A stretch of 64,000 bases of DNA. Origin: Sarcomyxa edulis (Eukaryota; Basidiomycota; Agaricomycetes; Agaricales; Mycenaceae). This document shows, piece after piece, positions 1 through 64,000 of the stretch. Made by a program: the position numbers and the translations under genes. The DNA is taken from the NCBI GenBank assembly GCA_009761415.1, contig QUOL01000023.1:62001-126000 (forward strand). Direction: 5' to 3'. The notes under the pieces were generated by a model that was given only the letters and a program-made list of their open reading frames with translations, ran no database searches and had not been told where the DNA came from. Every line of letters starts with the position of its first letter. Position 1 is the first letter of the stretch.

Positions 1-30
1 GTCTTGGCACCCAACCCAACGTCTGGAGAA

Positions 31-2974
31 CTACCTCGACGACGTCGATGTCGACGCTGACGCTGCGGGAACAGACTCGACCGCATGAACAGGAATCCGA
101 CGAGGGCAGATGGGAGCACGACCAAAGGTGTCAGCGAAAGTCTGACAGTAGACTCGAGCGAAGTGACGTTCGGCCGCATCCAGTCTCTGCTCGAAGTTAC
201 GGTCAGTGGTGTCGAAGAGGCCGAACTTCTTCATCTCCTTGAGTTCCTGAGTATGCATAGGCCAGTCCATCATCAGTTTTCCGAGGGCCAAAACTTCGCG
301 ATACCTATTGTTCGGTTCTAGCGCCGCTAGACCAAGATTCTCCTTGGGAATCCCTTGGATGAGGAAGCTCTTCTCGCCATAAGAATTGTCGGAGAAGAAG
401 ACGTCGGTGACGCAAGACTCGCGAAGGCCATCCTTCCAAAGGTCAGCCCGAAGGTGACGATCCAAGGCCAACAACTCAAACCTCCAGTTCAACTCGCACA
501 GTTCCCACAAGATTTCCGACGTTATCTCGGGAGTGAACGCCTTCTAGAGAGCCTTCTCGTCGGTTGTCGGAATGATTGTGTTCTTCCATCGTAGGTTGTC
601 GGGGGTGGAACCTAGTACAACGGCGTCTCCGAACAGTGCGGTGAGACGAGTGATGTGGTCAAGACGAGTGATACGCGCTGGGCCGCAACGAGTTGACGTT
701 GACGAGGGAGGTGTCTGCTTCTGCTTCTTCTTGGACGCAGAAGAAGTGCTCGACGTTGGGGGAGGCTTGATGGGAAGGGAGGGGTGGATGGGTAGTGTCA
801 AGTTTTTTGCCGCTGCAGAGGTGGGGGGTGCAATGATTGGATTGAATGTTTTGGCTGCCGTAGACTCAGGTGCGACTCTCAAGGCCCGCCCTAGAAACGT
901 TCGCCAGGCCTGGTTTGGCGCCGCTGTGGGGGGATACGTCAAGGAGCCCATCGAAAAGGTGCACGCGCTGCGGGCGGCAATCCAATTGGCGAGATATTTG
1001 CCTTTGTTCTTCGTTCTGAGGAACAAGCCAAACTCAGGGAAGAGGTACCCAGTGCTCTTCAGAGCTTTCGTTGCATCTGCGCTGGGACGGCGGGAAGTAT
1101 CTACGTGACTTAAAGCATCTACCCAGATAGGAATGCCTGGAGGTAGACAGACATCGCTAGGTTCTACATACTTGTCGATTTTCTCCTGCGGAGAGGCATT
1201 GAAACGACGAGCCCCAACCTTTGCGACGGAAGGGGTAGGAGGTACGACAGCAGACGCAGAAGACACGGCAGCACGAGCAGGTGGCATCACAGCAGGCACA
1301 GAAGATGCGGCAGCAGGAGGAGGACTGTCGACGATCATCGGACTTGTCCCAGCGTCGTCGACGTTGGAGGTCGATGTCGCAAGACGAGAAGTTGACGAAG
1401 TGCCTTGTGCTGAACCTGGCCATTAGCAACAAGTGCATCTGAGTAAAATGCATCACTTACTCGGAGCACCCTCTGTATTTTGTGTCGATTCTGACGGACT
1501 AGATCAGCAAATGAAAAGACCTAACTATGCTTCGATGAACTTACGACGTCCTTCAGCAGGAGTACCCGCAACAGTTGACGATTTTTGCGACGAGTCGTCT
1601 GATCGAGTAGACAATAAGTAGTGGTCCCTCAACCAAGGAGGAAAGAACATACTGAGATTGCCTTGCGACAACCAGGGAATCATGTCAGCTCGTCCTTGAT
1701 AGAACCGCATATCACCAATCTCCAGTGGTTTGCCATAGAGGTTTGGTGGTGCCTTGGTCATTGGGGAATTGTAGGGCAGAAGACGAGCAACGATGGGCTC
1801 GTCGCCGTTCAGGTGCAATCCCGGATACCTCCTTCCCAGTCGCCGACACGCCTGAGCAGCGCCAAGAGCTGCATCACCAAAGTACAAGATATCATACGGC
1901 CTACATACCCCGTCCTCGTCCACCCAATGCTCGCATTCGATGCCCTTCGGTGCCTGCTCCTCAGTGACGTAGTTGATATTCATGTTGGGGGTCAACTCCT
2001 GTTTTCGACGCGACAACCAAACAGGTATCTTCATCTTCACCATCTGGAACGCAACTTGGGGATCGGCTGTGATACAGCCCATGACGTTCTCCGCCCCTTT
2101 AGGGTCATAGGTGTGCTTCTCCTTGAGACGTGGAGCGTAGTTAGCGTAGTAGTTGACGAAGGAAGTGATATCGAAATACAGGCGCTGGAATTCAGCAACC
2201 TGAATAACCGCCTCTTTGAGAATCATGGGAGACAGCCTGAGTTGCGACCACAGGTAGCTGAAGGCGTTGTAAGGCTCAGCGAGAACGCCGTTATTGGGTG
2301 ACTTATCCCTGAACTGCTGCACGTTCTCCTCAACTTCGTTCTTCAACAGACGTAGCTGTTCAATGCGATACTTTGCAATGCAGCCGAGTTTGATGGCATA
2401 GGCATTATTAGGGTCGACGTCGAGATCGTAGATGGTCGGTGTCCAATACGCGATAAAGAGTCGATCTTTTGGGTCGAACGTGGGACGAGGGATAACGGAA
2501 ATATGTGCGTATTGTTGAGTAAACCATTGGGGCCATCGGGTAAACTCGTATTGAGCAAACCGACCGTCCTTCCGTGCTTGGATGACCGCTTGTCCATAGT
2601 AGACACGAGGGATATAATCTATGTTGGGGGTGGTGATGATGTGCCATTCTAGAGGACTGGTGGGGTCGTTTGATCTTGGTTTGCATGGGAACGGGCTGAC
2701 TGCCAGGATATTGGCATCTAGATGGCCATACGCTAAACGAAAGTCAGCTTGTGTCTACCAGTAAAATAAACTAAGACTATAACTAACTCGCATCTCCAGG
2801 CCGTATATACTCCTGGAACGTCGGGGGTTTGGGTTTGACATATTCTTTGACCGGTGGTGGCGGCAACGCCCGAGACGTTGAAGGCGACAATCCTTGCAGC
2901 TCTGGAGGCACTACTTGATGTGCTGGAGGCGGCACTACTTGGAAAGCTGGAGGCGGAACGAAAGCTGGAGGCAT
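31..2974 (-). CDS. Unknown-function multi-exon protein, interrupted by an in-frame TAG
   Basis: Hand-spliced model on the minus strand: exon 2974-2788, intron 2787-2733, exon 2732-1545, intron 1544-1416, exon 1415-31 (stop TAG at 31-33). The exons sum to 2760 nt, exactly 920 codons. The N-terminus is proline-rich (MPPAFVPPPAF). The middle part is a dense globular-looking region rich in W, Y and P (for example QYEFTRWPQWFTQQ, AYWTPTIYDLDVDPNNAYA, GIECEHWVDEDGVCRPYDIL). It is followed by a Ser/Thr/Pro-rich linker and a C-terminal block (WELCELNWRFELLALDRHL). Codon 749 is TAG (plus-strand cta at 544-546), with the frame open on both sides, so this copy carries a nonsense mutation or needs readthrough. 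From memory, similar proteins occur in many copies in mushroom genomes; I know no function. It is divergent from the gene at 5914. The last intron is 129 nt and could hide a 38-nt microexon, but only direct splicing keeps the frame. The gene may continue left of the window. Confidence 0.7.
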
Positions 2975-3040
2975 TGAAGAAACTGACAAGAGATCGGTAA
3001 GGAAGGGCATTTACGCGTGGATAGAAAAGCTGTAGTCCAG

Positions 3041-3147
3041 TCAGGACAGACATAAGAGTCAATGTCCTGAGGCCAACAACGGACATAAGAGTCAACGTTG
3101 TTGACCAGCAAGGGAGTGGACATAAGAGTCAACTCTCCCTTGTCTGG
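3041..3147 (-). other. Hairpin triplet A (constant-cap hairpins)
   Basis: Three inverted repeats capped by the same 14 nt, read on the minus strand as TTGACTCTTATGTC (caps at 3049-3062, 3082-3095, 3119-3132). The stems differ: an 8-bp stem with TCAGGACA arms, a stem with CAACAACG arms, and a stem with CAAGGGAG arms that contains one mismatch. GAC and GTC inside the cap can pair, leaving a TCTTAT hexaloop and an unpaired TT on the 5' side. Cap spacing is 33 and 37 nt. All three lie in the intron 3183-2983. Confidence 0.9.
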
Positions 3148-3484
3148 TTGCAGCATGTCGGATGATGTGGATTGCGGACTTACGAGGACGAGTAAATGAT
3201 GTTCTAAGAGACAGGTCAGCACTCGAGTAACGACGAAGACGGGGATGTAACTCACCAGAAAAACACGAGAAGTCAGAACAAAGATGTGAGGCGCAAGGCG
3301 GAACTATCGAAAGGATAAGTTAGCACTAAGATAACCACAAAGGGGGAAAAACTTACTGGACAAGAGAAAAAACTGCGCGAAAACCGACGTGAAGACACGA
3401 GAAAGCAATAGAAGTTGAAGACAATGCTATAGGGGAGGGTGGGTTAGCCGCCAGCAAGAACAGAAGGTAAAAAATTTCCACCCC

Positions 3485-3587
3485 GGGACAGACATGAGAG
3501 TCAATGTCCCAGACACCACAACGGACATAAGAGTCAACGTCGTGGCTCACCAAAGGAGTGGACATAAGAGTCAACTCTCCTTTGGTG
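3485..3587 (-). other. Hairpin triplet B (constant-cap hairpins)
   Basis: Caps at 3491-3504 (TCTCAT variant), 3524-3537 and 3561-3574, minus-strand sense. Arms are GGGACA, CCACAACG (one A.C mismatch) and CACCAAAGGAG. Order and spacing (33 and 37 nt) are identical to triplet A. Several arm differences from triplet A are compensated on the other arm. The triplet lies inside the 237-bp intron 3663-3427. Confidence 0.9.
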
Positions 3588-3663
3588 TGTGGAAAAAACG
3601 AAAGAAGGGGAAGGACGATAGAAGAAGGGGGGGACAGGAATAGATAAGGAGAACAAGACTTAC

Positions 3664-4193
3664 CAAAAAATCAGGAAAAGCACGATGACGACGTAAAAGA
3701 CTGTGAGGGATAGCAGAGACGACGATGAGGAAGATGATGGACGATGGTGAGAAGAACGAGAACAATGAGGAATCGATGGACTTGGAGTTCAAGCTCCGAC
3801 CGAAAACAGCGCACGTGACCTGACGCGTCCTTCTTTCCGCAATTATTTTGCTACCTTCACGCGCCATTGAGGTCTTCCCTGGACTTGTGGTGCGTGTACA
3901 AGTTGGACTCAGACTCACTGACAATTTTTCTTCTATTATTCAGGCAAAGAGACTTATTTGAGTATAATATTTGCGTCTTGACGGATTCGACCCGAGTGCC
4001 GTAAGTGGCGTGTAGCCAGCGCCAGTTGGACTTAGACTTTTCTTCTCGCTACTTCGACGTCAACTTGCCTCACCCCTTCCGCACACCCTTCCTTTACCAC
4101 CTCCCCATCCCTTCCCCATCCATATTCCTTTCCCCATCTCCTTCCCCATCCTTTCCCCATCCCCTTCCCCATCCTTGTCCGTCCCCCCTCTTC
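3664..4193. promoter_or_regulatory. Bidirectional promoter region between the divergent genes
   Basis: This is the interval in which hairpin orientation flips from minus-sense to plus-sense, so both transcription starts should fall here. A plus-strand TATA-like stretch (gtataatattt, about 3962-3972) precedes a splice donor GTAAGTGGCG at 4001. A pyrimidine-rich run of repeated CCCCATCC units fills 4080-4190. AGTTGGACT occurs on both flanks (about 3901 and 4024). No protein-coding exon is recognised. Confidence 0.4.
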
Positions 4194-4283
4194 TACAGCT
4201 TGACTCTTATGTCGCTGTATCTTTGCACAGCTTGACTCTCATGTCGCTGTAACATCCTCACAGCTTGACTCTCATGTCGCTGT
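4194..4283 (+). other. Hairpin triplet C (constant-cap hairpins)
   Basis: Plus-strand caps at 4200-4213 (TCTTAT), 4232-4245 and 4265-4278 (both TCTCAT). All three have ACAGC/GCTGT arms, the shortest stems of the set. Spacing is 32 and 33 nt. They are probably inside a leader intron starting at GTAAGT 4001, but the acceptor is not certain. Confidence 0.85.
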
Positions 4284-4315
4284 TCTGTCTCCATTTCCTT
4301 CCTTCGAAATCGTTC

Positions 4316-4520
4316 AACTGCTTTATTCCTCGTCAGACTGGCGCGATACCACCAACGCCAACACTACCAGCAACTCAGGTTTCCTCGTACACCTCGATCT
4401 AGATACCTCAAGTTGGACCCAATTTTTTTTTCACCCGGCTCATTCCTCATCAGAACCGTGCTATACTACTAACGCCAACACTACCAGCACCTCACGTTTC
4501 GTCGTACGCCTCAAGTCAAC
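4316..4520 (+). repeat. Two imperfect direct repeats with branch-point and acceptor-like ends
   Basis: About 90 bp at 4320-4410 recurs at 4440-4520. Shared blocks include AACGCCAACACTACCAGCA, CTCATCAG or CTCGTCAG, and AAGTTGGAC or AACTTGGAC. The second copy contains TACTAAC followed 15 nt later by CAG, a textbook branch point and 3' splice site, so the repeats may be duplicated intron ends separating hairpin triplets C and D. Confidence 0.5.
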
Positions 4521-4545
4521 TTGGACCTTTTTTCCAAAAAAAACC

Positions 4546-4642
4546 CAGCTTGACTCTTATGTCGCTGTCTTCTATTCTTTCTCAAGTCTTGACTCTTATG
4601 TCGACTTGAAGACGATATCCGTCTTGACTCTCATGTCGACGG
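4546..4642 (+). other. Hairpin triplet D (constant-cap hairpins)
   Basis: Plus-strand caps at 4550-4563, 4589-4602 and 4624-4637 (the last is TCTCAT). Arms are CAGC/GCTG, TCAAGTC/GACTTGA and CCGTC/GACGG. Spacing is 39 and 35 nt. Confidence 0.85.
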
Positions 4643-4748
4643 CTTTCGTTCCCTTATCCCCCTTAGATATTTTATCGGCCTACTTTATTGAAGTTCACTC
4701 CAATTCCCCGTCTGCCATTGGGCAATCATCAGAAATGTGGATTTAAGA

Positions 4749-4869
4749 CCGTGTGCACGATGGGATACACGGGCTGGACAGAGGTGCCCCCTCTGTCTGG
4801 TGGGGTCTGTACTGTGTGCAGACTCAGCGAGTTCGATTCTCGCAGCCCGTCCCGTGGTCGCGCACACGG
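4749..4869 (+). ncRNA. tRNA-like cloverleaf on an extended stem
   Basis: The plus strand folds into a tRNA topology. The acceptor-like stem 4769-4775/4844-4850 has 7 bp. A first arm 4777-4784/4790-4797 has 8 perfect bp. A second arm 4805-4810/4818-4823 has a 7-nt loop. A T-arm GCGAG-TTCGATT-CTCGC (4827-4843) abuts the 3' acceptor strand exactly as in tRNA. The T-arm contains a perfect pol III B-box core (GTTCGATTC). Outside the acceptor, CCGTGTGC (4749-4756) pairs with GCACACGG (4862-4869). It is not a normal tRNA: the first arm lacks D-loop features, the 7-nt loop has no U33, and no tRNA isotype fits. It could be a tRNA-like ncRNA, a processing signal in the leader transcript, or a SINE head. 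Confidence 0.55.
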
Positions 4870-5625
4870 GTTATCATTATTCTCTATTTAATGTGAATCT
4901 TGTGTATTACTTGGTGAGTCGCTATACGTTCAGCGGATCCTTTCATGTCCTCACCTGTGGCTTGCATTCTAGGACATTCTTGTTGTATTCATACGGGCTT
5001 TCTTCTATACGGACATTTTCTTGTCTTTTCCTTATCTTTTTTGGGAGGCACATGTTTCTATACTACGTACTTTGTCTCGTGAGGTAAGTCTCTTCATTCA
5101 ACGCCTCACCGTTCTCGTTGACAAGTTGGCACATAAACGTAGAACACGCACCGTTAGTCATCGAGATTTAATTGGGATTTATGGTTATTTCTATTTACCT
5201 ACAAGGTGAGTCCCTTTGGTTGCAACTTCTCTTGCAGATTCTCATTGGAACTGTCCAGCATAGACAGCATAGACATAGACTATTCACGTGCTATAAGCAC
5301 CGTCAATTCGTACAATTTTTTGGGATTTTCAGGTTATGCCGGTCGATTCGCATGGTAAGTCTTTTCTATCTTCAAAGGTGGTTCAATGTTCTAATTGTTA
5401 TGTTTCTGCGCTAGTACATACAATAGTATAGGGGCTGTTTACACGTAACACGTGAAGTCGTTGGGGTCGTCGCCAAATAGCTTACACAATTTTTCCCTTC
5501 CATTATCCCGCGCACAGTCTCTTTCTCTCTCTCTCTCTTCATCACTCTTCCACTCCTTATCTCATATTCTTTTCACTCTCGTTATCCGTTCTCCCGCTTA
5601 GTGCTTTTTCGTTTTGTTCCTCCTG
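4870..5625 (+). other. Intron-rich noncoding leader of the plus gene
   Basis: No long reading frame is seen, but there are several strong splice pairs. A donor GTGAGTCGC near 4914 is followed by acceptor TTCTAG near 4972. GTGAGTCCC near 5204 is followed by TTGCAG near 5237. A donor GTAAGTCTT near 5355 is followed by CGCTAG near 5414. A further donor GTAAGTCTC lies near 5085. This looks like a multi-exon 5' untranslated leader (or a separate lncRNA). The stretch 5520-5600 is CT-rich. Confidence 0.4.
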
Positions 5626-5672
5626 GTAAGCACATTTCCTCCTCCCCTCTCGTCTCTACTTCAATCAGAGCA

Positions 5673-5766
5673 CGAAGAGTTGACTCTTATGTCCTCTTCG
5701 GGGAGCACGACGTTGACTCTTATGTCCGTTGTGCTCCCTAGAGCATTGACTCTTATGTCTGCTCTG
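5673..5766 (+). other. Hairpin triplet E (constant-cap hairpins) in a leader intron
   Basis: Caps at 5680-5693, 5713-5726 and 5746-5759 (spacing 33 and 33). Arms are CGAAGAG/CTCTTCG, GGGAGCACGACG/CGTTGTGCTCCC (12 bp with one G.T) and TAGAGCA/TGCTCTG. The triplet lies in a 203-bp intron 5626-5828 (donor GTAAGCAC, acceptor ATTGCAG) just upstream of the start codon at 5914. The second hairpin shares ACGACG/CGTTGT at the cap end with the second hairpin of triplet B. Confidence 0.9.
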
Positions 5767-5913
5767 GGCTCAACATTGAAAGCCCATCCCTACGAGTTAT
5801 CAGACGCATTGCTTACGTGGCATTGCAGACCAGCACTGTGTTCTCTCATTCCAGCGCGTTTTGCGCATCCTCAACGTCGTCAACACTAACGATATCGCTG
5901 CCCTTGCGTTACT

Positions 5914-8900
5914 ATGGCCCCAACAGCTCCCGGACTTCGAACTCGTTCTAGTGCTAGGCTTGCGAGTCAGCCTCCCAACGCGGCTGCTAGCAATGCAGCA
6001 TCCTCTACCAATGTAGCCTCTACTCCCCAAGACGTTGCGACACCCGCTCCTCATGGCAAGGTGAAGTTTGGGTTCAATTACTTGTTTTTTTTGTTAACTC
6101 ACTCGCCTCGTTACAGAAACGCAAAGCTACTTCTGTCTCCTTTTCCGATGCCGACGAAGACGAGTCGTCGCATGATAACCCAAGACCTGGGCGCAAGGTT
6201 GGCCCTCCTCAGAAGGTACTTCATTAAAAACTCGTTATGTGAACTACTGACTCATTGTGCATCAGCGAAAGGACGCCATGAAAAAAAAATCGCAGGCGAA
6301 GGTAGCGAATTCAGGCAAAGACAAGCCATCCCATGGAGAGGCTAGGTTAGTCTGGGATGCCTACGTAGTCAATCATATCACTTCTCGCCGTCTGCATTGT
6401 TGACTCTCATGTCCACTGCAGACGTGAATGTCTTCGAGTTGACTCTCATGTCCACGAAGACATTCAGTGTTCACATGTACGAAGTTGACTCTTATGTCCT
6501 TCGTATCTGTGAACGAACACGTACACCTTATTTCTACCTTCGAGACACAATGCTGACCTAAGAAAATATCTTACAGCTCTGGTCCGTCGAGTACAAACAC
6601 AACGGATAGGGCTGGGAAAAGCTCTGTCCCACGGCAGGGGTGAGTCTGTATATCTAGATTCTAATATTTGCCAGGAGCTAACACGTCTGACAGTGAATTG
6701 TACATCGAGCTACCAACCTACAAGTCAATATCCGCCTTCGTCCAACGTCCCTCGACGTCCGTACCGCAAGCCTCTCAACAAGTTTCAGACCCACGCCGTC
6801 GTTCACTGGACGATCGGTTTCGTGACCGTCCTACCACCCTCGTAGATGGACTCACTAAACGGACTCCCCTCCATCTCTCTCGGGCAAAAGAAAACGCCCC
6901 CAATACTCGTTACTTTTCTCCCATCGCCAGGTTGCAAACAAGCAACAACGAGGACAGGGACAGCACGCCTCGCCCGGTTGCAACGTACAGGGATAAAGGC
7001 CCTCGTTCAGAAGATTTAGGTCCAGAATTCGAACAAACCATGTCCAGGTTTGTTCCTTCTGCCCCACAGGCTGGCGCGGTGTCAGACTCTATATCAACTG
7101 CTTTGCGAGCACGTCCCATGCATGGAACATCCAACGACGCATCTCTTTCCTCGTCTCGACAACTTTCTGTGCCAGGGTCTGCTACTCCACGACCACCTGC
7201 ACCTTTTACACTGAAGCAGCAGCCTGCTTCTTCCCCATTCCGTCCAATTTCTTCGCTGCTGGAGTCTGCTGCTCCACCAACACCTGCACCTCCTGCTCCC
7301 TCTCCATCACGGCCTGTGCCAGCGTCAGTATTTGTGTCTCTGTCTCAACCACTGGCGCAAGCGCCCTCAGCGTCTACGGCGCAATCATCTCTGGCACAAG
7401 CGCCTTCGGCGTCTACGTCGCAACCGCCTTCAGCGTCTACGTCGCAACCACATTCTCTGGTGCAAGCGCCTTCTGCACCTTTGGTGTCTCGTCCCGTTCA
7501 ACAACCACCTGAAGCTGTTGGCGGATCTTCAGTGTCAGTGTCTCAACCACCTCCACCTCCACCTCCACCTCCAATACCTATGTCGACAAGACCCCCTTCA
7601 AAGCGGACCAATATGCAGCTGCCACCCTCGTCTCCTCCTGTTTCCGAGGCTTCGGATGAGTCTCCAGACAACGACATCACTCGGTCTCCGCCCACGTCTC
7701 CTGTACGGCCTCCTGAAGACGAGGATGAGGGTTTACCTTTCATTGAAAGTGACGACGAGCATCCGACCAATTTCCCGTATCTACATTCAGACGGAACCTC
7801 AACCTATCATTACGCTTACAACGATGTCTATGGGTTCACCTATGAGGCAAAGGGTTTGGTTCGCGGTGTCGTGACTCCTGAGGACAAGGAGAGTATGTCA
7901 AAGATAACTGTCAAAAATCTGTCTACCCGTAAATTCGTAGAAGTCCCCGCGGGGTGGTTGGCTACAGACATCGTTCAGAAGTATAATCTTACTGACGAAG
8001 ATATTCTCGGTCGTCTTAGGGAATTGAGGGGTGGTAAGGACTCGGGTAAGACTTCTGATCCAGAAGACATCGAGGAGGATAGCGATGATGATCAGGCCCC
8101 TCCGCCGCGAAAGAAATCTATTCAGGAGAGAACGGGTACGGCAAACGAAGATATGTCTATCTTCGAGTCTTCGCCATCAGGTTCCGACTACAGTGAGACT
8201 CGCAAAGCTCGTCGTGCTAAGCGCAGACGACTTGTGTCTTGCGAGTCGTCAGAGGATGACAGCGACGAGTCGTCGTTAGAGGATGAAGACGAGGAGCATT
8301 CTGCGCCTGCTGGTAAGAAGGGGGGTGGCAAGAGTTCGAAGGGCAAAGAGAAGGCCAAGGTGGCGAGCGGAGGAGATGACGAGGATGACGACGAGAAGAA
8401 GACAAAGAAGCTGGCTGCACGACGCAAGGGCAAGAAACACGGTACCTACTCGACGGCCGAGTTGGAGGAGATAAATATGTTTGGCGAGGAGATCAACGGC
8501 CGTATCGAAGCTTTTGCTGCTTCAATGGGACGATCCACTCACAGCATCCTCATTAAAGCCGGGCTCAAAGTCGTCAACGCAAGAGCAGACAACCTCGCCA
8601 ATCTTTACAAGCAGGTCTACGCTTTAGACCACAAGAAGCCAAAGAACGGTATGTCCTCATTTCTCATCTTGCTGTTGTGTACTGACCGAGTTCAATTCAC
8701 AGTCCCATTCACGGAATGGAACGCCGTTGTCAAGGATGCTTATCGCGCATGGTTGGGTCCCATCACAAAGGCCGATACCGAGGCCCGGGAAGAAAAACGT
8801 CAAGAGCTCAAGTCTCGTCTGTTCGTTGCCGGCAATTCCTCCTCAGACACAGTGCAATCTCCTGCATCTCGCATGAAGACGGCGGCAATGCAATTTTCTC

Positions 8901-10604
8901 AACTCGTAAGTTGGTCCAAAACTTAGGTCTACTTTATTGCATGTATCTAACATCTCTTCAGGCCAAAGCGTACTCGCAATTTGAAGATATCGATGTTGTC
9001 GGGTTCATCGGTTACTCCGGACCTTCCGAGCATGCACGCCAGTTGTCGACTGCTTTCTCTGGATCTGTCGATGCCAGAGCTGTCATAGAAAGTAGTTCCC
9101 TCGATATTCGAGGAACGTGCGAGAACCTTCTTGCTAGTATTCGGTAAGCTATCGTTGCTCAAGTTCTTTCTTAGCCCGAGTAATAACTTCTTGGCTTGAT
9201 TATAGTGTCCGGAAGCTTGATAGGGTCGCTGGATTGTCAACACAAAAGACAACGACAGCCGGTGCAGCAACGACAGCCGGTGCAACAACAACGACAGCCG
9301 GTACAGCAACAACGAGTGGAACGGCAGCCGTTCGGACCAAGAAGAAGACTCGCGATGAATATCGCACATTGATATCGGCGTCTTTGGTCTCCAAACTAAG
9401 TGAGTTTCATTTTATCATTGTCTTCTTTGATATTCTGCATGTTAACATGTACATTTATTAGAACGATTTTTACCCGACATATCAAAGTTTCCTTACTCTA
9501 CTTTTTTGACGCTCGCCACTACGCATCATCTTCGTATCTCCAACTGGCCCATGGCTGTCCCATGTCTAGGCTCCGAATTTGACTTACGAACCTTGATTCC
9601 TGTTGCATTCGAAGGTCTTGTTGCAGGCTTGCATCTACGCGATGACATTGATTCCGAAATTGAAGTTGTACCCGAAATCCGGATTGATCGTTGGTCAAGT
9701 GGTTTGTATCTCCCTTTTCTATTCTGTAAGACAATACTGATGCTCTGCTTCAATAGAAGAGAGGCAACTTGGTCCTGATACATTACAGTATCAAAGTATT
9801 CCGTTGGCTGTCCGAGTTGATGGATCTGTTCTTGCATATGTCCAACCTCCGCAGACAAAATCCAAAGATACGAAGAAGACAACAACACGGAAACGATCCT
9901 TACCTTCGACTTCACAGCCTTCAGCTCCTGTCGAACAAACGTTAACCTCATCCCCTACCCCTCTTGCAACCCGGCATGGCCATCCTCTTGCAACTGCTCG
10001 TGCTCGGACTTCGCAAACATCACCCAAGGCAAAGCGTCGCCGAAAGGATTCCAACCTAGTGCCTAGTCCAAAAGCTACTGTATCACAGAACCCTTCAAAC
10101 ACTTGGGGTTTTCAGCCAGGTGCCCTTCCGTCTGGGCAGTTGCCAGTGGGTCCTTCTGGAATGGTACAATTTGGTCATTTGGGAATGGGGCAGTCTGGTC
10201 CTCCTTCGGGCGTTGCCCAGTCTGGTCCTCCTTCGGGTGTTGCCCAGTCCGGTCCTCCTTTGGGCATTGCCCAGTCTGGCCCTCCTTCGGGCATTGGACA
10301 GTCTGGTCCTCCTTCGGGCATTGGTCAATTAGGCCCTTCAAGTATGTATAACATGTCAGTTCCTGTCCAGTATCAACCATATTATGTCCAGCTTCCTCAA
10401 GGTATTCCGAGTGGTATTCCGAACTATTCCCACCCTGCTTACATATATAATGGTTCCTCCCATGTTCCGTCTCATTATGTACAGTCTCCAGCTACTCCTT
10501 ACGTACAATATGCCATCCCACCTCAACCTGCACCACCACCGCCTTCTGTTCCACATCCTACTCCCCAACATGGACCTCATTCTCATCACACTTTCTGGCC
10601 TTAG
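5914..10604 (+). CDS. Large unknown-function protein, 10 exons, Ser/Pro-rich
   Basis: Hand-spliced exons: 5914-6060, 6117-6215, 6266-6345, 6577-6639, 6694-8648, 8703-8905, 8962-9143, 9206-9399, 9462-9701, 9757-10604. They sum to 4011 nt (1336 aa plus stop) with the frame kept throughout. The N-terminal third is disordered and rich in Ser, Pro and Arg, with a poly-Pro tract. A conserved-looking block begins near residue 488 (FPYLHSDGTSTYHYAYND). An acidic/basic region near residue 630 (RKARRAKRRRL) resembles a nuclear localisation signal. Around residue 718 comes ELEEINMFGEEINGRIEAF. A Thr/Ala repeat and a C-terminal run of GPPSG repeats follow. Introns are 50-62 bp except intron 3 (6346-6576, 231 bp), which carries hairpin triplet F. 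The gene is divergent from the minus gene at 31-2974. I know no function; it is probably nuclear and nucleic-acid associated by composition only. Confidence 0.75.
6389..6514 (+). other. Hairpin triplet F (constant-cap hairpins) in coding intron 3
   Basis: Caps at 6400-6413, 6439-6452 (both TCTCAT) and 6485-6498 (TCTTAT). These have the longest stems of the set. Hairpin 6389-6424 has 11 positions with one T.C mismatch. Hairpin 6425-6466 has 14 positions with one A.A mismatch. Hairpin 6469-6514 has 16 positions with one wobble and one mismatch. The intron 6346-6576 interrupts the coding region of the plus gene. Confidence 0.92.
10174..10340 (+). repeat. 27-bp in-frame coding repeat (GPPSG units)
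   Basis: About six copies of a 27-bp unit within the last exon encode SGPPSGVAQ or SGPPSGIGQ. The frame is preserved. The repeat forms a low-complexity Gly/Pro/Ser/Gln segment near the C-terminus of the 1336-aa protein. Confidence 0.85.
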
Positions 10605-10654
10605 TCTCACTTAATCGTTCATGGCATTCCCCTCGTAATCTACATATTACATTT

Positions 10655-10850
10655 ATATCTTATGGCTTATACCCCACATTGCCACGGACTTGCACACTCA
10701 TCTACATATCACATCTCTATCTTATGGCTTATACCCTACATTGCCACGGACTTGCACACTCATCTACATATCACTTCCCTATCTTATGGCTTATATCCCA
10801 CATCACCAAGGACTTGGTCATCTATATAATAATCTCCGATTGCCCTATGT
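10655..10850 (+). repeat. 62-bp tandem repeat in the 3' flank
   Basis: Units containing TATGGCTTATA, CCACGGACTTG and CATCTACATATCAC recur at about 10661, 10723 and 10785 (period 62), just downstream of the stop codon at 10604, so probably within or after the 3' UTR. Between 10851 and 11040 I see only AT-rich sequence. Confidence 0.75.
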
Positions 10851-11039
10851 TCTACTTAGGCTGATTATCTTATAATTTGTTGATAATCTGCTCATGGAAT
10901 GTCTGAACTGAAGTAATCATGTTAAGTATAGTGAAGAGAAGATACAAACTTGAAATACAGAAATATTTTTGACTTGGGAAGTCTAAGAATGAGATTGGGA
11001 GGTCCAATAACAAACCTGAAAGTCTAAGCATGTGATTGG

Positions 11040-11425
11040 GATGTCCCCCAATGTGATTGGGAAGTCCCAGAGTGAGACTAGGATTTGAAACTTACGTCTG
11101 GAGTGTCTACAATGAGGTGGGACTTCCCACAATCAAATTGGGAAGCCCCATATTGGTGGCAACATTGCAGATTAAATAGAATGTGTTGTGTTGGGACCTG
11201 TGAAGTAAGTATCGAGTATAAACTTGAAAATGGATCTCCCAATGTGATTGGGAAGTGCCAGAGTGAGACCAGAATTTGAAACCCAAGTCTGGAGTGTCTA
11301 CAATGAGGTGGGACTTCCCACAATCAAATTGGGAAGCCCTATGTTGGTGGCAACTTTGCAGATTAAATAGAACATGTTGTGTTGGGACCTGTGAAGTAAG
11401 TATCGAGTATGGACTTGAAAATGGA
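11040..11425. repeat. 191-bp tandem duplication
   Basis: The block ending TGAAGTAAGTATCGAGTAT at 11201 recurs at 11392 (offset 191), together with the preceding TGGAGTGTCTACAATGAGG and CACAATCAAATTGGGAAG segments. Inside the unit, GTGATTGGGAAGTCCC and GGGACTTCCCACAATC are near-complementary and could pair. No gene is seen at 11426-12040. Confidence 0.75.
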
Positions 11426-12039
11426 AGTGTCAGACTCTAGAATATTCTCATCTCTATTTCCTTTCCGTACACCTTCAAAGTTTCATGTCTCAGCCGAGTC
11501 TGAAAGCTCAGACCTACTTTTCCTTGATGTCACTTTGCACAACGGTGAATGGTTCCTCAACCTGTCTTCCCACTTCTTTGCCTGGTATATCTCAGTCATT
11601 GCTTCCAACAACACAAGATCTTGATCAATGATTGTCACTACCGTGGGAGGCGATGATTCAGTAGCATTCTTCTCCGTCAAAGTCACCATTGTCAGTTAAG
11701 GCAGTTTGACTGGTGTGAGCATGACAAACATGGACAAAACTTTGAACGACAAGAACTTGGTCCACTCAGTAGATTTGATAGTTGGTTCTGATCAGTACCT
11801 GGTTGTTTGATGGGTACTACCTAATTTATCTTTATTTCTGGAATATACAAAGTGGATTAAGAGCAAGACTTTGCACTTGGCCCACCGACAGTGCAGCATA
11901 TTTTGTGAGGAATTCAGAGTTGGTTATTGGCTCCCAAAACATCTGGCTTATGGGACATCCCAAATATCTGTCCAAAGTATTGGAAAATAGGTGAGAAGTT
12001 CTATCTGACATATACAAAAGGTCTGATAATACTTTGTAA

Positions 12040-13860
12040 GATATTCCCGCCCTCTCTGCATCATTACCTTCTCAGAGTTGGCTGACTATCCCGCTTGACC
12101 AGATACTCCGAGCTTGTCTGTGTAATCAGCTTCTTAGAGCTGCCTAAATATTGCGCTTGATCAGATCCTTGTCTGTGCCATCAGCTTCTCGGAGTTGGCT
12201 GACTATTGCACTTGACCGAATGATCCGGCCTTGTCTGTATCATCAGCTTCCCAGAACAAAACACTCCGGCCTCCTCTGTATCATCCCAGGGTTGGCTGAT
12301 TATTGCGCTTGACCAGATAATCTGTCCTCGTCTGTATCACCAGCTTCCCAGAACAAGACACTCCAGCCTCCTCTGTAACATCAGCTTCTCAGAGTTGGCT
12401 AACTATCACGCTTGACCAGATACTCCAGCCTCCTCTGTAACATCAGCTTCTCATAGTTGTCTGACTATTGCGCTTAACCAAATACTTAAGCCTCTTCTGT
12501 ATCATCAGCTTTTATTGGGATATACCAAACACATTCCAGGACATCCCATGGGATAATCAGGAGATACCATAATATTGTTGGGAACTCCTAGCACCTTTTT
12601 GGGATAAGCAACCATACATATGGAACATACCATGTAACCTTTAGATATACCAGATACTGAGTGGGAGATCCCATAACACTGGCAGGAGATCCCAAACATT
12701 ACATTGAGATTGGCCACAAGACCATTGGGAATTCCAATCAGAGCATTGAGATGTTCCAGAGTTCATAATGGATTTCCCAGACATCTATTTGAAATTTGTT
12801 ACAAAGTTATTGGGAAGTCCTACAGGACTATTGGGAGTTCCCAAATCAATGGTCAATATCCCAAACACTTCTGAACTATGCCACAGTTGTGTTTGGGAAA
12901 TCCCAGAACCTCATCAGAATATTCTATGAAACTTGAAGAGTTTTGATATGATTGCTAGGTATCCCATGAGAGTTGGCTGACAACAAACATTGACAAGACA
13001 CTTCAGCCTTCTCTGTATTATCAGCTTCTCAGGGTTGGCTGATTATTGTGCTTGACCAGATAATCTGTCCTTGTCTGTATCACCAACTTTCCAGAACAAG
13101 ATACTTCAGCCTCCTCTGTAACATCAGCTTCTCAGAGTTGTCTGACTATCAAGCTTGATCAGATACTCCAGCCTCCTCTGTAACATCAGCTTCTCAAAGT
13201 TGTTTGACTATCAAGCTTGACAAGATACTCCAGCCTCCTCAGCTTCTCAGAGTTGTCTGACTATCACCCTTGACCAGATACTCCAGCCTCCTCTGTAACA
13301 TCAGCTTCTCAGAGTTGTCTGACTATCAAGCTTGATCAGATACTCCAGCCTCCTCTGTAACATCAGCTTCTCAAAGTTGTTTGACTATCAAGCTTGACAA
13401 GATACTCCAGCCTCCTCAGCTTCTCAGAGTTGTCTGACTATCACCCTTGACCAGATACTCCAGCCTCCTCTGTAACATCAGCTTCTCAGAGTTGTCTGAC
13501 TATCAAGCTTGATCAGATACTCCAGCCTCCTCTGTAACATCAGCTTCTCAAAGTTGTTTGACTATCAAGCTTGACAAGATACTCCAGCCTCCTCTGTAAC
13601 ATCAGCTTCTCAGAGTTGTTTGACTATCAAGCTTGACCAGATACTCCAGCCTCCTCTGTAACATCAGCTTCTCAGAGTTGTCTGACTATCAAGCTTGACC
13701 AGATACTCCAGCCTCCTCTGTAACATCAGCTTCTCAGAGTTGTCTGACTATCAAGCTTGATCAGATACTCCAGCCTCCTCTGTAACATCAGCTTCTCAGA
13801 GTTGTTTGACTATCACCCTTGACCAGATACTCCAGCCTCCTCTGTAACATCAGCTTCAAC
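12040..13860. repeat. 62-bp satellite array, degenerate on the left and homogeneous on the right
   Basis: Units of about 62 bp contain CTCCAGCCTCCTCTGTAACA, TCAGCTTCTCAGAGTTG, TCTGACTATCAAGCTTGA and CCAGATA. Copies are degenerate at 12040-12510 and near identical at about 13080-13855 (roughly a dozen). Some units lack the TGTAACATC part, giving a higher-order pattern of about 180 bp at 13140-13560. The array is interrupted at 12520-12960 by degenerate repeats of the type GGGAxxTCCCA. Confidence 0.85.
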
Positions 13861-14270
13861 AATTGTCAAGGTATTACAGTCTTTTCTGTATCATCACCTT
13901 TAGTATCAATTCTCTGCTTGATCAAGCTTCAGCTGTTCATATCATACAAGTTTGGAATAGTATGCCATGCCAATTTTCGGATTTTGAAATTTGAGAAAAA
14001 TTCAATTGCCAATATGATGAGTCTATACTATGAGATGCAATCTAGGATACATTTGATGACTGTGCATAAAGATTAGACACCTACAGCTGCTGTAGAGCTA
14101 GCCAAAATATATATTTGCAATGAGACCCCAGATACCCTGTGACGGTATGGGAACAGCTTTCAGATCTCATCTCCGATGTGGTCTCTGGTCATCAGAAACC
14201 TAGGACCAACCCAACGACCAGAGCCTGGATGACCCACCAATGCCCACTACCGACCAGCTCCCGGGAATGA
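13861..14270. other. Noncoding, no feature recognised
   Basis: AT-rich sequence without a convincing gene. At 14150-14270 runs of CTGGTC, GACCAG and ACGACCAGAG suggest the body of a short interspersed element leading into the tRNA-like unit that follows. Confidence 0.3.
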
Positions 14271-14279
14271 CTGTATGAC

Positions 14280-14415
14280 CATGGTCACACATTACTATTA
14301 GTAGGGTTGTTTTGGTTGATCGAACGTTACTAGTAGAAGGGGTTTAGGGGGTGACTGAAGTGATACTTCCCTGTGGTTCCAAGTTCGAATCACGTTGTGA
14401 GACTTTTTTTCTTCT
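14280..14415 (+). repeat. SINE-like unit with B-box and T-run terminator
   Basis: The sequence ends with GGTTCCAAGTTCGAATCACG, a pol III B-box, followed by TTGTGAGAC and a run of T. The same tail (CGTTCGAATCACGTTGTGA plus T-run) occurs at about 16920-16960, so this is a repeated family. The 5' part has no clear A-box. Confidence 0.45.
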
Positions 14416-14699
14416 TTCCTTTCTTCGATCCTGTGCATTCTGAGTTTGTGTTTGGAAGATGGCATACCACTCGTTAAATTTCCAGATCATCAAGGACTAG
14501 GATGTCTTACGTTGTGGTTTGACCAATGGTGTTGAAACTTAATTGGCCTTGTTGGACAAAAACAAAAACGGCTATGCAATGACGTAGTTGCTGTCTTTGG
14601 ATGGTGAGCGCTAGTTGTATCATAGTATCTTTTGGTCTGTATCTGTCCAGGTGCTTGAGCGTATTAGTAACAATAAACAAGTTTACTCAGGAATACTCT

Positions 14700-15130
14700 G
14701 CATCAGGAAAACCACTTTGTCTATATAGTTTGGGTCATATCTATGGAAGACTCCTGTAGACTACTGGGTACTACAGGTCTTATATAGATCACAGTGTGAC
14801 TATGTAGTCTACAAGGTTCTATGGGGTTCTACTTGACATACATAAAGATCTACAAGGGTCTGCAGAATTCTACCTGACACAAAGGAATATCTATAAGTGT
14901 CTACTGGATACTACATCAGGAAAAGTCACTTGTCTCTCACATGCTCTGAGAGAACCAAAAGCTTCCCAAAGCATCTCAGAGCATCTCAGGGTATTTTAAG
15001 AGCTCTGAATGCTCTGAGAGACTCTGAGAAGCTCTGAGAAGCTCTGAGAGTTGTCTGAGAGCTTTCTGAGATGCCCTAGGAATAAGTAGTTTCCCAGAGT
15101 ACCTCAGACACCCTGGGATGCTCTGACATA
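14700..15130. repeat. Degenerate simple repeats (CTACTGGGTACTACAG type, then CTCTGAGAG type)
   Basis: First come imperfect repeats built on GTCTACTGG, GGTCTACAAGG and ATAGATC, then at 14940-15120 imperfect repeats of GCTCTGAGA. Relatives of the first type recur at 16300-16500 and of the second type at 24650-24800. No coding signal. Confidence 0.5.
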
Positions 15131-15199
15131 CCATTAAAAAAGGATGTAAAATAGAGTAAAAAACAGATTTCGGATGACTAGGACATCGAAGAAAATAAA

Positions 15200-15287
15200 T
15201 GCATTCAGCAAGGATTGAACTCGGGACCTTCACTTAACAAGCACATGACTTCGAAAACTGACAACTTAACCAATAGTCTACAAGACC
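15200..15287 (-). repeat. tRNA-derived SINE, copy 1
   Basis: On the minus strand the unit begins GGTCTTGTAGACTATTGG, with an A-box-like TAGACTATTGGTTAAG, and ends in a B-box GAGTTCAATCC (plus 15212-15222). The D-arm type (TTGGTTAAG) is that of class II tRNAs (Leu/Ser). A second copy lies at 18690-18766. It is not a functional tRNA: anticodon arm and acceptor are not paired. Confidence 0.6.
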
Positions 15288-15769
15288 ATATATGTGCATG
15301 ACTATCTTCGTCCTATCAACCTGAGGTATAGCCTCTTATACAAACACATTTTGGACTTAGAGAAATTCGCTCGTTGTGTGACGTGACATTGCACATGTGA
15401 TGGTGTCACGTCACTCTGAAAGCGAACTTGGCTGCCAGCTCATCACCCTTCTTCCTCCCTCCTTTCTTCCTCTTCCTCTTTCCACCTTCCTCCCTCTTCT
15501 TTCCACTAATTGCTCTATCATCTACATCCTCAATACCAGTGTTCCTGGTCATCTTGGCTTACTAATCCGCTCTTTGAAGAAGCTGGAGCACAGCAATTGG
15601 TGACATGGCAATTTTGCTGTCATTTTTGCTGCTGTAGATATGTTTCTTTTTGTGTCCTTTCTGCTGATATATTCTGCTTCTAGATCCTACCAATAACCTG
15701 GAGGATGGAGAGCTTAGAGATGGGAAGGAAGAAACCAGGAACAGGGAAAGAAGATATGTTGTATCTTTT

Positions 15770-16195
15770 GCATATCTATCACCATCTTTTCACCACTTTT
15801 TTCACCACCCTCTACCACCCCCTACCACCCTCCATCACCCTCTACCTCTTTCTACATTCTCCACCTCTTTTTGCCTTCCCCTATATTGCCTTCACCTTCT
15901 TTCACCTTCCCCATCTCTTTGTACCATCTTCCACCTGCTTCCACCTCTTTAGATCTCTTCATACCTCCCTCTTCACCTTCCCCTACCTCTTATCACCTTT
16001 CCCTACCTCCCCATGCCTCCCCACACCTTTTTTGACCTCTCTCACCTCCCTTTCACCTTTCACCATCTTTTTCCCTTCCTCTACCTCCCCCCACCTCCCC
16101 TTTACATTTCTCCACCTTCCCCTACCTCTTTTCACCTCTTACCACCTCTCCCCACCTCTTTGTATGTTCCCCCACCTTCCCTTCACCTTGGAGCA
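15770..16195 (+). repeat. Pyrimidine-rich low-complexity tract
   Basis: More than 400 bp of CACCTCC, CACCTTCC and TCTTTC units. It leaves a long open frame (15705-16214) that encodes only L/F/P/S/H low complexity and is unlikely to be a protein. A purine-rich tract of the complementary type lies at 31100-31257. Confidence 0.7.
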
Positions 16196-16784
16196 GGAAC
16201 CTTTGATCTCATAGTGTACACTTGTATTATCAGTTTATTTTAATATTATATTTATTTTGCTGCACTTTGAAAATCTTGATCTGAGTTGTGTTTATCTACG
16301 GTAGAACTCCACAGCTATACATGTCTACTGGTGTCTGCATAGATTGAGTGACATCTACCTGAAGTTGGCATAGATTGAGTGTTGTCTACCAGGATCTACC
16401 AGGATCTACATAGATTGAGTGACATCTACAGCTACTCCTGTAGAAGACAAGGGGGGTATACACGTTCTATATAGATCAGCCAAGTTCTACCAGGTCTACT
16501 GACACTATGACCTCTATATGGTTCTATGTAGAACCAGGTAGAATTTTTGGGTTTTCCTGATGTGTGTCGGAAGTATAGTTGTATCTGTGCAAAATGAGGG
16601 TAGGTCCTCCATTCTGACAACATGCTAAATAATGGTATCTGAGTTCTAGCGCTTGGTGAACAATCTGAAATTGAAGCGAAAAGGTTTTGGGATTCTGAAG
16701 TTTTTGACACTTTGCAGGTGATCAGGTCTGTAGGGTCATGCAAATTGTATTGGCATTCAGTTTGATCGTTGTTAAATCAACCCT

Positions 16785-16960
16785 TGTCTTGGTGTTCGAA
16801 TCGAGTGTCGGTGTTCGAATCGAGTGTTGTGTTCGAATCGAGTGTCGGTGTTTGAATCGAGTGTTGTGTTTGAATCGAGTGTCGGTGTTCAAATCGAGCC
16901 TTGGTGTTCCGATGGTTCTACGTTCGAATCACGTTGTGAACTTTTTTCTTTTTTTTTCTT
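16785..16960 (+). repeat. 19-20-bp tandem repeat ending in a SINE-like tail
   Basis: Seven or so units of GTGTTCGAATCGAGTGTCG (variants with TTTGAATC) from about 16793. They are followed by the ATGGTTCTACGTTCGAATC tail and a T-rich run, as in the unit at 14280. The repeat unit contains the B-box core GTTCGAATC, so the array may be an expanded B-box segment of the SINE family. Confidence 0.6.
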
Positions 16961-18540
16961 TTTGAAGTTCTTGTGGATTCTGGATTTCTTCTGTTCAGAA
17001 GGTAGCTACATCTGAAATATAACCTTGATTTTGTGAAAAAAAAATTAAATAAATTTCTTCTGTAAAAGCCAGTACCTTTTGCTCTGTATCTGTCCAGGTG
17101 ATCGAGTGTGTTTGTATTGCATGTGTAATGTTGGGTGCAAGTGAAGCTCTTGCACCTATCTTGCTTTTCCCTCAGTCAAGTTGAATTATGTATGTTTCTA
17201 AAAGTGGTTGACTGTTGCGCAAATCTTTTTGCCCTGCCCAAAGTCTGCCTCACCGGCCTTCTCGGCGTTCCTGAGGTCACATGACATATCTTTGTGCTCA
17301 TTGTTGGACGTGACAAGAACATGTTTTGACTTGATTCTCCGTATCTCTGGGTTCATGCAATGCTTATAAATGCATGTTTCAACCCCTAAGGGGCCCAAGA
17401 ATGTGTATACAGGCAGGAGCAAGGATGTCTATAGATTAAAGGACCTTGTAATATGCTGCAAGAGGTCAGGGGTTGGTGAAGGAATAGTACAGTATTCCAA
17501 AGTTGTGAAGGACAGACGTAAAAGATAAAGGAACAGGAGGGGTAGGTAACTCTGCATCTAAATGATCTGTCCCAGGACGAAGTTCTTGGCTATAAGCTCA
17601 GGAAAGTTTAGACTCTGGAAACCAGTAGAGATAAATGAAATAAATCCAGAAGTATTCCTGGATGCAGATAGACAAAATGAGATAACTCACAAGGACAGTA
17701 TCAGCCATTGCCTGACTTAGAGGCTCTATCAATTAACTCTGGAGCATCTAAAGAGATCTGGGCTAGTCCAGATTTGCTTGTAGAAGAACTAAGAGGGGTT
17801 GGGTGATGGTAGGTGCAGGGGAATGCTTACCTTACCTGATAAGGGAGCTCTGGAACTTTAGAACCATATGGACAGGCAGTGAGTAATGATATATCCATCT
17901 TTTACTAGAATTTAAGTATCAGTGAGAGGCTCCTTGAAGGCTGAGAGCTTGAGAAAATCAAAAGGAAGATTGAGAATCGGAGATATAGCCTATAGACAAG
18001 GAAGATTTGCTGAGGGAAGAGAATTAGAGTTGAACAGAGGCCAGAGTAGGCTAGCAGAGGACTCAAGGAATGTGGGTTGTTTGGTCTAATGGTCAACTTT
18101 TGCGCTCATTGTTTATTTTGTGCTTGTATAGGAAATTTGTGCAATAAACTAATGGGCAGTGAGTGCATAGTCAATAGCCCAGAATTGATACTAATTGTGG
18201 GATTTCCATGTATTTCCAGATGTTGGTAAAAAATATACTCTGTCTGATGGGTGAGTAGCAAAGCTGAGAAAACACTGAGAAAACACCAAAAAGATGCTCA
18301 GGAAACAATGAGAAATAGTGCATGCTCATTTACAGTGCTTAATCATTTCATATCCACTTATATTTGTTGTCAAATGAATTTCCCTCCAATTCAAAGCATA
18401 AGCTCTAACACTATGACACGCTGTAGAGGTACTTTATGTATTTTTGATAAACCGTATTGCAGTTGTGCTCGAATCGAGAATTGAACTCGATTCGAGCGCA
18501 ACCGCGATGCAAAAAAATGTCTGCAAAAATATTATAAAGT
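16961..18540. other. Noncoding, no gene recognised
   Basis: Only short frames without recognisable motifs. Sequence is AT-rich and of unclear origin; I see no splice-consistent gene and no terminal repeats. Confidence 0.35.
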
Positions 18541-18585
18541 TTATGCACAGGCTGGATTCGAACCTGTGTGAAGGCGTGAGCTTGA
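18540..18585 (-). repeat. tRNA T-arm-like remnant
   Basis: The minus strand reads CACAGGTTCGAATCCAGCC followed by TGTG: a 5-bp T-arm with a canonical TTCGAAT loop. No acceptor or anticodon arm is present. It is probably the 3' end of another tRNA-derived SINE, abutting the inverted repeat. Confidence 0.45.
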
Positions 18586-18588
18586 ACC

Positions 18589-18667
18589 GATCACGTGATC
18601 GATGACGTGCGAACAAGTGTACTCCACAAAACATACACTCGTTCGCACGTCATCGAACCACGTGATC
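18589..18667. repeat. 33-bp-arm inverted repeat
   Basis: Arms 18589-18621 and 18634-18667 are near-perfect reverse complements (shared core GATGACGTGCGAAC / GTTCGCACGTCATC, outer ends GATCACGTG / CACGTGATC). They are separated by 12 bp. A related stretch TTGTACACTTGTTCGCAGAT lies at about 18931, so the arm is part of a repeated sequence. Confidence 0.75.
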
Positions 18668-18689
18668 TATTCGAGAAGAAAATAACTGC

Positions 18690-18766
18690 GCTCATGCAGG
18701 ATCGAACTCGGACTCTTCGGTCATAATACCGAGAAACTAACAACTTGACCACTAGTCTACAAGATC
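18690..18766 (-). repeat. tRNA-derived SINE, copy 2
   Basis: On the minus strand: TCTTGTAGACTAGTGGTC (A-box region) followed by a variable arm with pairing TCGGT/ACCGA, then B-box GAGTTCGATCC. It shares TCTTGTAGACTA-TGG-AAGTTGT with copy 1 at 15200-15287. Confidence 0.6.
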
Positions 18767-19038
18767 ACATGACATTTTGAACATTTCGTAATCACATCCT
18801 GGGGGGTGTCTCCTATGCCAATATAAAAAAACATTGTTCTAACAGGCTCTAAGGAGGTCTAGTTGCATGCAGGTTATGTGTATAGTCTAGATGGTGTAGC
18901 CAAATATACAAGTGTATGATTTTACTTGTACACTTGTTCGCAGATCATAGGTTACATGACATATCACGTGATGTGTCATGTGTCGCATTGTTGAAAAGCT
19001 GTGGAGCTTCTTGTTTCATATTTCACTCCCCACTCGTC

Positions 19039-19684
19039 ATGTCCACCCCCGGTCATCTTCTTGACAAATGGACTCACAGACATGATATTCAGTGTATCCA
19101 AAGAGACTACTTAGCCACGACTGACAAAACAACTCCTGAGCAACTCCAACGCTTTATTGAAATTGATGACGCAACTCGGAAACGTGGAGTTGGGGTAAGT
19201 TTTCCTCCGTTTTCGAGATATGAGCATGATTTGTGACGTATACTAGGATCCCCCTTGCCTACGCAGTTATGCCGTTCTCCCTGCTGAATTCAATCCTTTT
19301 GGTCGGGAACCAGAACATGCGACCTATATACGTGCACGTTATTTTGGTGTAGGCGTGACTGCCAAAACCATCATACGGACCGCTTCACGTATGAACATCA
19401 GAATTGCCCGTATCGACTCCACTAGCACAGTCACTACCTGGCACATGGCCCTGTTGACAGGTCAAAACATCGCCACCGTTTTATCAAAGATATGCCGGCA
19501 CCCTATAAAGTGCCGGTGGGTTGCCAGTGGACACGCGACCTACGCATTCACTATATTTAGCAACTACGACCCAACTCCAACCGCTCCCCTCAACAACGAC
19601 GAAGAAATGCTCATTGCAATCATACAAACATTTCTGGGCGTTGAGAAGTCACCAGAGTGGTATTGGGAAGGGTATGCCTATTGA
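19039..19684 (+). CDS. Small two-exon protein of unknown function
   Basis: Exons 19039-19194 and 19247-19684, intron 52 bp (GTAAGT...ACTAG). Both exons are exact codon multiples, giving 197 aa. The start ATG has context CGTCATGTCC. The sequence contains LPAEFNPFGREPEHATYIRA and ends EKSPEWYWEGYAY. No family is recognised and no signal peptide or membrane segment is seen. It is real by splice and frame consistency only. Nothing between 19685 and 20200 looks coding. Confidence 0.5.
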
Positions 19685-20216
19685 TGTGGTGGTTTTATTG
19701 TTGGTATTGGCTGATTGTGCAACAGTAAGATAATTTCTCAATGCTATATGTGTGTGTTCATAAATAACTAACACATTGTCCTAAATTTCAGTGGGAGATG
19801 ATTTTTGTTTAGTATGCATAATGACATTTGGTTTTGAGTGAAGGTGTTATTGTATGGAAATTCATCAGAGATAATTTGATTATAACACGTACCATTTTTT
19901 TGGATTCTCCGTGAGCACAAATGCATCTAGATACAGCACCGGCCTCACATTGAACACGCATGCTGATCCAAAATGATGAATAAATTCAGAAATCATCCAA
20001 TTTTACAGTATGACTTTCTAAAACTTGCAATTTGTGGTCTAAAATGTTTGATTGTGCTGCAATGGAACGGCAGAACTCCAATTGTTCTGCTGCATCACTC
20101 TTGAAGAACTGGTTCACATAGAACAACCCCAATGTTTGTGTCTAGGTAATCAGAATTGTTCAAATGTATTGAATACTTAAAGCCAAGGGGGTGCCGGCTT
20201 CTGAGTTTTGCTTTCA

Positions 20217-20888
20217 GACCCACAGAGCGGACCTACCTACGTCATAAGCAGCACATGGTCTACAAATTGCCTTATTGGGAATTCCAATCACCCGGATCAC
20301 CCCTCAACTATAACAATGGCCCTACCGGGCAGGCCTGGACACTTCGGTATAACTGAGGAAAGGTTGTGTGTACGGCAAAGCCCCGCACTCCCCCATGAAT
20401 GCCTCATTTTTGTCAAAATGCAACAAACTGAGTACGGTAACACCCTCAAAGCTTTGGGAGCTTACCCATTTCAGTGCATCTATCTGCAAAGGGTAAGATG
20501 GGATATTGTACAATCTACATTGAGTACACTGCAGTATTGTAATAGGTGTTGGGATCCTATTGGCTTGACTCCGGAGAGATACCAGTACTTAACGTATACA
20601 ACAAGGGGACACAGGACGGTTATAAACAGGTAAATTGCTAGGGGACAAACACATAAGAAACAGGTATTCCAACTCGGAGTATGTGCAGCTATCTACAGAG
20701 TAGTACAAACACTAGTAAATACTTGGGTGGCAGGTAGCAGCACGCACACCAAGTGTTACTCCAATATGCAGGACATGACCCGCACAGCTGCCTTTGAGTC
20801 ACTCTACCTCCTGCCAAATGGGGGTGTAACCTTGTTCCAATGTTCCTACATCGGAGTTTGGATGTATTGTTTGCCTCCATTGCCATAA
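20217..20888 (+). CDS. Partial multi-exon protein of unknown function
   Basis: A frame opens after an acceptor TTTCAG ending at about 20216 and runs to 20492. It continues in frame after intron 20493-20545 (53 bp) through 20546-20629. After a possible 34-bp intron (20630-20663, unusually short) it reaches a stop at about 20886-20888. Segments include PTYVISSTWSTNCLIG, VLGSYWLDSGEIPVLNVYN and QVFQLGVCAAIYRVVQTLV. The 5' exon was not found. Function not recognised. The 34-bp intron may instead mean that the gene is broken. Confidence 0.35.
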
Positions 20889-21017
20889 GCTTCCATCGCC
20901 GTACTTACCTACCTTACTTTACCACCACCACCATCATTACTGTGGTAGAAAATGTAATCCGCGTATGGACGAGAAATCGGTCGTCTCAAGCCAAAATGGT
21001 GCTGAGTAGTAGAATAC

Positions 21018-21903
21018 CTATATAACCGAATAATCAGCAAATACAGAGTATAATTGAAACGAACCTAATTGATCCACAAGCAAGTGGACTTGAATTGAGG
21101 TGGGATAAGGAAGATATCCAGCAGGGAGGTCGACGATGAAAGACGCGTAGTGAGCGTCGAGTCCTATCGCGTTTCCTAATCGGGAAACTGTGATAGCTGG
21201 CGGCTTCGGGTGCTTTGAATCAGGAGATATGAGTGAAATTGAGGGAAGATGAATGGAGAGGGTTTGAGGACGAGGTCTTCCACGTCCGCGTCGTTCAGTG
21301 GAAGAGTCAGAACGGTGGTGGGAGAAAGAAGGAAGGTAAAGTTTAAAATAAGGGTGGCTGTGCTTCGCTTTCTGTATGACGCCGGGTGCCAAAGTTAAGG
21401 GTACCTGTAGGGAAAGGGGTTCAGCAGCAATAGACAGTAGATGAAGGCTCAATATATATATTCTCGGGGCTCTTGTAGCTCAGTTCTTGCTCCAGGTGGT
21501 ATGGCTCGGGACTTCTCGAGTCAACTGGTGAAATCCAAGGTAAGAGGAGATAATCTTCATTCAAAGGCCGAAGTAAGCCTATAAGTCTAATGGTACGGAG
21601 GGTGGGATGTGTGCACGTGTACTCTCGCATCACCAGGGCCCTGGAATGTGGTGTGTAATATGATAAGGGAATTTCGATAAAATGTGAAATGAAGTTGAAA
21701 TAGTTGCGGCGCGAGATAAGAGTGATATAAAATTTGGTTGTCCATGTTTTTGTAGGTGGAATAGTGTCTGTTTTATGTGAAAATAAAATCGAGAATATCA
21801 CGCGGCGCGTTCCCCAAGATTCCGCCAAGGGAAGAGAGTCTTGGATGAGTAAACACAACAGAGTCTGGCGCACAAACACTGCCCCCCAACAGTATGGCAG
21901 CAC
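21018..21903 (-). other. Possible gene remnant, minus strand
   Basis: Two overlapping open frames (21421-21903 and 21018-21452). The second contains ITVSRLGNAIGLDAHYASF and LPAGYLPYPTSIQVHLLVD, and an acceptor-like TTTCCCTACAG lies between them. I do not recognise a family. The composition looks more protein-like than the surrounding sequence but support is weak. Confidence 0.2.
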
Positions 21904-22169
21904 GGACTAGTGTGGACTCATCTCCCCTTGGTTTTGTTTCGGAGTAGCAACCGCTTGACAGGCTCGAGCGAGTGGGAATGATGGATGAAGGAATAATTGT
22001 AAATTGATGAAACTATGAAGAAATCTGAATTTCAGTATCTGATAAGTGCCAGGACCGTACTAAGCAACGAGAATAGTCTATACCCGGGCCATAGAACCTG
22101 CTAAACCATTGTGGCGCGTAGTCTTGACGAGTGTGAGAGGGTAGGTAGTGCGATGGCGAAGAGGAGGCT

Positions 22170-22505
22170 TGTAAGGGGACTCCCCTTAACGGACAATCTA
22201 CTATACCTTTCCTTTCCTTTCCCTTCCTTTCCTTCTTACTTACCTGTACCTATCTTTCCCTTTTCCCCTTCATTCTATCTCGCGCTTTTCGCGTGACGTG
22301 ACGTCACGCGTCACGCGCCAGCAAAGCGGTCAAGCCTGCCAGCAGCAAGGGTTTCCTTATCCTATTCTCTTTGGATTCCCCTCTGTTGTTGTGCAGGTAT
22401 GCAGTACACCTACTTCTCTGTTGTATCTACCTTATCTGATCTATATATCTTTGGATTCCCCTCTGTTGTTGTGCAGATTGCTGCCTTCTTGAGGTTGCCC
22501 TTACA
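22170..22505 (+). mobile_element. Solo LTR of the chromovirus 2 family
   Basis: 336 bp starting TGTAAGGGGACTCCCC and ending GAGGTTGCCCTTACA, nearly identical to the 341-bp LTRs at 33950 and 39583 but in plus orientation. It is flanked by a 5-bp target-site duplication AGGCT (22165-22169 and 22506-22510). It results from LTR-LTR recombination. Confidence 0.95.
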
Positions 22506-23130
22506 AGGCTGTGATGTGGTTGTGTTTGGCTGCAGCTTCCGCGCTAGAACGGGACTTGGGTGTTTTGAATCTCTCGAGCGCCTGCATAAAAAGAGAGGCT
22601 CGAGCTCATCAAGTTGGTGTAGCAATAGGGTAGAGAATCAAGAACAATTCAGAATAATATGAAAATCGAGAAAATCCGGTATCCATTGGAGAAGTAGAAG
22701 AAAGGCAGTGATTCTGCAATTTGTAAAGTAAGTCTGGGCATCTCTTGTGAAGCGGATCGACGAGGAGCCCGTTTTTCCCTTCCACATCACCTCTTGCTAT
22801 TTTCGAATATCAAACATTTGTCCTGTTTTGTCTTTCTCCTTTGAGTGTCGACACTCCAAGTGTCTTCCAGGGGGGTGGAGATTGCAATCTATATTTGACA
22901 CACAATCTGCCTCATTCTTCTTCAGACTACAGCTAATAGGAACATCTCTAGATTTCCTGAGAATACTTGTTTCTTGGACTACAAAGCCACTAGACGTTAG
23001 ATTTACTGGTGGTGGTCCCAATCCAGAGGCTCTCTGTTTTGTTGTGTTCTCATCAAGTCAGATTGTTTTCTCTCACGCCTCATCCAGGGACTATACACCA
23101 ACATCAACAATCTTCTTGTTGTACTATGAC
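22506..23130. other. No confident gene
   Basis: Open frames exist on both strands at 22747-23139 but neither has a recognisable motif or clear splice support. The part near 23090-23130 may be upstream sequence of the small gene that follows. Confidence 0.3.
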
Positions 23131-23542
23131 AATGAATAGCGAACATCACCCCAAATTCAAGGTACATACATCACATGTGCACCTTTAGGACATCAATCTG
23201 ACTAAATTCAAGATTGGGGATTATGCATGGAGACGAGACGGGATTTCTCATACGTGGCATTGGTCAAAGATTGCTGCAGTCCACAAAGATGAATTTATGG
23301 TATGTAAGATGTTGTTTACTGTGTTTGACAACTGATACGCAAACATGAGATAGGATATTTTCTCGTGGGCGTACACTGTGTACAATATCTCGGGTTTTAC
23401 AAGCTGCTGTCTGGAATCGGAGCTTCGACACCCTACATTTTTTCCATTGCAGAAAAAGAAGGCTAAACGTAGAGTGTGGGATAAAAACACTGCTCAGTAT
23501 GCACTTGACCATATTGACGATTTAGCTGGGTTGTTACAGTAA
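23131..23542 (+). CDS. Possible small three-exon protein
   Basis: ATG at 23131 gives MNSEHHPKFK, then a donor GTACAT. After an acceptor TTCAAG (about 23213) the frame continues IGDYAWRRDGISHTWHWSKI to a donor GTATGT near 23300. After a TTGCAG acceptor (about 23454) it runs KKKAKRRVWDKNTAQYALDH to TAA. All joins are in frame (about 78 aa). It may extend further upstream. Function unknown. Confidence 0.3.
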
Positions 23543-23611
23543 TTTGTGTTATCAGCAGCAATACATTATATTGTCTGCAGTAAATCTCATTCCTCAACTA
23601 GAAAAGGTTAT

Positions 23612-24063
23612 CCTGACAAAGAGAATAGGATCAGGAGATCCTTGCTGCTGGCAGGCTTGACCACTTTGCTGGTGCATGACACGTGATGTCACATCATGCA
23701 AAACGCGCAAGATAAAAATGAAGGGTGTAATGGTCAGGCTAATGCCGGTCCATTACACCCAGTTTGTTACTCCGATAGTCACACCCGTCACACTCTTATC
23801 TGATCGCCAGCTGTACTTTTCTTTCTCTTTGTCTAATCAACGCTAGTAATTGGCACTTCTCAGTATCGAGGACTCTAGCTAAGTTTTCCTTGACTTTGTT
23901 GCTAGTCTGTTACACCAGACTCTCCCTCTATTTTCCATTCTCGGTGCCTTGCCCGTTACAAAGGGGAAAAGGAAAAGGTAGGTACAGATAAGTAAGAAGA
24001 AAAAAAAGAAAAGAAAAGAAAGGAAAATGTATAGTAGATTGTCCATTAAGGGGAGTCCTTACA
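23612..24063 (-). mobile_element. Degenerate LTR of the chromovirus 2 family, split by a nested solo LTR
   Basis: The minus-strand LTR is recognisable by AGAGAATAGGATCAGGA, TTGCTGCTGGCAGGCTTGAC, the cytosine/guanine-rich core with TGATGTCACATCA, and the end GTCCATTAAGGGGAGTCC..TTACA. It is interrupted at 23726-23960 by another LTR. It is more diverged than the intact copies, so older. Confidence 0.75.
23726..23960. mobile_element. Nested solo LTR (third family)
   Basis: 235 bp starting TGTAATGGTCAGGC and ending TTGCCCGTTACA (TG...CA, 5-bp terminal inverted repeat TGTAA/TTACA). It is flanked by a 5-bp duplication AAGGG at 23721-23725 and 23961-23965. It is inserted into the older LTR around it. 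Confidence 0.85.
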
Positions 24064-24223
24064 CCACCCCAACAAATTCTTATGGTGCTTTCTCTGGGTC
24101 CCAGGTGTTAGAACTCAGGGGGAGTCTTACCACCTGAGTCAAACACAACCACATAGCTTACCGTTGTCACGTCTGTTGTCACTCCTTAGTTACTTGTTGG
24201 AAGGTTAACGTCGGTCCGCATCA

Positions 24224-24640
24224 TCAAAGTTCAACATCAGGCTCAGGGTGTAAGCTTGTTGCATCTGTAAATTGAAGCTGTAGACACTCTTGGCGGCGTA
24301 TAAGGTCAAAATCAGCTACAAGGTTGCTGTCAAGTTGTTCACAATGAGAGTGGCCTGCTTTGGGAAGGAAATGCTTTTGCTTTGAGACAGCCTTTTTGAC
24401 AAAAGAGACATGAGCTCGAGCGGACGTGGATTTTTGGCCAGAGGGTTTTGACATAGCCAAGGAATGAGAGAATGAGGATGTAGCAGTGGGCAATGAAGAA
24501 CACTCAGATGGAGAAGTGTTAGTGAGAGAGCCAGAGGAAGAGCTGGACAATAAGGTGGAACTGGAAAATGTTTTAAAGCGACGGCCTGGAGATATGCACC
24601 TATTCTTCCGTTTCCTAGAGCCTGCATCAGGAAAATGCAT
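24224..24640 (-). CDS. Open frame of unknown function, possibly a fragment
   Basis: Uninterrupted frame of 138 codons with Ser-rich N-terminal half (FKTFSSSTLLSSSSSGSLT) and a more complex C-terminal half (QLDSNLVADFDLIRRQECLQ). It is flanked on the right by degenerate CTCAGAGC repeats (24650-24800). No family recognised. Confidence 0.25.
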   Translation of the reverse strand: MHFPDAGSRKRKNRCISPGRRFKTFSSSTLLSSSSSGSLTNTSPSECSSLPTATSSFSHSLAMSKPSGQKSTSARAHVSFVKKAVSKQKHFLPKAGHSHCEQLDSNLVADFDLIRRQECLQLQFTDATSLHPEPDVEL

Positions 24641-24852
24641 TTTTCCCTAGAGCACCCTGAGGGTAAGCCAGAGCTTCTCAGAAATCCCAGAGCTTCAGAG
24701 CATTCAGAGCGCTTGGGGAAGCTTTAGAGACAAGTTACCTTAGCCAAAGCTTTCCAGAGCTACTCAGAGCATGTCAGAGCTTATTCAGAGCAACTCCAGA
24801 TAACCTCAGTGCCACCCCAGATAATCTCAGTGCCTGTCTGATCTATTGAGTG

Positions 24853-25284
24853 TGTCAGGGCAACACCAATCTATACAAGACCAGCGGGCCACTGAAGCGT
24901 CACGAGCGAAAGGCGAGAACAGAGAAAGAGGAGGAGAGGAGATACAAAGGGAAAGAGAGAGGAGAGGGAAGCGATAGAAGACACTACAGGAGTTATATGA
25001 CTTAGGTTCCCACTAGATTAGCGGTAATCCTGAGAGATCGAACTGAGGATCCCCAGGGTGCATAGCGCCCTTTATATATCTACCTACATTACATGATTGG
25101 TAAGCTATAGAATCCTATGGAACATAATGGAACACCGTTAGTAAGATGATGATGCAACTCCGCAGCACCTTAGTAATCGCATCAGTCAGCAGCAGGAATA
25201 AAGGTATCCCAAGGAATAACTATAGCCCCCTGATAAGATAAGATAAGATCAAAGATAAAGTCCAAAATGAGTTGTTTCCTGACA
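24853..25284 (-). repeat. 3' LTR of chromovirus 1
   Basis: 432 bp, TG...CA ends. It contains TATATAAAGG (plus 25069-25078, minus sense) and, about 34 nt downstream in the minus sense, AGTTCGATCT (25035-25044). The latter matches the complement of the primer-binding segment near the 5' LTR. Confidence 0.95.
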
Positions 25285-25295
25285 TCACCCCCCTT

Positions 25296-28200
25296 CTAGG
25301 TCGAATCGTCCTCGATATGACTACGATTAAGTGGTATCGACCAAGTCGGGATGTGTTTTGTCCTTTCCTTCTCCAGGACTGAGATTGTGGCATCAGTGTA
25401 GGTTTCGAGTGGTCTAAACGGCAGTTGAGTGAAGAGTGTAGCGTTAATCCGTCGCGGTGCATTGGGGTGCAACTGATGGAACTGTCGCACCAGTCTTTTT
25501 GCACGATCAACGTTATCCTCCGGTTCCCAGGTGTTGTGTTCGTCGGTGTACCCCTTCCACTTGATCAAATAGTACAGCTTGCCTCGTTCCAACTTAGAGT
25601 TCAAGATTTCTTCAACTTCGTATCGGGGTTCACCTTCGACCTGGATTGGAGGGGGAGGATCGGATCTTTGGCCTTCGATCTGGGGTGGAACGTAGCGTCG
25701 CAGTTTGGAGACATTGAATACAGGGTGTAGCTTGTTGTAACGCTTTGGCAACTTGAGTTTATACGCGTTGGGCGACACAACTTTGGTGATTTCGAATGGT
25801 CCGTCCCGCTTGTGACTTAGCTTTTTGGAGGGGCGGTCTGTCTTGATGTCGCTCAAGTCAAGGTACACCTTGTCTCCAACCTTGTACTGTGGGGTTTCGA
25901 TCCGACCTTGATCTGCAAATCTCTTCATCTCATCTGCCGCCTTATTTAGAGCCGCCTCTACTTCCTCATGGACCTTTTTCATACGGAGTGCAAAGTCCTC
26001 AGCAGCTTCTGACTTGACATTTCTTTTTGGCTCGACCCCCATCCTTGGATGTCTTCCAGTATTGGCGTAGAAGGGGGAGACTTGAGTCGATGACGAAACT
26101 CGGTTGTTAAGCGCAAACTCGGCGATGGCTAGCCAATCAGCCCAATCATTTTGCCTATGATTGATGAACAAGCGAAGATATTGTTCAATTTCCTGGTTGG
26201 TTCTTTCCGTTTGTCCATCACTTTGAGGGTGGTAGGCTGTTGACAGTTTGCGTTTGACACCGAGTAGCGTGTGAAGGTCTTTCATGAGCTGCGAGGCAAA
26301 TTGCGGTCCGCGGTCCGAGATGACTGAGTCCGGGAGACCGTGGTACCTCCAGACGTGATCTCTGTAAAGCGCGGCTAGTCCAAGGGACGACAATTCTCCG
26401 GAGCATGGGATGATGTGGGTCATTTTGGTGAATCTGTCAACGACCACGAGAATTGCATCGTTCCCTTGGCTATCTGGCAGTCCAGTGATCAAATCTACGG
26501 AGATATCCGTCCACGGCGCCGAAGGGGTGCGGTTAGGCATGAGCTTTCCTATTGGTGGGGCAGGGAATGTCTTTGTTCGATTACATTTGTCGCAACCTTC
26601 GATGTACTGGGTTACAAATTTAGTCATTCCTGGCCACCAGTAGTTCCTGCTCATGAGCTCTAGGGTCTTCCACTTTCCAGGGTGTCCCACGACTGCAGAA
26701 TCGTGATGTAATTCCACAATCTTTCGCCGTAGTTCTTCCTTCTTAGGGACGTAGACTTTTCCCCGGAATAGTATCAACCCTTGCTCTTCTGACCACTCTT
26801 CTTCTCTGAGACGTCTGACAGGGGAATGTTTGAGTTCTTCAACAGCTTTGACCACCGACTCATCATAGTCTTTGCACTTTCTGATGTCTGATAAAATGCT
26901 AGACTCGTTGTTTTCGATCAAAACGTGGCCCTGTTGAAGCGCTCGGATTCGGAAAAACTCTGGTTTCAGAAGGATTTGGTTCTGGTTATCCTCTTCCCCC
27001 TTGTCATGATCTGCTCGTCTCGAGAGATAATCTGGTTTGGCCGATGCAGACCCTGGTCGGTGTTTCAGCACGAAATCAAATCGCGATAGGTAAAGTGCCC
27101 ATCTCGCTTGTCGTCGATTCAAGTTCCGTGCTGTTTTGAAGTATTCCAGGTTCTTATGGTCGCTCCAGATTACCACCGGGTGGTCAGCCCCTTCGAGGTA
27201 GTGTCGCCATTCTTCCAAACATCGAATGATGGCTAGCATTTCTTTATCGTGTATATCATAGTTGCGTTGCACATCATTCAATCCTTTGGAGAGATAGGCG
27301 CACGGTCTCCATTTACCATCATCACAGAGCATGCTTAGAATACCCCCAGTCGCATGACCTGAGGAGTCGGCCTCAATCTTCATTTGCTTTGTCGGGTCAG
27401 GATATACGAGGACAGGCTCGGAGGAGAATCTTCTCTTTAACTCGTCAAATGCCTTTTGTTGTTCCTCCGTCCATTTCCATGGTGCATCCTTCCGAGTGAG
27501 CTGATGAAGGGGTTTTGCCACTTTAGAGAATCCCTCTATGAAGCGCCGGTAGAAGTTAGCAAAGCCGAGAAAGGCTTGCAGCTCCTTGACTTTTGTTGGT
27601 ACCGGCCACTTCATGACTGCTTCGACTTTCTTGGGATCCATTCTAATGTGGTCACCCGAGATGATGAGACCGAGGTATTCCAGCTCTGTTTTCTCAAACT
27701 CGCATTTTTCGGGTTTAAGGAATAGATCATTGTCTCGTAGGATTTCAAGAACTTGTTTGACTATTTTCCTGTGTTCTTCCAGTGTCTTGGTGAAGATCAG
27801 GATATCGTCCATGTAGACAATGACTACTCCTTTATCGATTAGCGGTTTGAGGATGTGGTTCATCATGGTCTGGAAGGAAGCCGGCGAATTCATCAGTCCA
27901 AAGAACATAACGGTTGGTTCGAACATCCCTCTGTTGGTTTTGAAGGCTGCTTTCCACTCATCCCCTTCCTTGATGCGCAAATTGTTGTATCCCCACCGTA
28001 GGTCTAATTTGGTGAAGATCTTTGCGTTTTTAAGTTTATCGACAAGTTCGGGGATTAGGGGTAGTGGGTAAGCGTTCTTGACTGTGTGGGAGTTCAGATG
28101 CCGATAGTCTTGAACCGGGCGATTCGTACCGTCTTTCTTCTTTACGAAGAAGAAGGGAGCCGCTTGGGGAGACTTCGAGGGTCGGATATATCCTTTGCGT

Positions 28201-29027
28201 AGGTTCTCGTCGATAAATTCGTCGAGTTCCTTTTGTTCTTTTGGTGACAGAGGGTACAGTTTAGGGTTTTGAGGGATAAAGGTGTCTTTCAGATCTATGG
28301 GATGGTCCCAAGGTCGTCGTTCAGGGAGTCGTTCCGACGCCTTCTTTTCGAACAGTTCTAAGAATTCATGATACTGTTCGGGGACTATGGTTTCGGGTTT
28401 AGGTTTAGATTGAAAGACCCCTGCGTCACCAGCAAAGAATATCCGTTCCGTTGGAATTTCTTCATACTCGTCGTCTTCTTTATGAGCCCAAGGATCATAC
28501 CACGTGTGGTAGATGGCTTCTTCGTCTTCACCTTCTTCATCTTCGTTGACCATGGTGGGGAATGGGGTCTTAGCTTTGGCTTTGGCCTTGCGGCGTACCT
28601 TAGCGTCGTACCCACATTCTTTTGGACACCTAGTCATCTCCACTTCACCCTTTTCCCAGTCTATTTCCGGGTTGTGCTTCTTCAACCAGGAGTGTCCGAT
28701 AATAACCGCCATCTTTCCAAGGTTGGTGATCGCAAAAGTAGCACGTTCCTTATGCCCCTTATAGTTCAGGATCATGTCTACTTCTTCTGTGATCGACCCT
28801 CCTTCGTTCAGGGTTCCATCTACATTGTATACTTGGATGGGTCTTTTCAGTCGTCGGGTTGCTAGCCCATTGCCTTTTGCAAATTCTTTATCCATAAACA
28901 ATGTAGTGGCCCCTGAATCCAGCAACGCATCAATGTTGATTGCACGATGAGTGTCAAGAGTTCTAAGACCAACGTTCATAGAAACGTGTGTCTTAAGGTT
29001 GAGGGTTCTGACATAATGTTTTTCCAC
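25296..29027 (-). CDS. pol: Pol polyprotein of chromovirus 1 (PR-RT-RNaseH-IN-chromodomain)
   Basis: 1243 codons from the GTG at 29027, but the frame is open further 5' across the gag end, so it is probably made as a Gag-Pol fusion. Domains: aspartic protease with LDSGAT near residue 37; reverse transcriptase with FTKLDLRWGYNN and catalytic YMDD near 406; RNase H with EADSSGHATGG near 552; integrase zinc-binding HHDS...CDKC at about 770-815; the DDE core with DLITGLPDSQGNDAI near 842, SDRGPQF near 902 and the glutamate in [16 protein letters not shown]; chromodomain (EVEEILNS, YYLIKWKGYTDEHNTWEPE) at about 1135-1182. The protein copies the element RNA and integrates the cDNA; the chromodomain is expected to tether integration to histone marks. 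No stop or frameshift is seen. Confidence 0.97.
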   Translation of the reverse strand: MEKHYVRTLNLKTHVSMNVGLRTLDTHRAINIDALLDSGATTLFMDKEFAKGNGLATRRLKRPIQVYNVDGTLNEGGSITEEVDMILNYKGHKERATFAITNLGKMAVIIGHSWLKKHNPEIDWEKGEVEMTRCPKECGYDAKVRRKAKAKAKTPFPTMVNEDEEGEDEEAIYHTWYDPWAHKEDDEYEEIPTERIFFAGDAGVFQSKPKPETIVPEQYHEFLELFEKKASERLPERRPWDHPIDLKDTFIPQNPKLYPLSPKEQKELDEFIDENLRKGYIRPSKSPQAAPFFFVKKKDGTNRPVQDYRHLNSHTVKNAYPLPLIPELVDKLKNAKIFTKLDLRWGYNNLRIKEGDEWKAAFKTNRGMFEPTVMFFGLMNSPASFQTMMNHILKPLIDKGVVIVYMDDILIFTKTLEEHRKIVKQVLEILRDNDLFLKPEKCEFEKTELEYLGLIISGDHIRMDPKKVEAVMKWPVPTKVKELQAFLGFANFYRRFIEGFSKVAKPLHQLTRKDAPWKWTEEQQKAFDELKRRFSSEPVLVYPDPTKQMKIEADSSGHATGGILSMLCDDGKWRPCAYLSKGLNDVQRNYDIHDKEMLAIIRCLEEWRHYLEGADHPVVIWSDHKNLEYFKTARNLNRRQARWALYLSRFDFVLKHRPGSASAKPDYLSRRADHDKGEEDNQNQILLKPEFFRIRALQQGHVLIENNESSILSDIRKCKDYDESVVKAVEELKHSPVRRLREEEWSEEQGLILFRGKVYVPKKEELRRKIVELHHDSAVVGHPGKWKTLELMSRNYWWPGMTKFVTQYIEGCDKCNRTKTFPAPPIGKLMPNRTPSAPWTDISVDLITGLPDSQGNDAILVVVDRFTKMTHIIPCSGELSSLGLAALYRDHVWRYHGLPDSVISDRGPQFASQLMKDLHTLLGVKRKLSTAYHPQSDGQTERTNQEIEQYLRLFINHRQNDWADWLAIAEFALNNRVSSSTQVSPFYANTGRHPRMGVEPKRNVKSEAAEDFALRMKKVHEEVEAALNKAADEMKRFADQGRIETPQYKVGDKVYLDLSDIKTDRPSKKLSHKRDGPFEITKVVSPNAYKLKLPKRYNKLHPVFNVSKLRRYVPPQIEGQRSDPPPPIQVEGEPRYEVEEILNSKLERGKLYYLIKWKGYTDEHNTWEPEDNVDRAKRLVRQFHQLHPNAPRRINATLFTQLPFRPLETYTDATISVLEKERTKHIPTWSIPLNRSHIEDDST

Positions 29028-29137
29028 AGGGGGTTTCGATTCGTGAGCGGGGGAAACAACTTTATTTTCTTCAAAATGTACATGTTTTTCTATTCTAGAA
29101 TCGGAACCCTTGGTAGCGGCAATCGAGTTTGTGGAAG

Positions 29138-30127
29138 TTACTGATTGCCGTTTTGAAAACCCTCTTCCTTTCGGAAGTACTCTCTCAACTTGTCAAACGT
29201 CATGCTTCTGATGTCGGCATAGGTACAGTTACGAGCGATGTGTCCTAGCCGTTGGCAACGGAAGCATTTGATAGGTGGACGTTTGCCGGCGCGATCCACA
29301 TCCATGGCGTCTGGGTCCCTTTGCCTTGGCGCATCGGGCTGACGTTGAGGTGGTACAACTGGGGCTGGAGGCGGAGCTACTGGTTTGTCTCGACGAGGTT
29401 GTGTCCTGGATGTGTCGTTCCAGACGTTCTTGGCTTTCTCGTTGTAGCGAATGCGTTGATTGTCCAGCTTTAACACCCATTCGTACCAGCCAGCCAGGGT
29501 GTTTGGCATAGCAGGTAATGCGTAGACGCGTTCTCGAAGCCGATGGTTTAGACCCGTTTCGAACTTTTCAATCAACGCTACCTCATTGTATCCAGTACGT
29601 GGGGCGATCGATGCAAAAGCCCGGACGTACTCGTCGGCGGTCTGGCTGCCCTGGAACAACTTGCTCATGTCAGTCTGAGCCGTATCTTGGGGATTGGGAT
29701 CGGCAAAAGACTTTCTGAACTTTTGGATAAAGTCATTCCAGCTGGTGAAGGGAGCCTGTCGCCGGAGAGAGGTCATAGGGTCTATTGTTCCAACCTGACT
29801 GATAGCCGTTAACGCCAAATCCACAAAGGTTTGTGCGGTTCCCCCCTGGATGTATGAGAGCGCAAACGAGATTTTGGTATCATCGTTTGGGAACTCAATG
29901 GCTCGACCGTTCATATAGTTGATGTTTTCGTTGATGAACGCATCAGCCTGGGCTTTGTCTCCAGAGAAAATACGAGGGGGATTGATTTTAGGAAGTCGGG
30001 GATGAGGGGCAGGAAGTGGTTGCGGCATGGGTTGTGGCTGGGGTTGGGCAAGCTGTTGGTTCAGCAGGTTGGTGAGGGCGGCGATTTGGGTTTCGAGTTG
30101 CGTAATGCGGTCATCAGGGTCCTCCAT
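29138..30127 (-). CDS. gag: Gag of chromovirus 1
   Basis: 329 aa. The N-terminal coiled-coil-like heptads (ITQLETQIAALTNLLNQQL) are followed by a Gln/Pro linker, the retrotransposon Gag fold (FTSWNDFIQKFRKSFADPN) and one CCHC zinc knuckle CFRCQRLGHIARNC near residue 290. It packages element RNA into particles. The stop TAA is at 29138-29140; five codons earlier lies the heptamer G GGT TTT in phase (plus 29156-29162). Confidence 0.95.
   Translation of the reverse strand: MEDPDDRITQLETQIAALTNLLNQQLAQPQPQPMPQPLPAPHPRLPKINPPRIFSGDKAQADAFINENINYMNGRAIEFPNDDTKISFALSYIQGGTAQTFVDLALTAISQVGTIDPMTSLRRQAPFTSWNDFIQKFRKSFADPNPQDTAQTDMSKLFQGSQTADEYVRAFASIAPRTGYNEVALIEKFETGLNHRLRERVYALPAMPNTLAGWYEWVLKLDNQRIRYNEKAKNVWNDTSRTQPRRDKPVAPPPAPVVPPQRQPDAPRQRDPDAMDVDRAGKRPPIKCFRCQRLGHIARNCTYADIRSMTFDKLREYFRKEEGFQNGNQ
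29156..29162 (-). promoter_or_regulatory. Candidate -1 ribosomal frameshift site, chromovirus 1
   Basis: Minus strand GGGTTTT sits in gag phase as G GGT TTT, a canonical X XXY YYZ slippery heptamer. Five gag codons then TAA follow. The -1 frame from this point has no stop and runs straight into pol (TCA AAA CGG CAA ...). Confidence 0.75.
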
Positions 30128-30559
30128 GGTAGTAGCAAGAGGAGATGCGAGGTGGGAAGGAGTTATGGAAAGGTGGGGAGGTTACTACAGACACGATCGA
30201 ATGCGTGATACTAAACAGGTCCCCGTTGGTTAGACGGATCAACCCAACCGGATAGTATGCACGAGCGAAAACAATATGAGTGTAGCGCGGTATGCGTAAG
30301 GCGAGGTGCCGTTAGCTTGTGTTCTGTTGCTACTCAGACAATATCCTTCTTCTCTTCCAAAAGGACTATTGCGCGGTTAAGCCTTGGCGACTACTGCAGA
30401 TCTGAAGTCGGGCTCAACGTTACTTCAGATTATGCTTGTCAGCTGAGTTGAGTGGAACACAAGTTCTTGATGGCGAGGTAAAAGGTAGTTAGTAATGTGA
30501 ATGGAAAGAGGGAATGGAGGGGCGCAGCGTGTTTTTCAGGATTAGGGCGTCGTAGGGTG

Positions 30560-30569
30560 AGTTCGATCT
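30560..30569 (-). promoter_or_regulatory. Self-priming primer-binding segment, chromovirus 1
   Basis: Minus sense AGATCGAACT starts two bases inside the 5' LTR boundary (30572). It is the exact complement of AGTTCGATCT inside the LTR (30754-30763), which lies about 34 nt downstream of TATATAAAGG (30788-30797). There is no TGG-initial tRNA-type primer site. This matches the Tf1/sushi self-priming arrangement. Confidence 0.7.
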
Positions 30570-30571
30570 TC

Positions 30572-31003
30572 TGTCAGGGCAACACCAATCTATACAAGAC
30601 CAGCGGGCCACTGAAGCGTCACGAGCGAAAGGCGAGAACAGAGAAAGAGGAGGAGAGGAGATACAAAGGGAAAGAGAGAGGAGAGGGAAGCGATAGAAGA
30701 CACTACAGGAGTTATATGACTTAGGTTCCCACTAGATTAGCGGTAATCCTGAGAGATCGAACTGAGGATCCCCAGGGTGCATAGCGCCCTTTATATATCT
30801 ACCTACATTACATGATTGGTAAGCTATAGAATCCTATGGAACATAATGGAACACCGTTAGTAAGATGATGATGCAACTCCGCAGCACCTTAGTAATCGCA
30901 TCAGTCAGCAGCAGGAATAAAGGTATCCCAAGGAATAACTATAGCCCCCTGATAAGATAAGATAAGATCAAAGATAAAGTCCAAAATGAGTTGTTTCCTG
31001 ACA
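30572..31003 (-). repeat. 5' LTR of chromovirus 1
   Basis: 432 bp. TATA box TATATAAAGG on the minus strand at 30797-30788; predicted RNA start near 30763. No difference from the 3' LTR was seen on reading. The right flank holds the duplicated GAGTG. Confidence 0.95.
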
Positions 31004-31099
31004 GAGTGCAGTTTAGAGCTTTTGGAAATCTCACATTTTCTTGCATGCAAGTCAAGTTTTATTCAATCAAACACATATATTCATAGTCTCCCAATACAT

Positions 31100-31318
31100 G
31101 ATAACTACAAGAGACATAGAACAAGAGAGGAAATAGTAGGGAAAAGGGTGGAAATAGTATAGGGAGGTGAAAAAAGGTTGGGAGATGGTGAAAAGAAGTA
31201 GGAGGAGGTGGGAAAAGGTGAAAAAGAGATAGGGGAGGGTGCAAAAGGGATGGGGGATCTTTGGATTCCCCTCTGTTGTTGTGCAGGTTTTTTGCCTTCT
31301 TGAGGTTGCCCTTATACA
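31100..31318. repeat. Purine-rich tract and truncated LTR fragment
   Basis: 31100-31257 consists of GGGAAAAGGTGG- and GGAGGTGAAAA-type units, complementary in type to the pyrimidine tract at 15770-16195. 31258-31318 matches the last about 60 bp of the chromovirus 2 family LTR (TTTGGATTCCCCTCTGTTG, TGAGGTTGCCCTTATACA) in plus orientation. Confidence 0.6.
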
Positions 31319-31599
31319 AACCCTGAACTTGAAATTGTGAATTTCTTAAGAAAAAAAAAAAAAACATCAACATGTTACTGTTACACTACAGCACTACAGC
31401 CCTATACAATATATGGCTAACAACATATACCCAATACTATGGTTTCTATTTAGTACTACCAATCTATCATTGTAGAAATGTGTATATAAGTCAAACAAAA
31501 AGTCTATGAAGAAAGGAAACTTGTCAAACAAACTAACTGGTGATACCGTAGACAAAAGTAGCTTTTCCAATCAATCTTTCCATAAAAAAAGCAGGACTC

Positions 31600-32151
31600 G
31601 TGTATGCCATGCTTGCAATGGCCCGCTTCCGCAAGTATAAGGCCAGGCTTGAGTCGGCGGAGCAGTTCTTGAAAAAGTATGAAGGACAGATTTACGACTT
31701 CAAGTTCGCCCCGGGCAGGCTTGTACTCATCAGAAACACAAGGATCGAGAAGGAGTTGAATAACAAAATGAAGCCCCGATATATAGGCCCGATGGTTGTT
31801 ATCCGGCAAACGAAATCGGGAAGTTATATACTCTCCGAAGTCAATGGTGCAATCGCGGAACATCGCTTTGCGGCGCACCGACTGGTACCCTACTTCAGGA
31901 GGAACGAAATCACTATCCAAGTCACGACTTTAGTGGGTAAAACTACGAAACAGCTGAACGAGATGGCGGACGACGATACACCAGACGAGTATAGCTTGGT
32001 GGAGCCAGGGGACGACTCTCTACCAGGAACATACAGGACAAGACTTTGGCAGTTTCCTAGAAGACCGGAGCACGATGGCACGACGCTAATACCGGAACAG
32101 ATGAGGCGGGGCGAACGTAGGACCAGCGAGGCAACAAAAAGGACTCTTTAA
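31600..32151 (+). pseudogene. Integrase C-terminal fragment of a Gypsy-type element
   Basis: 183 codons with VLIRNTRIEKELNNKMKPRY, IGPMVVIRQTKSGSYIL and HRFAAHRLVPYF: the post-catalytic integrase region (GPY/F-like) of the same family as element 3 here (VLVRNTRIEKEL, GPYAVVRRTKGGSYVL). No catalytic DDE core, reverse transcriptase or LTR is next to it, so it is an isolated fragment. Upstream sequence at 31320-31595 is AT-rich and noncoding. Confidence 0.75.
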
Positions 32152-32298
32152 TTCTCAATTCACGGTCGTCCGGTTTATTTGACAAATATCAATTCATATT
32201 TTACATTAGGATGTGCTGTTCAGCAAGGGAAAAGCATACAAGGCTGGGATCCGTGACAAACCAACAAGCAAGAAGAAACGCAAGAAAATGGGCTTATA

Positions 32299-32721
32299 CT
32301 ACAAAAACGCCATTGCGATCTCTTCCTCGTCCGCCTCGTCAATAGCATCTTCGATTAACACGCGATATGCCAAACTAATGTCCTTCATCACTTGATCAAT
32401 AATCGGGGTCATATGATCGACGACGACGGGGCTCAACACGCCGAAAGCAGACGAATCGCTGGCGCCATCGAGAAGACGGGACCTTGAATCACGGACAATG
32501 GCATCCATCTTCTCGCTGCGTGCAATACTGGATTCAGATTGCGGCTGAGGATGGTGTTCCGGAGACAAGCGAATAATTGGACGTCCTGGGTCGATACGCG
32601 AAAAAGGGGCTGAGGCGACGTTATAAGTGGCATATACAAAGCATCGGTCAGCTCCCCAAAAGCTGTCCGAGGCCTTTGTTGGTTCTCCAAGAACAAACTT
32701 ATAGCTGTCCGAAGCCATCAA
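32299..32721 (-). CDS. Open frame of unknown function
   Basis: 140 codons with a varied composition, e.g. SSAFGVLSPVVVDHMTPIID and SLAYRVLIEDAIDEADEEEI near the C-terminus. Its 5' half overlaps imperfect direct repeats (32640-32880), which weakens the case. No known family; it could be the tail of a broken transposase whose zinc-finger end lies at 33019-33543. Confidence 0.25.
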   Translation of the reverse strand: MMASDSYKFVLGEPTKASDSFWGADRCFVYATYNVASAPFSRIDPGRPIIRLSPEHHPQPQSESSIARSEKMDAIVRDSRSRLLDGASDSSAFGVLSPVVVDHMTPIIDQVMKDISLAYRVLIEDAIDEADEEEIAMAFL

Positions 32722-32885
32722 TAGCTCTCCGAAGACGTTTTATAGCTGACCAAAGCATCGGTCAGCTCTCCGAAAGCTGTCCGAGGCCTTTGCTGGTTGT
32801 CCGAGAACGAACCTATAGCTGTCCGAAGCCTCTATTGGCCCACAGAGAACGAACCTATAGCAGTCCGAAGCTTTCCTTACACCTC
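32630..32885. repeat. Imperfect direct repeats of about 118 bp
   Basis: GCATCGGTCAGCTC, AGCTGTCCGAGGCCTTTG and TATAGCTGTCCGAAGCC recur at about 32640-32720 and 32757-32835, with a partial third unit to 32880. Confidence 0.6.
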
Positions 32886-33018
32886 ATCATCTCATATCCA
32901 CCTCGCCGCCGTTTTACGCACACGTTATTCAAATACAAGTCACTGGGCATTAGGATTTCTCGCTACGTAAAATCCCCTCCGAGAAAACGTCACCTTACCC
33001 CCTAGAGGCGAACTACAG

Positions 33019-33543
33019 TTAGGAGTCTAACACATCTACTCCTAGCGCCGCAGTCCTCATCACAACGGGGGCGGCGGCAGGTGCGTTAGTCGATCGATTG
33101 ATGGGACTTGGTGCGCGAGTCTCTGCCAGGGCAGGGGGAGGCGGTGGCATAATATCGATATATCGCTTGGGTAGTTTCTTTTGGCGGCGTAGATGTCCTC
33201 TCGGTCCAACGGGAGGAGAAGGTGGGACCGGAGAAACGCGCGGACTTGGAACAGGTGAATCGATGTGCATTATGTCCTGTAGACGGATTAATGACTTGAA
33301 CGACAAAAATTGACGTGAATAATGTCTTACCTCGGGCTGAGACTCGGATGGACCGCCGTCTACGTTCGGACCAGGCGCTGCCCGTGGGGCCCTTTTGTCG
33401 TCATCAGTAGATCCAATGGCCTCTTCGTGTGATCTTTTTGACGCGATCTGTGTAGCCCTGGTCCTTACTGCACATTTACGTTGATGTATATTGAGCCCAT
33501 GATGACTGGGGAAGTCTTTCAAACAAATACTGCATAAAACCAT
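33019..33543 (-). CDS. Small zinc-finger protein, two exons, resembling a transposase N-terminus
   Basis: Exon 33543-33331 (71 codons), intron 33330-33277 (54 bp), exon 33276-33019 (86 codons including stop); 156 aa. The N-terminus has one zinc-finger-like motif CSICLKDF...HQRKC. A Ser/Pro-rich region follows, with a basic segment RRQKKLPKRYIDIMPP. Zinc finger plus basic-Pro layout resembles the N-terminal part of Plavaka/CMC transposases, for example the one at 58431, but no catalytic part follows. It is probably a truncated transposase or a domesticated fragment. The start at 33541-33543 was chosen because the finger begins directly after it. Confidence 0.45.
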   Translation of the reverse strand: MVLCSICLKDFPSHHGLNIHQRKCAVRTRATQIASKRSHEEAIGSTDDDKRAPRAAPGPNVDGGPSESQPEVRHYSRQFLSFKSLIRLQDIMHIDSPVPSPRVSPVPPSPPVGPRGHLRRQKKLPKRYIDIMPPPPPALAETRAPSPINRSTNAPAAAPVVMRTAALGVDVLDS

Positions 33544-33949
33544 CAGCAAAAAAAAAGGTAATGCACCCAGGTGCATCCTGATATCGAGAGCTTCCCAGTT
33601 AGACCGAGAAGAGGATGGGAGTCAGTGGAGAACGTTGAAAAAAAAGAAGTCGGCCTCCGAATCATCGTCGAGAAGTCCGGATCAAATCTCGGTGTCGGCC
33701 TGCTCATTATGGCCCAAGCCGGCAACGAGTTCACGAGACGTGGATGTAGAGTGAATATAATGTATTCGACGGGTGTTAATACGGATCAACGAGTGAATTC
33801 AACGGTGCTTTAAAGAATAGAGGTAGTTTCGACGGTGAGTCCGAGTTCAAGAGCCTCAGGACGGCCGCGAGAAAACTGTAGGGCCGCAGCAGTGACGGTC
33901 ACGGCTGCTCGAGCGAGAGATGGCCAAGTGAGTGTCCGTGTAGTAGCAG

Positions 33950-34290
33950 TGTAAGGGCAACCTCAAGAAGGCAGCAATCTGCACAACAACAGAGGGGAAT
34001 CCAAAGATATATAGATCAGATAAGGTAGATACAACAGAGAAGTAGATGTACTGCATACCTGCACAACAACAGAGGGGAATCCAAAGAGAATAGGATAAGG
34101 AAACCCTTGCTGCTGGCAGGCTTGACCGCTTTGCTGGCGCGTGACGCGTGACGTCACGTCACGCGAAAAGCGCGAGATAGAATGAAGGGGAAAAGGAAAA
34201 GATAGGTACAGGTAAGTAAGAAGGAAAGGAAAGGAAAGGAAAGGAAAGGAAAGGTATAGTAGATTGTCCGTTAAGGGGAGTCCCCTTACA
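33950..34290 (-). repeat. 3' LTR of chromovirus 2
   Basis: 341 bp with TG...CA ends. It carries a duplicated internal segment CTCTTTGGATTCCCCTCTG / TCTTTGGATTCCCCTCTG, a GC-rich palindromic core TGACGTGACGTCACGCGTCA (minus sense), and AAAGG microsatellite units. Confidence 0.95.
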
Positions 34291-34336
34291 TCACCCCCCA
34301 CCTAGACTGCGGCGACCCGACGCAGAAAAAAAAGTC

Positions 34337-37300
34337 TCACTCCCGGCGACGAAAACCCAACCCATCAAACGAAGCAAAAGCAATAGCACGAGGCGCACCT
34401 GGGTGACGAAGGTGGAACTCAGCTATTGCAGCTGGAGCATGCGTCAAATGATCAACCGGCTCCCAAGTATCATCCTCTGGCCCGTAGCCCTTCCAGCGAA
34501 CCTTGTATTGAAGCTTGCGCCGCCATATCCGACTGTTGACGATCTCCTCGACCTCTTCCTCTTCGTGATCATCAACCACCACAGGTGCTGGTGGAGGAGG
34601 AGGAATGCGGCTAGTGATTGGATCTGGTTGAGCTAGCTCTAGCTTAACGACTGGAAAGACTGGGTGGAGACGTCTCATACTGTGTGGAAGTTTGAGGCGA
34701 TACGCCCCAGGCCCAACAGCCTTTTCCACAGTATAAGGGCCCCACCATTTGTGGTCGAGCTTCTTTGAAGGTCGAGTAGTCTTGATGTCTGAGCTATCAA
34801 GCCACACGCGATCACCTTTCTGGAAGGTGGGAGCGGGGGTGCGACGTCGGTTGTAGTAGCGAGCATATTCGTCCTTGGCCTTCTCGATTGCCGCCTTTGC
34901 TTCGTCGAGTCCAATCTTCATCCGTTCCTTGAAGGCATTCACTGACTCAAGGGCGGATGGAGGTTGGTGAGGCTCGAAGCCCATCCGAGGGTGTCGGCCA
35001 GTGTCGAGCATGAAAGGTGTCTCTTGCGTCGACGAGTGAATATGATTGTTGTAGGTGAACTCTCCCATAGGGAGAAGCTCATCCCAATCATCCTGTCGCT
35101 CGTTGATGAAGTTACGCAAGTAGACTTCCAGCTCCTGGTTGACACGTTCTGTCTGGCCGTCGGATTGGGGGTGGTAAGCGGTGGAGGCGCTGATCTTGAT
35201 CCCTAGGAGTTGATAAAGCTGACGAGTGAAGTCGGCAACGAACTGGGGACCACGATCAGAGATGACGTCTCGAGGAAGTCCATGGTGCTTCCACACCTCA
35301 CGGAGGAAGAGACGCGCGGATCCGCTGGCGTCTAGTGTGGTGTGGGTAGCAGTGAAATGAGCACGCTTGGAAAGACGGTCTACCACGACCATGACCGCGT
35401 CGAAACCATGAGCTTCCGGAAGTTCGACAATGAAGTCAACACTAATCTTCTCCCAACGGTTGGTAGGGGTGTCTGTAGGGATCAGTTCACCGGTTGGGGG
35501 TCGACGTCGTGTCTTGGTGCGGAGGCAAGTGTCACAGTGTCGTGTATATTGCCCAATATACCTCGACATCTGTGGCCACCAGTAATTCCTCGACACCAAC
35601 TCCAAGGTCTTGAACCAGCCCGGATGACCACCTACTCTGGAGTCGTGGTGCTGCTCTACAATTCGACGACGCAGGTCATGGGAGGGTGGGACGTACAGCC
35701 GGCTGCGGAAGTAGAGTAAACCTTGCTGTTCGTTCCACTCTGCAGTCCGAAGGGATCGCTGGCCAGACTTTCTTAGCTCTTTGACAGCGCGAGCTACCGT
35801 CTCCTCCAGACTATCAGAGTCGTTACGCATAGCGAATCTGATATCCTTCAGAATCTGGCTCTCTTCGCCGTCTACCGTTAACCCAGACAGGGCTGCAATC
35901 ACGAACGTCTCTGGTTTCAACAGGACCATATTGTCGTTGTCACCAGAGCCGTCTCCATGATCGCTCCGACGAGATAGGGCGTCCGGCTTACCCATGGTCT
36001 TACCCGGTTTGTGATGTAAGGTGTAATCAAACCGAGCGAGGAACTGAGACCATCGGGCTTGCCTTCGATTGAGCTTCTGAGCCGAGCGGAAGTACTGGAG
36101 ATTTTTATGGTCAGTCCAGACTTCCACCGGGAAAAGCCCACCCTCAAGGAAATGTCTCCACTCTTCGAGAACACGAACAATGGCAAGGAGCTCCTTGTCA
36201 TGTATCTCGTAGTTGCGCTCCACGGAGCTTAAGCTCTTGGAATAGAACGCAACCGGGTGCCATTTCCCATCTTCGTCGGATACCTGTTCCAGAACACCAC
36301 CTGTCGCACGATCGGAAGCATCTGCCTCGACTCTGTATGGCTTCGAGTCGTCAGGCATGATGAGTACTGGGGAGGAAGTGATCATAGCCTTGATGAGGTC
36401 AAACGCTTGCTGCTCGGACTCACTCCAGCTGAATTTACGTGAGAGCTGGGTGAGGTCGAAGAGGGGACGAGCATGCTTAGAGAAGTTCCTGATGAACCGA
36501 CGGTAGAAGTTAGTAAACCCCAGAAAGGAGGATACTTCCTTCTTGTTACTTGGCGTCGGCCATTCAGCAACTCCAGCGACCTTGACCGGATCCATCTTGA
36601 CTGTGTTCTTGGAGATGATCACGCCCAGATACTCTATCTCGAGCTTCTCAAACTCGCACTTGTCGGCTCTCAGGTAGAGTTTGTGTTCCCTGAGGCGTTC
36701 AAGAACGAGCCGAGTGACGCGGCGGTTATCTTCTAGGGTTTTGGTGAAGATGAGGATGTCGTCCAGATAGACACAGACTACACCTTCCAAGATCAAGTCT
36801 TGGAAGATGTCGTTCATCATCGTCTGGAAGGTAGCCGGGCTGTTGGTTAGTCCAAAGAACATAACCAGTGGTTCAAACAGCCCTCGATTGGTGCGGAAAG
36901 CTGCCTTCCATTTGTCGCCTTCGCGGATCCGGACGTTGTTGAAACCCCAGCGTACGTCAAGTTTAGTGAAGTACTTCGCACCTTTCAAACGATTGATAAG
37001 ATCGTTGATGAGTGGAAGAGGGTAGCGGTTCTTCACTGTGAATGAGTTGAGTACGCGGTAGTCTTGTACGAGACGTAGGCTTCCATCCTTCTTTTTGACA
37101 AAGAAGACTGGAGAGGCCATGGGGGATTTCGACGGGCGGATGCGTCCGGATGCGAGGTTCTCGGTGATGAACTCGTCTAGAGCTTTCTGTTCGACCGGAG
37201 ACATAGGGTACACCTTGCACCTTGATGTTTCGGCCTCAGGGACGAGTTCGATAGCATGATCCCAGAGTTTCCGGTCAGGGAGAACGTCAAAGGAATCTTT

Positions 37301-38248
37301 TTCGAACACGTCCTTGAAGTCGTAAAAGTGCTCAGGGAGGCCGTCCAGTGTACTCTTGGCACTTGCCTTGGCATGAGCCTCGGCAAGGCGTTGAGATACA
37401 GTGGTGGTGGCTTGGACAAAGTCAGCCTCCGGTGCAAGGGACGTGACAAATACACGATCTCCATCCTCAAGAGAGTCTGAAGGATCATGATCGTCGTCGG
37501 GTCCCTGGTCTCCAAACTCATCTTCGCTTTCATCGTCTACATCGTCATCATCATCAACCTCCTCTACCGTAGGCTTGGGAAAGGGGCCAGTCCGTGCTTC
37601 AGCCGCTCGTCGTACCTCTGCCTTGAGAGCGGCACGCTCTTGTTTGGCAGAAGTTCGACAGGTGGAACAGCGAGCTGGGCAACGTGACATAAGGACTTCC
37701 CCGGTCTCCCAGTTAACTTCGGGGTTGTGCTCCCGAAGCCAACCGTGCCCTAGAATCATCTTCTGCGTACCAAGTCGAGTGACAGCAAGCTGGATCCTCT
37801 CCGAGTGATCGCGATATCTGAGAACAGTATCAACAATCTCAGAGATTGATCCGGCTTCGTTGGGGGTGCCATCGACATTGAAAACTGGAATGGGGCGCAG
37901 AAGCTTTCGGGTAGAAATGTTGTTGGTAGTGACGAACTCTTGGTCTGCATATCCCATACTGGTTGCCCCACTGTCGACTAGGGCTTCAACGCCAACAATG
38001 GTTGCGTTCAACGTCGACTCGAGCTCTACCTTGAGACAGAGGGATCGGGAGGACGGAACGGCAGCAATGAGACGTCGCGGTAAACGACGCTCCCAGCGGG
38101 GTAGCCGAAGGGGAGGAGAAGGAGGAGGGGATTGCACGGCTGCAATTACTTCAACAGGGTCATCGATAGGGGGAGAAATGTTATTGGGTTCTTCTATTGA
38201 CAAACAAGCAAAGTAACTGTTACCGGGTCGCGAGGGCGTGCGGTTCAC
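34337..38248 (-). CDS. pol: Pol polyprotein of chromovirus 2 (PR-RT-RNaseH-IN-chromodomain)
   Basis: 1303 codons from a GTG at 38248; the frame is open upstream over the gag end, so expression as Gag-Pol is likely. Protease VDSGATSM near residue 90. Reverse transcriptase [12 protein letters not shown] and YLDD near 494. RNase [13 protein letters not shown]. Integrase zinc region [11 protein letters not shown]...CDTC (about 850-905). DDE core with [17 protein letters not shown] (near 939), [11 protein letters not shown] (near 998) and [16 protein letters not shown]. Chromodomain [33 protein letters not shown] at about 1230-1276. No stop inside. Between protease and reverse transcriptase is an acidic Asp/Glu-rich stretch. 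Confidence 0.97.
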
Positions 38249-39474
38249 TCGCGACGTCCCGGAAAATCCTCTTCTTCTTCTTCCTTCGCCAATGCACCAA
38301 GATCAAGACGGGCATGGTAATCTGCGACAACCTCCTCAATATCTTCTTCCGACAGGACCGCCCGGATGTCACGAGCGTTAGGGCAATTTCGAGAGAAGTG
38401 CCCCATCTTACCGCATCGGAAACATACGACAGTAGATCCAGGACGAGTATTGGCGCGGCGAGCGGCATCGATATCCATCGGATCACCCGGTGGAAGCGAT
38501 GCCTCTGCGACAGGAGGGATTGGGGCAGGAGGGCGTGGATGGGCAGGGGCTCCATGAAGGAGACCTGGACGAGCGGCGGCTGTCCTGGGCGCGGCTCGAG
38601 AGAAGGGAGCAGAGCGTCGGAAGGAGTCGAAGGTCTCGACTTCAGCCATGTTTGTCTCAAGAGTTCTGGCTCTCTTGATCCATTCGTCGAGGTCAGACGA
38701 GCTAGGTCGGTGGACGTCTTCACCAATCAGACGAGAGAGGGAGACTTTGAGGCCGCGACGGAAGCGTAGGACCACAGTTTCCTGCGATCCGGTGCCATCC
38801 ATCAAGCCGGCAATGGTGGCAAGATCAAGGAACTCGTCGGTGTAATCGTCGACAGAGCGGGACCGCTGATAGTAGTCCGTACCTTCTAACCTGAGGAGAG
38901 CCTTCCCCCTCTCATCCTCTTCGCAAAACCTCTCGACGAACATCTGCTCGAAGGCTTTCCAAGAGGGGAAACGGGGAGTGTGGTGAAGGGACTCGTAACG
39001 AAGGACTTCCTGAACGAAGGTGGCAGCGCGTCCGGACTGGAAGAAGGCTAAGGTCCACCTTATCCTAGCATCCTCGGACGCAAAGGAGACGGTAGAGGCG
39101 TAAAGGACGGCGCTTGCGAGGAAGGCACGACCACTCTTCCTGCTACCGTCATAGACAGCAGGGAGGGGGACTCGAGCATGGGGAAGAGAAGGGGGAGCAG
39201 CAGGAGGGGGGAGAGGGATAGGAATTGGAGCTGGGGGAGGGGGGGGAGGAGCAGTATTCTGCGTACCGCTCTGCAACTGCAACAACTTCAACATTGCGTC
39301 CAATTTCTTTTCTAGGTCATCTAGCTTGACCTCTCTGCCCATATCGCGGTGATGGAGGTCTTCCAGCTTTTCCTGGATGGAGCTGAGGGTGAGATCAGTG
39401 TCCATTGATAAGGAGATGTCAGGGAGATCGGATCTGATAAGGGGCAGGGGTGAGGAGGGGGCTGCAGGAAGCAC
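38245..39474 (-). CDS. gag: Gag of chromovirus 2
   Basis: 409 aa. A predicted coiled coil ([17 protein letters not shown]) precedes a Pro-rich linker. The retrotransposon Gag core includes [20 protein letters not shown] and [20 protein letters not shown]. One CCHC knuckle [14 protein letters not shown] lies near residue 355. The C-terminus is acidic. The stop TGA (38247-38245) overlaps the pol frame; GGATTTT lies five codons before it. Confidence 0.95.
38263..38269 (-). promoter_or_regulatory. Candidate -1 ribosomal frameshift site, chromovirus 2
   Basis: Minus strand GGATTTT in gag phase (G GAT TTT), followed by five codons and TGA. The -1 frame reads TCC GGG ACG TCG CGA GTG AAC into pol without stop. 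GGATTTT is not a strict X XXY YYZ match but is the known shift site of red clover necrotic mosaic virus. Same distance to the gag stop as in chromovirus 1. Confidence 0.65.
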
Positions 39475-39570
39475 AGAGGGGGATGAAGGAGGAGAGGGCG
39501 AGCTTGTAGCGTCGCTGTCTGGGGCTCCAAATTGACCTATGGTGCTAGACAGACCGGTCCTTGTTGGGAG

Positions 39571-39580
39571 ATCCTATTCT
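39571..39580 (-). promoter_or_regulatory. Self-priming primer-binding segment, chromovirus 2
   Basis: Minus sense AGAATAGGAT starts two bases inside the 5' LTR boundary and is the exact complement of ATCCTATTCT in the LTR (39720-39729 in the 5' LTR, 34087-34096 in the 3' LTR). No tRNA-type TGG site is present. No TATA box was found upstream of the LTR site, so the RNA start there is not independently supported. Confidence 0.6.
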
Positions 39581-39582
39581 GC

Positions 39583-39923
39583 TGTAAGGGCAACCTCAAG
39601 AAGGCAGCAATCTGCACAACAACAGAGGGGAATCCAAAGATATATAGATCAGATAAGGTAGATACAACAGAGAAGTAGATGTACTGCATACCTGCACAAC
39701 AACAGAGGGGAATCCAAAGAGAATAGGATAAGGAAACCCTTGCTGCTGGCAGGTTTGACCGCTTTGCTGGCGCGTGACGCGTGACGTCACGTCACGCGAA
39801 AAGCGCGAGATAGAATGAAGGGGAAAAGGAAAAGATAGGTACAGGTAAGTAAGAAGGAAAGGAAAGGAAAGGAAAGGAAAGGAAAGGTATAGTAGATTGT
39901 CCGTTAAGGGGAGTCCCCTTACA
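39583..39923 (-). repeat. 5' LTR of chromovirus 2
   Basis: 341 bp; one base difference from the 3' LTR was noticed. It is followed on the right by the duplicated target AGCAG. Confidence 0.95.
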
Positions 39924-39928
39924 AGCAG

Positions 39929-42420
39929 GGGCCGCGGTCCAGGTAAGGGAGCTGTAGTAAACATGTCGAGGGGGTCAATAAGGCTACGACATACTGTAGA
40001 TAATTTTTTTAACCGTGTTTGAAGTCCCCGGAGTGCTCCAGCCAGCGGTCTTTGTCAAGCCTGGGGAACATCCTCGTGAGTACTCGCAAATCCTGGCAAG
40101 GGTTCGATATCGCGATGGATGGTGGTGAGCGCTCGCTATGTTTTCGATGACCTCGTCATAGCTTGAAAACCAAGTCAGATCTCGGGACGGCCCGATACTC
40201 TTGCCGCCGTTCGTGACGGTTTGTGACCATCACGACGATTCCGCACTTTTGCTGATGAACAAGTGTACTTATCGCCCTCAGCCAGATTATGATGGAGTGT
40301 CATCGACAAATAGTACACCGCCATTTCTGCACGAGATCCTGAGAAGCTTGCAACCGTGACATCAGCTGATGTTCCGGCCTAGCATCCGACACATCTCCAA
40401 AATAAGGTCGCACGGAGATTTTTTCCCGAAATATAATAGTGACGCCAGTATGATCTCCACCTGATGTCGACATTGGACGTCTCGCAAATCTCCCGGTCTC
40501 AGAATGTCGGTAATGATGAATTTCGTGTATTGAGTGAATATCTGCATTCTCGAACATAACATGCCTTTGGATGCCTTGCTTGAGTACAATAATACAGGAG
40601 CACCTATGCTACATACAGTCTTGAAGTCTCTCGAAGACTTTGAGGCCCGTGCGCGGTGTTACCCTAATGTCACACTACGTGACACGGTCAGAATTTTTCG
40701 CAGAGTCCAAGTCGCGACTTTCAACCTGCCAGCACTGCGCATGCGGGCCATTCTCTGTCGTCTCACTTCCTCCGGCTGGCCATGACTCTACGCAGGACGC
40801 AGGACTCGGAGCACACCCACCTCCTGGACTTGACGCTAGCTCACTCGTCAAATCTCCCGGATCCAGTCTCTCGAGTACCGGCAGGCTCTCAGGCAGTTGG
40901 CTTTTTATCGACCAACGGCCGCGGCGCGCTCAGGCCCCTTCCTGGATTGTAATGCCATCTTTGGATCCTCTCGTGTCTCCCTGGATAGCCACAAATCTGG
41001 GGTCTGGAATCTAATTGCAGGAGGCAGGTCATTTAGAGTCTCGAATCTCGGGGGTGATTTGCTCGGGGGGCCAACCTTTTTGTCTAGATGTTTGTATCAT
41101 TGTTTTCTCTGGGCCTTATATCTTGTATGCTCCTCTAATGTATAGACAGATAAACATTGTTTCATGAGGTTACGAGTCCTTAAATTTATTTAAGAAGACT
41201 CGTTCTTTTCTCATCACTTCCCCGCGAGATTTTTGCAAAAAGTCGCACTTTTTCGTTGCAGGGGTGGGAAAATTGTACGTAATCATATTGATTTTAAACC
41301 ATTTTGTAGTCACTTTTCCGGAATTGTATTGATTTCTATTTAATTGTTACGCGTTATGAAAATAAGTAAGGAATTCACGCATGACCACAGGGTCACAAGT
41401 TCGAATCATAGGCTCGACATTATTTTGTATGCCAAAATGGAATGGTCAGAGCTATTGCCCGTGTTTGAAATTACTCACATAAGGCTTTTGTGAGACCTAT
41501 CACAATGTATAGCATCCAAGCAAGCTTCGACGAGACCTGTAACTAGTAAATTCGATGTACATAGATGTGATGTGTGACGTGACGAGGTCACACAATGACG
41601 TAGATAGACCCTCCAGCTTTGAAAACGGATGGCCAATCTACGTCATGGTTATTCATAGTTATGCACAGTCACAGCGCGTGACGCGCTGTAACAAAGCAAG
41701 CGCGTGCTCCCGAGTTCAATTCTCCTAAAGGGCAACTTGAAAATATGTAGTATCTACATATTTACTGTGCTACGTATGTAATTACAATGCGAATAGATGG
41801 ACTCTCACCATCCCTCCATCACCTTTCCCTCCTGCTTTCTCCTCAGGCCTTTCACATCTAGTACATTTGTGTGATCCGTGAGTGCTCCAAATTTTGGAAT
41901 TTTGGTAGGGTAAAAATCAAGTAAAATTTGTCTAAGTATTGCCAGAGCAGCGGTGGAGCTACACAAAATTTGGGACCAGTAACATGTATGTAGTTGCATC
42001 GAGATTAGGTAGATAAAGATTGAAATAAACAACCCGGACTCGTATTGCCGTGCCGCTCGCAGCGGCCCCTTCCACAAGTCTTTTCCCGCTCCGATGTAGT
42101 AGAGTACAGTTACTGCAGTATATTGTAATCAACAAAACATAATACTATTAGCTTTATTTTGGCTTCATTCTATGTTAACATGAATATTACAATAAGGAAG
42201 CTATTATGGCCCAGCGAGCGAGCGAGCAGGCCTGCCACCCAAAAAGTGATGATCTCTGGATGATCTCTTTGTTTGAGCCCACCGAGAGATCCCGGCCAAA
42301 CGGCCATCAATTGATAGGACAATTTGGTCTTGGGGGGAGATCACGGCCGCGTCACGCGAGATCAGATACCATATTTGGGCATCTCGCGGCCATAACGTCA
42401 AAACGAGATCATTCATAAAT
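39929..42420. other. No confident gene; repeats and a possible SINE tail
   Basis: Only short frames. Around 41395-41415 GGTCACAAGTTCGAATCATA has a B-box, and around 41700-41735 GCTCCCGAGTTCAATTCTCC has a second, suggesting SINE fragments. 42190-42300 has CGAGCGAGCGAGCAGGCC and repeated GATGATCTCT. I find no splice-consistent coding region. Confidence 0.3.
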
Positions 42421-42511
42421 GGGGGTGTATGACGGTTCCTTTGTACAAAAAATAATTTCCGCGCTCTCTCTGTTCTTACACGCGCGGGAGACGATGGCGC
42501 GCGCGCGCCAG
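42421..42511 (+). repeat. Dispersed GC-rich repeat, copy 1
   Basis: About 90 bp containing GACGGTTCCTTTGTACAAAA, AATAATTTCCGCGC, TCTCTGTTCTTA and a GCGCGCGCGC tract. The same unit is inverted at 61573-61664. There is no coding capacity. It may be the end of a transposon or a MITE. Confidence 0.6.
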
Positions 42512-42964
42512 GAGAATCACTACAAAACTGCATCACAGGCAAGTCTGGTACCAATTATCTGCTTAGATCCCTGAAGACAACTCAGACTGCCTTGAGACTG
42601 CCTCAAATTGGCCTCCAAGATCACTCGATACGACTCTCTCTGGCGGGCAATTCCGAAGCACCGCCTCGTCGTCAACATGGGCTTCTGTAACGGGGGAGGG
42701 GTTTCTGTATTGCCTGACCACACAGAAAGTGTATCTGAGCATGCAAATATATAGACATGTCTTAGTCTTAGCTTAGTAAATGTTTATCGAGCCCAGAGTT
42801 GGCCCAGAGTCTCACTCCCAGTGCCAAATCGCTCAAGGTTGCGTGAAGGCTCGGCTGTTAACATCGTGCTCGAAGGAGACCAGCTGCAAGCAGCACTAGA
42901 TGGCATTTCTCTGATAAGAATATTCTATGGAAAGGAAACATCGAAAAAATTGGGAACTATACGC

Positions 42965-43849
42965 TGTCGTGACGGATAAGTTTATCCACTGAAAATTGCG
43001 TCAGGTGTGTCGTTTACCAGCAAGTTCCAGTTCCGAGGTGGGTCTTGAGAACTAATAGAAAACGCAGTAAGTTAACAGAGAAAAAGGGAGCTGACTTAAC
43101 TCGGTGATGGATCGCGATGGATTCTCGGGGGAAAATGGGTCGAGTGGGTGCTTTGGACGAATGTCTTACTAGGAGGTTCGAAGGGGGGGACTTTGGTCAA
43201 AATTCGGTAGACGACTAACTATTACATGACCGCCTATGTTATATGTGATTTTTGGAGTTTGAAATACGAGCGCCAAGACTAGGTATGCACATGGGCGCTC
43301 GTGGCTTTTTGAATGATAGAAAAAGGTAGAGATAATTAAGAGGAGTGAAAAATCGAGATAGACAAATAGATAATGAAATGAAAAGTCGTGTTGCTGACCG
43401 AGATAACTTCCTCCCATTCAATCGAGAGGATCTAGAGTCATAAGCGGCTGCGCGACGGGTGCCGGGGTGGCTTTTAGAGTTCCCTTGTCTTGCGTACCTT
43501 GTGCTTCGGGTGTTTATTCAGCGTCTTGGCAGGTGCTAGAGGTGGGGTGTCGTGCGGTGTATGCGGGAAATGGGCCTTTGTCCATTGAGTCGTCGAGGCT
43601 AAACGTATACGAAGTCGTATGGCATTCTTGACGGAAGCAATTGTGTTTTGACGCGGTCGTTCAATCCTACATGTCGTACGGCTTTTACCGAAATTCGTCT
43701 AAATCGGGAAATCGTGGTTGGTGGGTTCGATCCCGTCTTCGTGCGTTTGTCGGGTTTGCGTTTTTGGTTGTTTTTCTGACGCCATCGTCCTTGGAGGATC
43801 GTACGTGTGGTCTCTGTGTTTTATGTCAAAACCATGTCATGGTGCGACA
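42965..43849 (-). repeat. 3' LTR of element 3
   Basis: 885 bp. Close to one end lies a perfect inverted repeat GGATAAGTTTATCC. It is adjacent (43850-43867) to TCCGCGGGGTACGAAAGA, an 18-nt sequence found again between gag and pol. Confidence 0.95.
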
Positions 43850-43909
43850 TCCGCGGGGTACGAAAGAAATGAACCGTCCTCGGTTCTGCCTCTCCATTTC
43901 CTGGGTCTG

Positions 43910-46900
43910 TTATAGTTCCTCGTCGTCTGAAGCTTCGCCGTCGATATCCATGTCTGAGTCTTCCGGATGGGGTTGCACTGGGCCATCTTCGGCCGGAAAT
44001 CCGTCAGCCAGCGTGCTCAGTTGTGGGTCATCCCTAGAAACGTAGGGTAAGAGACGAAATGCTGCCACACCCTTGGAGCTGATCTCGCCGCTTAGTTCGC
44101 GCAATACATAGGATCCGCCTTTGGTTCTTCGCACGACCGCGTAAGGTCCCAACCATTTAGGTTTTGCTTTGTGACTGAGTTCTTTCTCGATGCGGGTGTT
44201 TCGGACTAGGACAAGCGCTCCTGGTGCATGATCTTCCGTGAATAGTTTTGCGAAGTACTTCCTTTCGAACTCTTCCTTGGAGCGAAACCGGTTTTTGAGG
44301 AGCGTTGCTGCGGCCGCGGCAATATCGTCCGGGCGCTTTTCGATTTGACGGATACGCAACGCTAGGAGCTCCACTGGGGTCATATGTTCTTTCCATCCGG
44401 TCACTAGAAAGCTGGCTTCGGACAGGTCAAATGGGAGTACGGGCTCGCAGCCGTGTAATAGAAAGAATGGGGAGCGACCCGTTGCCGCCCTGAATGTACA
44501 TTTGTCAGAAAATACGGCCATTGGTAGGTGCTCTGGTCATTGATTGAGGTTTCCTTCACAGGCTTTCACCAGGGACTCTCGCAGGATAAAGTGTCCCCGT
44601 TCGACTACGCCGTTGGCTTTCGAGTTGTAAGGTGAAATCCGTACGTGTGGGATGGCCAGCCGGTTTAACAGATCGCTGAACGCTTCTTTTACTTCGGATC
44701 CGTTGTCGGTGGTTACTTGACCTATCGCACCGTACCGACAGTAAATCTGTTCCCAGAAGAAGCTGGCAAGTGACCGCGCATTCGCTTTTCGTAGCGCGCG
44801 AGCTTCCGTGGCCCCAGATAGGTCGTCTTTGGCTACCACTATGTACCGAAATCCTTGCGCCTTCGGCATGAACATGATGTCGATGTAGATTTTTGTAAAC
44901 ACGGTTACTGGTACAGATATGGTGAGAGGAATTTCAATCATCCGCCGGTTTCGTATTTGGCATTCGTGACAGGATGCTACATAGTGTCGTACGTCCGGAC
45001 GCAAGTGAGGCCAATAGAAGCGAATCCGAATAGTCTCGAAGGTGGATATTTCGCCACGGTGACCCATTAAATCATGAGCTTGTGTCAGGATCTGCGAACG
45101 CTTTGGCCACTCTAGGATTACCAATAATGGAGGTCTGGTACCGTTTCTTCGGAATAACTGTTCGTTCCGTACGAAGAACTTGGTGGCTTTTGAAATGAAC
45201 CGCTTTCGGGCCTGGATGGATAGTTCCGAGGGGAGCTCGAGAGTGCGCAGGAAGTGGTTAATTTGTCAGAGCGCTATGTCCTGCGCTGATGTTGCTTTTT
45301 GTTCTTGCGGAACGGTGGTATTTAGTACAAGTATTTCTGACGGAGTTACCCGCTTCGTATGCCGAGTGTAGAAAGCGGACAAGGCCTGGAGATTTGTGTG
45401 GGAGTACAATGCTATATCGTCCAACCAGGAGTCGTCGTCTTCGATTATTTCTTCGTCGTCTGCGGGCTCGCGTCTTGACAAGGCATCGGGCCCAACGAAT
45501 TTTACGCCAGGCACGTGTACTAGAGTGAAGTCGAAGGTTAGGATCCCTTGAATCCACCGGTTTATTGCGGCGTTGGGTTGTAGATCGGGTTCGTTGAGCA
45601 TTCCTTTGATGTATTTTGCGTCCACTTCCACATGTAACGTTTTCACGCCAATTAGGTATAGTCTCCAGTGTCGAAGGGCACGATACAATCCGTATAGCTC
45701 AAGTTTTGGCTGCGAATATCGCGCTTCTCGGTCGTTGAAGGGCAGGGATCCGTATCTGGCAGGGCGTCTTTTCCCTTCGTCGTCCAGTTGAGATAGAATA
45801 AAGCCGGTTCCACGCCAGCTTGAGTCGACGGAGAAAAATACGATGTTGTCGGATAGGTAGTTTATACAGACTAGGGCGGGGGCCGAGGTTACTAAGGCTT
45901 TTAGGAGGGCAAAGGCGCTCTGCCTTCGCGCATCCCAGACGAACTCGGCATCCTTGTGGTATAGTTCGGATAGAGGCCGCGCCAGTTGCGAGTAGTTTTG
46001 TATCCAGATTCGAACCGTACCACATAATCCAAGGAATCGTCGAACTGACTTTGCGTCGGTTAGGGGAGGCCAGTTAACGATTTTGTCTACCCGTTCCTTG
46101 TCTGGGCTTCGTCCATCCGGTGTACATCTCTGTCCCACAATTACCACTTCTTGCCTAGCGATTTGGGTCTTCTTATGAGCGAACGTTGCTCCCGAACACT
46201 TGACTCGATGCATGATCCTGTGCACGTCTTGCGCGTGTTCCCAGATGAAGCGTCTGATGCCCGGATTGTCTTTAAGCACCTCAGGCCTTCCGTCCTCGTC
46301 TAGATATTGAGTTGCCGGGCCTTTGATGGGTAAATCGTCGATGAAGATATTTGCTGTGTGAGGGATCTCGTCCTCCAGAATGAATACCATACACTTTTGA
46401 AATTCGGCGGGGGAGTTTGTGAATCCCATAGGCAATGAAGTGATCCGGAGGAGTCCTAAGGGTGTCTGGAAAGCGGTTAGGTCACGGCTATGTACGTCCG
46501 TTTTCCGAGCGTCGAAACCCCAAAAAAGATCGAACACCGTGTAAACTTGTCGTCCTGAGAACGGTTCTACGAAGTCGTCTACTATTGGAGGAAGGCCAGC
46601 GTCACGGATGGTTACTCGGTTGAGGGGTTGCAAGTCGTGGACAATTCGCAGAGTGCCGTTCTTTTTCAGGACACAAAACCATCGGGACCGGTAAGACGAT
46701 TGCGATCTTTCGTATACGCCGGCGTTTAATTTGCTTTTCAGTAACTCCATTACTTTGTCGGCGATTCCAGGTGGGATGGGAATGTTCTTGTATTCCCAAG
46801 GGCGGTGTTCAACGGTAGGGATAACGTAGGGACTGAAGTATGACTCTTTGAAGGTTCCCCGATCTTCTTCAACGAATGCTATGGCTTCTTTGTTGAGCAT

Positions 46901-47524
46901 TATAATGTGCTCAAAGAGTTTCACCTCCTCCGGCAGCAGAAACCCTGCGTCGTTAACATTTATCACGTCCATCCTTTCTCGGGTTATCTTTGCTGACGGC
47001 GTGAAGTCGGGAGGATGTGGGGTAAGAAGCGGCAAAGATAACAGCGGGTTTTCTGGTATGGACCGTCGAACGCGTGCTGCTTCTGGGAACGTTCCTGACA
47101 CTGGGTTGGACTTCTGATCCACGCGTTTATAAGCTGTGTACACCGCCGGACTGGAGTCCTGGTCCTGGGTCATGCAAATTAGGACGTCGTCCTCCTCGAG
47201 ATCCTCGGCGGAATGTTCCCATTCGTCTTGATATACCGTGTGGTCGAAGACCGCGGAGGTAGTTGTACTGGGATTGACGTCCTGTTCGTCTGGCACCTCG
47301 GTGATTGTTGCATAATGGCAAGGCACTGATTCGGCAGGTCCTAACCATTCGGAAGTGGGTACGCTGGGGTTTGGATCCTGTTCGTCGGGTACTTCGGTGA
47401 TCGTGGTGCGATGGCATGTGGGAGCAGCGGCTCGACCATCCATCGATAGTTTCTTTGGTCGCCAATTCGGGATTCTGATTCGGGTCTGATCGATCGCTGA
47501 GCGGAAGCAATTAATAATGCCCAT
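43910..47524 (-). pseudogene. pol: Pol of element 3 (RT-RNaseH-IN) with two in-frame TGA codons
   Basis: One continuous reading frame from ATG 47524 to the stop at 43910, broken only by TGA at 45266-45268 and at 44537-44539. Reverse transcriptase has FIDD near residue 393. RNase H has FSVDSSWRGTGF near 565 and ends with DALSRREPADDEEI. Integrase follows: HDLMGHRGE and CHECQIR (zinc part), IDIMFMPKAQGF, TTDNGSEVKEAF and NGVVERGHF (DDE core). A C-terminal region with NTRIEKELSHKAKPKW and GPYAVVRRTKGGSYVL closes it. The second TGA sits in NQ-TGA-PEHLPMAVF, where related integrases have Trp, so it is probably a TGG to TGA change. No chromodomain is seen. Both TGA codons are followed by C. Either this copy is dead in pol or it uses readthrough. 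Confidence 0.85.
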
Positions 47525-47848
47525 GATATTAGTTTTCTTGGAATCCGGGGATGCGGGGAAATTTGAATAAGTAGCCGGTTTAACGCCTCGGTTGGGCGAT
47601 CGTACTTTTTTGTAGGTAGGGAGGATGGTTAACGGAATAGTGGTACCAGTTTAATGTCTCGGCAGACAGAACATACGTAAAGAAAAAGATGAAGATAACT
47701 AATGGCTAAGAAAAAGAAAGGAAGACGAGAGCAGAGTGATAAAGAAAAATAGGTCGCAAGGCAATTAGGTAGGGGTGGTAACGAGGAACAAGAAATACCT
47801 GTCAAGCTTCCTCCGCGGGGTACGAAAGAGAGTCGTAGTTAGTCGATC
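47525..47848 (-). other. gag-pol spacer of element 3
   Basis: 324 bp between the gag stop and the pol ATG, with stops in frame, so no simple frameshift fusion. In the minus sense it contains TCTTTCGTACCCCGCGGA (47812-47829), the same 18 nt that abuts the 3' LTR. A donor-like GACAG-GTATTTC and acceptor-like TTTCTTTTTCTTAG suggest splicing, or a separate pol mRNA. Confidence 0.5.
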
Positions 47849-50800
47849 CTAGAAGAGGGGTCCTCGTTTGTCAAGACGTCGTGATAACAGCAGGTCGTGA
47901 ACCGCGGCCTGGTTGACGAATTGTAAATTGAGCAGCTCGAGGATCTTTGTGGACACGGCGTTGTTTTCGCCATCTCGGAGTCGCCTTGCTGCGATGCTGA
48001 GGAAGCGAGCTTCATGGTAGTAAAGCAGGGGATGTATGGTGTGCGAATGGGTGTCTTCCTGAGTCAGTCCGTATGCGACGCCCAGCTTCTTCGCGTACTC
48101 CTGGTATTCCGCTTTCCTATCCCATCCTCTTTCCTCGTATTCTTCCAGCATTCCACATAAGACGATTTTAATTCCTGAACGCACCGCTTTCATAACCTTG
48201 AAAAAAGGATCCTGTATTCGGATACGTGCTGTAGTTGGTGGGGAGGGAGTCAAGTGACAGATCCGGGTCGCCTCGTTGACCTGGCCTAACTTCTGGAGAG
48301 TGGTATTATGGAAGTTGGCTACGTAGAGCTCATCTAGGCACTGTGATATGGGGGTCCAGAGATGATCGTCGTGTTTGCGTTGGATTAAGACGAAGGCGAA
48401 TGCTGCCGGGAGCGATCCCAGGTGGTATTTCTTTAAGATGATGGAGAATCCGGGGGGGACTACCTCATTTTGTCGGATGCCCTGCTGACGTTCGTATCCG
48501 ATCTGTGCTCGGAGGATGTTTAATTGTTCCTGAGTGAACTGAGCGTTCCGGTCGTCATTATAGTAGGTTTCCACATAGTCGTGCTCTCGATTTTCCGATA
48601 CTCGGTGCGCTTCACGTTGGCGCCGGCGCGGATCGGTGGAGGGGGAAAAGATGGGGGAATATGAGTAGGAGCAGGATAGCGCCCTTTTTAGCTGTTGCTC
48701 CATCCGTGCTAAGCGCTGGTTAACAGGGAACGGAGTGGGAGATCGGTCCGCGAGGATTCCCTGGTTATAGGGAGTCTCTTTTTCGGTGATCTCCAATCCA
48801 TCGTGGTCGAGGGTCAGCTGATCCGCCTGAAGTTCTTGTGCTGCGCCTCCTTCCTCGTCGATCACTGCGTTCCATACAGGGTATGTGAGACCGGGGCTGC
48901 CTCGCCCTGGGGGTGGTCCAAAACCAGTCCATGGTGACTGTTCCCGATCTATAGGTTCAGAGTTCTGTCGGATTGGTTCGAACTGTACATCACCTGATTC
49001 ATCGACCATGGGATGCACAACTTTGTGGGGATAGAACCGTAGGTGCCCGGTGCCGTCCTGGACAATGACGGTACCGTTGTCCGCAATGATCGTTCGAGTG
49101 ACGTTGGGCATAATTCGTTCGTCGAAATACTCGCCGTGTTTATCGTACCCTGACCCTGTCAGCACCATTGCTCCTACATCCAAGCTCATTGCCGACTCTC
49201 CTATATCCTGACCCGCGAGTAGCTGAAGGGTCGCTGGTACATCGGTATTGGTGGCTTTGAATCTGGGTCTGATATCCTCCAACGGGGGTGGCGGGGTTAG
49301 TCCTTCTATCTCACTTTCCTGATCGTCGTACGGGGACTGGGAGCGATCATGGTTCGAAGACGAGATTGAAAAACGGGAGGTGGAGCGACTGGGTGTTTTG
49401 CGAAACGACATGATGGGTACGTGGTTGGGTGTCGATGGGCAAGGTACAAAGTTTTTATCAATGGAGGATTGTTCTAGTAGCGGCGATTCTTTGGCAAACT
49501 TAAACCTTGTACATGGAAAATTTTCTTCGCACCTCGACCAATTTTTCCATATCAAAACTGAGAATATAGTTCCCAGGATTATCCAGAAAATTCGTTTTGC
49601 ATAATGCGATCGGTATTGCATAAAACGCGGATGTGATCGAGAGTTTTCGAGGGTGTCGGGCACCGATTGATAATCTATGACTGCCGGGAGGATTGTCCCA
49701 GCTTCGTTTCCTCGCACCTGGCATTCGTCGAGGATTGGTTTGTCGTTGGGAATGTGAATCAGCGTGGCCTGCGGCAGGGCGTACGGGCGTACTGGGTTGG
49801 GCGGAAGCAAATGAGGTTGTTTGGTTATGTTGTCCGGCGCCGTGATCAGATAGGTCTCGGCGATGCTCCCGGTTGCAAACGTTGCTGCATCAAAGTTCCA
49901 ACTCAAGTCCGGCTCCTCGGGTACCACCAAGAGTTCATATCGAGTTTCTTTGTCTCCCGGATTCCGGAACAGGAGGTAAGTCCCATCCGGTCGCTCGTCG
50001 ATCGAAACAAAATTTCCACGTTGCCACGGTCTTCCCAAAAGCAGGTCGAAGGGAACGTGATCTCCTACGTATAAATTCGCCATGGTGCGTACGCCTCCGC
50101 AGACGATGGGTACCCCTTCTACCAAGCCTTGCAACATCGACTGTCCTCCATTTGCGTCGTTCATGTTGACCGACTGTAGTAAGTCCATGGGTCGATTCAG
50201 CTTCTTCCTCCATAGGTTCTTATGGACAATATTCAACATGGACCCCGTATCGATGATGGCGTGAATGACATGGTCGTCAATAGTGACATGCATCCTAATC
50301 AAGAGTCCTTTGTTTCGCGTTTGGAACGAGGTGGCATATACTGGTGCCCCTAGGTTGGCTAAGTTGATAAGTGCTTTTTCCCGTGCGGCATTCTTTAGCT
50401 TCAGTGAGTCGGCCAAGGCATTTGACACCTCCTTCGACACGGCTAATAGTTCCCCTGCAGCTAGGGTAACGGGGGTATTCAGAATGAGGTTGAGGATATT
50501 CAAAGGATCGACATGGGCCGACACCGCAGACTGGCGATGGCCCGCCTTCTTCTTTTCCACCATTTTTGCCTTCGCCAAGCCAGGCCCTGAACGACTCGTC
50601 TCAATTGGCCCTTCGTCATCGACTTCCATCTTCCCAAGCCGCTCCTCTGGATCCTCGGAGATCTCGTCGTCGTTGGCACCGTCAAAACGCGGTTTTATTA
50701 CATCCAGCGGAATTTGATAGTGCGGGACTACCGTGATTTCTTCCTTTCTCCTTCCGCTTTCTATCCCTGCCGGCTTCCGTGGGCTTCCTCCGTCCATATC

Positions 50801-52672
50801 TCCTGGGTCTAATATCTTCCCCGTGCTTCTGACGTTTGCTCGGGTAGCAGGTCTCTCATTCGCGGAGTATGGTACCGCTCTGGCCTTCCCTTTGACTCCT
50901 CGCTGTGCTCCGAGAGCCAAAATGATATCCTCGTCCGACACGTCTCTGTTTACTAAGAGGGTTCTGGGATGTTCGTTCCCTGTTCCGTAGGTTGACTGAC
51001 CTGTGTCTACCATGGTTACGAGGTGGGCCTGTGCAGGGGGATGAGGTTGCTGTCTTTTCACTGCTGATACAATGTTTTCGTCCCTTCCAGGCTCAGCCCG
51101 GACCGGCTGCCCTCCTGGCCATTCCACTCTTCCGTTAAATCCACGTTTCACGACTCCTGCGGCCACCAGCTCGTCGATGCGCGGGCATTCCCATGCCATG
51201 TGTCCTCTATCCGAGCATCCAAAGCAGGTGCGATCCTCGGGTCTCTGAGGCGGGGGTCTGGGTCCCGTCATGTACGCATTCTGGGGCGGTCCTCGAGGTG
51301 CATATCCGTTATAGGGAGCGCCGCTGTTCATGGGCGCAGGCCGTTGCTGAAAGACTCCCTGGACCAGTGGTTTCTTGCACACCTCCGCAATCAATGGGTC
51401 GCGTTTGAGAGCTTGGTAGTAAATCAACCCGTAAGATGTGTCCTCCAAGCTCATTCCATTCAGCTTGCGGATCATCTCGTCGATTTCTGGGTCTGATCCC
51501 ACCTGTTGAGTGGGCTGAAAAACTGGAAGGTCGGGGTACGGTTTGAGGGTCGTTTCCACGGGCACCTTCTTCCTAGGCGTCTTGGGTTTTGGAACCGGTA
51601 GTTCTTCTTCGTCGTCTTCATCGTCCACCACCACCGGTTTGGTTTTCTTCTTGGGAACCTTTTTCTTTCGTAACTTCTCTTTGGCCTTCTCCTTTTTCGA
51701 CTTCTTGGAGGCTCTAACTTCTTCCTCTGACGACGAATCTCCGGATGAGCCACTGCTGGAGTCGCTCGACTCGGAATCCGAATCCGTGAGGTTGCTATCG
51801 AATCTTCCTCGGGTAAGGTGAGCTTCAACTATATCCGATATTTGTTTGACGGTAAAGGCCTTAGTCATATCGCGACCAGGTTCTTGAGACAAGATTCGAT
51901 TCTCGACTATGTTTTTGAGCGTGCGGTTTAGGCCATGCCAGAAATAGGTCTCGTTCTCCTCCTGTGTTATGTATGTCTGCTTCACCAGCCAACCTGCGAT
52001 ACGGATAAACTTGCGGAGATATCGTTTCCAGGTGGTCAAACTTCGCACCTCCTTGAGTCTCCAGTAGTTGGTAAGTGCCATCAGATCGCGACTCTTGTAT
52101 CGTTGCGTTTCTTTATCTGCGTCGTACAGAATTATGAGATCGCGCTTGAGGTGTGCCCAGTTCGGGACTTGGTACGGGATCATTCCTTCCAAGGTTCGTT
52201 TGACTGTAAGCGAGACATATTCGATGATGCATTCTATTCGTTGTGCATCGCTGACCACGTTATTGGTAACACATAGTTTCTCGAAATGCGATAGGAACTT
52301 GGTAATTTCCCGATAGCTGCCCGCGAATGTCTTGGGCACATTCTTGCCCTCCTGCTGCGGCATGTCGGTCATATCGCGGGGCCGTGTTCGTGCGGGAATA
52401 GGTATGAGGGGAATGTTAATCTGGCTTTGTACGGGTGGTCCTTGTAACGGGTTTACCGGGGGGATAATCGCGAGTGGAACTGGCGTGGCAGTCAGTGGAT
52501 TCGACATCGTGGCTTGGTTTGCTGAGATCTGGGTTACTGTTACGGGTGATGCTGGTACTTGCGGTTTGAATGCTTGACTGTTTAGACGGCTGCTCGGCGA
52601 AATTGCTGGTAACGCGGTTGATTCGGATGCGGGTCGAAAACGGGTTTCTTCTTCGTCGGATGATACGGACAT
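47849..52672 (-). CDS. gag: Gag-protease ORF of element 3 with a long uncharacterised C-terminal extension
   Basis: 1607 aa, no stop. The Gag-like region (FAGSYREITKFLSHFEKLCV, SLTTWKRYLRKFIRIAGWLV) is followed by an acidic/Lys-rich linker, a CCHC knuckle CFGCSDRGHMAWEC near residue 482, and a retropepsin domain with AIIDTGSMLNIVHK near 804 and DLLLGRPW. After the protease, where pol would normally continue, the ORF instead runs about 600 residues further. It has a short hydrophobic segment IFWIILGTIFSVLIW near 1024, an Arg/Ser-rich part, and a final about 200-residue globular-looking region (AAFAFVLIQRKHDDHLWTPI, KLGVAYGLTQEDTHSHTIHP). I do not recognise the extension. Confidence 0.85.
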   Translation of the reverse strand: MSVSSDEEETRFRPASESTALPAISPSSRLNSQAFKPQVPASPVTVTQISANQATMSNPLTATPVPLAIIPPVNPLQGPPVQSQINIPLIPIPARTRPRDMTDMPQQEGKNVPKTFAGSYREITKFLSHFEKLCVTNNVVSDAQRIECIIEYVSLTVKRTLEGMIPYQVPNWAHLKRDLIILYDADKETQRYKSRDLMALTNYWRLKEVRSLTTWKRYLRKFIRIAGWLVKQTYITQEENETYFWHGLNRTLKNIVENRILSQEPGRDMTKAFTVKQISDIVEAHLTRGRFDSNLTDSDSESSDSSSGSSGDSSSEEEVRASKKSKKEKAKEKLRKKKVPKKKTKPVVVDDEDDEEELPVPKPKTPRKKVPVETTLKPYPDLPVFQPTQQVGSDPEIDEMIRKLNGMSLEDTSYGLIYYQALKRDPLIAEVCKKPLVQGVFQQRPAPMNSGAPYNGYAPRGPPQNAYMTGPRPPPQRPEDRTCFGCSDRGHMAWECPRIDELVAAGVVKRGFNGRVEWPGGQPVRAEPGRDENIVSAVKRQQPHPPAQAHLVTMVDTGQSTYGTGNEHPRTLLVNRDVSDEDIILALGAQRGVKGKARAVPYSANERPATRANVRSTGKILDPGDMDGGSPRKPAGIESGRRKEEITVVPHYQIPLDVIKPRFDGANDDEISEDPEERLGKMEVDDEGPIETSRSGPGLAKAKMVEKKKAGHRQSAVSAHVDPLNILNLILNTPVTLAAGELLAVSKEVSNALADSLKLKNAAREKALINLANLGAPVYATSFQTRNKGLLIRMHVTIDDHVIHAIIDTGSMLNIVHKNLWRKKLNRPMDLLQSVNMNDANGGQSMLQGLVEGVPIVCGGVRTMANLYVGDHVPFDLLLGRPWQRGNFVSIDERPDGTYLLFRNPGDKETRYELLVVPEEPDLSWNFDAATFATGSIAETYLITAPDNITKQPHLLPPNPVRPYALPQATLIHIPNDKPILDECQVRGNEAGTILPAVIDYQSVPDTLENSRSHPRFMQYRSHYAKRIFWIILGTIFSVLIWKNWSRCEENFPCTRFKFAKESPLLEQSSIDKNFVPCPSTPNHVPIMSFRKTPSRSTSRFSISSSNHDRSQSPYDDQESEIEGLTPPPPLEDIRPRFKATNTDVPATLQLLAGQDIGESAMSLDVGAMVLTGSGYDKHGEYFDERIMPNVTRTIIADNGTVIVQDGTGHLRFYPHKVVHPMVDESGDVQFEPIRQNSEPIDREQSPWTGFGPPPGRGSPGLTYPVWNAVIDEEGGAAQELQADQLTLDHDGLEITEKETPYNQGILADRSPTPFPVNQRLARMEQQLKRALSCSYSYSPIFSPSTDPRRRQREAHRVSENREHDYVETYYNDDRNAQFTQEQLNILRAQIGYERQQGIRQNEVVPPGFSIILKKYHLGSLPAAFAFVLIQRKHDDHLWTPISQCLDELYVANFHNTTLQKLGQVNEATRICHLTPSPPTTARIRIQDPFFKVMKAVRSGIKIVLCGMLEEYEERGWDRKAEYQEYAKKLGVAYGLTQEDTHSHTIHPLLYYHEARFLSIAARRLRDGENNAVSTKILELLNLQFVNQAAVHDLLLSRRLDKRGPLF

Positions 52673-52756
52673 ATACTACGGTGAGCTTCTTCTGCTGCTG
52701 TTATCGAACTGTTCCTTTTTAGAACTGACAAAAACCCCCTCGCGGTGGGCTCCAGA

Positions 52757-53641
52757 TGTCGTGACGGATAAGTTTATCCACTGAAAATTGCGTCAGGTGT
52801 GTCGTTTACCAGCAAGTTCCAGTTCCGAGGTGGGTCTTGAGAACTAATAGAAAACGCAGTAAGTTAACAGAGAAAAAGGGAGCTGACTTAACTCGGTGAT
52901 GGATCGCGATGGATTCTCGGGGGAAAATGGGTCGAGTGGGTGCTTTGGACGAATGTCTTACTAGGAGGTTCGAAGGGGGGGACTTTGGTCAAAATTCGGT
53001 AGACGACTAACTATTACATGACCGCCTATGTTATATGTGATTTTTGGAGTTTGAAATACGAGCGCCAAGACTAGGTATGCACATGGGCGCTCGTGGCTTT
53101 TTGAATGATAGAAAAAGGTAGAGATAATTAAGAGGAGTGAAAAATCGAGATAGACAAATAGATAATGAAATGAAAAGTCGTGTTGCTGACCGAGATAACT
53201 TCCTCCCATTCAATCGAGAGGATCTAGAGTCATAAGCGGCTGCGCGACGGGTGCCGGGGTGGCTTTTAGAGTTCCCTTGTCTTGCGTACCTTGTGCTTCG
53301 GGTGTTTATTCAGCGTCTTGGCAGGTGCTAGAGGTGGGGTGTCGTGCGGTGTATGCGGGAAATGGGCCTTTGTCCATTGAGTCGTCGAGGCTAAACGTAT
53401 ACGAAGTCGTATGGCATTCTTGACGGAAGCAATTGTGTTTTGACGCGGTCGTTCAATCCTACATGTCGTACGGCTTTTACCGAAATTCGTCTAAATCGGG
53501 AAATCGTGGTTGGTGGGTTCGATCCCGTCTTCGTGCGTTTGTCGGGTTTGCGTTTTTGGTTGTTTTTCTGACGCCATCGTCCTTGGAGGATCGTACGTGT
53601 GGTCTCTGTGTTTTATGTCAAAACCATGTCATGGTGCGACA
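52757..53641 (-). repeat. 5' LTR of element 3
   Basis: 885 bp; sequence read in parallel with the 3' LTR showed no difference. Promoter elements were not clearly identified. Confidence 0.95.
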
Positions 53642-54720
53642 ACGCATTTATGAAGTCTAAGTGCATGTATGTCGAGTCAAGGGGGGACGTATGGAACTAT
53701 GCAAAGGCTAAAGATGTTGTCAAATACAAATCTTCCACGGATTGATTCAGGGTGACCTAGATCGGAAAGGACAATATCTGAGCCATATTGCAGGTCGAAG
53801 ATGTCGTTTCCGTGGACCGATTTCGATGAACGCGGAGCTGGACTCGGACAAGAAGATTGAAGCAAGACCGGGACTGGTGCCGATTGAGAGAGAATGGATG
53901 CCGGAAGATGAAGCCGTTGTAAGGACAGAGCCTGAAATGGGGTTCAATATCGATAATCGCAGTGTCCGAAACAGAGTTGGAAGTCGAGGTTGTTGCAGAG
54001 GCTGAGGCATCGGAGGAAGAGGCATTTGGGATGCCAGATGTGCTGCTGCCAGTGGCTTCCGAAAGGCTGAGACTTTGCTAGTTGGCACCAACGTCCGAGT
54101 GCTCAGAATCAGCGTCAATCTCAAGAAGAGAGGACCTAAATTTCATACAATGAATAGAACTTCGAGACAAAAGAGTGAGAATCACTCACCGTCGTAAATG
54201 GGTGAGTTTGCACTTGCCGTCGCCGAGCCATCGTCACGATTGTCCATGGGTGAGATCAAGTCAACGGTGACATCTGAATCGTCTTCACGTTGGGCGTTGC
54301 GCGAGATATCGGTTTTGAGAGGTCCGACTTGTGTGCTCGAGCCCTGGGTCCAAGTCCCTATTCAAGTGAGCAAAAGTTAGCGAGTCATTCTTTTAGCTGG
54401 TAGTATTCAAGAGTCGCACCTTGAGACGTAGTACTAGTAGTAGCATATAGTATTCAATATAGCCTTTCACACTTTCACATTGATTTTATAAGTCCCGGAG
54501 CTTCGAGTTCGATGATCTCGGGATCGTTTTCGATGTCCGACTGACTCCGACCCCGACACCCAAGAGGCGGGATCTTCCGTGACACCTCAACACTTCCGAT
54601 TTCCGATCCGCTGTCCGCATTGAGACCGTAAATTTGCCCCCCAAAATTTACCACTCCCCGAGGATTTCACGCCCGTTCTTCAGCTCTAACTAACGAAGCA
54701 GTACGATATCATGGAGTAGG
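53642..54720. other. No confident gene
   Basis: On the minus strand there is an open stretch at about 54358-54195 (PLKTDISRNAQREDDSDVTV) ending at a donor GTGAGTGATT, and a Ser/Thr/Ala-rich frame at 54075-53750, but I could not join them in frame. Possibly exons of a gene cut by element 3, which inserted at 53642. Confidence 0.25.
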
Positions 54721-54859
54721 TCGAGCCTGCATTACGTGCCTCACTCTGTAAACCACTCGAGGACATCACTTTCGAGCACGCACTGCAAATCGGCGACTGC
54801 GCATCTTGGAAACTCACCAAAGCTCGACGACCCATCAACTCGCACCTTCGCCATCTATC

Positions 54860-55135
54860 GTCTTGGTCTCCGTCTGTGGCTCTGGACTGGGACTGCTCCG
54901 ACATTCTTGCAAAGTTGTTTGGGAAAGATTGTGATGGCTTGTCTGAATCCAGTCTCTGGACAGCATCAGCAAGTTCGCAATTCTCTGGCGAACTTGTCAC
55001 ATATTTTGGTGACTTTTCGACTTGTCGAAAAGATGACAAGTTCAGAAAAGACCAAAAACATTTGCAAGTCGACAAGTCGGGCCACAAGCTGAAAAGCTGA
55101 TGAGGGGATTGAACATCGAGAATAGTAGATTATAA
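54860..55135. repeat. Subterminal ACTTGTC-type motif cluster, left side of the Plavaka unit
   Basis: ACTTGTC/GACAAGT motifs recur at about 54986, 55021, 55037 and 55069, with near matches around them. A similar cluster (ACTTGTC, CCTTGTC, ACAAGACAAGTG) lies at 61350-61500 beyond the partner gene. Clustered subterminal motifs are typical binding sites of CACTA/CMC-type transposases. I could not define a terminal inverted repeat or a target duplication, so element ends are unknown. Confidence 0.4.
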
Positions 55136-55140
55136 TTAAA

Positions 55141-58100
55141 TCAATGTGTAGAGGACGATACAGCCAGGAATTCGTGTGCATGGTGGTCTATAAACTGATT
55201 AACAAAATAGGAACGAAAGGTGTCCAAAGACATTGTAAAATGGAAGTCTTCAGGAAGACAAGAAGAACCATATACAGGTAGAAGGTGTGCAGCTCTGGCA
55301 ATGGAGTCGAGATGAACTACGGCCAGGCTTCTCCGACCGTTCCGTTCATATTCCGGACACACCACCCACATTCCAGTATCCTCATCAGGATCATCTCCAA
55401 CAGGAACAAGCCAATTGATGAGCGCACAAGGGAAATGATCCCCCTCAAAGAAGAAAGAGAAAAAGAGAAGAACCCGTCCGATGACCATTCCTCGCATACC
55501 AGGGAGATCCGATGCTGTCTCAACAAAGACCGTATCATAGCGAGGGCCCTCGCCACGCCAGTCTGGGGTAGATCGAATCCGTTCACTATACATTCCTCCA
55601 GCGCCGCAGGTGTTGCTTGGCGCATAGAAACGAGCTATAGCAGAGTGATATACCTTCACGCGGCCTTGGAATAGTGGGCAGGCATCAAGAGGAATGTCCT
55701 CAGACATCGGGCCATCCGGATTGAGATGGTCATGGAGGAAACGACGCAGGACCTCGGAAAGTCGAGGTTGGTGGATGAAGTTTGCAAGTTCTTCGACATA
55801 GCTTGGGTAGGTGCGAACTGGAAAAGAAAACAGTATGCATCAGATACTAAGCATATAAGGTAGAGACATCGAGAGATACCTGGTGTAACCGCTAGCTTGA
55901 CAGACGCCAATACCTTCGGGCCTGAAGCAGGGCCCAGGTCAGCATCGTTGTCGAGTTCGTCGAGATTGGGGGCGGTGGCGAGTGATGTAGGTTCGGGATG
56001 TCCACCATGGAATATCATGGCAGTGTAAGAGGATGTTGTACCTTCCATCATACCGCGTGTTGCAAAGATGTTGCGCGCAGCAGCAAGCTTATCGAGGCGC
56101 TGGATTGTGCGAAGCATTTGGTACAGAGCGTTGAAATGGCTCGAGCGCCGCCAAGGTTCCTTCACGGCTTTGATGTGTTTTGATTCCGTGATGGATGAGC
56201 ATAAGCCGTTTGGAGATCCGAACAGATGGATAGAATGTAAATAATGTACGAGAGAGTGTTGGCGTGGGAGAGATATGTCGACACGGACTCCAGTCTGGAT
56301 GAAGACTTCTCGGTGAGTATGAAAGCGGGTAAGTGATTGTTGAAGATCATCGAGATCGTGGGGGGTTAACGCGTTACGCCGTGCTATATAACAAAAATCG
56401 AGAAATGCGGAGATACATTTGAGCATCTCGGAAGGTACATGACCGGCGATAGCAGCTAAATAGACCTGTGACAGGCTCAGGTCAGGTTTCGGGATGAATG
56501 GATGAAAAATTCAATATTTACTTTCATCAAGGCCTTCGAATCGTCACCAGTCCACTGGGAGAAATCACGGCCGTCAGGGAAGCGGCGTAATCCAGGAAAT
56601 GCAGGGACTGCGGAAATTCTGAACATAGTCAGCTTGCGTCAGTGCGCATGCTAGACAGCAAGTATGACATCACGTACCGACGGTCAATATCTTGGATGAT
56701 GAGGAGCGCGGCAGCCTCTCCATGTGTGATGGTCAAATAGCTGCTGACCCATGCAACCAGATGGTCCTTGAATGTCCCCTTGATGACTTGATGCAATAGA
56801 TCGGGGGATAAGAGTTCGTGGATATCTGCTCGTGGAAAGTCATGAGTAAATGGCTATTATGAGCTTATATCAGTCTCAAAACTTGGAAGACTACTGTCAG
56901 AACCCACCACGACGTCACTACGAATGCCATAATCAGTCCAAAGGATCCCAGGATCCCAACAACTTATCAAGTAATCGGTCTTCTTTTGCGTCCGTCTGCG
57001 AGATCCATCTGAATCCAAGTTCTCGGGTGTTGAAGTACATCTATGGAACATCAGTTGAAACAACACTCAGGTACAGATGAGCAACGCACTTCGGACACCA
57101 TCCTTGAACAATGCCTGCAAGCCACACTTGTTCAGGGTAGTCAGCGATGTACGGACCAAGGCCATAGACTGCCCGTCGAAAATGGCCATCGGGACACATG
57201 ACTACCTCTGGCGTAGTCATTCCATACTTGAGTGGTTCAAAAACTCGTGCGAGGGATGCATGGTACAACTGTCGGCAGAATGATTGGTATGCAGATTTAT
57301 TTCGGTGCTTTTTACTCGCTATAAAACAGATTAATTAGAAGATTAGACATGAGGATGGGTGGAAGACGAAGTACTCTTTGGAATCGAGAGAAACGCGACA
57401 GGAACAACCCCACTTCCATGTGCCCGACGTGCGATATTGGTGATGGGACCAGGTGACATGTATACGGGATGATATTCTTGCTGTCCGGTGGCGACGGAGA
57501 CTGTTGTCTTATCACTTCCACCAACGACTGGAACGAACATGCACCCGTGTGTTTCTTCATTTTGGCCGATGATATCCTGATATAAGAGTTGAGGATCAGA
57601 CGGGGGACGACGGAGGACATAACAGTGGAGAAAGTCTTACCGCTTGTTTCCAAGCCCAGTCACCTGACATGAGATTCGACCAGACACGGTTTCCCTCGGC
57701 GTTGAACTGCTGATAGGGCACCATATTGATTTTGCCCTTGAAGGCAGGTGTTGCGAGTTGATTTTGGAGAACTGTGCGTGTGTTGCGCGTGCACAGTTCG
57801 TAGGTCTGGGTCATCCATCTGGGAGGGGTTCCCGGAGGGAGAGGTCCGCGATATTTGATTTTGTACACTTTCCAAGGCGCGTCGCCCTGCTGTATCGCGT
57901 CGATGGTGCTGTAAAGCTCTTTCGCGTTAGCCCATGGAATCTTGCCACCATATTTGATGACACTAGCGGCCCATAAATCGAGAGCTGTGTGGATTTTGGC
58001 TTCTGAACTCTGAAGTTCGACGAAATGATAGTAGGCGAAGTCGAATTCGGCTCTATCTTCGACGGGTTGCCAGGCGCCTGGGTCTCGACCATCTAAAGGT

Positions 58101-58431
58101 GTTGGTGGTGGAGGTGGCGGAGCTGTGTGCGGAGGTAGATATGTTCCAGCAAAATCGCATGGGAGAGCTTAAAAAAGTTTAGAGAAAGATATATTGCAAT
58201 TTCCGAAGACTTACCATTGAGGAGTGGATGTCTACGGTAAGTGAAGCTGGCTGATTCGTCGTCACTGTCTCCGTTTTCTGGGGGGGTGAATCCACGAGTT
58301 GGATGGGCAGAATTACGATGCTGGGTAAGTCCGGCTGCACTCGAACATCTTTTGAAGCATTCGGGACATTCAAGAAATCGTCGAAAGTTATATGATGGAG
58401 TAGGCATGGAGGAAGTACAAGAAGGAACCAT
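55141..58431 (-). CDS. Plavaka-type transposase, 9 exons, intact
   Basis: Exons (minus): 58431-58215, 58167-57641, 57576-57375, 57318-57090, 57040-56908, 56853-56678, 56618-56522, 56465-55880, 55817-55141. They sum to 2844 nt, 947 aa plus stop, with frame kept across eight introns of 47-64 bp. An N-terminal C2H2 finger (CPECFKRCSSAAGLTQHRNS) is followed by the transposase body with motifs typical of the family as I know it: SGDWAWKQ, FVPVVGGSDKTTVSVATG, HPVYMSPGPITNIARRAHG, YGLGPYIADYPEQVWLAGIV, DFPRADIHELLSPDLLHQVI, SSITESKHIKAVKEPWRRSS. Plavaka belongs to the CMC (CACTA/Mirage/Chapaev) supergroup and acts by cut-and-paste in the nucleus. It is divergent from the partner gene at 58599, 167 bp apart. 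No disabling mutation is seen. Confidence 0.92.
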
Positions 58432-58598
58432 GACTATGCCCTAACAACCTGCTGGTCCCGTCAGCACCTCAGTTGCGGAGAAACAAACCAAAATAGCTAC
58501 CATTTTTTCACTAAGTCCAATTTCCACCCATTGCTCCCTCTCTCGTCGCCTCTCCCCTGCCTAGAAAAGACCACTATTACTCTCCAACTCGGATTACC
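58432..58598. promoter_or_regulatory. Shared bidirectional promoter of the Plavaka gene pair
   Basis: 167 bp between two start codons on opposite strands. It holds a CT-rich stretch (CTCCCTCTCTCGTCGCCTC) at about 58531-58555. No clear TATA box on either strand. Confidence 0.5.
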
Positions 58599-61088
58599 AT
58601 GAGCCAGCGACGTTCTACTCGCTCACAGCGAGCTAATCAATCAAATGATGCACCTTCACCAGCCTTGATTGTTCAACCCGTCGACTCTGCGAGTCAGGTT
58701 CCGGTCAACCCGAAGAAAAAGCCAGGACCTAAACCCAAGAAAGGTGCTGCCCCAAAGACATCTACACCAGAAATCAGCAGCCTAGATCAGTCTCTTGTTG
58801 AAGGACAAACCGAGAGCGTACCTAGACCCATACCGCGACAATTATCCAAGTCAAAACGAGGACTTGATCAGGTTGACGTGGACGGCAGTGGTGCCAACGA
58901 GGGCCTTGATTCCTCCGCTAGAAAACCTAAATCCAACGATGCGAAATCAATTCAGCTACCTTCTCGAGTTCTTCCGACACGATACAACCGAGTCGTCAAT
59001 CCTGGATTTCCTGACAAGAAAAGGGCAAAGCGATCGTCAGAGGAGGTCCAGGCAGCTGCTGAGAAAAAGGAAGCCAGTATACGCCAGGTTGCGAAACTGG
59101 AGGAGGAGATGAAGCGTGTATTGGCGCGCATGGAAGTTGACGAGGAGGAGGAAGAAGAGGAGGAGCAATGTTTGGCAGTTCACACGTTGGACGATGTTCG
59201 TGATCCTTCTGATGAAGATGAGATGTTCTTTGATATTGAAGAAGACCACGGTGATAAAGAGGAGGATGAGGCCGAGGCTGCAGGGGAAAAAAAGACGACT
59301 TCAGTGAGCACAAAACAGTAAAAGATTATGATTGATTATCTGCTTACTGTGGCTATCTTCACTCTGAACAGCGAAAACGAAAGCCAGTCAGGGGAGAAAC
59401 ACGAGCAGCTGTTGATGATCTGAAAAAAGAGATAAGATCAAAAAGGAAGGCCGACTCCGAGTCTCAAAATAGGTATGTCGACGTCGGGTTACCCACGTGC
59501 TTATCGATTGCTTACCTCGTTGGCGAGCAGCGCTAAACCCAAGAAATTGAAGGCCGCATTTCCATCTGGTCTCGTTGCGAATTGGCAAGACAAGATTTCT
59601 CGACCGTCCACTGACTCAGCTGTGGCTGCGAGTAAGGTTAAGCGCAAACCCTCGGCAGCTAAAACTCGACCATCGGCAGCTGTCGATGTTGAAGACGATT
59701 CGGGCGGCCTAAATGATTCGGACGTGGCTCCAGAACTAGCGGCACCGTCAAAACACTTTCAGGTTCCAGTTGAGAAGAACGACGTGGCTAAGCCAGCTGC
59801 CGTCCGCTCAAATCAGGTACGTTGACTCAGACAATCCTGATTCCTCGACTTGTATCATTTAATTGACCGGCACACTATCAGTTGATCGAAATCGATAGTA
59901 GTGACTCTGAGGTTGAGACACCAACTCAGAAGCGCCCCCCTCCAGCTAAGAAACAAGTGAAGGCATCGACAAAAACTCCGGCACGCAGGAACGTCAAATC
60001 GGAGCGACTCGATCTCGAGATTCCTTCTAGTAGCTCGACTCTCAACCGATCACTGGCAGTATCTGACCGCACCACTCGGTACTCTTCCCCGTCACCTTCT
60101 GACCCAAACCAACTCCCTCAATTTGCCCGAGCCGGATGGGCGACCGATTTCATTCCTACCCTCTATCATGCTTTGTTTTGCTCCAACAACCCCTGGAAGG
60201 ACTTCATCAAGGGCCCGAGTATCGAGAAACAAGTACAGGGAGTACTCGACATTGTCTATCCAGGAAATACATACACTGTTACATGGGGAGACAAAATTTG
60301 CCGAATGGTACGTCTTTGTCTTTCACTCGTTTCTCTTTGCCTTCCCACTCACATCGTGTATAATCAGGCTTACAATCGCCTTTGTGAGAAGCGTTCCGCG
60401 TTTGGCAGGCAGGGCCTGACTGTTGTGAAGGACTTTTTCGAGCAACCAAAGTACGCTGGTCATAAGCATGCCGTGCGTGAGTATTGTGATTGGGCCTTAC
60501 GCGACGATGGGCCTGCTCTCTGGAAGAACGCTGCTCCACAGTTTGTCGTGGATCCCACGGATGAAAAGTACACTGTGAGTACTTTTGAATACTCTTTGTT
60601 TTTGATCTACTAACATACATATTCTAGAAACCCCGCGGGTTCTTTGAGTCGCCGTTCATCATTGACACCCTAAAATTCTTCTTCCCAGCAATGAAAAAAT
60701 CTCTGGGATACAATTTCGGCCATCCTAAAGGGGCTCTTTCGCTTGCTGCAGCATCGGTAAGCACTAGTTTATATCCTTCGGGTTAGTAATTATTCCAACA
60801 CTCCCATAGATTGAGCGTGCGTTTGCTATGCATTCAAGCGGCGAATGCGAAGAGCAAGGCGATTTCTGCATCGAAAATCACTCTCACATGGTCAACGACT
60901 ACATGGAAAATGCACATGCATTATCGGAAGAGCGTTGGAAGAGCATCCTCATTGCTTCCGAAGCTTCAGGGAAAACTAGGAAACCTGTATTGCCTACAAG
61001 GTCTCTCGAACGCTCCCGTCGCGCTCTATATGTCCCGAGCAGTCCTATCGGATCTGACAACGACTCGGGTGTTGAGCCAACATTATAA
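58599..61088 (+). CDS. DUF6532-like protein partnered with the Plavaka transposase
   Basis: Exons 58599-59303, 59372-59472, 59531-59816, 59882-60307, 60368-60574, 60628-60756, 60810-61088: 2133 nt, 710 aa plus stop, in frame. The N-terminal half is basic, disordered and Lys/Pro/Ser-rich (PKKKPGPKPKKGAAPK), with an AT-hook-like KPGPKPKKG, then acidic (EEEEEEEE-type). The C-terminal globular half reads KQVQGVLDIVYPGNTYTV, KRSAFGRQGLTVVKDFFEQ, YCDWALRDDGPALW, GFFESPFIIDTLKFFFP and HPKGALSLAAASIERAFAMH. I recognise it as DUF6532 from memory of the pattern; function is not established. DNA binding is inferred from the basic N-terminus. Intact. Confidence 0.75.
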
Positions 61089-61319
61089 TCGAGAATCCTC
61101 GCTCACGCTACTTGTCTCGTTACTATTCTGACTTAAATTCTTCTCATTTGTCATTCTTTACCCTCTCTTTCTCATTCCTCCTCATTCCCTCACCTTTTTA
61201 CTATCATAGGACCACAGTCTATTGGTCTACAATCCTTTTTAACTCAGATCTCTCGTTTCTCGCGTCACTCGCATTTCATTATAGAAGCCCATAATTACCG
61301 ATTAATCCAGCATACTTTT

Positions 61320-61510
61320 GCATAACTTGTGGGCTTGTGAGCTTTTTGGATCTACTTGTCCGTCTTTTTGCCTTGTCAGCAAGATTCGAAACTCCACTTG
61401 TCAAGAATTCGACCTGGGTGGTCGAGCTTGTGACTTTTCATATTTTGTGCCTTGTACCGGCCTGTACAAGCCGGTACAAGGCGTCACAAGACAAGTGTGG
61501 AAACCCTGAT
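61320..61510. repeat. Subterminal motif cluster, right side of the Plavaka unit
   Basis: ACTTGTCC, CCTTGTCAG, ACTTGTCAAG, CTTGTGAC and ACAAGACAAGTG occur within 190 bp. The palindromic CTTGTACCGGCCTGTACAAG and a second CCGGTACAAGG lie at 61450-61490. It mirrors the cluster at 54860-55135. Confidence 0.4.
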
Positions 61511-61572
61511 GAGGTAATACTAGTCTTATGTACACTATCTCCAATATACTCTATTTTTTCTCTTTGAGATGT

Positions 61573-61664
61573 TCGCGCGCGCGCGCGCCATTGTCTCGCG
61601 CGCGGTTAAGAACAGAGAGCGCGCGGAAATTATTTTTTGTACAAAGGAACCGTCATAGGGGTGT
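61573..61664 (-). repeat. Dispersed GC-rich repeat, copy 2 (inverted relative to copy 1)
   Basis: Reverse complement of the unit at 42421-42511: a GCGCGCGCGC tract, AAGAACAGAGAG, GGAAATTATTTTTTGTACAA and AGGAACCGTC. Sequence beyond the unit differs from copy 1. Confidence 0.6.
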
Positions 61665-62341
61665 ACCAAAGTCATCGCCGCGTTTTGAACACAGCCGCCG
61701 GACAGGCCATTTCTACCAAACGCCCTATCATGGATGCATTTTACTGTAATCCAGGAGTCTATAGCGCCCTACCGATTGATTTCCTCGACCTCCGATTCGG
61801 ATCTCCACACGCACCAGAAAGGTCAGGATGCTTCACAGTTGTCGCACAGCCTAACGTAGCGATACCGGACGCAAAAACAAACTCTCTGGACTTTCGCCCT
61901 ACCCTTGAGTGGGTGTCTGTGACAGACGCGCTCTCGCGTGTCTGTGAGGAGGCTACATCACACACACAGCGCAGCTCCAAAACAATTGACTTGTGTCGCA
62001 TCGCCACCTTCCCAACTCTCTGAAGTTTTATCCGTAAGTACAGACGATGTCTACAGCGTATCTGGGAAAAAATGGATGTCTCATTGTGCGCCATGAACGA
62101 ATGGCGACGTGTGTAACACTGGTACGTGTCTCGCGTCATGCATGTTCGTTCGCCCAACGTTTACGTTCCTCCACCTCACAAGGAGTCGTATTGCTATCAT
62201 TCTGTTCTACAACGCCTATGATGTGTACACAACGACTCTACCGATCATAGCCATTGTCTGTTGACTGATGAAACCTCAGATAAGTACAAGATGAAGAAAG
62301 TTGTGCCCGTGACGTCCATGGGCAGACATACCAAGAACACC
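61665..62341. other. Intergenic, no gene recognised
   Basis: A plus-strand frame at 61637-62023 lacks motifs and splice support. Possible 3' flank of the oxidoreductase gene begins below 62342. Confidence 0.4.
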
Positions 62342-63693
62342 CTATTTCCTCGGCACCTCCACCGTTCTACCCTCCAACGACGATTGGTGGGCAAGTTCAA
62401 TGATTTCAACCACTGCAGTCGATTCTTCCCATTTAACGGCCTGTTCTTTCCCTTCGCGAATGGCTGCAGCCAGGTTCTTGAACAATTCAGCGTACGCGCC
62501 TGCATCGCTCGAGGGCCAACTACAAAGGATATCAATAACACAATTCCAAAGAGTACGGAGTTAAACTCACGTTTCAGTGCCAACAGAGCCATCCTTACGG
62601 AACACTTGAAGTTGTCCCCATAACTCTTCAGGTTCAACACCGTAAGCTTTGTCGTTCAATGTTTCCTTGGGATCATTTTTCGTCGCTCTCAATTGGTCCT
62701 CTTGGATGTCCAGTCCGTTCTTCGTGAAGGTCCCCTTTGTACCACGAACGATGTAACGCGGTTGCGGGGATCTGACGGAGAGGATGTGAGCTCGAAGGAT
62801 GGCTGTTTGCGCCAAGGGGCGAGTAGCGGAAGCAGCGTAGTGTAGGTAGATGGTGAACTGCGTAATCGTCGTTAGTGTGGCGTTGATAAGTGACAAAGAA
62901 GAACATACGCTATCGTCGACTGCAGGGTTTCCGAGCCCTCTGATGTTTTGTATGAACGCTGTGACTTTATCGGGCCTTCCGAACAGAACCAAGGCTTGAT
63001 CTATCAGATGGGCACCGAGGTCGTACGTCTGACCTGCTCCAGGGAGTGGTTCGTCCTTCCAAGTCCCTTTCAATTCATTACGGTAACGGTCGAAGCTGGA
63101 TCAGTCATTGCTTTAGTGATGATGCACTACTTTTCGTAGTATATCGAGAGCACGTACTGAGACTCGAAATCAACGATGGTACCAAGCGAATGCGAGGAGG
63201 ACTCGGGGACATTGATCAGGCGGCGGAGAGCAAGGAAGTCAGAGTCCCATCGTCGGTTCTGGAAAGCATACAAAACGAGTCCTTTGCTTTTCGCGATGGC
63301 ACCTAGTTCTTCAGCTTGGGCTAGCGTCGCTGTTACCGGTTTGTCGACGAGGACTGGAGAATAGGGGTCAGCGAAAGGAAAAATCCGATATTCGTCGAAC
63401 TCACCATGTTTCCCTGCTTGCAGGGCAGCTTTCGCGATGGCATAGTGCGTCTCATTTGGAGTCGCTACGACTACCAACTCGATCTCAGGATCGGCCAATA
63501 CATCCTCAAGTTTGTTGTGGATCTTCGCGGAGAGGGCGCTGTACCGTTGGGTCAGTTTACCTCCTGGTGTTTTGGGGCTTCGCTCCAAAACAGAATGGAG
63601 AGTGAATAGATGGGGGAGAGACGAGACGAATGGGACATGGAAAGTAAGGCCTGCTAGACCGACACCGAGTACGCAAGTTTGGATAGGAGCCAT
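62342..63693 (-). CDS. Gfo/Idh/MocA-family oxidoreductase, 5 exons
   Basis: Exons (minus): 63693-63405, 63353-63158, 63095-62909, 62857-62571, 62519-62342. They sum to 1137 nt, 378 aa plus stop, with introns of 51, 62, 51 and 51 bp. The N-terminal Rossmann segment is IQTCVLGVGLAGLTFHVPFV (glycine-rich NAD(P)-binding loop). ELVVVATPNETHYAIAKAAL and the conserved GKHVLVDKPVT follow, the latter carrying the family's Lys-Pro active-site motif. The C-terminal part has AGQTYDLGAHLIDQALVLFG, including the Asp and His expected in the catalytic site, and ends VVEIIELAHQSSLEGRTVEV. Members oxidise or reduce sugars, inositols or related polyols with NAD(P). The substrate cannot be told from the sequence. 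It is a cytosolic-type protein with no signal peptide. This is the only ordinary host gene in the window and it is intact. Confidence 0.93.
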
Positions 63694-63738
63694 GATAACG
63701 ATGTGGTGTGAAGATATGGAGTGCTATCTGAACTGGAA

Positions 63739-63746
63739 CTTATATA
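63739..63746 (-). promoter_or_regulatory. TATA box of the oxidoreductase gene
   Basis: Minus strand TATATAAG, about 46-53 bp upstream of the ATG at 63693, implying a very short 5' leader. The rest of 63747-64000 shows no coding region. Confidence 0.55.
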
Positions 63747-64000
63747 GGATGAATTTGGATGCATCTTGGTCAGAAAGTGATTATGAAGCCCACTCGAAAG
63801 CCAAGGCTATTCCAGATTCCAGAATTCGATCGCGGATATGTCCTCGAAAACATCGCGACTTTTATGGGGAGACCTGTTTTATCCGAGGTTTCCCCGGTAT
63901 TTCCCCCATTGGCCGCTTATGGGTGAATTCACTGCGTTAAGACCGAAAATAGTCACGCCACGAGGAGGTGCGGCTATGTTTGATTACGCGAAAGTTTTTC

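What the first reader, a model, noticed from the sequence alone, without database searches (positions are those of the whole stretch)
3041..6514. A family of 18 hairpins with one constant 14-nt cap and different stems
Seen directly: TTGACTCTYATGTC occurs 18 times in 3.5 kb and each copy is flanked by reverse-complementary arms whose sequence differs from copy to copy (4-5 to about 14 bp). Cap positions, minus sense: 3049, 3082, 3119, 3491, 3524, 3561. Plus sense: 4200, 4232, 4265, 4550, 4589, 4624, 5680, 5713, 5746, 6400, 6439, 6485. GAC and GTC inside the cap can pair, giving one consensus fold: variable stem, an unpaired UU on the 5' side only, a 3-bp GAC:GUC stem and hexaloop UCUUAU (12 copies) or UCUCAU (6 copies). 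A fixed cap on a free stem is the logic of protein-recognised RNA elements such as the iron-responsive element, or of structure-recognised sites such as integron attC. I know of no described fungal element like this. Function is inference: protein-binding RNA element, splicing aid, small-RNA source, or a folded single-strand DNA recombination site.
Basis: partly seen in the sequence, partly recalled or inferred. Interest (0 to 1): 0.96.

Follow-up and report, generated by a model that had tools for sequence, protein, structure and literature searches.

The report
Cloverleaf RNAs in transposon leader introns
The hairpins are arms of three-leaved RNA folds, most of which sit inside introns at the start of both genes of a fungal jumping element; the leaves share one constant tip, which suggests that a protein reads them to control how the element's messages are spliced.

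Summary
The 18 caps form six triplets. 34 of 36 distinct triplets folded (window and seven sister loci) give three capped leaves plus a closing helix: an RNA cloverleaf of about 125 nt. Across 33 aligned copies, 29 of 47 pairs change on both sides (12.7 in shuffles) and 93% of cells pair (33-43% when slid). 35 of 40 distinct triplets lie inside a spliceosomal-intron frame of 214-245 nt (2.1% of random positions; 0 of 40 reversed). These introns line the leaders of two divergent genes of a KDZ (Kyakuja-Dileera-Zisupton) DNA transposon: 8 of 10 KDZ copies with an uninterrupted domain have them upstream, 0 of 38 other KDZ loci within 7 kb. Rfam has nothing like it and the paper searches listed none.

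Best explanation: a trivalent intronic RNA element whose caps are read by a protein, possibly the transposon's own, to control splicing of its leaders. Against: window triplets 4200 and 4550 have short stems and no splice signals, two more lack a consensus acceptor, and splicing was not observed.

The parts
3025..3154 (-). Cloverleaf 1 of gene A leader (caps 3049, 3082, 3119)
   Evidence: Model R1 104.1 bits, E 4e-28 (R1 was built with it); z -7.5 and cloverleaf fold
3467..3596 (-). Cloverleaf 2 of gene A leader (caps 3491, 3524, 3561)
   Evidence: Model R1 110.1 bits (R1 was built with it); z -7.6 and cloverleaf fold
3427..3663 (-). Predicted intron holding cloverleaf 2 (GTAAGT ... CTAAC ... 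ATAG, 237 nt)
   Evidence: Splice signals; splicing not observed
2983..3183 (-). Possible intron holding cloverleaf 1: donor GTAAGT at 3183; acceptor uncertain (TTGTCAG ending at 2983, without consensus branch point)
   Evidence: Donor found, no consensus acceptor in the tested range
4178..4302 (+). Short-stem triplet (caps 4200, 4232, 4265), no cloverleaf, no splice signals
   Evidence: z -4.7; R1 29.9 bits; no donor or acceptor
4528..4661 (+). Short-stem triplet (caps 4550, 4589, 4624), no cloverleaf, no splice signals
   Evidence: z -5.5; R1 38.2 bits; no donor or acceptor
5658..5783 (+). Cloverleaf of gene B leader (caps 5680, 5713, 5746)
   Evidence: z -7.1 and cloverleaf fold; R1 93.2 bits (R1 was built with it)
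5626..5828 (+). Possible intron holding the 5680 cloverleaf: donor GTAAGC at 5626, acceptor uncertain
   Evidence: Donor found, no consensus acceptor
6378..6522 (+). Triplet of three long capped hairpins with different stems, no closing helix (caps 6400, 6439, 6485)
   Evidence: z -6.4; R1 45.0 bits, E 7e-11, not used to build R1
6346..6576 (+). Predicted coding-region intron of gene B holding the 6400 triplet (GTTAGT ... CTGAC ... ACAG, 231 nt)
   Evidence: Splice signals; the reading frame of gene B runs on across it when exons are joined
31..2985 (-). 5' part of gene A (continues beyond the window; its KDZ transposase domain is at C16:59840-60589)
   Evidence: Exon homology with the C40 copy; KDZ E 8.7e-65, CxC1 E 1e-6; C16 place. 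The first exon and start were read by eye
5914..8926 (+). Gene B, predicted start codon and first exons up to the end of its long open frame; no Pfam match; it may continue to about 10.6 kb
   Evidence: Joined frame; no Pfam match; relatives beside the C34 and C21 clusters

Best explanation
Each triplet is one RNA element: three leaves, each capped by UU-GAC-UCYNYY-GUC (UCYNAU in the window copy), usually closed by a fourth helix into a cloverleaf. It is carried inside a spliceosomal intron of standard geometry: donor, about 45 nt, cloverleaf, about 35 nt, branch point CURAY, about 20 nt, YAG. Arrays of these introns line the leaders of the two divergent genes of one KDZ transposon lineage. 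Supported by sequence: triplets, pairing, intron frame, transcript sense, link to the transposon. Inferred: a protein binds the three caps together, more likely encoded by or co-evolved with the element than a generic host factor, and its binding changes removal of these introns, and so the output of transposase and partner protein (self-regulation or licensing).
For: Covariation: 29 of 47 pairs with changes on both sides against 12.7 in shuffles, 93.1% of cells paired against 33.4-43.2% slid; 24 of 37 pairs in a structure predicted without my input. Cloverleaf in 34 of 36 distinct triplets folded. Intron frame in 35 of 40 distinct triplets, reverse frame 0 of 40, random positions 2.1%; lengths 214-245 nt. 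One such intron interrupts gene B's coding frame. Identity 0.65-0.87 over the cloverleaf and 0.25-0.47 outside. Cap pairs: 107 in the genome, control 0. Arrays 5' of 8 of 10 uninterrupted-domain KDZ copies, 0 of 38 others within 7 kb. For a reader that goes with the element: cap position 10 is A in 15 of 15 window caps in full triplets and 0 of 111 elsewhere, while the stems of the window's two gene-A cloverleaves are as like those of other loci (means 0.60, 0.63) as each other (0.64).
Against: No RNA, binding or splicing data. Five of 40 triplets fail the intron test, three of them in the window, and the 4550 group, outside the 40, fails too. Two window triplets have short stems and no cloverleaf. 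Neither gene A's parts nor gene B showed a known RNA-binding domain. Shared ancestry could explain cap position 10. Decayed copies keep splice signals without good caps, so the caps are not needed for splicing signals to persist. G-T against A-C is mixed.
Confidence: 0.47

Rival explanations
1. Passive splicing aid: the cloverleaf only loops out about 125 nt, so that an intron of 231 nt behaves like one of about 106 nt; no reader protein.
For: Constant position between donor and branch point; strong folding.
Against: Any stem would do, yet all three caps are kept nearly constant while stems change; ordinary short introns stand in the same leaders (read from the sequences).
Confidence: 0.2
2. 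Source of a trans-acting RNA: the introns release a stable structured RNA, for example a decoy for a host RNA-binding or silencing protein, or a precursor of small RNAs.
For: Conservation is confined to the cloverleaf and falls off at its edges; arrays multiply the dose.
Against: No transcript data. Loop positions 8-11 vary, so a guide that pairs through the loop is unlikely. Leaves of about 8-13 bp are short for usual dicer substrates (general knowledge).
Confidence: 0.15
3. Introner-like unit: the intron itself is the thing that multiplies, and the fold is a by-product or a help to its spread.
For: Near-identical intron copies in tandem, e.g. L037.
Against: The 100 listed of 107 cap-pair matches lie in 13 clusters, none beside a host gene without other signs of this element that I could see (flanks of C28:47-48 kb and C21:31-32 kb were not read). 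Tandem copies include the exon and so look like tandem duplication. The 6400 intron has unrelated stems.
Confidence: 0.07
4. DNA-level site: hairpins extruded from DNA and bound by the transposase or another protein, as subterminal repeats are.
For: They belong to a DNA transposon and point outward on both sides of a centre of 626-918 bp. The G-T against A-C difference is weak over all arm pairs: 45 to 28 cells, 20 to 16 distinct column-types, and reversed in the closing stem, 9 to 15.
Against: They lie between the two genes, in intron frames of the same sense, one inside a coding-region intron. In the leaves G-T outnumbers A-C 36 to 13, 28 to 10 by a strand-symmetric count on 82 distinct hairpins.
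Confidence: 0.08

Closest known systems
KDZ (Kyakuja-Dileera-Zisupton) DNA transposons of fungi (Kojima 2025, PMC12730594: abstract, found passages and section 3.2.1 seen)
   Same: Gene A carries the KDZ domain and a CxC1 cluster.
   Different: The passages seen describe termini and target-site duplications; hairpin, stem-loop and subterminal do not occur in that paper. Termini of the element here were not determined.
Introner-like elements of fungi (Collemare 2015, PMC4457414: abstract, outline and found passages seen)
   Same: Repeated, sequence-similar spliceosomal introns.
   Different: Here the repeats go with one transposon lineage; there they sit in host genes. 'Secondary structure' does not occur in that paper.
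Structured introns read by the gene's own protein, such as yeast RPL30, and the HIV Rev response element (recalled, not looked up)
   Same: A structured RNA within an intron, read by a protein of the same gene or element: the way I think this works.
Iron-responsive element and integron attC
   Same: A fixed recognition feature on stems free to vary.
   Different: Not in a mature UTR and not shown to recombine; three per unit, in introns.

Membership tests
KDZ transposon (the carrier) | KDZ transposase domain PF18758 | tested here: met
   E 8.7e-65, 218.9 bits against a cut-off of 26.6
KDZ transposon (the carrier) | Termini and target-site duplications (7 bp and CA..TG in two Kyakuja families, 8 bp in Zisupton) | not tested
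   Element ends were not determined
Introner-like element | Spliceosomal intron signals around similar copies | tested here: met
   35 of 40; signals only, splicing not observed
Introner-like element | Copies inserted in many unrelated host genes | tested here: inconclusive
   107 cap pairs in 13 clusters, none seen in a plain host gene; two small clusters (C28:47-48 kb, C21:31-32 kb) not read
Known RNA family (Rfam 15) | Score above a family's gathering score | tested here: not met
   Window 0. Relaxed: window 3000-6600 gave tRNA-Sec 26.6 (needs 47) and rmf 18.8 (needs 45, opposite strand); L034 0
Protein-read intronic RNA (works like) | Specific binding of a protein to the caps | not testable with these tools
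   Needs binding assays
attC-like folded DNA site | Recognition as folded single-strand DNA by a recombinase | not testable with these tools
   Only indirect evidence, see rivals

The most novel reading that the evidence does not exclude
A DNA transposon lineage uses a trivalent intronic RNA cloverleaf, repeated in the leader introns of both its genes, as a self-recognition tag: a protein encoded by the element reads three identical caps per intron and switches splicing of its own transcripts, and cap and reader co-evolve between lineages (A at cap position 10 in the window lineage, C or T elsewhere).
Probability: 0.26. Interest if true: 0.95.

Novelty: categorically new. Interest (0 to 1): 0.86.

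Why it matters
If right, this is a new RNA structural family with strong covariation, tied to one lineage of fungal DNA transposons and set in introns of fixed geometry. It makes directly testable whether a DNA transposon regulates itself at the level of splicing through a structured RNA tag, and it yields a covariance model with which other mushroom genomes can be searched.

Tried and rejected
Recurrent caps upstream of another type of KDZ gene: only one stretch examined, L041, 8.8 kb, none found. Viral contigs: 2 cap-pair matches; in none of their 4 caps do the bases next to the cap pair (sequences), so I take them as chance. KDZ relatives: none in viral contigs, genome contigs or phages. 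Gene B: none at E up to 1e-3 among the 8000 candidates scored. Rfam: nothing usable. Considered and put low: attC-like DNA site, introner. Considered from memory without any test: a polypyrimidine-tract-binding type of host reader for the pyrimidine-rich loops.

Rows dropped before counts: the list of triplets (window and L031-L037) admits at most 2 cap mismatches and one mismatch in the first six stem pairs; it holds 42 full triplets, 3 doubles and 3 singles; the window group at 4550 failed this filter and was tested apart. A1 holds 33 of 35 distinct triplets; window 4178-4302 and 6378-6522 were left out as hard to align. The intron test kept 40 of 42 after identical stretches and stretches near an end were removed. 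The invariance of the cap is partly a result of searching with it.
Full report
1. The observation. Real arms pair far better than arms exchanged between copies: 146 against a mean of 27.9, 0 of 20,000 permutations as high. A mechanical scan of the window for recurrent loops on differing stems returned only this cap. The copies come in six groups of three: 3049/3082/3119 and 3491/3524/3561 on the minus strand; 4200/4232/4265, 4550/4589/4624, 5680/5713/5746 and 6400/6439/6485 on the plus strand.

2. The family. The window is G000:C16:62001-126000 of a 35.6-Mb genome of 40 contigs, organism not named. The exact cap occurs 30 times, 18 here and 12 on C4, control 0. One-mismatch matches pointed to sister loci with caps such as TTGACTCTNCTGTC. 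A pattern of two caps (TTGACTCNNNYGTC, 15-40 bases between them) matches 107 times, control 0. The 100 listed matches fall in 13 clusters on C4, C12, C16, C21, C27, C28, C34 and C40; the 7 not listed equal in number the remaining triplet pairs of L037. In the window and seven fetched loci 42 full triplets, 3 doubles and 3 singles pass the filter. Minus-strand triplets lie left and plus-strand triplets right of a centre of 626-918 bp, cap to cap.

3. The fold. 33 of 35 distinct triplets were aligned. RNAalifold, given no structure, finds the three leaves but no closing helix; 24 of its 37 pairs have changes on both sides. Folding single triplets with flanks shows the closing helix, GGU..AUCCA with UGGAU.ACC in the sister loci: 34 of 36 distinct triplets have three leaves and a closing helix; the misses are window 4200 and 6400. 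With the full structure 29 of 47 pairs have changes on both sides (shuffled 12.7), 125 cells (35.8), covariation score 0.261 (0.136); 93.1% of cells pair, against 33.4-43.2% when partners are slid. The closing helix is the weakest, 84.1% of its cells, and the second pair of the first leaf is unpaired in 27 of 32 sequences with letters. Nine triplets folded against shuffles: seven have z -6.4 to -11.7, of which six fold as cloverleaves and 6378-6522 as three hairpins; 4178-4302 and 4530-4660 have -4.7 and -5.5 and fold otherwise. Across 35 extended copies from the sister loci, identity is 0.65-0.87 over the cloverleaf and 0.25-0.47 in the 100-odd bases around it, with a small rise where branch point and acceptor lie.

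4. The caps. Among 82 distinct hairpins positions 1-7 (TTGACTC) and 12-14 (GTC) never vary, 8 is T or C, 9 any base, 10 C, T or A, 11 T or C; this is partly imposed by the search. The model, run over 14 sources, gave 55 matches at E up to 1, among them decayed copies with diverged caps (L031:906, L036:2850, and weak ones at L032:2752, L035:5210, L034:2699). GAC and GUC never vary, so their pairing is untested.

5. The introns. In cap sense, a donor (GTAAGT or a close variant) lies upstream of 38 of 40 distinct triplets and a branch point with acceptor downstream of 36, both in 35; the reverse arrangement occurs in 0. Random positions in the same loci give 2.1%. The 35 introns are 214-245 nt (median 231), donor to first cap 54-89, last cap to branch point 43-65. 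The five misses: L031 +2900 (no listed donor), L035 +6588 (no acceptor), window 4200 (neither), window 5680 and 3132 (donor, no consensus acceptor). The window group at 4550 has neither. So in the window two of six triplets lie in a full intron frame, two have a donor only and two have no signal. The intron 6346-6576 lies in the coding region of gene B, whose frame runs on when the exons are joined. Elsewhere triplet introns alternate with pyrimidine-rich exons (68% C+T), and a plausible gene B start codon follows the last of them (read by eye). The stretches of 216-217 nt counted as exon seem to hold an ordinary short intron, so not every leader intron carries a cloverleaf. Splicing itself was not observed.

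6. The element. Gene A, left on the minus strand, is a multi-exon gene with a KDZ transposase domain (E 8.7e-65) and a CxC1 cluster (E 1e-6). Gene B, right on the plus strand, has no Pfam match; relatives lie beside the clusters of C34 (37% over 75 aa, E 1e-11; 33% over 92 aa, E 1e-9) and C21 (33% over 88 aa, E 1e-9). The 93 KDZ matches merge to 48 loci. Ten have an uninterrupted domain, one of these with a stop inside. Eight of the ten have triplet arrays 4.5-4.8 kb away on their 5' side. C21:9989 lies 3.3 kb from an array but in the wrong orientation. C28:2955 has none within 18 kb, but its 5' side runs off the contig. None of the other 38 has an array within 7 kb (nearest 7.6 kb). The clusters on C4, C21:3.6-6.7 kb, C21:31-32 kb and C28:47-48 kb have no such KDZ gene in place; those on C4 hold gene B sequence, and C21:3.6-6.7 kb has a gene B relative beside it. 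The transposase domain has 799 relatives at E up to 1e-3, 120 listed, the named ones from mushroom-forming fungi; the N-terminal part of gene A has three. Whether relatives elsewhere carry the cloverleaf could not be tested: no collection of fungal genomes was open.

7. Reading. RNA rather than DNA is favoured by intron frame and sense. The G-T against A-C test is mixed: leaves 36 to 13, closing stem 9 to 15, together 45 to 28 cells, 20 to 16 distinct column-types; 28 to 10 on 82 distinct hairpins. Copies are related, so these are not independent events. A trans-acting reader is favoured by caps that stay while stems change, by the count of three, and by cap position 10: A in 15 of 15 window caps in full triplets, 0 of 111 elsewhere, while the stems of the window's two gene-A cloverleaves are about as like those of other loci (means 0.60 and 0.63) as each other (0.64). 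Shared ancestry of the window copies remains possible.

8. Known or not. No Rfam family matches. Ten paper searches on KDZ, Zisupton, Dileera and Kyakuja, with or without intron, on cloverleaf with transposon or intron, on introners with structure and on self-regulation listed no description of such an element; the library holds open-licence papers only and I saw listings, not texts, except two papers. Kojima 2025 (PMC12730594; abstract, passages, one section) has no occurrence of hairpin, stem-loop or subterminal. Collemare 2015 (PMC4457414; abstract, outline, passages) does not mention secondary structure.

Confidence in the full statement is 0.47 (0.50 in my draft) and the novel case 0.26 (0.28 in my draft), lowered because the count for the window itself is two of six triplets in a full intron frame.

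Noticed in passing
G000:C4:184234-190533 and C4:194701-201000 (L021, L022): Two arms of an inverted duplication, 100% identical over at least 6.3 kb, each with window 5006-8991 (gene B part with the 5680 and 6400 triplets) at 96.7% and a copy of window 14912-16157. May be a recent duplication or an assembly artefact.
   Followed up: no
window 3140-3317 and L021:8533-8710: A 178-bp piece, 98.9% identical, recurs on C4 and ends at the edge of the 3049 cloverleaf.
   Followed up: no
window 4769-4853 (+): tRNA-Thr(tgt) call by ARAGORN, tRNA-Sec-like but below cut-off in Rfam (26.6 against 47), between the 4550 and 5680 triplets.
   Followed up: no
window 25296-29027, 34337-38248, 45266-47524 (-): Three retroelement open frames with reverse transcriptase; two also with integrase and a chromodomain.
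   Followed up: no
window 11047-13857: Tandem repeats of 191 bp and about 62 bp.
   Followed up: no
first leaves, e.g. window 3119 and 3561, and also 6439: A recurrent A.A mismatch at the second pair from the cap, in 18 of 26 distinct first leaves, a standard pair in the other 8; meaning unknown.
   Followed up: partly
L031:906-1034, L036:2850-2972, L035:5205-5330: Decaying cloverleaf introns with diverged caps and leaves; splice-like signals remain around them.
   Followed up: partly
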